Assembly: GCF_003628475.1 (NCBI RefSeq) | Contig: NZ_RCAA01000043.1 | Coordinates: forward strand, 74,084 to 108,907 | DNA: 34,824 nucleotides | Source of the DNA: Enterobacter sp. R1(2018) | Lineage (GTDB): Bacteria > Pseudomonadota > Gammaproteobacteria > Enterobacterales > Enterobacteriaceae | Reading direction: 5' to 3' | Part shown: positions 1 through 34,824 of the stretch, piece by piece | Layout: each line of letters starts with the position of its first letter | Numbering within the stretch: position 1 is the stretch's first letter | Notes under the pieces: model-generated | What the model was told of the DNA's origin: nothing | Seen by the model: only the letters and a program-made list of their open reading frames with translations | The model's database searches: none | Translations under genes and position numbers: made by a program

Positions 1-213
<213 letters not shown>

Positions 214-325
214 TTCAATAAAATTTCAATTAATCACTATTATCCCTGAATAATTCGGGTTGTAGCCAGGCGGCACGGGAACGCACCCTACGGCTCGAAG
301 AATGACGGGATAAAGGGGAGCAGCA

Positions 326-1237
326 ATGTATTACGGATTCGACATTGGCGGCACTAAAATGGCTCTTGGCGTCTATGACAAGGAACGTCGGCTGCAATGG
401 GAAAAGCGCGTTCCCACCCCGCACGACGGTTACGAAAACTTTTTAGCGGCTATCGGATCTCTGGTGAAGGAGGCCGATAGCCGTTTTGGTATCAAGGGGT
501 CGGTGGGCATCGGCATTCCCGGCATGCCGGTAACGGACGACGGTACGCTGTATGCCGCAAACGTCCCCGCCGCGAACGGCAGGCCGCTGAAAGCCGATCT
601 CACGGCGCGGCTGGAACGCGAAGTGCGCCTGGATAACGATGCTAACTGCTTCGCGCTCTCCGAGGCCTGGGACGACGAGTTTCGCCGTTATCCGGTGGTG
701 ATGGGGCTAATCCTCGGCACCGGCGTCGGCGGCGGGATTATCGTAAACGGCAAATCCATTACCGGGCGCAACTACATTACCGGCGAGTTCGGTCATACCC
801 GCCTGCCGGTAGATGCGCTTAACGTGCTGGGGCGCGATATTCCTTTGACGCGCTGCGGCTGCGGCCAGCACGGCTGCATCGAAAACTATCTTTCCGGACG
901 CGGATTTGCATGGCTGTACCAACACTTCTACTCTGAACCTCTTGAAGCGAAAGAGATCGTCACCCGATACTATGCAGGTGATGAAAAAGCGGCCGCGCAT
1001 GTCGACCGCTTCCTCGAACTGCTGGCCGTTTGCCTGGGCAGCCTGCTTACCGCAGTGGATGCGCATCTGGTGGTGATTGGCGGAGGACTGTCGAATTTTT
1101 CCGAGATTTACCAGCAGCTGCCATTGCGTTTGCCAAAATACTTATTGCCGGTTGCCAAAGTGCCGCGTATTGAACCCGCGCGTCATGGTGATGCCGGCGG
1201 CATGCGCGGCGCCGCATTCCTCCATCTCACGGAGTAA
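326..1237 (+). CDS. nagK: N-acetyl-D-glucosamine kinase (ROK family)
   Basis: NagK phosphorylates GlcNAc to GlcNAc-6-phosphate in the cytoplasm, salvaging amino sugar released from recycled peptidoglycan. The 303-residue protein has the phosphate-binding DIGGTK at residues 6-11, the sugar-binding/catalytic LDNDAN with Asp105, GEFGHTRLP around His157, and the ROK zinc motif CGCGQHGC at 177-184. Length matches E. coli NagK (303). The start is supported by AAAGGGGAG upstream of the ATG. It lies about 110 bp after lolE and 3 bp before cobB, so it is probably co-transcribed with cobB. Confidence 0.95.
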
Positions 1238-1240
1238 AAT

Positions 1241-2068
1241 ATGCTATCGCGTCGACAACACCGGCTGAGCCGGTTTCGCAAAAATAAACGTCTGCTGCGC
1301 CAGCGTTTGCGCCAGCGTGCTTTTTTCAGAGACATACCTGGACCTGAAGCGATGGAAAAACCAAGAGTAGTGGTACTGACCGGCGCGGGGATCTCCGCCG
1401 AGTCGGGGATTCGGACCTTTCGCGCAACGGATGGCCTGTGGGAAGAACACCGCGTAGAGGACGTCGCCACGCCGGAAGGCTTTGCCCGCGATCCCGCCCT
1501 GGTGCAGGCGTTTTACAACGCCCGCCGCCGGCAGCTGCAGCAGGCTGAAATCAAGCCTAACGCCGCCCATCTGGCGCTGGCGAGGCTTGAAGAAGAGCTT
1601 GGCGACCATTTCGTGCTGGTGACGCAAAACATCGACAACCTGCACGAACGCGCGGGCAACAAAAACGTTATCCATATGCACGGCGAGCTGCTGAAAGTGC
1701 GCTGCGCGCAAAGCGGCCAGATACTGGAGTGGAAAGGCGACGTGACGCTGGAAGACCGCTGCCACTGCTGCCAGCTTTCCGCGCCGCTGCGCCCGCACGT
1801 GGTGTGGTTTGGTGAAATGCCGCTGGGCATGGACGATATTTATCAGGCGCTGGCAACGGCGGATTATTTCATCGCCATCGGCACCTCGGGCCACGTTTAT
1901 CCGGCGGCCGGCTTCGTACACGAGGCGCGTTTACAGGGCGCGCATACCGTTGAGCTGAACCTTGAGCCAAGCCAGGTGGGCAGCGAGTTTGAAGAGAAGC
2001 ACTATGGGCTGGCAAGCGAAGTGGTGCCGGAGTATGTGGAAAGGTTATTAAAAGGGCTTTGCGAGTAG
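1241..2068 (+). CDS. cobB: CobB, NAD-dependent protein deacylase (sirtuin, Sir2 class)
   Basis: CobB removes acetyl and succinyl groups from lysines in an NAD+-dependent reaction, for example reactivating acetyl-CoA synthetase. Visible sirtuin motifs are GAGIS in [25 protein letters not shown], the catalytic His in HMHGEL, two Cys pairs for structural zinc (VRCAQSG and RCHCCQ) and [11 protein letters not shown] near the end. The first 37 residues are strongly basic. An internal Met at residue 38 (nt 1352, MEKPRVV) immediately precedes the catalytic core. E. coli and Salmonella make long and short CobB isoforms from equivalent positions. The 275-residue long form is annotated here. It follows nagK by 3 bp. 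Confidence 0.95.
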
Positions 2069-2147
2069 AGCGGCATTATCCTGGAAGCTATCGTTCTACA
2101 TATTGGTACTGGTTATCATCAACGTTAATCCTGAAAGTGTGAATGTT

Positions 2148-2301
2148 TTCCGTTCACCCGTGCTTCTGGTTTTCTCTGCAACCGTTACGAACGGTGAACG
2201 TATTAAGGGGATTGCACCATCCCCTTAATACGTTCACCGTCCCCTTAATACGTTCACCGGTTCGGTGGCAACATAAAGCATCTGGCTTATGGTGAACGGA
2301 A
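2148..2301. repeat. MITE-like palindromic element with GGTGAACG/CGTTCACC repeats
   Basis: Perfect 11-bp terminal inverted repeats TTCCGTTCACC (2148-2158) and GGTGAACGGAA (2291-2301) bound a 154-bp unit. Inside is a perfect 20-bp inverted repeat, 2192-2211 and 2220-2239, with an 8-base loop. The right arm is then repeated in tandem at 2240-2259. The core word CGTTCACC or its complement occurs five times. A 67-codon minus-strand reading frame (2154-2357) runs across it, but I do not regard it as a gene. No target-site duplication is evident. The rest of the 2069-2397 gap shows only the potD terminator. Confidence 0.7.
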
Positions 2302-2354
2302 CTCACTCTGCTCTTGCTCAATAAGCGGCTTTGCATTGGCTTTTTCTTTTTTCG

Positions 2355-2386
2355 CAAAAATAAAAGGCGGAACAGAGCGTTCCGCC
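2355..2386 (-). terminator. Intrinsic terminator of the pot operon
   Basis: Perfect 8-bp stem GGCGGAAC (2366-2373) / GTTCCGCC (2379-2386) with a 5-base loop. On the minus strand it is followed by TTTTATTTTT (about 2365 down to 2356). It lies 12 bp beyond the potD stop. Confidence 0.85.
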
Positions 2387-2397
2387 AGAGATAAAGA

Positions 2398-3444
2398 TTA
2401 ACGTCCCGCTTTCAGCTTCTGGTAGTAAGACTCGTAGATCGCGCTGGCGTCGCCCACGTCGTTCTGCCACTCGCCGTTCTTCAGCACCGCTTCGTCCGGG
2501 TAGAGCGTCTTATCTTCTGCTACCTCTTTTGGCAGCAGCCTGCGTGCTTCAAGGTTTGGCGTCGGATAGCCGATGGTTTCAGCAACCTGTTTTGCCACGT
2601 CCGGGCGCAGCAGGAAGTTAATCAGCTTCAGGGCGCCGTCGACGTTTTTCGCGTTCGCCGGAATCGACAGGTTATCCATCCAGAAAATGCCGCCTTCTTT
2701 TGGCCAGACGATGTCCAGCGGCGTGCCGGACTGGCGCGCGACGTACGCGGAGCCGTTCCACACCATGCCGAGATTTACTTCGCCTTCCATATACGGGTTC
2801 GCCGGGTTATCGGAGTTGAACGCCGCAACGTTCGGCATCAGCTTTTGCAGCTCGTGGTAAGCCGCCTCGATCTCTTTCGGATCGGTGGTATTGCCGGAAT
2901 AGCCCAGTTTGCGCAGCGCCACCTGGAAGACTTCACGCGCATCGTCGGTCAGCAGCAGGCTCTGCTTGTATTCCGGTTTCCACAGGTCCGCCCAGCTGGT
3001 CACCGTCTTCGGATCGATAGCCTCGCTGTTAACGCCGATGGCGGTAGCGCCCCAGATATAGGGAATGGAGTAATCGTTATTCGGATCGAACGGCTTATTC
3101 AGCATCTCCGGATCGAGATTTTTAAAGTTGCTCAGCTTGCTCTTGTCGATCTTCTGGATCATCCCCTCTTTGCGCATCTTCGCCACAAAGTAGGTGGACG
3201 GCACGACTAAATCGTAGGCGCCGTCCTTGTACGTTTTGAGCTTGGCGTACATGGTTTCGTTCGACTCGTAGGTCGAATAGATAACTTTGATGCCGGTCTC
3301 TTTGGTGAACTGCTCAAGCAGGCCCGGCGGCACGTACTCGGTCCAGTTGTAGAAGTACAGCGTCTTGCCGTCGTCGGCATGTGCGCTACTGACGCCCAGC
3401 GCCAGAGCGCCCGCAGCAAGCAGGTGGCGTGACCATTTTTTCAT
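2398..3444 (-). CDS. potD: PotD, periplasmic spermidine/putrescine-binding protein
   Basis: PotD is the solute receptor of the PotABCD ABC importer: it captures polyamines, preferring spermidine, in the periplasm and delivers them to PotBC. The 348-residue protein matches E. coli PotD in length. It starts with a Sec signal peptide (MKKWSRHLLAAGALALGVSSAHA, cleavage after AHA at about residue 23), followed by the family opening TLYFYNWTEYVPPGLL. It is the last gene of the operon. Its ATG overlaps the potC stop by 4 bp (ATGA), indicating translational coupling, and a strong terminator follows the stop. Confidence 0.96.
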   Translation of the reverse strand: MKKWSRHLLAAGALALGVSSAHADDGKTLYFYNWTEYVPPGLLEQFTKETGIKVIYSTYESNETMYAKLKTYKDGAYDLVVPSTYFVAKMRKEGMIQKIDKSKLSNFKNLDPEMLNKPFDPNNDYSIPYIWGATAIGVNSEAIDPKTVTSWADLWKPEYKQSLLLTDDAREVFQVALRKLGYSGNTTDPKEIEAAYHELQKLMPNVAAFNSDNPANPYMEGEVNLGMVWNGSAYVARQSGTPLDIVWPKEGGIFWMDNLSIPANAKNVDGALKLINFLLRPDVAKQVAETIGYPTPNLEARRLLPKEVAEDKTLYPDEAVLKNGEWQNDVGDASAIYESYYQKLKAGR

Positions 3445-4232
3445 TTAAACGTCCCCTGAATTTTAGTTTTATCACGAAGGATGAGCTGGGAGGCTAAGAC
3501 CAGGACCAGCGACAGTACTAATAAAATGGTGGCCAGCGCGTTCACCTCGGGCGACACGCCGACCTTCACCATCGAATAGATCTTCAACGGTAAAATTTCA
3601 TAGCTCGGCCCGGTGACAAACGAGGAGACCACCACGTCATCCATCGACAGGGTAAAGCTCAGCAGCCAGCCGGCGGCGATGGCAGGCATCGCCAGCGGCA
3701 TGATGATTTTGCGCAGAATGACGATCTCGCCGGCGCCCAGATCTTTCGCCGCTTCCAGCATCCGTACGTCAAAGCCTTTCAGGCGCGAATAGACGGTCAC
3801 CACCACAAACGGCAGGCAGAAGGTGATATGCGAGAACAGCAGCGACCAGAAGCCGAGCGAAATACCCAGCAGCATAAACAGCACCAGCAGGGAAATCGCC
3901 ATCACGATATCCGGCGACATCATCACCACGAACAGCATACCGCTAACGAAAGGTTTGCCGCGGAAGCGATAGCGATACAGGGCGACCGCCGTCAGCGAAC
4001 CAATCAGCGTGGCGAAAGTGGCGGAAAAAACGGCCATCGTCAGGGAGTGCTGTGCCGCCTGCAGCAGGCTGTCGTTATTGACCAGCAGGCTGTACCAGCT
4101 GGTGGTAAAGCCCTGCCAGTTGATGCCGAAGCGCGAACTGTTAAACGAATTCACGATCAGAATGATTATCGGGATGTAGAGCCAGGCATAGATGGCGGTC
4201 ATAAAGCCACCGCGGAACAGGCGACCTGTCAT
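3441..4232 (-). CDS. potC: PotC, spermidine/putrescine ABC transporter permease
   Basis: One of the two inner-membrane subunits forming the polyamine channel. The protein has about six hydrophobic segments and the ABC permease cytoplasmic EAA loop (EAAKDLGAGEIVILRKIIMPLAMP, about residues 160-183), which docks on PotA. The length of 263 aa is close to E. coli PotC. It overlaps potB upstream and potD downstream by 4 bp each, the usual arrangement of this operon. Confidence 0.95.
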   Translation of the reverse strand: MTGRLFRGGFMTAIYAWLYIPIIILIVNSFNSSRFGINWQGFTTSWYSLLVNNDSLLQAAQHSLTMAVFSATFATLIGSLTAVALYRYRFRGKPFVSGMLFVVMMSPDIVMAISLLVLFMLLGISLGFWSLLFSHITFCLPFVVVTVYSRLKGFDVRMLEAAKDLGAGEIVILRKIIMPLAMPAIAAGWLLSFTLSMDDVVVSSFVTGPSYEILPLKIYSMVKVGVSPEVNALATILLVLSLVLVLASQLILRDKTKIQGTFK

Positions 4233-5086
4233 TCTAATTCCACCTTTTTATTGAGCAGGCGCGCCGCACGCCAGTAAATCAGCAGCATAAAGCCCATCAC
4301 CAGCGTAAGCGTGATGCTGGTGGCTGCGCCAAACGGCCAGTCGCGGATATTCAGGAACTGGATTTTAATCACGTTGCCAATCAGCAGGTTTTTCGCCCCG
4401 CCCATTAAATCGGAAACGTAAAACAGCCCCATCGCCGGCAGCATCACCAGCAGGCAGCCGGCAATGATGCCCGGCATGGTCAGCGGAATAACGATGCGTA
4501 TAAAGGTTTGCAGCTTGCCGGCGCCGAGGTCGCGCGCCGCTTCCAGCAGCGGCTTGTCGAGCTTCTCAATGCTGGAGTACAGCGGCATCACCATAAACGG
4601 CAGCAGGATATAGATAAGGCCAAGGATAACCGCGCTTTCGGTATACATAATGCGGAGCGGCGTATCGATAACCCCAAGCCACAGCAGAAACGCGTTGAGA
4701 TAGCCTTTGGTGCTGAGGAAGATCTTAAGCCCATAGATGCGGATCAGCGAGTTGGTCCAGAACGGCACGATCAGCAAGAACAGCAGCAGCGGACGCACGC
4801 GTTCCGGCAGGCGGGCCAGAAACCAGGCAAAGGGATAGCCCAGCAGCAGGCAGGCAAGGGTTGCTATCAGCGCCATATTAAGCGAGTGCAGCAGCACCTG
4901 GGCGTAGAGCGGATCGGCCAGACGCGCGTAGTTATCCAGCGTGAAAACCATGCTGACAAAATTCGCATCGTCACGAGTCAGGAAACTGGTGCCGATAATC
5001 ATCAGGTTGGGCAGGAAAACGAACAGCACCAGCCAGCCGACAATGGTGGCGATCACCACATTCTGGAACTTACGCGAGTTCTTCAT
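4229..5086 (-). CDS. potB: PotB, spermidine/putrescine ABC transporter permease
   Basis: Partner permease of PotC. The EAA loop is [20 protein letters not shown], and about six membrane segments are visible. The frame is open further upstream to an ATG at 5113, but that start would add nine residues and overlap potA by 44 bp. I chose the ATG at 5086 ([18 protein letters not shown]) because it aligns with the E. coli N-terminus as I recall it, leaving a 17-bp overlap with the potA 3' end. The operon order is potA-potB-potC-potD. Confidence 0.93.
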
Positions 5087-6206
5087 CAGCCAGTACAACC
5101 TCCCAGCTTTCAACCCAGGTAACGGCCATTTTTTGGTCCAGCGAGTGGTCGAAGTCCGGATCGTCTTCGTTAAAGAACTCGCTCACCATCACCATCTTGC
5201 CGTTTTCCAGTTCAACGCTCGACTCAAGCGTCATCCCTTTATAGTTGCGCTCGCGCACGTAGCCAATCAGGCCGTCGGCCACGCTTGTGTCGTTGATCTC
5301 TTCGACGCGCAGATCTTCCGGGCGCAGCAGGACGTTGAGCTTTTGGCCCGTCGTAACGGGGAAGGTGACGTAGATATAACACTCGCGGCCTTCAACGCTT
5401 GCGCGTACCCGATGCACATCGGCACGTTCAATCACGGTAGCTTCAAAGATATTGATCTCGCCAATGAAGCTCGCCACGAACAGATTTTTCGGCTCCTCAT
5501 AGATTTCACGCGGCGTGCCGTCCTGCTCGATACGGCCGTCGCGCATCACTACGATACGGTCCGACATCGTCAGCGCCTCTTCCTGATCGTGGGTGACGAA
5601 CACGAAGGTGATACCCAGCTTGCGCTGCAGCGCTTTCAGCTCGTTCTGCATCTGCTTGCGCAGCTTGTAATCCAGCGCGGAGAGGGACTCATCGAGCAGC
5701 AGCAGGCGCGGTTTATTGACCACCGCGCGGGCGATAGCGACGCGCTGCTGCTGGCCGCCGGAAAGCTGGTGGGGCAGACGTTGCGCAAAAGATTCGAGCT
5801 GCACCATCTTCAGGGCTTCCGTCACGCGTGGGGTAATTTCGGCGGCAGGCGTTTTTTGCATCCTCAGACCAAAGGCGACGTTTTCAAAAACGGTCATGTG
5901 AGGAAACAGGGCGTAGCTTTGAAAGACGGTGTTGACGTGACGATGCTCTGCCGCCACCTGGGTGATGTCCTGGTCTTCGAGCGAAATGGTGCCCGTATCG
6001 ACATTTTCCAGCCCGGCAATCAGGCGCAGAACGGTGGTTTTGCCGCAGCCGGAAGGGCCGAGCAGCGTCAGGAATTCACCATGATTAATGGTGAGCGAGA
6101 AGTCAGAAATAACGGTTTTACCATCAAAGCCCTTGCCGACACCCGCAAGGCGCACCAGCGGTGAGAGCAAACGTTGCTGTGTATTCAATTTTTTACGCTG
6201 TCCCAT
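5070..6206 (-). CDS. potA: PotA, polyamine ABC transporter ATPase
   Basis: ATPase that energises spermidine/putrescine uptake. Motifs are Walker [10 protein letters not shown], the ABC signature LSGGQQQR, Walker B RLLLLDES and the switch histidine in [11 protein letters not shown]; a C-terminal TOBE-like regulatory region contains [12 protein letters not shown]. An in-frame ATG exists at 6275, but starting at the ATG of MGQRKKLN (6206) gives 378 residues, the E. coli length, and discards a leader with no family similarity. It is the first gene of the operon and diverges from pepT across about 265 bp. Confidence 0.95.
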
Positions 6207-6471
6207 AAATAACGCATCAGATAATCCATCGATGCGGGGTTTGTGAGTAACCACCTTGAGGTCTGGCACATTCAATAAGGGCTGGCATTCTACGGCAAAG
6301 TCCTAAAATCGCCAATCCTTGATGTCCCGATGTGCCTGTATTTCAACTACGTTTAATGCATCGGCTACAGAGATGACTATTTTCGCGCGTACCGGGCTAA
6401 AAGTGACCTGACGCAATATTTAACGTCAGTGCCTTAATGATAATAACGTCACAAAAAATGAGGGTGGCTAA
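6207..6471. promoter_or_regulatory. Divergent potA/pepT control region
   Basis: A 265-bp non-coding region between the divergent potA and pepT starts must hold both promoters. The pepT ribosome binding site GAGGGTGG lies just upstream of the ATG at 6472. In Salmonella pepT is activated anaerobically by FNR. I looked for TTGAT-N4-ATCAA and found only a poor partial match near 6318, so I assign no site. Confidence 0.5.
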
Positions 6472-7698
6472 ATGGATAAATTACTTGAGCGTTTTTTGCA
6501 TTACGTCTCACTGGATACTCAGTCTAAGCCCGGTGTTAAGCAGGTGCCAAGCACCGAAGGACAGTGGAAGCTGTTGCGTTTACTGAAAGAGCAGATGGAA
6601 GAGCTGGGGCTGGTGAACGTCACCTTAGGCGAGCACGGCACCGTTATGGGCACGCTGGCGTCAAATATCGCGAAAACGGTTCCGGCCATTGGCTTTATCT
6701 CTCATGTTGATACCGCGCCGGATTTCACCGGCAAAAACGTTAATCCGCAGATCGTCGAAAATTATCGCGGCGGCGATATCGCGCTGGGCATCGGCGACGA
6801 GGTGCTTTCGCCGGTGATGTTCCCGGTTTTGCACCAGCTGCTGGGGCAGACGCTGATCACTACCGACGGTAAAACGCTGCTGGGCGCCGATGATAAAGCG
6901 GGCGTGGCGGAAATCATGACGGCGCTGGCGGTGCTGAAAGAGAAGAACGTTCCGCACGGCGATATTCGCGTGGCCTTCACCCCGGATGAAGAGGTAGGCA
7001 AGGGCGCGAAATTCTTCGACGTGGAAGCCTTTGACGCACGCTGGGCCTACACCGTAGACGGCGGCGGCGTGGGCGAGCTGGAATGCGAAAACTTTAACGC
7101 CGCGTCGGTAACCATCAAAATCGTCGGCAACAACGTTCACCCGGGTACGGCCAAAGGCGTGATGGTAAATGCGCTCTCGCTCGCCGCCCGTATTCACGCG
7201 GAGGTGCCCGCTAACGAAAGCCCGGAATGCACCGAAGGCTATGAAGGTTTTTACCATCTGCACGGCATTAAGGGCTCGGTAGATAAAGCGGAGATGCACT
7301 ACATCATTCGCGATTTTGACCGCGAGCAGTTTGAAGCGCGCAAACGCAAAATGATGGATATCGCCAAAAAAGTCGGCAAAGGCCTGCATCCGGACTGCTA
7401 TATCGAACTGGTTATCGAAGACAGCTACTACAATATGCGTGAGAAAGTGGCGGAGCACCCGTACATCGTGGACGTAGCGCGCCAGGCGATGCTGGACTGC
7501 GACATAGAACCGATCATGAAACCCATCCGCGGCGGCACCGACGGCGCGCAGCTGTCGTTTAAAGGCCTGCCGTGCCCGAACCTGTTTACCGGCGGCTATA
7601 ACTACCACGGCAAGCACGAGTTTGTAACGCTGGAAGGGATGGAAAAAGCGGTGGCGGTGATTGTGCGTATTGCTGAGCTGACGGCGCAGCGTGAATAA
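6472..7698 (+). CDS. pepT: PepT, tripeptide aminopeptidase (peptidase T, M20B)
   Basis: Cytoplasmic zinc aminopeptidase releasing the N-terminal residue from tripeptides. It has 408 residues, as in E. coli. The metal and catalytic signature of M20 peptidases is intact: [24 protein letters not shown] with the catalytic Glu pair, TVDGGG, and the C-terminal NYHGKHEF histidine. It is single-gene transcribed, with a terminator about 50 bp downstream. It marks the left edge of the accessory region; in E. coli the next gene is roxA. Confidence 0.96.
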
Positions 7699-7750
7699 CT
7701 GTTTAACCGGTCGCGGGCTTTGATCGGCGCTTTATTTATCAGCTTAAAAC

Positions 7751-7776
7751 AAAGGGGCGGAAAGCCCCTTTATTTA
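7751..7776 (+). terminator. Intrinsic terminator after pepT
   Basis: Stem AAAGGGGC (7751-7758) pairs with GCCCCTTT (7764-7771) around a 5-base loop, followed by ATTTAT. It lies 52 bp after the pepT stop. Confidence 0.8.
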
Positions 7777-7873
7777 TAGATAGTGTGTCAGTCTATTCAG
7801 GCCAGAAGCGGACGTAACGGGTCGCGAAGTAAAAGATTTGCTTAAGCAGAAGGGGCAGATTGGCTGTCAGAAC

Positions 7874-8476
7874 TTAATTAGCAAGACTGTGGAGTGAAAA
7901 AATAATAAGTAACGCCCCTCCGGCAATGTTCACATATTTTTTAAGCGTCACTGGATTGGTATTTTTGGCTGAAAACACCAGGGTATGACTGATGGTAATA
8001 AGCCAGATGCTCATCACCGCAACGTGGATGGAAGCCAGGGCCAGATAGTTGCCTACGCCTCCATGATTTCCGGTAAAGCGGGAAACCACCGTGAGATAAA
8101 AAATAATGGCTTTAGGATTGAGAACGTTAGCCATCCACGCCTCTCTTAAGGTGATGAAAGGCAGACCGTTTTTGGGCCGTTCGCGCTTTGCGTTCAAGCC
8201 GCTTCGGATGAGCGTGCCGCCCAGCCAAAGAAGATAAACCGTTCCTGCCGTTTTGAGGACACCGTAAATCGCAGGCGATGAGACAATAACTGCAGTTATA
8301 CCGAGCCCGATAAGGAGCGCATGGGTGTAAATGCCCAACGCTGTTCCGGCGAGCGTTCTGAAAAGGCCGTTGCGCCCGCCTGCCAGAGCGCTGCTCATGA
8401 CAAGGGTGAAACTTGCACCGGGCGAGAGGGCAACGGGCAGTAGCGCAGGCATAAAGCCGAGGAGATTAATATCCAT
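7874..8476 (-). CDS. LysE/RhtB-family amino acid or metabolite exporter
   Basis: Inner-membrane exporter of the LysE superfamily, whose members expel amino acids and related small molecules. The 200 residues carry about six hydrophobic segments and the N-terminal family signature around PVALSPGASFTLVMSSALAGG (about residues 15-35), with NPKAIIFYLTV in the middle (about 118-128), the typical RhtB helix. The substrate cannot be named. It stands alone on the minus strand between pepT and a tauE-like gene. A 13-bp word (cagaagcggacgt) occurs on both flanks, at 7803-7815 and 8625-8637. Confidence 0.85.
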   Translation of the reverse strand: MDINLLGFMPALLPVALSPGASFTLVMSSALAGGRNGLFRTLAGTALGIYTHALLIGLGITAVIVSSPAIYGVLKTAGTVYLLWLGGTLIRSGLNAKRERPKNGLPFITLREAWMANVLNPKAIIFYLTVVSRFTGNHGGVGNYLALASIHVAVMSIWLITISHTLVFSAKNTNPVTLKKYVNIAGGALLIIFSLHSLAN

Positions 8477-8757
8477 ATGTTGCAGATAGTAAGCGACATT
8501 TCACTTCGTTGCCAATATCTGGTCCGCAGCCTGCGGCGTTAAAATAGGAGGGTTTTCACTCATGGTTTATGTCTGCGCTTCTCGTTTAAAGCGCACTGAG
8601 TGTGCTACACCGACAGCTAATTATCAGAAGCGGACGTGACCGGCATCACCCGGTATTAACCGATGTCATGCCGCTGACCATCCCTAATCCTGACGGCCGG
8701 TAACCATACCCAGCTAATCTGTCCCGTCAGCATCTGCGTTATCCGGCCGCACAAAAA

Positions 8758-9489
8758 TTATTTTTCAGACCAGGCGCTGCACATTAATCCTGCCCCGGAA
8801 ATGAACAAAATGACGTCAATCAGCACTGAAAAATGCGTTGCGGATAATCTTCGTACCAATGCTTTGCTGCTCAGGGTTCCAAGCAAAATACCGCCGCCGA
8901 CCAATACTCCTGTGAGTGCGACCCGCATCGAAAGAGCATCCTGAAACGCAAATGTACCGGCTTTACTCATATACAGAAGAAGGGCGCTCGCAGCTTCCGT
9001 TCCAATAAAAGCACCACCGCTTAACCCATATGCCGTAAAAATCGGCACGCTCACCGGGCCTGTCGACAGCACCAGACCGGTCAGGAAACCGACGAATCCA
9101 CCACAGAACCCCAACTGCTTTATCGAGAGCGTCCATCGCTTCTTTTTCAGGTGGCGCCGGACCGGGATCATGATCCAAAAGAAAATGCCTAATGCGCAGT
9201 CTATCGTCCATGCGGGCAGAGCGAGCAGCACATGAGCGCCCAACGAAGCTGCCGGCACGCCGGGTAATATATAGGCCAGCGTAGCGCGCCAGTCGATCTC
9301 ACGCCACCAGACCGCTATCCGGGAGAGGTTACCAACAATAGCGGCTACGGCCATTATCGGGATGGCCGATTTGGGCCCGAACGCGCCGACCATCAGAGGC
9401 AGCAAAAGCAAAGAAGAGCCTGTGCCCACTATCCCACTCAATGCTCCGGCAATTATCGCAATTAAGGTTACACCGATATAAGTTTCCAT
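8758..9489 (-). CDS. TauE/SafE-family membrane transporter (putative anion/sulfite exporter)
   Basis: A 243-residue polytopic protein, roughly eight hydrophobic segments, with the TauE/SafE pattern: an N-terminal GALSGIVGTGSSLLLLPLM half and a repeated second half containing TGLVLSTGPVSVPIFTAYGL. Family members are proposed to move sulfite, sulfoacetate or other organic anions across the inner membrane; the substrate is not inferable. AGGAAG lies 4 bp before the ATG. It diverges from a LysR gene at 9588 across a 98-bp gap, suggesting LysR control. Confidence 0.85.
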   Translation of the reverse strand: METYIGVTLIAIIAGALSGIVGTGSSLLLLPLMVGAFGPKSAIPIMAVAAIVGNLSRIAVWWREIDWRATLAYILPGVPAASLGAHVLLALPAWTIDCALGIFFWIMIPVRRHLKKKRWTLSIKQLGFCGGFVGFLTGLVLSTGPVSVPIFTAYGLSGGAFIGTEAASALLLYMSKAGTFAFQDALSMRVALTGVLVGGGILLGTLSSKALVRRLSATHFSVLIDVILFISGAGLMCSAWSEK

Positions 9490-9587
9490 GACTTCCTGAT
9501 TTTTTATTTTAAAGCCTTCATCTTATTGAGTGCCTTTAGATCATAATATCGATTAATACTGACCAGTGATGAGACGAAAAGTCACAG

Positions 9588-10496
9588 ATGAAAAAGCGAA
9601 ACCTACCGCCGTTGAATGCATTGAGGCTGTTCGAGACGGCGGCGCATTCAGGCAGCCTGAGTGCCGCAGCCGAAGAGCTGGGCATCACCCACGGCGCCGT
9701 CAGCCGTCAGATCAAATTGCTGGAAGAGTGGTTAGGGCAACCTTTATTTGAGCGTCAAGGGCAACGCAACGTTGCCGCCGAGCATGCCCGCGCGTATGCA
9801 GCGGAAATCAGCGCCGCTTTTGACATTATCAGCGATGCTTCAATGCGTTTCGGAAAAGCACCGAATGCAAGGATCATAAGAGTAAATGCCCAGACAACCC
9901 TCGCGATGCACTGGTTGATACCTCGCCTGCCGGAATTTCATACCCGGCATCCAGACATTGAAGTCTCGGTGTCCACATCAAACAGTTCGGAGATCAAAGG
10001 CCTCTCTGGCTTTGACGTTTTGATTCGACGCGAGCCATTGGACAAGCCCGAATGGCGTTATTTTGATAAACGCCCGCTGTTCGAAGAACACCTCACGTTG
10101 ATTGCTGCCCCAAAACTTTTAGCCGGGCAGCATTTAGATAAACCTGAAGATCTTGCCACACAGGTATTTATTACGTCGCATACGCGAGTGGGAGAGTGGG
10201 AAAGATGGATGAAAAGAGCCGGCATCGAAGCTTTGCGGCCGCTGCGCTTTCAGCGCTTTGAACACAACTATGTCAGTCTTCAGGCGGTCATTGATGGCGT
10301 CGGGGTAGGTATTGGTGGACTGCCAACCCTTGCACATGATTTAAAAGAGAAAAGGCTGCTGAACCCCTTGCCGATTGAGGTTAAAGGCAGCAAATACGTG
10401 GCCTTAATCGCGCCCGACGTTGATAAGTCATCTGCACTCAACCTGTTTCTGGAGTGGCTTGAACGGGAGGCCTCTGCGGTAGGTCAAACGGCGTGA
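9588..10496 (+). CDS. LysR-type transcriptional regulator (GcvA-like)
   Basis: 302-residue LysR regulator. The winged HTH occupies residues 7-65 (PPLNALRLFETAAHSGSLSA, then AAEELGITHGAVSRQIKLLE); the GcvA-type opening LPPLNALRLFEAAAR is recognisable. A periplasmic-binding-protein-like effector domain follows (INAQTT-type core, GVGIGGLPTLAHDL near the end). It is transcribed away from the TauE-type gene, the usual LysR/target geometry, with a small ABM monooxygenase gene 100 bp downstream. No inducer can be predicted. Confidence 0.9.
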   Translation: MKKRNLPPLNALRLFETAAHSGSLSAAAEELGITHGAVSRQIKLLEEWLGQPLFERQGQRNVAAEHARAYAAEISAAFDIISDASMRFGKAPNARIIRVNAQTTLAMHWLIPRLPEFHTRHPDIEVSVSTSNSSEIKGLSGFDVLIRREPLDKPEWRYFDKRPLFEEHLTLIAAPKLLAGQHLDKPEDLATQVFITSHTRVGEWERWMKRAGIEALRPLRFQRFEHNYVSLQAVIDGVGVGIGGLPTLAHDLKEKRLLNPLPIEVKGSKYVALIAPDVDKSSALNLFLEWLEREASAVGQTA

Positions 10497-10595
10497 AACC
10501 CTCAAATTAGCGTTTGTCCCTGGCGCCGCTTTTTGCTCTTGCGGGTAATTAGCGATATGTTCATCTGTCTAAACCGAAACCCGACAGGATACTTT

Positions 10596-10910
10596 ATGTC
10601 TTTGCAGGAACAACCAGCCTACATCATCCGTATGCGAGCCAAACCAGGTATGGGCGACAGACTGTTCGAACTGGCCACGGACGGGATGATAAAATCCGGC
10701 GCTTCCGATCGTTACATCCTTGCCCGCGAAGACGAAGATCCGGACGTCCTCTGGAACATGGAGGTGTTTAAGTCAGCTGCGGTGAAAGATAGCTACGAGA
10801 ATAGCCCTTTAGCCGACGAACTCCGCGACGAAATAATCAGCCTGCTGGCCGAGCCGCCAATGCGTATTGCGGTTCATCCCTATTCGGCTCTCCCTTACGA
10901 CAAATCTTAA
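10596..10910 (+). CDS. Antibiotic biosynthesis monooxygenase (ABM) domain protein
   Basis: A 104-residue dimeric alpha/beta barrel protein of the ABM/quinol monooxygenase type, judged from YIIRMRAKPGMGDRLFELAT and the later ILAREDEDPDVLWNMEVFKSAAVKDSY. Such proteins oxidise quinols or detoxify small aromatics without cofactors, but many are uncharacterised. The frame is open upstream to an ATG at 10533; I chose the ATG at 10596 because AGGA lies 7 bases before it and the ABM fold begins there. It is probably in the same regulon as the preceding LysR gene. Confidence 0.75.
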   Translation: MSLQEQPAYIIRMRAKPGMGDRLFELATDGMIKSGASDRYILAREDEDPDVLWNMEVFKSAAVKDSYENSPLADELRDEIISLLAEPPMRIAVHPYSALPYDKS

Positions 10911-10926
10911 GCCCCGCATACGGGGC
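10911..10926 (+). terminator. GC-rich hairpin after the first ABM gene
   Basis: GCCCCG-CATA-CGGGGC begins immediately after the stop codon. It is followed by CTCGACAATTTTTA, a late T-run, so it is a plausible but weak intrinsic terminator. Confidence 0.5.
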
Positions 10927-11256
10927 CTCGACAATTTTTACAGGATGTTTCTGATGCGACATCCGGAAAACCTTGCCGTATATAGTTGGCGGGCCAAGGG
11001 CCAGGCTAGCTATCCCGCACTCATCCAGCGTTTGCAAACGGGCATCAGCTGGAATTTTTTAAATTTTACAGCCGTAAATAATTTGCGGCCCCGCAAGATA
11101 AATCATTACCCGCCCTGAAACGTCCGATCTCTGCGTGAGATCGCATCCGTCTGATAGCTTTGTGGTTTCCACGATACATCCATACTTCGGTGCAAACCGA
11201 AGCATCATACTTTCGTCGGTAATAAGCTCACTGAAAATTAACCACGGAGCAGACGA
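10927..11256 (+). promoter_or_regulatory. 330-bp leader region of the ABM-ACT-ArsR operon with two hairpins
   Basis: No convincing gene is present; short open frames here lack family similarity and ribosome sites. Two perfect 7-bp stems occur: CGATCTC-TGCGT-GAGATCG (11125-11143) and CTTCGGT-GCAA-ACCGAAG (11185-11202), the latter with a GNRA tetraloop. Either could be an operator dyad for the ArsR-type regulator encoded by the operon or a 5' leader structure. Confidence 0.4.
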
Positions 11257-11580
11257 ATGATTGCGGTGATTTTCGAGGCGGAAGCCTTACCAGAAGCACA
11301 GGAAAGGTATCTTCAGCTTGCTGCTGAACTGAAGCCGCTCTTGTCAGACACGCCAGGATTTATTTCTATTGAGCGCTTCCAGAGTCTGACGACACCTGGA
11401 AAAATCCTTTCTTTATCATGGTGGAAAGATGAGGAATCCGTGGCTGGATGGAAGCAAAATATTATGCATCTGGCAGCACAGAAAGAAGGTAAACGGTCGA
11501 TTTTTTCATTCTACAGAATACGCGTTGCCAGCGTATTTCGTGATTACTCATCTGATAAGGAAGCACATCAGCATGTATGA
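11257..11580 (+). CDS. ABM-superfamily monooxygenase-like protein (operon gene 1)
   Basis: A 107-residue protein with the ABM ferredoxin-like fold pattern: MIAVIFEAEALPEAQERYL, then LLSDTPGFISIERFQSL and ILSLSWWKDEESVAGWKQ. It resembles the YqjZ/heme-degrading-type ABM group, but no heme ligand can be assigned. GGAGCAG precedes the ATG. It is the first gene of a tightly packed three-gene operon. Its stop overlaps the ATG of the ACT-domain gene by 8 bp. Confidence 0.75.
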   Translation: MIAVIFEAEALPEAQERYLQLAAELKPLLSDTPGFISIERFQSLTTPGKILSLSWWKDEESVAGWKQNIMHLAAQKEGKRSIFSFYRIRVASVFRDYSSDKEAHQHV

Positions 11581-11965
11581 TATCCACGTCATCCTCAACA
11601 ACACCCCCGGTTCGCTCGCCTTACTCGGCAGTGTGCTGGGCTTAAACGGGATTGGTCTTGAAGGAGGAGGCGTGTTTTCAACGCCGGAAGCCGGGCACGC
11701 GCATTTCCTTGTTGAAGACGGTGAGAAAGCCCGCAAGGTTCTGACGGCTGCAGGCTTTGATATCGGCAAAGTGTGCTGGCCTCTGATAAGAAAATTATCT
11801 CAGGATCGCCCGGGAGAGCTTGGGGAGATAGCTGACGCCATAGCCAGGAAGGGTATTAATATTCTGGTACAGTACAGCGATCACAGTAACCGTCTCATTC
11901 TGATTACAGATGATGATATCCGGGCTGCGGAAGCTACACGAAAATGGGCGTTACCTTCTGAATGA
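11573..11965 (+). CDS. Tandem ACT-domain protein (operon gene 2)
   Basis: A 130-residue protein built of two ACT-like halves: YDIHVILNNTPGSLALLGSV at the start and KLSQDRPGELGEIADAIARK from about residue 74. ACT domains bind amino acids or other small ligands and regulate enzymes or repressors. There is no attached catalytic domain. The ATG at 11573 lies inside the 3' end of the preceding gene. A longer frame from 11429 exists but would run deep into that gene, so I reject it. The gene ends in a 4-bp ATGA overlap with the ArsR gene. Confidence 0.75.
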   Translation: MYDIHVILNNTPGSLALLGSVLGLNGIGLEGGGVFSTPEAGHAHFLVEDGEKARKVLTAAGFDIGKVCWPLIRKLSQDRPGELGEIADAIARKGINILVQYSDHSNRLILITDDDIRAAEATRKWALPSE

Positions 11966-12672
11966 ACTTTCTAAAAACTGCATATGACAGTGAGCCGGAA
12001 GATTCTCTTGAAAAATCCATATCGCTGGTCGCTTCTGCCATCTCTGACCCGTCAAGGGTCAGTATTTTGTGCGCCCTGATGGATGGGCGCGCGTGGACAG
12101 CTACCGAATTCAGCGCGGTAGCAGGCATTGTCGCATCCACGACCAGCGGACATCTTACCCGGCTTCTTAACAACGGGCTGGTTATCTGCCTGAGTCAGGG
12201 GCGGCACCGCTATTACAGCCTTGCGGGACAACATATCGCCGAACTACTGGAAAACCTGATGGGGGTTTCTATGCATACCTTCACTTCCCCCACGCCCCGG
12301 ACGCCGGCATATCTGCGTTACGCACGCACCTGTTATGACCATCTCGCAGGGGAACTCGCTGTAAATATTTACGAGTTTATGCTGCAGGAAAAATGGCTTG
12401 AGGCTGACGGCACCGCGCTGACGCCCGCCGGAAAATCCCATTTTCAGCACCTTGGGGCAGTGCTCACACCACGCCCGCGGCGCAGGGCCTGCTGTCCGTG
12501 CCTCGACTGGAGCGAAAGACGCTTCCATCTTGGGGGAGAGGCGGGTTCGGCGCTGATGACGCTTTTTCTGCAGAAAGAATGGATAACCCGCACGCAGGGA
12601 TATCGTGAAGTGAAGGTGACCATCAGTGGCAGAGTTGCCCTGTGTCGCCAGTTCAGTTTGAATCTCGCCTAA
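11962..12672 (+). CDS. ArsR/SmtB-family winged-helix regulator with Cys-rich C-terminal domain (operon gene 3)
   Basis: A 236-residue regulator. An ArsR-type winged helix fills residues 18-95 (SLVASAISDPSRVSILCALM; STTSGHLTRLLNNGLV; GRHRYYSLAG). The C-terminal half is unlike the metal sensors and contains RRRACCPCLDWSERRFHLGG (about residues 172-192), a CCxC cluster followed by a conserved CLDWSERR-type block seen in this subfamily. The cluster might sense a metal or electrophile, but this is inference. It is coupled to the ACT gene by ATGA and probably autoregulates the operon. Confidence 0.8.
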   Translation: MNFLKTAYDSEPEDSLEKSISLVASAISDPSRVSILCALMDGRAWTATEFSAVAGIVASTTSGHLTRLLNNGLVICLSQGRHRYYSLAGQHIAELLENLMGVSMHTFTSPTPRTPAYLRYARTCYDHLAGELAVNIYEFMLQEKWLEADGTALTPAGKSHFQHLGAVLTPRPRRRACCPCLDWSERRFHLGGEAGSALMTLFLQKEWITRTQGYREVKVTISGRVALCRQFSLNLA

Positions 12673-13097
12673 TCCCGGATGTTTTCAACGCCGTTGTAGC
12701 GCTAAATTGTTTTGCTTTGTTGCACAGGCTTATTGGCCGGGATCGGTTTCTGCGCCAGGCAGCCTGTTTCCCGTTCATTAAACCATTCTGATTTTAATCA
12801 TGCTTACATTGTCACCTGACTGCCTCTGGATAAGCGATGGTGAATTTTCACGACTTTAGTAGCCATCTTTTAAGTTGTTTACTGTGCCTTAAGATTATCG
12901 ATAACCGCAGGTACATCTGTTTTCCGCTCATAGCAGCCCTGATGTCGCTTCGGTATGTCCGCTTTGTGCCCAAGCGGAAGTTGCCTGCTCGTTGTACTTC
13001 GTGTTTTCAGGATAGAAGACATGAACATATCACCATGATAATCATGGCAACATTTGGTACTATTTCCTTACTTTTATAAAGGAAGAGGATTTTTTAA
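12673..13097. other. 425-bp intergenic region upstream of the DUF4041/GIY-YIG gene
   Basis: No supportable gene. It contains a decayed hairpin TCCGCTT/AAGCGGA (12958-12978), related to short TCCGCT motifs elsewhere in the accessory region, and a perfect 15-bp palindrome at 13033-13047. The ribosome binding site AAGGAAGAGG (13079-13088) serves the gene at 13098. Confidence 0.5.
13033..13047. promoter_or_regulatory. Palindromic candidate operator upstream of the DUF4041/GIY-YIG gene
   Basis: CCATGAT-A-ATCATGG is a perfect dyad with 7-bp arms, ending 50 bp before the ATG at 13098. It embeds a GATAAT word that could act as a -10, though no good -35 is seen at the right distance. The binding protein is unknown. 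Confidence 0.35.
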
Positions 13098-14627
13098 ATG
13101 GTCCTGGGACTAGCAATAGCGGTAGGTGTTCTTGCTGTTTTATTCGTGGTTATGATTGCTATACATATTTTATTGAAGAAAAAGCATGCAATCGATCTTT
13201 TACGTTATAGCAAGATTGTTGATCTTGAAGAAGAAGCACGAAAAATGAAAAAGGCTATGGATGATGAAGAAAAGTCCAGCCGCAATGCTATTGATAAAGA
13301 AGTGAAAGACAAGCGTACTGAAATAGATAGTGAAGTGAATGAAAAACGCCAAGCGATAGATAAAGAGGTTAAAGATAAAGATGCAGATATACAGAGGCGT
13401 GAAAAAATAGCGAGAGAGATCATTGCATCTCAGGAGCAAGAGCTAACCGACTTAAAAAAATCGTATAATGAAAAGCGCCAGCTCTTGTTGGATCTCTCTG
13501 CAAAATTAGCAGAAGTTAGTGATTCTGTTGATATGATTGATTATGGTATATATAAACCGCGTTTCGACTATCATGATTCCAAAGCTTTCCAGGAAGCCAT
13601 TAGTTACAATAAAGAAAGGCAGAAAAGTCTAATTCGACAAGATGCTGCTTGTGACTTTAATACAAGTTGGGAGGTGAATGGTAGTAAGTCGGAAGGTAAA
13701 AAAATGATCAAGCGTTATGTGAAATTGCTCGTCAGAGCGTTCAATAGCGAGTGTGATGCCGCGATAGGAAAAATTAAGGCAGGCAATGTTGAGCAACTTA
13801 AAAAACGTATTGAAAGCGCTTTTGATGCACTCAATAAATTTGGACAATCAATGAATATAAGTATCACTTATGATTATCTGAATTTGCGGCTGGAAGAATT
13901 ACTGCTTTGCCACGAAAAAGAACTTAAAATTCAGGATGAGAAAGATATCCTTAGAGAAGAACGGGAATTGCAACGAGAGGAAGAGAAAGCACAGCGTGAA
14001 TACGAGAAAGCTATTCGCGATGAACAAAAGGCAGAGAAAGACTTCCAGAAAGCAATGGAAAGAGCAAGAAAAGAGCTTGAAAAAGCAAATGCTGAAGAAA
14101 AATCCCGTATTGAAGCCAAAATTGCTGATCTCGAACTTCAGGTAGAAGAGGCAAGGGCTTTGTCTGAGCGCGCAAAATCTCAGGCACAGTTAACTCGAAG
14201 CGGCCATGTCTATGTGATATCTAATATTGGAGCGTTTGGAGAGAATGTCTATAAAATTGGTTTGACTAGACGACTTGAACCTGAAGATCGTGTTAATGAA
14301 CTGGGATCTGCATCAGTGCCTTTTAAATTTGATATCCACGCTTTGATTTACTCCGATGATGCTCCAGCACTTGAAACTAGCTTGCACAATGAATTTTCTG
14401 CGCACCGGATAAATATGGTAAATAATCGCAAGGAATTCTTTAAAATTAATCTATCAGATATTGAGAGCAAGGTTAAATTACTTGGTTTTGATGCGTCATT
14501 TACGGAGTATGCACTTGCTCCTGAATATCGTAGTACGCTCTCTATTTTGAATGCAAAAGACAAAGCAAAAACAATTGCAGATGCAGTAGAGCATAAAGTT
14601 GAAGAGTTGTTCCCCGAAATGGCTTAA
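13098..14627 (+). CDS. Membrane-anchored DUF4041 + T5orf172/GIY-YIG nuclease, SNIPE-like antiphage candidate
   Basis: A 509-residue protein. Order of parts: transmembrane helix at residues 3-26 followed by KKKH; a basic/acidic coiled coil to about 140 with three 11-residue repeats at 64-96 (AIDKEVKDKRT, EIDSEVNEKRQ, AIDKEVKDKDA); a DUF4041-like region at about 145-270 (IDYGIYKPRFDY onward); a highly charged coiled coil at 272-365; and a T5orf172/Mug113 GIY-YIG domain at 369-460. The nuclease core is present: HVYVI (Tyr372), VYKIGLTRR (Tyr385, Arg391), metal-ligand Glu426 in ALETSLH, then KEFFKI. This architecture is that of SNIPE, a reported inner-membrane nuclease that cuts phage DNA during injection; the assignment is by architecture recalled from knowledge, not a search. 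The gene is AT-rich compared with its neighbours, has its own ribosome site and terminator, and stands alone. Confidence 0.85.
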   Translation: MVLGLAIAVGVLAVLFVVMIAIHILLKKKHAIDLLRYSKIVDLEEEARKMKKAMDDEEKSSRNAIDKEVKDKRTEIDSEVNEKRQAIDKEVKDKDADIQRREKIAREIIASQEQELTDLKKSYNEKRQLLLDLSAKLAEVSDSVDMIDYGIYKPRFDYHDSKAFQEAISYNKERQKSLIRQDAACDFNTSWEVNGSKSEGKKMIKRYVKLLVRAFNSECDAAIGKIKAGNVEQLKKRIESAFDALNKFGQSMNISITYDYLNLRLEELLLCHEKELKIQDEKDILREERELQREEEKAQREYEKAIRDEQKAEKDFQKAMERARKELEKANAEEKSRIEAKIADLELQVEEARALSERAKSQAQLTRSGHVYVISNIGAFGENVYKIGLTRRLEPEDRVNELGSASVPFKFDIHALIYSDDAPALETSLHNEFSAHRINMVNNRKEFFKINLSDIESKVKLLGFDASFTEYALAPEYRSTLSILNAKDKAKTIADAVEHKVEELFPEMA

Positions 14628-14652
14628 AGAAGTTTTAATTTCATATTAAAGG

Positions 14653-14684
14653 CTAGACAAACCCGCTTCGGCGAGTTTGTCTAG
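14653..14684 (+). terminator. UUCG-capped hairpin after the DUF4041/GIY-YIG gene
   Basis: CTAGACAAACCCGC (14653-14666) pairs with GCGAGTTTGTCTAG (14671-14684), with one C-A mismatch and a TTCG tetraloop. It is followed by GTAGTTTAGTTTAT, a broken T-tract. It begins 25 bp after the stop. Confidence 0.7.
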
Positions 14685-15042
14685 GTAGTTTAGTTTATGC
14701 TATTATAGCGTTGCTATAATAATTCAGATTAAACATGAATTTTTCAGGTTTCATCGATACAGCTGTTGCATCACGCTCACGTGAATGCTTCTTTTGGATG
14801 TAAGCATCCAGCTTAACCAAATCATTTGCTTATAAAGAATTTTCAGAGAACGGTTCAGGTATGATCTAAGGCTAATGTCCGCTCCTCGCTCAAAGCAGAC
14901 CGTGCGCCTACGTCCGGCTGCTTATCGTTTTCTTATAGTTACGTTGATATATTCTGGCTTGATGCTTCTGCGGTCCGGGCACCTGAACCCAAAATCGCAC
15001 GCGAGCATGACGTGCAGTTCAGGTGAGTCGTAAATACTTTGC
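14685..15042. other. 358-bp intergenic region between the SNIPE-like gene and the CGNR gene
   Basis: No gene is supportable. Contents: a perfect dyad ATTATAGC-GTT-GCTATAAT (14702-14720); a TCCGCT-type decayed motif (14874-14901); and a long bulged hairpin, CACCTGAAC (14980-14988) with GTTCAGGTG (15017-15025), enclosing a second stem GCACG (14997-15001) / CGTGC (15011-15015). The last lies just beyond the 3' end of the minus-strand CGNR gene but lacks a T-run in either direction. Confidence 0.5.
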
Positions 15043-15633
15043 TCAGCTCTGTTCCGGTTTTTTCCTTGAGCGAAACGCCGCTACTTTCATACGATTGCCG
15101 CAGGTAGCCATACTGCACCAGCGGCGGCGATGCGATTTACTAAGGTCGTGGAAGAGGAGAATACAGTCATGCGCCTCACACTGGCGGACGAATTCGAATT
15201 TATCGCTGGTGACGAGATTTACCAGAGCATCGGCGACCGGCCACAGCAGGCTTGCCGGACTGCTGTCCCTTGGATGAACGTCGACCCGAAATTGCTGAGC
15301 GTCGTCATCCCATCTCAGCTTCCTCGCAGGGCGGCCCGCCTCAAGTACCTGATTGACAACCGTGAGATCTGTTGACTTGCCGTTCAGCGCGGCGTTCACC
15401 ACGGCCCTGGCGACATCACGAAGCTGACGGGCTTCAGCCAGTAGCCCGGACGGCGTTTCAATACTGCCAGATAATACCCCCGCCAGCGTAAGCCAGTTTA
15501 ATACGCTGCGATCGTCGTGCAGGCTGTCATGCAACTCCTCACCTGTCCGGTATTCACTGTTGATGAAATCCAGCGCCAGGTTGTCAGCCAGAAAGGGAGC
15601 TGCCGAAGAAATACTGTTAGGGTTCATATTCAT
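15043..15633 (-). CDS. CGNR zinc-finger (ABATE-domain) regulator
   Basis: A 196-residue protein with an N-terminal ABATE-type helical domain (PFLADNLALDFINSEYR at about 13-29) and a C-terminal CGNR zinc finger. The finger has Cys in CEAHDC, followed by SKSHRRRWCSMATCGNRMKV (about 165-184). Such proteins are predicted stress-related transcription regulators. It diverges from an alpha/beta hydrolase across 86 bp holding four inverted GTAACC half-sites. The ATG at 15633 abuts a half-site and has no Shine-Dalgarno; a second Met lies two codons later. A TATAAT on the minus strand at 15653-15648 would give a nearly leaderless mRNA. Confidence 0.82.
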   Translation of the reverse strand: MNMNPNSISSAAPFLADNLALDFINSEYRTGEELHDSLHDDRSVLNWLTLAGVLSGSIETPSGLLAEARQLRDVARAVVNAALNGKSTDLTVVNQVLEAGRPARKLRWDDDAQQFRVDVHPRDSSPASLLWPVADALVNLVTSDKFEFVRQCEAHDCILLFHDLSKSHRRRWCSMATCGNRMKVAAFRSRKKPEQS

Positions 15634-15708
15634 TGGTAACCGATAAAATTATATTGACAGGTTACCAAAATTCCTCGTAACCTTCAAATTCAAACTTTAC
15701 AGGTTACG
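15633..15708. promoter_or_regulatory. Shared operator with four GTAACC/GGTTAC half-sites
   Basis: Two inverted pairs: TTGGTAACC (15633-15641) with GGTTACCAA (15660-15668), and CGTAACCT (15676-15683) with AGGTTACG (15701-15708). Spacing between paired half-sites is 24 and 25 bp, about two helical turns, so all four lie on one DNA face. TTGACA (15654-15659) is a possible -35 for the hydrolase and TATAAT (15653-15648, minus) a -10 for the CGNR gene. The likely ligand is the CGNR protein (inference). Confidence 0.65.
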
Positions 15709-15719
15709 CAGGTGCCATC

Positions 15720-16667
15720 ATGACGTCTTCTCATCCAGGTTCAGCTTCAGAAAGTACGGTCTGCTTACCGGGTGATGCCGGGCAATCTGCCGATTCGGCT
15801 TTTTTGGTTCATTACCGCTACGAGCAGGTTGATAACGTGAGGGTGTTTTACCGTGAGGCAGGCAGGCCTGATGCTCCCACAATACTGCTGCTTCACGGCT
15901 TCGCCGCATCATCGTTTATGTTCCGCGACCTTATTCCGCACCTTGCCGAGCGTTACCACGTGATCGCCCCAGATTTGCCAGCATTCGGTTTTACCGAAGC
16001 CCCGGCAAGAGGCGACTATGCCTACACCTTTAGCCAGATAGCGGAGACGATTGGCCAGTTCGCCGAACAGCTCAGCCTTCATACCTACGCGCTCATGGTT
16101 CACGATTATGGCGCCCCGGTAGGCTGGCGTCTGGCGATAGCCCATCCGCAGCGGGTGAGTGCTATCATTTCTCAGAACGGCAACGCCTATGAGGAAGGGC
16201 TGGGAGAGGGCTGGGCGCCTATTCAGAAGTACTGGCGTGAACCTACGCAGCAAAACCGGGATGCCCTGCTCGATTTTCCCACCCCGGCCTCTATTAAGTG
16301 GCAATACCTTGAAGGCGTTACCGATCCGAGCCTGGTTTCACCGGATGGTTATACGCTGGAGGGGCTACAGATATTGCGGCCAGGCAATGCTGATATTCAG
16401 CTTGATTTGTTGCTGGATTACGCTTCGAACGTGGCGATGTATCCCGCTTTCCAGCGGTATTTCCGTGAGCATCAGCCACCTCTGTTGGCCGTGTGGGGAA
16501 AAAACGATCCGTTTTTCCTTCCTGCGGGTGCCGAGGCCTGGAGCCGGGACCTGCCCGAAGCAGACATTCTCTTCTATGACACCGGACACTTCGCGCTCGA
16601 AACCCACGGTGAAGAAATCATTCCTGTCATTCGTAAGTTTCTGGACAAGAATATTGGGCAACATTGA
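15720..16667 (+). CDS. Alpha/beta-hydrolase, haloalkane dehalogenase/epoxide hydrolase type
   Basis: 315 residues. Motifs: oxyanion HG at 59-60 (LLLHGFAASS); nucleophile elbow VHDYGAPVG with Asp129 rather than Ser, as in haloalkane dehalogenases and epoxide hydrolases; acid Asp263 in WGKNDPFF; catalytic His290 in DTGHFALE. The aspartate nucleophile implies a covalent alkyl-enzyme intermediate; the real substrate is unknown. The N-terminal 30 residues are low-similarity, and a later start is possible, but AGGTG precedes the ATG at 15720. It diverges from the CGNR regulator and is probably its target. Confidence 0.8.
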   Translation: MTSSHPGSASESTVCLPGDAGQSADSAFLVHYRYEQVDNVRVFYREAGRPDAPTILLLHGFAASSFMFRDLIPHLAERYHVIAPDLPAFGFTEAPARGDYAYTFSQIAETIGQFAEQLSLHTYALMVHDYGAPVGWRLAIAHPQRVSAIISQNGNAYEEGLGEGWAPIQKYWREPTQQNRDALLDFPTPASIKWQYLEGVTDPSLVSPDGYTLEGLQILRPGNADIQLDLLLDYASNVAMYPAFQRYFREHQPPLLAVWGKNDPFFLPAGAEAWSRDLPEADILFYDTGHFALETHGEEIIPVIRKFLDKNIGQH

Positions 16668-16781
16668 GGATTTAAAAAATTGTCTGAACGGCTGCTCAGC
16701 CGCAAGGCGGAACTGAATGCCCATTGCTCGCGCATAACCAGCCTTATTTCTTCCGTTTCCACAGGCCGGGCAGGGTGGCGC

Positions 16782-17672
16782 TCAACGGGAAGCGGCTCGC
16801 CCACCTTTGCGCAGTATCGCAAGCAGTGCCTGAGCCGCCCGAGAAGACTTTCCGGCTTGCGAACAAATCAGACCAAACTCGCGGTGGATAGCCGGTATCA
16901 GTGGCGCCACGCGCAGGCCGCGCCGATCCTCGGGTAGCGTTGATTCGGGGACCAGCGCCAACCCCATGTCTTCGCGCACCAGCATGCAGGCGCTGATCCA
17001 GTCGCGTACCGTTACCCGTACGTCGGACAGCTGCAGACCTGCTTGTTCCATCAGGCTGTTTCCGTTCACCGCGCAGCCGCCGGTTGCGAGAATAAAAGGT
17101 TGGTCCGCCAGCTCCTCAAGCGTGATGCCGCGCGCCCTTGTACCTCTTCCGGACTTGTGATTGGCTGGCAGTACCGCTACCCATGCGTCCCGCCCCAGTA
17201 TCACTTCCGCACGGCCGGGGGCAGGATTCAGCACTACGCCCAACTCGACGTTATCCGCGCCCAGCCATTCCTCCACTTCCTCGTCCGTACCTTCCAGCGC
17301 CACCAGCTCGATATCCGGATGCAGGCGCCGAAAGTCCCGCAGCAGTCCGGGCAACAACGTCGAAATCACCGAGGGAAAGCTGGCCAGGCGGATGCGCCCG
17401 CCGCTCAGGCCGCTGTTGTCGTCGGCCAGACGACGGATCTCATCCAGCTGCGCCAGCATGGCCCGCGCATGAACGATCGCCTGCTCGCCAAGGGCCGTAA
17501 CGCTGATAAGCCGCCGCTCACGGGTGAACACCTGAAACCCAAGTGAGGCTTCCAGCTGGGCGATAGCTTGGCTCGCGCCAGACTGAGTAATGCCCACGGC
17601 GTCGGCGGCCCGCGAGATATTGCCGGCATCGGCTACGGCTACCAGCAAGCGCCAGTGCAGAAGGTTCATCAT
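16782..17672 (-). CDS. LysR-type transcriptional regulator
   Basis: 296 residues. HTH at about 3-62 (LLHWRLLVAVADAGNISRAA; GITQSGASQAIAQLEASLGF), then a LysR substrate-binding domain beginning RIRLASFPSVISTLLPGLL (about 93-111). It diverges from a glutathione S-transferase gene across 130 bp, so it probably regulates that gene. The 114 bp between its stop and the preceding hydrolase holds no feature I can name. The sequence is GC-rich compared with the SNIPE-like gene. Confidence 0.9.
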   Translation of the reverse strand: MMNLLHWRLLVAVADAGNISRAADAVGITQSGASQAIAQLEASLGFQVFTRERRLISVTALGEQAIVHARAMLAQLDEIRRLADDNSGLSGGRIRLASFPSVISTLLPGLLRDFRRLHPDIELVALEGTDEEVEEWLGADNVELGVVLNPAPGRAEVILGRDAWVAVLPANHKSGRGTRARGITLEELADQPFILATGGCAVNGNSLMEQAGLQLSDVRVTVRDWISACMLVREDMGLALVPESTLPEDRRGLRVAPLIPAIHREFGLICSQAGKSSRAAQALLAILRKGGRAASR

Positions 17673-17730
17673 GATTATCAGTAGCTCAGCTAATACCAGT
17701 TATTTAGAACATTAATTTTACAGATAACGT

Positions 17731-17756
17731 CGCCGTAAGCACAGTGTGTTACGGCG
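17731..17756. promoter_or_regulatory. Dyad between LysR and GST genes
   Basis: CGCCGTAA (17731-17738) and TTACGGCG (17749-17756) form a perfect 8-bp inverted repeat, extended inside by CAC/GTG. It sits 47 bp before the GST start. It may be a LysR operator or a leader hairpin; it is not an exact T-N11-A site. Confidence 0.45.
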
Positions 17757-17802
17757 CCCAACAAGGGGCCGCGCAACTGACTTTTAACTTTCCGGAGAAC
17801 TT

Positions 17803-18408
17803 ATGAAGCTGTATTACGCCCCTCATACCTGCTCGCTGTCGCCACACATCGTGCTGCGTGAACTCGACCTGAAGTTTGAGCTGGTCAAAGTGGACAACAA
17901 GACCAGGCTGACCGCCGACGGACGCGACTTCCGCACCATTAACCCCAAGGGCTATGTCGCTGCGCTGGAGCTGGACGACGGGCAAATCCTGACCGAAGGA
18001 CCGGCCATTGTACAGTACCTGGCCGATCTCAAACCGGAAAGCGGGCTGGCGCCGCGGGCGGACAGCTGGGCGCGGGTGCGCCTGCAGGAGTGGCTGAACT
18101 TTATCACCAGCGAAATACATGCAGGCTCGGCGCCGTTGTTCAACGCCGCGCTGCCCGAGGAGGTCAAAGCGATTTTTCGTGAGAAGCTGTTCAGGCGATT
18201 CGACCTTCTTCAGGATACGCTTGCCGGACGGGAGTATCTGATGGGCGCTTCTTTCAGCGTTGCTGACGTCTACTTGTTTACCGTGCTGGGCTGGTGCAAA
18301 TTTTTCTCCATTGACCTTGATGGCTGGCCCGCGCTGTCGGCCTATATGACCTGTATTAACGCGCGACCTGCCGTGCAGGCCGCCTTGTATGCCGAAGCCG
18401 CTCGGTAA
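17803..18408 (+). CDS. Glutathione S-transferase, beta class (GstA-like)
   Basis: 201 residues, the length of E. coli GstA. The thioredoxin-like N-terminal domain begins MKLYYAPHTCSLSPHIVLRE with the beta-class Cys10; the cis-Pro/glutathione-binding segment is NPKGYVAALELDDG and LTEGPAIVQYLAD (Glu65); His106 in EIHAGSAPLF matches the conserved beta-class His106. C-terminal helices contain FSVADVYLFTVLGWC. It conjugates glutathione to electrophiles or acts as a peroxidase in the cytoplasm. GGAG lies before the ATG. It is divergent from the LysR gene and convergent with the MerR gene, 24 bp away. Confidence 0.88.
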   Translation: MKLYYAPHTCSLSPHIVLRELDLKFELVKVDNKTRLTADGRDFRTINPKGYVAALELDDGQILTEGPAIVQYLADLKPESGLAPRADSWARVRLQEWLNFITSEIHAGSAPLFNAALPEEVKAIFREKLFRRFDLLQDTLAGREYLMGASFSVADVYLFTVLGWCKFFSIDLDGWPALSAYMTCINARPAVQAALYAEAAR

Positions 18409-18432
18409 TATCTGAATAACGGCCGTTGCGGT

Positions 18433-18852
18433 TCATTCTGACGGCTGGTTATGTACAGCCAGCTGTTCTGTCAGCCGCTGTATGTTTTCCTCGCAGGAGA
18501 TCCCATCCGGTCGGTTTGCAATGCTGGCGATCAGATTCAGCAGCTCGGTCTTGCTCTCCTCCAGCTGTTTTTGCATCAATTCGATCTCCGAGACGCGCGT
18601 TTTCAGCGACTCAACCAGCCTCTCGTGATCCCACTTTTTCTGTCGCTGCGGCAAAAAGCGGCGAATTTGCTCAAGTGAAAAGCCCGCCCGCTGCGCGTTA
18701 TCGATGATTTTCAGCAGGCCTGCCGCTTCCGCAGAATAATTTCGGTAACCGTTTGTCTGACGCGCTGGCGGAGCGAGCAGACCCTGCGCTTCGTAAAAGC
18801 GAATACGTGAGGGCGTAATCCCCGTGGCTTTTGCCAGTGCTCCAATTCTCAT
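18433..18852 (-). CDS. MerR-family transcriptional regulator
   Basis: 139 residues. The MerR winged HTH opens the protein (MRIGALAKATGITPSRIRFY, then EAQGLLAPPARQTNGYRNYS), followed by the dimerisation coiled coil (about 80-115). There are no C-terminal metal-binding Cys pairs; the only Cys (in ISCEEN, near residue 119) is single, so a metal-sensor role is unlikely and an organic or redox signal more plausible (inference). It diverges from an SDR gene whose promoter has the MerR-type long spacer. Confidence 0.88.
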   Translation of the reverse strand: MRIGALAKATGITPSRIRFYEAQGLLAPPARQTNGYRNYSAEAAGLLKIIDNAQRAGFSLEQIRRFLPQRQKKWDHERLVESLKTRVSEIELMQKQLEESKTELLNLIASIANRPDGISCEENIQRLTEQLAVHNQPSE

Positions 18853-18869
18853 AGCCTTTACCCGCTCTC

Positions 18870-18900
18870 TTGACCTTAAAGTTAACTTTAATCTTATACT
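18870..18900 (+). promoter_or_regulatory. MerR-type promoter of the SDR gene
   Basis: TTGACC (-35, 18870-18875) and TATACT (-10, 18895-18900) are separated by 19 bp. The spacer contains the perfect 16-bp palindrome TTAAAGTTAACTTTAA (18876-18891). An over-long 19-bp spacer with a central dyad is the hallmark of promoters that MerR-family activators untwist. Confidence 0.8.
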
Positions 18901-18974
18901 TTTCAGACGTCCGCTGTTTGCGACGCACGCCGCAGTGTATCTCTTGCATTAGTGAATAAAAGCGAGGAACTGAA

Positions 18975-19937
18975 ATGCAAACGATTCTGGGGGCCAACGG
19001 CCAGATTGCCCAAGAGCTTGCCCGAGAGCTGAAACGCTCATACACCGATGACCTGAGGCTGGTAAGCCGCAGCCCGCGAAAGGTAAACGACAGCGATGTT
19101 ACCGTAGCGGCAAATCTGCTTGATGCCGAACAAACGCTGGATGCGGTAAAAGGGAGCAGCATTGTCTATTTTGCCGCAGGGTTGCCCGCAGATTCGGCGC
19201 TGTGGGAGCAACAGTTTCCGACAATGCTGAAAAATGCGCTCGATGCAGCCCGCACGGCGCAAGCCCGTTTTGTCTATTTTGACAACACCTACATGTATCC
19301 GCAGAACGACAATCCACAGACGGAAGAAACGCGCTTCGCTCCGCGGGGGCGGAAAGGAAAAGTACGTGAACTGATGACGAACATGGTGCTTGAAGAGATG
19401 AGGCGGGAGGCCATTCCGGTCATTATCGGGCGCGCGCCGGAGTTCTATGGGCCGGGGAAGACGCAGAGTTTCACCAACGCGTTTATCATCGACAAACTGA
19501 AGGCTGACAAACGGCCGCGTGTCCCGGTGCGTGACGATAAATTTCGTACGCTCATCTGGACGCCTGACGCCAGCCGTGCCCTTGCTGTGCTCGGTAATAC
19601 TGCGGATGCCTGCGGGCAGAGCTGGCATCTGCCCTGCTGCGACGATCGCCTTACCTACAGGCAGTTTGTTTCTCTCGCCTGTGAGATCTTCGGAAAAGAC
19701 GTGGAGTACAGCGTCGTCAGCAAGCTGGCGTTGACCTTCGCCGGTCTTTTTTCGCAAGGAGCACGTGAGATGCGTGAGCTGCTGCCGCGGTATGAACATG
19801 ACAACCTGTTCGAATCGGCAAAGTTTAAGCATCGTTTCCCGGATTTCTCCGTCACGTCTTACCGTGAGGGTCTGGAAGACATCCGGCGGGAATGGAGCAG
19901 CAGGCAGAAGAAAGCGAACGCCTCCGACTCACGTTAA
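18975..19937 (+). CDS. NAD(P)-binding epimerase/dehydratase-like protein (atypical extended SDR)
   Basis: 320 residues beginning with a Rossmann glycine motif LGANGQIAQELARELK (about residues 5-20; GxxGxxA variant), then RFVYFDNTYMYPQND around residue 105, where an SDR Tyr would sit, and IIGRAPEFYGPG. The strict YxxxK catalytic pair is not obvious: the downstream basic stretch is RGRKGKVRELM. It may be an atypical SDR that binds nucleotide to sense or reduce a carbonyl compound. GAGGAA precedes the ATG. It is the presumed target of the divergent MerR regulator. Confidence 0.8.
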   Translation: MQTILGANGQIAQELARELKRSYTDDLRLVSRSPRKVNDSDVTVAANLLDAEQTLDAVKGSSIVYFAAGLPADSALWEQQFPTMLKNALDAARTAQARFVYFDNTYMYPQNDNPQTEETRFAPRGRKGKVRELMTNMVLEEMRREAIPVIIGRAPEFYGPGKTQSFTNAFIIDKLKADKRPRVPVRDDKFRTLIWTPDASRALAVLGNTADACGQSWHLPCCDDRLTYRQFVSLACEIFGKDVEYSVVSKLALTFAGLFSQGAREMRELLPRYEHDNLFESAKFKHRFPDFSVTSYREGLEDIRREWSSRQKKANASDSR

Positions 19938-19990
19938 AAAGTACTCTTATGATAACGTGTAATCACCTGCATCCTGTTGAAGGGGCTTGC

Positions 19991-20389
19991 ATGCTGAACG
20001 GGCTGAATCACATAACGATCGCTGTAAGTGATATTTCAAAAAGCTTTAATTTTTACGTTAACCTACTTGGTTTTATACCTAAGGCAAAATGGGCCAGCGG
20101 GGCTTATCTTTCTTCAGGTAACCTGTGGTTATGTCTTTCTGCTGATGCTGTTGCTTCTCATGAGGATTACACTCACTACGCATTCAGCATCCGTAGCGAA
20201 GACTTCGATGCGTTTGCTACTCATCTGAAATCAGCGGGCGTTACCGAGTGGAAAACCAATAAGAGTGAAGGAAAATCTATCTATTTCCTGGATCCTGATG
20301 GGCACAAGCTGGAAATACATGATGGCGATCTGGATAGCCGCCTTAAAGATTGTATGAAGCATCCCTATGAGAAAATGGAGTTTTTCTAG
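19991..20389 (+). CDS. fosA: FosA-type fosfomycin glutathione transferase
   Basis: 132-residue glyoxalase-fold enzyme that opens the fosfomycin epoxide with glutathione, using Mn2+ and K+. Metal ligands His7 (LNHITIAV), His62 (DYTHYAF) and Glu108 (GHKLEIH) are present, with Thr9, Lys88, Ser92, Ser96, Tyr98 and Arg117 matching the Pseudomonas FosA substrate and K+ site with a constant -2 offset. The motif SIYFLDPDGHKLE is intact. The start is at the ATG at 19991, with AAGGGG about 7 bp before it; an upstream open frame is rejected because it overlaps the SDR gene. Sequence divergence and a more AT-rich composition than its neighbours suggest separate acquisition. Confidence 0.88.
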   Translation: MLNGLNHITIAVSDISKSFNFYVNLLGFIPKAKWASGAYLSSGNLWLCLSADAVASHEDYTHYAFSIRSEDFDAFATHLKSAGVTEWKTNKSEGKSIYFLDPDGHKLEIHDGDLDSRLKDCMKHPYEKMEFF

Positions 20390-20458
20390 AGTTTTAAAAT
20401 TTAGCGCAACGATGATGTTTTGATAAATCCGAGTGAATCGCAGTGGTTAATCCGGTCG

Positions 20459-21322
20459 CTAACCGCTCTGTAACAGGAATTGCCGGAGTGCGGCCGTAAG
20501 TTCTTCTGGCGCTTCTTCAGCCATATGGTGGCCGCTGTTGATTGATTTGCCGCGCACATCCGGCGCCCAGCTTTTCCAGATACCCAGTATGTCGCCATAA
20601 ATCTCTTCCAGGTCATCATGTTTTGACCATAAGCAGAGCGTCGGGCACTGGATTGTTCGTCCGAGCTGACGATCCTCAAGCTCGTGCTGTTTATCTATAG
20701 CCAGACCAGCGCGATAGTCCTCAAGCATCCCATGTACGGTTGCCGGATCGTGTATGGCACGCCTGAACTCCTGGTACTCCTCGTCTCCCATGGTGTCCGG
20801 CTGGCCGCCATACCATTTGTCCGGGTCAGCCAGAATGGCCCGCTCCGGCTTTTCCGGCTGGGCAAAGAAAAACCAGTGATACCACTGGCGGGCAAACTTC
20901 TCGTTACAGCGGTTGAGCGCTTCAAGTATGGGAACCGAATCCAGTACGGCAAGGCGCGTGATTCGGTCCGGATAATCAAGGGCAGCCCTGTAGGCCGTGT
21001 AACTTCCTCTGTCGTGTCCGACAAGCGCAAACCGCTCAAAGCCAAGCTGGCTCATTAACTCAATGCAATCTTTTGCCTTAGCCCTTTTAGAAGAGCCCGC
21101 GTGCTCAGGCAGGTCGGCAGGTTTAGAGGAGCGGCCGAAACCCCGTAAGTCAGGGCAGACAACGGTAAATGATTTAGCAAGTTCGGGAGCTACCTTCGAC
21201 CAGGTCGCATGAGTACGGGGATGACCATGTAGCAGCAAAACCGGCGGGCCATTACCGCCATAACGCACGTTAAGAACTGCTTCAGAGAGCGTTATTTCTT
21301 TGTGCGTAAATCCTTCAAACAT
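20459..21322 (-). CDS. Alpha/beta-hydrolase of the haloacetate (fluoroacetate) dehalogenase family, variant active site
   Basis: 287 residues. Residues align in number with the fluoroacetate dehalogenase FAc-DEX: nucleophile Asp104 and Arg105 in VGHDRGSYTAYR, acid Asp128 in LAVLDSVP, halide pocket His149-Trp150 in QWYHWFFFAQPEKPE, and catalytic His265 in NSGHHMAEEAPE. The second carboxylate-binding Arg expected at 108 is Tyr here. HGHPRTHATW and CPDLRGFGRSS are standard for the family. The fold and mechanism class are secure, but fluoroacetate itself may not be the substrate. It is convergent with fosA. Confidence 0.83.
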   Translation of the reverse strand: MFEGFTHKEITLSEAVLNVRYGGNGPPVLLLHGHPRTHATWSKVAPELAKSFTVVCPDLRGFGRSSKPADLPEHAGSSKRAKAKDCIELMSQLGFERFALVGHDRGSYTAYRAALDYPDRITRLAVLDSVPILEALNRCNEKFARQWYHWFFFAQPEKPERAILADPDKWYGGQPDTMGDEEYQEFRRAIHDPATVHGMLEDYRAGLAIDKQHELEDRQLGRTIQCPTLCLWSKHDDLEEIYGDILGIWKSWAPDVRGKSINSGHHMAEEAPEELTAALRQFLLQSG

Positions 21323-21440
21323 AGGCTCTTCTCCTGCCCGATCTGGAGTACAGATTATAGACGAGTCTGGCGGGGTAGCTTTTGCACAAGGTGGAGGTGA
21401 GGGTTAAACGCTTTAAGATAGGGCCGGTCCGCAGCCATTT

Positions 21441-21767
21441 TTATGTCAGGAGCGGATGTTCATAACGGATCCCGGTCATGCAGCGGGATAAGTCCCAGGT
21501 TTGTTTACCGGGGGCACTCCACCACGGCATGAGCCTGCCCAGAAAGCTGAGCATGGCCTGATTAAGAAGGACTGGCTGCTGTAAAGGCGCGAAATGACTT
21601 ACGCCGGGTAAAATGATCGGCTTTGCGTCACTACTATTTGCTGTCAGCTTCGCGAAAGGGCCCGGCGGCTTCTTTGTCAAACGTCCGGCTGCCAGAGATA
21701 AAAATGTGGTAAATCTGGAGCAGTTAACCTCTGGTATTTTACCAACCGGATGTTTAGAATTGCTCAT
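21441..21767 (-). pseudogene. Remnant of an alpha/beta-hydrolase (C-terminal fragment)
   Basis: The open frame encodes 108 residues, but only the central part looks like a known protein: AKPIILPGVSHFAPLQQPVL (about residues 48-67) followed by LNQAMLSFLGR, the His-containing C-terminal motif of alpha/beta hydrolases. The nucleophile elbow, HG motif and acid region are absent upstream. The first 45 residues and last 30 show no family similarity. A second minus-strand fragment just upstream (about 21764-21890, METLAGRGVLDTTDVC and onward) may be another piece of decayed coding sequence. I regard the whole 21323-21895 interval as gene debris. Confidence 0.45.
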
Positions 21768-21895
21768 CGCTGCCTCGTGCAGGCAGCGACTAACCTCGCG
21801 AAAAATTGATCGCCCAAGCGGTCAACACATACGTCGGTTGTGTCCAGTACACCTCTTCCGGCCAGCGTTTCCATGATTTTTGACAGGAACGCTGT

Positions 21896-23089
21896 ATGAA
21901 CAAACCTCTCGTTATAATTTTTACCACCGTTATTCTTGATGCTATGGGTATCGGGATCGTTTTTCCTATCCTTCCCGCTTTGCTCAAAGATATTACGCAC
22001 GCCGATAACGCCGCTCTCTATCTGGGTATTATGACCGCCCTCTATGCTGCCATGCAGTTTGTCTTTGCACCGGTACTCGGCGCGCTAAGTGACCGCATCG
22101 GGCGCAGGCCTGTGCTGTTATTGTCTTTAGGTGGTGCAGCCGTAAACTACCTGTTTCTTTCTTTTTCCCCCACGCTGTCCCTGTTACTGCTGGGGCGCGC
22201 CTTTGCCGGCATGACGGGCGCCAGCCTCTCGGTGGCTATGGCTTATCTCACCGATATATCACCAGTTGAAAAGCGCGCGCGGCGCTTTGGCGTCTTCAGC
22301 GCTATGTTCGGTATCGGTTTTATTGTCGGGCCGGCACTGGGTGGAGTATTGGGCGATTATTGGGTTCGCCTGCCTTTCATGGCCGCATCTGTTCTCAACG
22401 GCTGTAATTTTTTGCTGGCGCTGTTTGTTCTTCCTGAGACACGTACAGTCCGCCGGGAAAAGATTAATCTGTCTGCGTTTAACCCGCTGCTGCCGATAAG
22501 ATGGCTCTTTACGCTGAAAGGTGTTTTGCCGATGGTATCCACTTTTTTCATTCTGAGCTTCGGCGGAGAGGCCTACGGCGTCTGCTGGGCACTGTGGGGG
22601 CAGGATGCGTTCCAGTGGAGCGGATATCAGATTGGGCTGTCGCTGGCAACCTTTGGTGCTTTTCAGACGCTCGTACAGATTTTTTTGCCCGGTCCTGCAG
22701 TCAGAATATTAGGGGAGCGGGGCGCTGTTTTAGGCGGTATCGCCTGCGCAAGTACTGCGCTTTGCGGAATGGCCTTTGCTACTGAAGGCTGGATGGTTTT
22801 TGCCGTCATGCCCGTTTTCGCACTTGGCAGTATCGGGACACCAGCCCTCCAGTCCATGGCTACCCGGCAGGTCAGCGACGAGCGGCAGGGTCAATTTCAG
22901 GGAGTGTTGTCATCAGCGGTAAGTCTGGCATCGGTTATTGCGCCACTTTTCTTCTCGCTTTTCTATTTCACGGTCCGCAGCAGCTGGCCCGGCGCCATCT
23001 GGCTTTCGGTTATCGCCATCAACCTTATTGGTATACCGCTGGTGCTGTATGGCATCTTTAACCGCAGAGCAGATTATGGCGACGTCTGA
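21896..23089 (+). CDS. Tet-type MFS drug-efflux transporter
   Basis: 397 residues, about 12 hydrophobic segments. The N-terminal half reads TTVILDAMGIGIVFPILPAL and GALSDRIGRRPVLLLSLGG (MFS motif A of the TetA group), followed by GRAFAGMTGASLSVAMAYLT with DISPVEKRARRFG. It resembles TetA(A)-(C) class antiporters in length and layout, but divergence is substantial, so tetracycline need not be the substrate. No TetR-type repressor gene is intact upstream; only gene debris lies there. It ends convergently to roxA, with a hairpin between. Confidence 0.85.
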   Translation: MNKPLVIIFTTVILDAMGIGIVFPILPALLKDITHADNAALYLGIMTALYAAMQFVFAPVLGALSDRIGRRPVLLLSLGGAAVNYLFLSFSPTLSLLLLGRAFAGMTGASLSVAMAYLTDISPVEKRARRFGVFSAMFGIGFIVGPALGGVLGDYWVRLPFMAASVLNGCNFLLALFVLPETRTVRREKINLSAFNPLLPIRWLFTLKGVLPMVSTFFILSFGGEAYGVCWALWGQDAFQWSGYQIGLSLATFGAFQTLVQIFLPGPAVRILGERGAVLGGIACASTALCGMAFATEGWMVFAVMPVFALGSIGTPALQSMATRQVSDERQGQFQGVLSSAVSLASVIAPLFFSLFYFTVRSSWPGAIWLSVIAINLIGIPLVLYGIFNRRADYGDV

Positions 23090-23130
23090 AAAAATATAAA
23101 TATAAAGATCTTCATTAATCATCTGAGTTT

Positions 23131-23173
23131 CCCGCCTTCTCAGCCAGTCAGTGACTTCAGCTGAGGAGGCGGG
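23131..23173. terminator. Hairpin between the convergent MFS and roxA genes
   Basis: CCCGCCTTCTCAGC (23131-23144) pairs with GCTGAGGAGGCGGG (23160-23173), 14 bp with one G-T wobble. No clear T-run follows on either strand, so a bidirectional terminator is only likely. Confidence 0.55.
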
Positions 23174-23182
23174 CGAGAGACA

Positions 23183-24304
23183 TTAACCTTCGAAGTACCA
23201 GTAGCCGCTGTTCACCAGCGCTGCGAGCATCGCCAGGAAGGACGGGTCTTCCAGCGCATCGCCGAAGGTCTGGGCGTCAAGTTTCAGATGGCTTGCCAGC
23301 GCTTCAACGGCCGGACGGTGTGGGCTGTCGATCTTCTCACCGTTGACATATACCTCATCGGCGATGCGCAGTACGCGCAGGCCGCCCAGGCGGGTAAGCG
23401 CGTCGCCCTGCTTGATGGCGTCGTAGATTTCATCCGGCTGATAAGGCGGCTCCGGCGGCGCCACGTCCAGCTCGTGGCGCGACTGGGTAATGAACTCGCC
23501 GAACCAGGCCTTGAAATGCTCGGGCTGATTAACCAGCTCCAGCATCATCCCGCGCAGTTTATCCAGCTCTTCCGGCAGGATATCCGCCGGGTTCTGGCGG
23601 GACGGCACGTCCGGATCGGTATAGCGATGGCTGCCCAGCTCGCGCTGCAGCACGTAATCGGCGAAACCGCTGATCAGCTCGCGGCCGCTTGGCGCGCGGA
23701 ACCCGACGGAGTAGTTCATCGAATTTTCCAGCGAGTAGCCTTCATGCGGGAAACCTGGCGGAATATAGAGAATATCGCCGGGCTCCAGCTCTTCGTCGAT
23801 AATGCCTTCGAACGGCTCAACCTGCAGCAGATCCGGGTGCGGACAGTGTTGCTTCATCGGCACTTTTTCACCCACGCGCCAGCGACGACGGCCAATGCCC
23901 TGAATGATAAACACATCGTACTGATCCAGATGCGGGCCAACGCCGCCGCCGGGCACTGAGAAAGAGATCATCAGGTCGTCAGTACGCCAGTCGGGCAGGG
24001 CGCGGAACGGGCGCATCAGGCTGGCGCTCTGCTCGTGCCAGTGGTTAACCGCCTGCACCAGCAGGGACCAGTTGTTTTCGCTTAAATGATCGTAGCTCTG
24101 GAATGGACCGTGGCTGACTTGCCATTTGCCGTCCTGATGGCTCACCAGGCGGCTGTCTACCTCGTTTTCCATGGCAAGGCCTGCCAGTTCATCCGGGGAG
24201 ATGGGGTCGATAAAGTTCTTAAAGCCGCGTTTTAACACCACCGGGCGTTTTTGCCAGTAGCGTTCGATAAAATCGGGCCAGTTTAAATCCAGGGTATATT
24301 CCAT
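23183..24304 (-). CDS. roxA: RoxA (YcfD), ribosomal protein L16 arginine hydroxylase
   Basis: 2-oxoglutarate/Fe(II) oxygenase of the JmjC type that 3-hydroxylates an arginine of ribosomal protein uL16. 373 residues, as in E. coli. The iron triad is intact: His125 and Asp127 in GVGPHLDQYDVF and His187 in IPPGFPHEGY. The C-terminal winged-helix region carries IKQGDALTRLGGLRVLRI. Downstream of phoQ on the same strand, as in E. coli. It marks the right edge of the accessory region. Confidence 0.95.
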   Translation of the reverse strand: MEYTLDLNWPDFIERYWQKRPVVLKRGFKNFIDPISPDELAGLAMENEVDSRLVSHQDGKWQVSHGPFQSYDHLSENNWSLLVQAVNHWHEQSASLMRPFRALPDWRTDDLMISFSVPGGGVGPHLDQYDVFIIQGIGRRRWRVGEKVPMKQHCPHPDLLQVEPFEGIIDEELEPGDILYIPPGFPHEGYSLENSMNYSVGFRAPSGRELISGFADYVLQRELGSHRYTDPDVPSRQNPADILPEELDKLRGMMLELVNQPEHFKAWFGEFITQSRHELDVAPPEPPYQPDEIYDAIKQGDALTRLGGLRVLRIADEVYVNGEKIDSPHRPAVEALASHLKLDAQTFGDALEDPSFLAMLAALVNSGYWYFEG

Positions 24305-24375
24305 TTTTGTTATCCGGCAGGTGGAGGAACCTGTCCGGATTATAACGGATGGGGAGGCCGTTTACGGGAGTATTT

Positions 24376-25839
24376 TCAATCTTCTTCGCTGTCCGGACGC
24401 TGGCGCGCAAAAATCACCTCCATGCGTACGCCGCCCAGTTCGCTGGTGCCCGGGATGATTTCGCCGCCGTACTGGCCGACGATTTCACGCGCCACGGACA
24501 GGCCGACGCCCTGGCCCGGCCGCAGGGTATCGACACGCTGTCCGCGGTCAAAAACGATCGCCCGCTTGCTCTCGGGAATGCCCGGACCGTCGTCCTCAAC
24601 GTACAGGTGCAGGGTGTCATCAAGCTGGGAGGCGGAAATCTCCACGAACTCCAGACAGTATTTACAGGCGTTATCCAGCACGTTGCCCATCACTTCCATA
24701 AAGTCATTTTTCTCGCCGATAAAGGTGATTTCCGGCGAGACATCAAGGGTGATATTGACGCCCTTGCGCTGGTAAACCTTGTTGAGCGCCGAGCAGAGAT
24801 TGTCCAGCAAAGGGGCGACCGAATGCAGCTCGCGGCTTAGCAGGGCGCTGTTTCCGCGCATGCTGGCGCGATGCAGATAGTAACCAATCTGCTGCGAGAT
24901 GCGGCTGATTTGCTCCAACATCACCGGCTCGGCTTCCTCCACGTTCAGCTTTTGCGTACGCAGGGAGCGCAGGGTGGTTTGCAGCACCGCCAGCGGCGTT
25001 TTCAGGCTGTGGGTCAGGTCCGTCAGCGTCGTGCGGTACTTATCATAGCGATCGCGCTCCGTGCGCAGCAGGCGGTTCAGGTTGCGCACCAGGCTCTTCA
25101 GCTCGCGGGGGGTTTCCGGGTTAAGGCTATCGCGGTTATGTTTTTCCAGCTCGCGCACTTCTTTTGCCAGCGCTTCGATAGGGCGCAGGCTCCACCATGC
25201 GGCGACCCACAGCAGCGGAATGACCAGCAGCAGGTTGGCGAGCAGCACGTAGATAAACCAGCTCCAGACCATATAAGAACGTTTCAGTTCGATGGGAATG
25301 GTATCGACCACTACGATGGTCAGCGCCGGCATCCTGGCGGTGGCCGGATACTGATTCACCGCCACCGAGTGCGTCATCTCGTTTTCTTCGTCATCGTCGT
25401 GAATGCCCTTCAGCTTCGCCTGCATGGAGTGATCGTTGCCCAGCAGGGCGCTGCTGGTGTCGAAGTTTGCCTCCAACTCATGAAAACCATTTGCGCCAAG
25501 CCACTCTTTTTTAATCTGCTGCCTGATTTGCGGCACGTCCCGCTGCGTCCACAGCAGGTTGCCATGCTCATCGTAAATCAGCGCCATCGTCGGGCTTTGC
25601 AGGTTTAAGTTTTCCGGGATTTCGACCCTGATTTTGCCGTCGACGCGGGTGGCGAGGGTGTAGAACAGGTTGCTTTCGCCGCGCAGCAGGCGGAAGGTGG
25701 TTTTGTCAAAGCTGACGCTGTAGCCCACCAGCGCCACCAGACCGTAGGCGAGGGAAAGCACCATCACCACGGCGGCGGTGGCGAGTAAAAAGCGTACCCG
25801 CAGCGAAAGCGGGAAGAAGCGGCGCAGGAAAGTCATCAT
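24376..25839 (-). CDS. phoQ: PhoQ, sensor histidine kinase
   Basis: Inner-membrane sensor of low Mg2+, acid pH and cationic peptides that phosphorylates PhoP. 487 residues. TM1 at about 17-40, periplasmic PAS-like sensor with the acidic patch DDDEENE at 148-154 facing the membrane, TM2 at about 192-215, HAMP, then the phosphoacceptor His277 in [17 protein letters not shown]-box DNACKYC, and G-box [11 protein letters not shown] with [11 protein letters not shown]. Its ATG overlaps the phoP stop (TAATG), indicating translational coupling. Confidence 0.96.
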
Positions 25840-26510
25840 TAGCGCAGGTCGAAACGGTAACCCTGGCCCCGCACGGTGGTTATCACTTCGTGAGGGTGCT
25901 GCGCCTGAATTTTCTTGCGCAGGCGGCCCATCAGCACATCGATGGTATGGCTTTCACGCAGCTCCGCGTCGGGGTAAAGCTGCAGCATTAGCGAATCTTT
26001 GCTCACCACCTTGCCGGCGTTGCGGATCAGGGTTTCCATAATCGTATACTCAAAAGCGGTAAGCTTAATAAGCGTGTCGTTAATGGAGAGTTCCCGGCGG
26101 GACAGATCCACCTGGAAAGGCGGCAGGGAAATGAGCTGCGAGGCAAGCCCGCTGTTGCGGCGCATCAGCGCCTGCATGCGCGCAATCACCTCTTCGAGAT
26201 GGAAGGGTTTCGTCACGTAGTCATCGGCGCCGGCGCCAAGCACCTCGACTTTATCCTGCCAGCCTTCGCGAGCGGTTAAGACCAGTACGGGAATGGTGAC
26301 GTCGTGGCTTCGCCAGCGGCGGATCAGGCTCATGCCGTCTTCATCGGGCAGGCCGAGATCGACAATGGCAATATCCGGCGTGTGCTCATTTAAGAAGTAA
26401 TCCGCCTCTTTGGCGTCCTCAGCGGCATCCACCTGGTGGCCGGTTTCGCGCAGCTGCACCGTTAAGTGGTGACGTAACAGGGCATTATCTTCCACAACCA
26501 GAACGCGCAT
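25839..26510 (-). CDS. phoP: PhoP, response regulator
   Basis: OmpR-family DNA-binding response regulator for Mg2+ starvation and host-peptide responses. 223 residues; phosphoacceptor Asp51 in [14 protein letters not shown], Thr in VLVLTAREG, Lys in VTKPFHLEE, and a C-terminal winged helix ending [13 protein letters not shown] perfect PhoP box lies upstream, so it is autoregulated. Confidence 0.97.
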
Positions 26511-26553
26511 CGCATTTCCCCAATCTAAAAAAGTCGCTGATAGTTTAACGCTA

Positions 26554-26588
26554 ATTATCGGCGACGGGGGATAAACCCCGGATAAACA
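26554..26588 (-). promoter_or_regulatory. PhoP box and -10 of the phoPQ promoter
   Basis: On the minus strand TGTTTA-TCCGG-GGTTTA (26588 to 26572) matches the direct-repeat PhoP consensus (T/G)GTTTA-N5-(T/G)GTTTA exactly. GATAAT (26559-26554) follows 12 bp later as the -10, the standard spacing for PhoP-activated promoters. Confidence 0.88.
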
Positions 26589-26602
26589 GTTGCCTGTAAG
26601 TT

Positions 26603-27526
26603 TCAGCGGTTAACCGAACGGGCGATGCGGGAATAGGTATGGCGTACGCCGCGGATTGCCACGCTGTAGGCAAAAATATTCTCCGGCAGGGCGATGCCCA
26701 GAAAACCGGTATCGCCGATATGGTGCAGGTCGGCGCCGGCCATTTTGCTCATCAGCGCGATTTGCCGGATGGTCTGCACATCGGCGCCTTCCTGGGAAGT
26801 GCCGATGGCGGTCATCGCCAGCGCTCCCTGCCGTTGGGTAAAGCTAATCAAAGCGGCGACCTTTTCCTGCGTCATGCCCGGAATGGTGCCCGGTGCCGGA
26901 AGCAGGACGATATCGGCCCCGTTCTCAACAAAAAGGGCGATGTCCTCCTCGCTTATCAGCTGGCTGCCGCTTTCGCGCACGATGCCCGCGCCGTGCATTT
27001 TCCCGGCGATCAGGATGAGCTTGTCACCTACTTCATCATGAATTTGCTTAAGCGAACGGGCGATAGCCTGGTTGCTGATGCCGTTATTGGGATTGCCGGT
27101 CAGAACGACGATCCGTGCGCCGAGATCGTACAGCCTGCGCGCGTTTTCCGGCGTGGCGGCTCGCCCGGCCGTCATCTGCCAGAATTCATCATGATCGGCG
27201 GCAAAGTCCGGATCGACGGCTTCAAGGTTCGCGCCGATGACCCGCCCGGTCAGACGCTGCAGCTCCCGCAGCGTATCCTGGGGAGCAATGCCCGTGGGTA
27301 AGCCTTCTATATGAGGTTGCGCCGCATCAAACAGGTTCAGCAGGAGAATATCGGCGCCCTGGCTGGCAGCCAGTTCGGCGTTGGTGATGTTATTGAGCAA
27401 GGGCTGGGTGATGGCGATGGTTTCGCTGACCAGCACGCGGCCTTCGCTGGCGCGCAGAGAGTGGAGCAAATCGGTTTTGGTGATATTCGCAAGGTCGGAG
27501 GCGCTGCAGTCGAGATAGCGTTTCAT
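26603..27526 (-). CDS. DUF7916-type conserved protein, probable TIM-barrel fold
   Basis: 307 residues from the ATG at 27526 ([17 protein letters not shown]), chosen because AGGGGAAATAACG gives a good ribosome site there; an in-frame start at 27556 lies above that. The sequence has repeated beta-strand/helix units such as [35 protein letters not shown] and [15 protein letters not shown], suggestive of a TIM barrel binding a phosphate. I recognise it as the family now called DUF7916, sometimes labelled haloacid dehalogenase-like; its activity is unknown. E. coli has nothing between purB and phoP, so this is a local insertion. Confidence 0.75.
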
Positions 27527-27545
27527 CGTTATTTCCCCTGATTGA

Positions 27546-27566
27546 TGGTGTATCAATTGTATACCA
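27546..27566. promoter_or_regulatory. Imperfect dyad upstream of the DUF7916 gene (GntR-like operator candidate)
   Basis: TGGTGTATCAATTGTATACCA is symmetrical at 7 of 10 pairs around its central base and contains TTGTATACCA, which fits the TNGTATACNA pattern of some GntR-family sites. It lies 20 bp upstream of the start codon. Confidence 0.35.
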
Positions 27567-27610
27567 GTAAACCCCTGCGAAGGGCGGCATAGTCAGGTGG
27601 GGAAACAACG

Positions 27611-27643
27611 CGCCCTCTCCCGGAGGCAGAAGAGGGCGTTTTT
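27611..27643 (+). terminator. Hairpin with T-tract beside the purB 3' end
   Basis: CGCCCTCT (27611-27618) / AGAGGGCG (27631-27638) followed by TTTTT (27639-27643) on the plus strand. It begins right after the minus-strand purB stop, so for purB the A-tract precedes the stem. It is best placed to end plus-strand readthrough and may also act bidirectionally. Confidence 0.6.
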
Positions 27644-27644
27644 A

Positions 27645-29018
<1,374 letters not shown>

Positions 29019-29035
29019 TCACAACTCCAAAGAGG

Positions 29036-29665
29036 TTAACAATGAGCAAGAATTTGTTTTGCCTGCGTGCACAGGCGATTACGGGAAAACATGAGCTGCA
29101 GGCGGCCACCGCCGACCTGCTGCCACAGCACGGCGGCACGAATGCCGGCCAGCAGCGAGGCGCGTACTTTGCTTTGCACCTGCGGGCTTTGCAATACGGC
29201 AGGGGAGCCCGTGACCTGAATACGCGGCCCCAGCGGGCTGATCACGTCGACGTAAATACCGGCCATCGCGCTGAGCAGGGTATCGGATTCCAGATCGAAA
29301 TGTTCCAGCTGGCGCTGCAGACCGGCGATACGCGAGCCGAGCGTGTCCATCGCGCCAGAGCTTGCGTGCAGTTTACGCTCCAGCACCATCAGGCTTAAGG
29401 TATAGCGCGTAAGCTCGGCGTTCAGGCCCTGGCGGTTGCTGGCGTTCAGTACGCCGAGCAGCGTTTCCAGCCCCAGCTTCAGGTTAGCTTCGCTGCCGCC
29501 GAACACGCCCAGCGTGGAGCCGGGATTAAGATCGATAACACTATTGAGCGCGACATGCAGCGCGTCGGAATCGCAGTGCCCCTGATGCGCAAGCTGCTGA
29601 ACCAGACGCGCGGACTGGCAGATGCCCGCCAGCGCGAGAGTAATGTCGAAGTAATTCTTAGCCAC
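29036..29665 (-). CDS. hflD: HflD, lysogenization regulator homologue
   Basis: A 209-residue, mostly helical cytoplasmic/peripheral membrane protein. In E. coli HflD binds lambda CII and reduces lysogenization. It is recognised from [29 protein letters not shown] and from its fixed position between mnmA and purB. It is slightly shorter than the 213-residue E. coli protein. No enzymatic motif is present. Confidence 0.93.
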
Positions 29666-29688
29666 AGTGTTTCGTCCTTGTCCGCAAA

Positions 29689-30798
29689 TTAGTCGATGAG
29701 CGGCAAACGCTGCTCAATAATACCGCCGCCCATGCATATTTCGCCGCTGTAAAAGACCGCGGACTGGCCTGGCGTGACCGCCGCAACCGGCTCTTCAAAG
29801 CGCACTTCAATGCGATCGGCGTCCAGCGGGGTAATGGTGCAGGGAATATCCGTCTGGCGATAGCGCGTTTTCACCGTGCAACGCAGCGGGGCGCTCAGCG
29901 TTTCGCGATCGACCCAGTGCAGCTGTTGCGCAATCAGGCCGACGGACATCAGGCGCGGATGATCGTGCCCCTGGGCAACAATCAGAATATTGTTCTCAAC
30001 GTCTTTATCGACGACATACCACGGATCTTCGCTGCCTTCTTTGGTGCCGCCGATGCCCAGGCCCTTACGCTGGCCGAGGGTGTGGTACATCAGGCCCTGA
30101 TGTTCGCCAATAGTTTCGCCATCAACGGTAACGATAACGCCCGGCTGCGCGGGCAGGTAACGGCCGAGGAATTCGCGGAATTTGCGCTCGCCGATAAAAC
30201 AGATGCCGGTGGAGTCTTTTTTCTTCGCGGTGATGAGATCCAGCTCTTCGGCGATGCGGCGCACTTCTGGTTTTTCCAGTTCGCCGACCGGGAACAGGCT
30301 CTGGGCGATCTGCTCATGGCCGAGCGTATAGAGGAAGTAGCTCTGATCTTTATTGCCGTCCAGCCCGCGCAGCAGCTGGCTTTTGCCGTCCACGTCAGCG
30401 CGGCGCACGTAATGGCCGGTGGCGATGTAATCGGCGCCTAAATCTTCTGCGGCGAATTCGAGGAAGGCTTTAAATTTGATCTCTTTGTTGCACAGAATAT
30501 CCGGGTTCGGCGTGCGGCCCGCTTTGTACTCTTCCAGGAAGTGCTCAAACACGTTATCCCAGTATTCGGCGGCGAAGTTTACGGTGTGCAATTCAATGCC
30601 GAGCTTGTCGCAGACGGCCTGCGCATCCGCCAGATCGGCGGCCGCGGTGCAGTACTCCTCGCCGTCATCCTCTTCCCAGTTCTTCATGAACAGGCCTTCT
30701 ACTTTGTAGCCCTGCTGTTGCAGCAGGTAAGCAGAAACGGAGGAATCAACACCGCCGGATATCCCGACGATTACTTTTTTCTGGCTGTTATCAGACAT
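29689..30798 (-). CDS. mnmA: MnmA (TrmU), tRNA-specific 2-thiouridylase
   Basis: Activates and thiolates U34 of tRNA-Lys, -Glu and -Gln, taking sulfur from the TusE relay. 369 residues, one more than E. coli. PP-loop ATP pyrophosphatase motif GISGGVDSS (12-20), catalytic Cys103 in [11 protein letters not shown] and the second Cys in [13 protein letters not shown] (about 200); GHYVRR follows. It precedes hflD by 23 bp. Confidence 0.96.
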
Positions 30799-30863
30799 GG
30801 AGTACTCACGACATTGAACTTAAAGGCGGCGTATTCTATCACGCATCCCCAGGCCTGGCACCC

Positions 30864-31313
30864 TTAAGTAAAGGGCCAGTTAAACGCGCCGAGCACGCTG
30901 AGGGGATAACGTTCGGCTCGCTGGTAGCAGCGGATGCTCTCGGCGACCAGCGGCGAGCGTAAATTCCCTGCGTTAACAATTTGTTGCGCGTCGAGCCATA
31001 AACAGCGGTCGATATCGCTGTCGTGGGGCTGCGTCGGCAGCTGTTCGGGTAAATCGATGGCGAACAGAAAACGCAGGAAGGGTGTGTTATCCGGCGCTAT
31101 CCACTGATGCATGCGGATAAAGGTTTGCGGCACGGCGCGTATGCCGGTCTCTTCGTACAGCTCCCGGCTAGCGGCCTCCAGCAGCGTTTCGTTAGCCTCA
31201 AGGTGCCCGGCAGGCTGGTTCCACAGGGCTTTGCCGTTGATGGTTTCTTCAACGATTAAAAACTTCTCCTGCGCCTGGACGACGCAGGCGACGGTCACGT
31301 GCGGTTTGAACAT
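30864..31313 (-). CDS. nudJ: NudJ, Nudix phosphatase
   Basis: Hydrolyses nucleoside tri- and diphosphates and HMP-PP, a thiamine precursor. 149 residues. The Nudix box is complete: [20 protein letters not shown] followed by TGI. AAGGA lies before the ATG. It is 10 bp downstream of the LprI-type gene and 65 bp upstream of mnmA. Confidence 0.93.
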
Positions 31314-31323
31314 GGAGTATCCT

Positions 31324-31653
31324 TTAGAGCGGCTTGTTAATGTTGCCGTACATCTTATCGAGCTGTTGCAGGCGTCGATCGTAGGCTTTTGTCAGGCAGG
31401 ACACGTTGCCGCCGCACTGACGGCGTGTTTTAAGCCAGTTTTGCTGGGCATCCTGAATGGCGCCGCGGCCTCCCATCGCCAGCAGCCCCTTCAGGAATTG
31501 ATATTTGGTGCTCATTTCCACATCTTTATCGTTCAGGGAAAGATGGGCGCAGATGGCTTTTTCATCCGCCGCTTTGGCTTTCTGACAGTCAAAGCTTGCC
31601 GCGCCGGCGGCAATCGGGCTCAGTAACGCGAGAGTTAAAATGAGTCGTTTCAT
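31324..31653 (-). CDS. LprI-like (DUF1311) secreted protein, putative lysozyme inhibitor family
   Basis: 109 residues from the ATG at 31653, chosen because AGGAGG sits 6 bp upstream; a longer start at 31683 is inside rluE. It has a Sec signal peptide [19 protein letters not shown]. The mature part has four Cys (FDCQ, AICAHL, RRQCGG, VSCLTK), suggesting two disulphides in the periplasm, and the DUF1311 pattern [12 protein letters not shown]. Its ATG overlaps the rluE stop (ATGA). Family annotation as lysozyme inhibitor is loose. I recall no gene at this position in E. coli. Confidence 0.72.
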
Positions 31654-32285
31654 TTGCTTTCCTCCTGCGGGATCTCCCGCCATTGACCATTATCGAGACC
31701 GTCCAGCGTATAGTCCCCCATCGCATAGCGAATCAGGCGCAGCGTAGGATGGCCCACGTGCGCCGTCATGCGGCGGACCTGGCGGTTACGTCCTTCATAG
31801 AGCGTGATTTTAAGCCAGCTGGTGGGAATCGCTTTGCGTTCACGAATGGGGGGATTGCGCGGCCACAGCCACGCCGGCTCCTGCACAAGCTCAACGCCCG
31901 CGGGCAGGGTAGGGCCATCGTTAAGCGTCACGCCGCAGCGCAGCGCAGCCAGGGCTTCTTCAGCTGGCGCACCTTCTACCTGCACGTAATAAATCTTGCC
32001 GGTTCGTTTGCCCGGCTGCGTTAGCCGCGCCTGCAAAGCGCCGTCGTTGGTGAGCACCAGCAGCCCTTCGCTGTCCCGGTCTAAACGCCCGGCGGCATAA
32101 ATTCCTTGTAACGGGATGTAATCTTTCAGCGTGCTGCGTCCCGCTTCATCCGTGAACTGCGGCAGCACATCGTAGGGTTTATTGAAGATAACCAGCCGCT
32201 TCGGTCCCTGCGGGCGCGGTTTTTTGGCCGGTTGCCTTGTGCTGAATCGTTTAACTGAGTGATTTCTAATAGAAGTTTTATTCAT
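31650..32285 (-). CDS. rluE: RluE, 23S rRNA pseudouridine(2457) synthase
   Basis: Isomerises U2457 of 23S rRNA. RsuA/RluB-type family; catalytic Asp in [15 protein letters not shown], with [27 protein letters not shown] near the end. The N-terminus is a basic tail ([20 protein letters not shown]). Starts are also possible at ATG 32315 and GTG 32330; I chose ATG 32285 because TATAAT at 32321-32316 looks like the promoter -10, which would put transcription start after 32315. The choice is uncertain by ten codons. It diverges from icd. Confidence 0.88.
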
Positions 32286-32364
32286 AGTGTTTTCAGACGT
32301 CAGGTATTCACGCATTATAACGGAAATCACCAGTGATTGGCGCGGGCCTGATATTCAAGTAGTA

Positions 32365-32393
32365 TTGACACGCATATTACAAATCATTAACAA
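32365..32393 (+). promoter_or_regulatory. Candidate icd promoter
   Basis: TTGACA (32365-32370) followed by TTAACA/TAACAA after 16-17 bp (32387-32393). It lies upstream of the ribosome site AAGGAGAGG that precedes icd. Confidence 0.4.
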
Positions 32394-32418
32394 ACAGAAG
32401 CGCTCGAAGGAGAGGTTA

Positions 32419-33669
32419 ATGGAAAGCAAAGTAGTTGTTCCGGCGGAAGGTAAAAAGATCACCCTGCAAGATGGCAAACTGAACGTTCCTCACAACCCAA
32501 TCATTCCTTTCATTGAAGGTGATGGTATCGGTGTGGATGTGACGCCTGCCATGATTAAAGTGGTGGATGCCGCCGTGCAAAAAGCCTATAACGGCGAGCG
32601 GAAAATTTCCTGGATGGAAATCTATACCGGCGAAAAATCTACCCAACTGTATGGCCAGGACGTCTGGCTGCCAGAAGAGACTCTGGACCTGATTCGTGAC
32701 TACCGCGTTGCCATCAAAGGCCCGCTGACCACCCCGGTCGGTGGCGGTATCCGTTCTCTGAACGTTGCGCTGCGTCAGCAGCTTGACCTCTACGTTTGCC
32801 TGCGTCCGGTACGTTACTACGCGGGTACGCCAAGCCCGGTAAAACATCCTGAGCTGACCAACATGGTTATCTTCCGTGAAAACTCAGAAGACATCTATGC
32901 GGGCATCGAGTGGAAAGCAGACAGCGCCGAAGCCGAAAAAGTGATTAAATTCCTGCGCGATGAAATGAAGGTCACAAAAATTCGTTTCCCTGAGCATTGT
33001 GGGATCGGCATCAAGCCTTGCTCCGAAGAAGGCACCAAACGCCTGGTTCGTGCGGCCATCGAATACGCAATCACCAATGACCGTGATTCCGTCACCCTGG
33101 TGCACAAAGGCAACATCATGAAATTCACCGAAGGCGCTTTCAAAGACTGGGGTTACCAGCTGGCGCGTGAAGAGTTCGGCGGCGAGCTGATCGACGGCGG
33201 CCCATGGGTGAAAATCAAAAACCCAAATACCGGCAAAGAAATCGTTGTTAAAGACGTGATTGCCGATGCGTTCCTGCAGCAGATCCTGCTGCGTCCGGCT
33301 GAATACGACGTTATCGCCTGTATGAACCTGAACGGCGACTACATCTCCGACGCCCTGGCAGCCCAGGTTGGCGGTATCGGTATTGCTCCGGGCGCAAACA
33401 TCGGCGACGAATGCGCGCTGTTCGAAGCCACCCACGGCACCGCACCAAAATACGCAGGCCAGGACAAAGTGAACCCGGGCTCCATCATTCTGTCCGCGGA
33501 AATGATGCTGCGTCATATGGAATGGTTCGAAGCGGCAGACCTGATCGTTAAGGGTATGGAAGGCGCGATTAATGCCAAAACCGTCACTTACGATTTCGAA
33601 CGCCTGATGGATGGCGCTAAACTTCTGAAATGTTCAGAGTTTGGCGATGCTATCATCGAAAACATGTAA
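32419..33669 (+). CDS. icd: Icd, NADP-dependent isocitrate dehydrogenase
   Basis: TCA-cycle enzyme converting isocitrate to 2-oxoglutarate with NADPH. 416 residues from the ATG at 32419 (E. coli length), preceded by AAGGAGAGG; an upstream in-frame ATG at 32287 is rejected. Ser113 in [14 protein letters not shown] is the AceK phosphorylation site. The dehydrogenase signature [20 protein letters not shown] is intact. The C-terminus is complete ([11 protein letters not shown]). The 3' end is the known attachment site of phage 21 and e14 in E. coli, and an integrase remnant follows here. Confidence 0.97.
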
Positions 33670-33692
33670 CCAGCCCTGCTGGTTGTGTGACA

Positions 33693-33718
33693 ACGGGAGC
33701 CTTGTGCTCCCGTTTTTT
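33693..33718 (+). terminator. Intrinsic terminator of icd
   Basis: ACGGGAGC (33693-33700) / GCTCCCGT (33706-33713) with a 5-base loop and a TTTTTT tract. It is 24 bp after the stop. Confidence 0.9.
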
Positions 33719-33737
33719 ATTATTCGTTTTCGAATGG

Positions 33738-33771
33738 TTATCAAAACTTTATCAAAACAAGTTATCAAAAC
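33738..33771. repeat. Three direct TTATCAAAAC repeats, att-arm/IHF-like
   Basis: TTATCAAAAC occurs at 33738-33747, 33749-33758 and 33762-33771. TATCAAAACTTTA (33739-33751) matches the IHF consensus WATCAANNNNTTR. The cluster lies between the icd terminator and the integrase remnant, where an attL-type arm would be. Confidence 0.55.
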
Positions 33772-33786
33772 CCCATCGCAAAAAGG

Positions 33787-34511
33787 CTACACGGCAATGG
33801 TAATTCAGTTTTTTCCTCGGTCATCGTTATATCTATCCGTCTGCCTCTGCGATTTATGACCCAGCAATTTTTGATGTTGATTCCCTGTTCTTTATACAGG
33901 CGTTCCGCAAGAGAACGCTGTTCATGAACGGTTACAGGCGTGCCGTCTTCCCAGTCTATATTTGCCTTATCCCGTGCTTTGCTGAAGTTCATTGGGATGG
34001 TATTGGATTTTACCTGGGCTCCACGCTCGGCCTGAGATATTGCTCTGAAAAAATGAACGAGGTATGGGCTCACGGCATAATCCCGGCAGCGGGCTATTAC
34101 ATCCCTCAGCGTGCAGCCAATTGTTTCGCAATGCAGTGATAATGGAATGGCTACTTTACTACCGGTTTTTTGCTGTACCACATGAAGGTGATTATCCCAG
34201 ACGTCAGTAAATTTCATGTTCGAAATATCGCCCAGGCGCTGGCCTGTTACGACCGCAAGAAGCATCGCATTCCCGAGGTATTTAGGATGAGCATCAGCTA
34301 ATTCAAAGATTTTTTTCCACTTTTCCGCGCTCAAACGCTGGCGAGTAATTTTTCTCCGCGGCTGCTTTGTTGCAAGGGCAGGGTTATATCCCGGAGCCGC
34401 TTCACCTGCATGTTGCGCTTCTTTAAAAACGTCTATCAACACCGAACGAATTACCTGTGCCATACGCGGCTGCTTGCCGCATCTGTGCGGACTTACAAGG
34501 TACTCAAGTGA
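33787..34511 (-). pseudogene. int: Lambdoid (lambda/phage-21-like) integrase remnant: truncated, frameshifted, nonsense
   Basis: Tyrosine recombinase core remains: Arg in AVVTGQRLGDISNMKFTD, Lys in QQKTGSKVAIPL, and HxxR in TVHEQRSLAERLYKEQG. After that the frame is broken. A one-base deletion near 33871-33874 moves LLGHKSQRQTDRYNDDRGKN, which carries the catalytic His and the Tyr nucleophile, out of frame, and a TGA at 33807-33805 replaces the expected Trp codon before ITIAV-stop at 33787. The 5' part is missing: the frame is open upstream of Met 34463 only to 34511, so the arm-binding N-terminal domain is gone. It cannot make active integrase. Confidence 0.85.
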
Positions 34512-34824
34512 TTATTTATTCTGGCTGGCATTGGGCTCAATTCTGAGGCCATGCCGTACGCTTGACACCTCTAAGCGGGGCTGTTTTTCTGCCGGAAATG
34601 CGTTTCTGCGAGGGATGCCTGGCATTGTACTGATCCCCCAGTATGGGCGTTTTTACGTCTCGTTTTATCTTAGGTTATCCCGGAGGGGCATTCGCCTGTA
34701 GTCTGGACATTCCTGCTCGTTTCCATCCATGTTTTTATCGGCACACTTTGCGTCATTAATATTCGTTATGGCGGCCAGCTATGCTGCAGGCGTTTTTTAA
34801 AATCCCGGCAGTCATTAAATGGAT
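34512..34824. other. Right-hand end, no recognisable gene
   Basis: Short plus-strand open frames (for example 34474-34701) have no family similarity and no convincing ribosome site. I see no integrase N-terminus, excisionase or repeat of the icd 3' end here. It may be degraded prophage DNA. Confidence 0.4.

Follow-up and report, generated by a model that had tools for sequence, protein, structure and literature searches.

In a 34,824-nt stretch of the Enterobacter sp. R1(2018) genome (hereafter, the window), the gene at 13098-14627 on the plus strand very probably encodes a SNIPE-type, membrane-tethered anti-phage nuclease that came in as a mobile cassette. In the mechanism that we propose, DUF4041 would bind both DNA and an incoming tailed phage's tape measure protein, the GIY-YIG domain would then cut the phage DNA at injection, and the chromosome would be spared by the nuclease's membrane tether. 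This copy would have come in as a ~1.9-kb cassette of the prophage or integrase-bearing island kind. The membrane location, tape measure recognition and DNA cleavage predicted here are extrapolated from the characterised E. coli protein, as set out in the available part of its report (PMC13190303).

A membrane-anchored DUF4041 protein had been recovered in a functional selection, according to the accessible text of PMC9519451, and PD-lambda-1 was subsequently characterised as SNIPE for one E. coli protein, with the mechanism described in 2026 (PMC13190303). In the available part of the latter report, SNIPE sits in the inner membrane with its N terminus in the periplasm, its DNA binding is promoted by DUF4041, and its partners are ManYZ and the tape measure protein. 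An E414A substitution causes loss of defence, the protein becomes toxic when deprived of its transmembrane (TM) segment, and the adapter is the fast-changing part across the family (PMC13190303). Nothing concerning the present locus was found in the accessible portions of the literature on DUF4041.

Family membership and gene signals

The gene is a 509-aa open reading frame (ORF) running from ATG to stop. Pfam DUF4041 (PF13250) matched residues 209-264 (E 7.5e-25, 87 bits versus a curated cut-off of 27), and MUG113 and T5orf172 matched residues 385-460 (2.4e-18) and 369-460 (7e-17), respectively, so that all three families named for checking in the initial annotation were found above their curated cut-offs rather than missing. 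Two PADLOC models of PD-Lambda-1, the earlier name of SNIPE, were also matched over nearly the full length of the protein (PDLC03976, residues 12-496, 4e-170; PDLC03977, 1.7e-156), as was PHROG 1847, a family of unknown function (5e-161). With a residue-level alignment added to the Pfam and PADLOC matches, the SNIPE-like identity originally proposed is borne out, and membership of the SNIPE family is well supported at the level of sequence.

A Shine-Dalgarno-like site (AGGAAGAGGA, 13080-13089, plus strand) lies 8 nt before the ATG, within a leader common to the copies on two viral contigs, L045 and L046. On the 3' side of the gene, a terminator-like inverted repeat (14653-14684; 14-nt arms, 93% complementary) has its terminator score on the minus strand and is also present in L045. 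The gene is AT-rich, as had been noted, with a GC content of 36.8% and 40.1% in its two 1-kb windows versus 48-60% in the other 32. A scan for promoter consensus sequences, a weak test, gave no promoter-like site 5' of the gene on its strand; since the region as a whole held no more such sites than shuffled sequence (4 versus a shuffle mean of 5.5), the missing upstream promoter says little.

A shared cassette and its chromosomal setting

The gene forms the core of a shared cassette (12981-14895, plus strand) with 91.5% DNA identity to an Enterobacter chuandaensis locus (L125) and 93.4% to an integrase-bearing island (L229). Homology to L045 ran from 12963 to 14900 (95.3%), and that to L046 was shorter (13004-14682, 88.2%). 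At the protein level the closest copies were those of L045 (97% identity), L229 (96%) and L046 (92%), with L045 and L046 matched at full length, while the Enterobacter chuandaensis copy aligned in two pieces (97% and 90%). The cassette in the latter (L125:5001-6498) is disrupted by a frame break and has TTG at its start, which indicates that some copies are dispensable. It adjoins integrase-like fragments (with Pfam matches below the curated cut-off) and an ORF labelled by eye as an IS-like transposase. In L229, an integrase gene (4672-5856, minus strand) adjoins the cassette, and beside it the stretch 1357-5856 holds a gene for a DUF927/primase-helicase and a pair of integrase genes. Because ~3 kb around the gene are common to L125 and L229, these two were counted as one context.

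In the viral contigs the surroundings were of a different kind. The L045 contig, presumably P2-like given its gene order, carries the SNIPE gene in antisense orientation, with a gene for baseplate assembly on one side and one for tail completion on the other. In L046, SNIPE lies between the minor tail genes, which follow the tape measure gene, and a tail assembly gene; L046 and L228 are apparently one and the same lambda-like provirus. The ~1.9-kb cassette has therefore been seen, with nearly constant ends, in three settings unrelated to one another, namely on a P2-like viral contig, on an island with an integrase gene and in the window itself. The gene had initially been described as stand-alone, and it is indeed alone in the chromosome, unlike the L045 and L046 copies, which are surrounded by phage tail and baseplate genes; however, it belongs to a cassette found in viral contigs and islands. 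This sharing suggests that the window copy arrived by way of a mobile element. Repeat-like elements at 12956-12980 and 14876-14900 were considered as a mobile-element signature and rejected. The 5' element is missing from L125 and L229, and the degenerate repeat pattern has a single match in the bacterium's own genome, at the 3' element, so that no transposon-like mechanism is claimed.

The cassette sits in a variable interval between pepT and roxA (7699-23182), these and neighbouring gene names having been assigned on presumed synteny with E. coli. Upstream lies pepT and downstream roxA-phoQ-phoP-purB-hflD-mnmA-nudJ-rluE-icd, which we take to be the E. coli order. The pepT-roxA gap measured 15,490 bp here and 6,663, 22,393, 8,843, 12,282 and 16,109 bp in five congeners; for 18 other family genomes the median was 288 bp, with 17 of the 18 below 2.1 kb and the remaining one at 6.3 kb. 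This count covers 24 of 60 genomes (the bacterium's own, the five congeners and 18 family members in which a single contig holds both genes), and leaves out one genome that was 49% complete with broken genes (G033), 11 reduced family genomes lacking the two genes and 24 from outside the family. The interval is thus a genus-level insertion hotspot, 6.7-22.4 kb long and of variable content in all six genus genomes.

By blastn (E <= 1e-5), three of the congeners matched nothing within the gap apart from <100 bp at its edges, a fourth (G002) had one piece in common with the window (20468-21390), and the fifth (G003) had several, none of them over 10503-17511. No empty insertion site was found in the 60 genomes, and G003 gives no precise site for the cassette alone. 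The genes flanking the cassette had their best matches in different genomes (left, G024, 81%; right, G025, 71%). DUF4041 was found above the cut-off in one of six genus genomes (none of the five congeners) and in 12 of 392 family genomes, this one included, which agrees with the earlier description of the region as accessory.

The interval was also considered as a defence island, and this was rejected: PADLOC, run on ten interval ORFs besides SNIPE, returned only generic winged-helix (Csa3) and MerR-like (mad1) matches. The Csa3 matches (7.7e-13) fall on an ArsR-type regulator upstream of the cassette (11962-12672), and look like generic winged-helix similarity, given that there was no other CRISPR-type match among the ten ORFs. 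Towards the far end of the window, a phage integrase gene (33765-34463, minus strand) lies just downstream of the icd-like gene, icd being one of the sites where lambdoid phages attach in E. coli; this suggests that a prophage continues beyond the edge of the window.

The same cassette could also be read as a silent relic, that is, a gene for superinfection exclusion left behind in the chromosome by a prophage and since then deprived of expression and selection. We regard this as unlikely, even though the cassette is common to phage and island copies, none of the 13 interval neighbours scanned with Pfam was phage-like, the gene's strand lacks a promoter-like site upstream (by the weak test above), and the copy in Enterobacter chuandaensis has a frameshift and begins with TTG. 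Against it, the window copy is intact and has retained both its leader and the terminator-like hairpin. In addition, dN/dS was 0.10 in comparison with L045 (dN 0.012, dS 0.121) and 0.07 in comparison with L046 (dN 0.040, dS 0.550), although selection may have acted mostly in phages; in comparison with phage ES18, dS was saturated. At the codon level these ratios indicate that the protein has been maintained across copies, rather than that the window copy is active. On balance we favour an intact defence gene that would have been brought in by a mobile element.

Protein architecture and the predicted nuclease

The protein has a single hydrophobic segment, with the 13 Kyte-Doolittle windows of 19 residues scoring >1.6 all starting within residues 1-14 and a maximum of 3.09 at residue 2. 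This corresponds to the one N-terminal transmembrane helix seen in the initial annotation (residues 2-26; 13101-13175, plus strand), which is also a helix in the AlphaFold2 model, where residues 1-20 have block pLDDT values of 59 and 74. A KKK motif directly after the helix is consistent with a predicted N-out/C-in orientation. By hydropathy, the window protein is thus predicted to possess the SNIPE-type N-terminal membrane-targeting segment.

The model was built from an alignment of 60 hand-picked sequences (the window protein, L046, which had been lost at the 90% identity step, and 58 of 116 non-redundant sequences), and had a mean pLDDT of 80.8 and a pTM of 0.44. It shows helices at residues 2-148, 258-329 and 332-367, with a small mixed region containing DUF4041 between the first two, and then an alpha/beta domain. 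Residues 27-140 and 265-368 consist of K, R, E and D to 51-52%. A long charged helix, putatively the adapter coiled coil (residues 27-148; 13176-13541, plus strand), takes in most of the diverged N-terminal region; it is followed by DUF4041 (residues 209-264; 13722-13889, plus strand), which has a net charge of +3 over the segment as a whole rather than over a surface, and by the linker helices (residues 265-367; 13890-14198, plus strand). In SNIPE, the DNA-binding face of DUF4041 carries positive charge. Of the two coiled coils described earlier around DUF4041, the long charged helices that flank it were recovered in the model, while the coiled coils themselves are putative, read from the helices and their charge content.

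As a stand-in for the prototype, we used P0003, a protein of Escherichia phage PhiR26_1 annotated as PD-lambda-1, which is usable as a prototype-like comparator because all nine published SNIPE residues that were checked are present in it. The two proteins share the order of TM segment, long helix, DUF4041, helix and GIY-YIG domain (500 aa for P0003 versus 509 aa), the Pfam and PADLOC models matched, and the catalytic glutamate (E414, equivalent to E426 in the window protein). They differ in setting, the window gene standing alone in the chromosome and the P0003 gene lying beside the phage replication genes of PhiR26_1. Identity was 31% for residues 1-26, 13% for 27-113 and 32% for 114-208, versus 43% in DUF4041, 46% for residues 265-368 and 67% in the nuclease domain. 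These regional values mark the adapter part as the fast-changing part of the protein. The coiled coils and bridging region had been described as diverged, which holds for the N-terminal 113 residues but not for DUF4041, conserved at 91% identity with gp19 of Salmonella phage ES18 and at 43% with P0003.

With the N-terminal adapter diverged (13-38% by region), the phage range may differ from that of the prototype. The host has a ManXYZ operon, with ManX, ManY and ManZ orthologues 90, 92 and 93% identical to those of E. coli, so that the published SNIPE partner exists here; as the adapter is 13-31% identical to P0003 by region, use of ManYZ is uncertain. Prototype positions E223, W257 and E264 are K235, L269 and L276 in the window protein, and L253 corresponds to L265. 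In the available part of the prototype's report, all four positions were changed in mutants with enhanced defence, the first three of them in mutants enhanced against Bas14, and E223K was both an enhancing change against Bas14 and noted as frequent among homologues (PMC13190303). Lys235 thus occupies the site of an enhancing substitution, and is not rare, given that remark and the presence of K in 24 of 120 aligned rows (E in 54 of 120).

The divergent adapter also bears on whether this SNIPE-family nuclease acts mainly against other incoming DNA, conjugative or transforming, rather than at siphovirus entry. That the adapter is so unlike that of prototype-like P0003 would fit such a role, as would the variation in membrane targeting across the family (by simple hydropathy, a clear N-terminal membrane helix in 67 of 120 rows and none in 53). 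We nevertheless consider it highly improbable, since close copies lie within phage tail clusters, where their natural role is phage-phage competition, and relaxase and competence families were absent from the 13 interval neighbours scanned with Pfam.

An anti-phage nuclease is the reading retained here for the C-terminal domain (residues 369-462; 14202-14483, plus strand), which was identified by Pfam, active-site residues and structure matches. Tyr372, Tyr385, Arg391 and Glu426 were confirmed letter by letter, and the Glu426 codon (14373-14375, plus strand) aligns with the catalytic E414 of SNIPE. The family alignment comprised 120 rows (161 of 164 loci, reduced to 116 at 90% identity, plus four added rows; the other three loci were left out because the ORF search covered the plus strand only). 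Y372, R391 and E426 were present in all rows, and Y385 in 116, with F in the other four, a figure biased upward because one of the peptide patterns with which rows were collected, over FGENVYKI, contains Y385.

Structural comparison with VIA matched residues 365-471 to Slx1 (6sei; Z 6.9, rmsd 3.1 A, 93 aligned, 19% identity) and residues 368-471 to At-HIGLE (7wme; Z 7.0, rmsd 2.9 A, 89 aligned), where Z <8 may reflect a mere common arrangement; these two GIY-YIG rows alone were used, most others being generic helices outside the nuclease domain. Foldseek against the PDB gave nothing at E <= 0.001, with Slx1 chains at E 0.60-1.3, and a sequence search of solved structures with an alignment as query returned no match at E <= 0.01. 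Matches in BFVD included viral models named T5orf172 (E 2.9e-4 and 4.3e-4), while the top match (3.7e-20, 24% identity) is a protein of viral origin that bears the name helicase. The predicted nuclease assignment thus rests mainly on Pfam and the active-site residues. Elsewhere in the bacterium's own genome, a 228-aa frame (L023:1501-1794) gave a second, weak GIY-YIG-type match to the SNIPE nuclease region (E 8.9e-6, 35% identity). GIY-YIG nucleases such as Slx1 and UvrC work in repair, and the model matches Slx1, but a structure-specific host repair enzyme outside defence is scarcely credible for a gene of such patchy distribution (one of six genus and 12 of 392 family members above the cut-off), with a mobile context, a membrane helix and a nearly full-length match to a defence model in PADLOC.

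SNIPE copies in phages

ES18 gp19 (L002:3923-5452) is annotated as 'possible moron; function unknown', and is part of the phage's tail cluster, where the tape measure gene lies two genes further downstream. Like the window protein it has 509 aa, and its residues 8-504 match PD-Lambda-1 (2.7e-168), so that ES18 probably carries a SNIPE. Identity with the window protein was 31% for residues 1-26 (5/26 without gaps), 38% for 27-113, 67% for 114-208, 91% in DUF4041, 84% for 265-368 and 84% in the nuclease domain. A recent swap of the TM segment relative to ES18 was rejected, as identity climbs gradually by region (31, 38, 67, 91%) and no sharp breakpoint is inferred.

Placement of the gene was compared inside and outside this clade. 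Clade relatives (67-92% identity) lie near the tape measure gene or its stand-in, in the same orientation, in ES18, L046/L228 and L230, L045 being the exception, in a tail region but antisense. In L230, a sheathed-tail locus, a 67%-identical SNIPE is directly upstream of a protein in the tape measure position, which among PHROGs matches a tail fiber/lysozyme family best and tape measure families less well. Outside the clade, seven annotated phages were hand-picked from 37 phage records with a match, a small sample for which no statistic is given. SNIPE was near repressor, integrase or replication genes in six of them and unclearly placed in the seventh (Marinitoga camini virus 2). In EJ-1, MismyG, 813R9 and PLE3 it is flanked by repressor or regulator genes on one side and integrase genes on the other. 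PhiR26_1 has it amid the replication and immunity genes of lambda type, and in Klebsiella phage ST13-OXA48phi12.3 exonuclease genes lie to one side of it and a gene for RepB-type replication to the other. In a separate observation, E. coli STEC316 encodes a 409-aa protein with a SNIPE GIY-YIG domain directly after the antiterminator Q gene (L007:2210-3439), in which no DUF4041 match was found at E <= 0.01; it is possibly a DUF4041-less SNIPE relative.

It is conceivable, but in our judgement rather improbable, that in the window's clade SNIPE and the tape measure gene move together as matched partners. The tape measures of L046 and ES18 matched in short pieces only (26% over 172 aa for the piece with the lowest E-value), and with both as queries tblastn gave no match (E <= 1e-10) in the other 79 of 80 viral loci. 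This rules out one tape measure type shared among carriers, and is neutral for the matched-pair reading. If the pairing were true, each phage would have a tape measure adapted to evade the SNIPE that it carries itself, amounting to allele-specific superinfection exclusion, and a cassette captured by a chromosome would protect against phages whose tape measure is foreign.

The window copy is a new member of the SNIPE family, and what is new here is that it forms the core of a ~1.9-kb cassette shared with a viral contig and islands, so that one SNIPE cassette has been seen in a variable zone of a chromosome as well as in islands that bear integrases and on a P2-like viral contig. The comparison also suggests a function for ES18 gp19. 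In the sub-clade that the two proteins form, DUF4041 and the nuclease are well conserved and the N-terminal adapter has diverged, a combination that makes adapter-swap tests of phage range practical.
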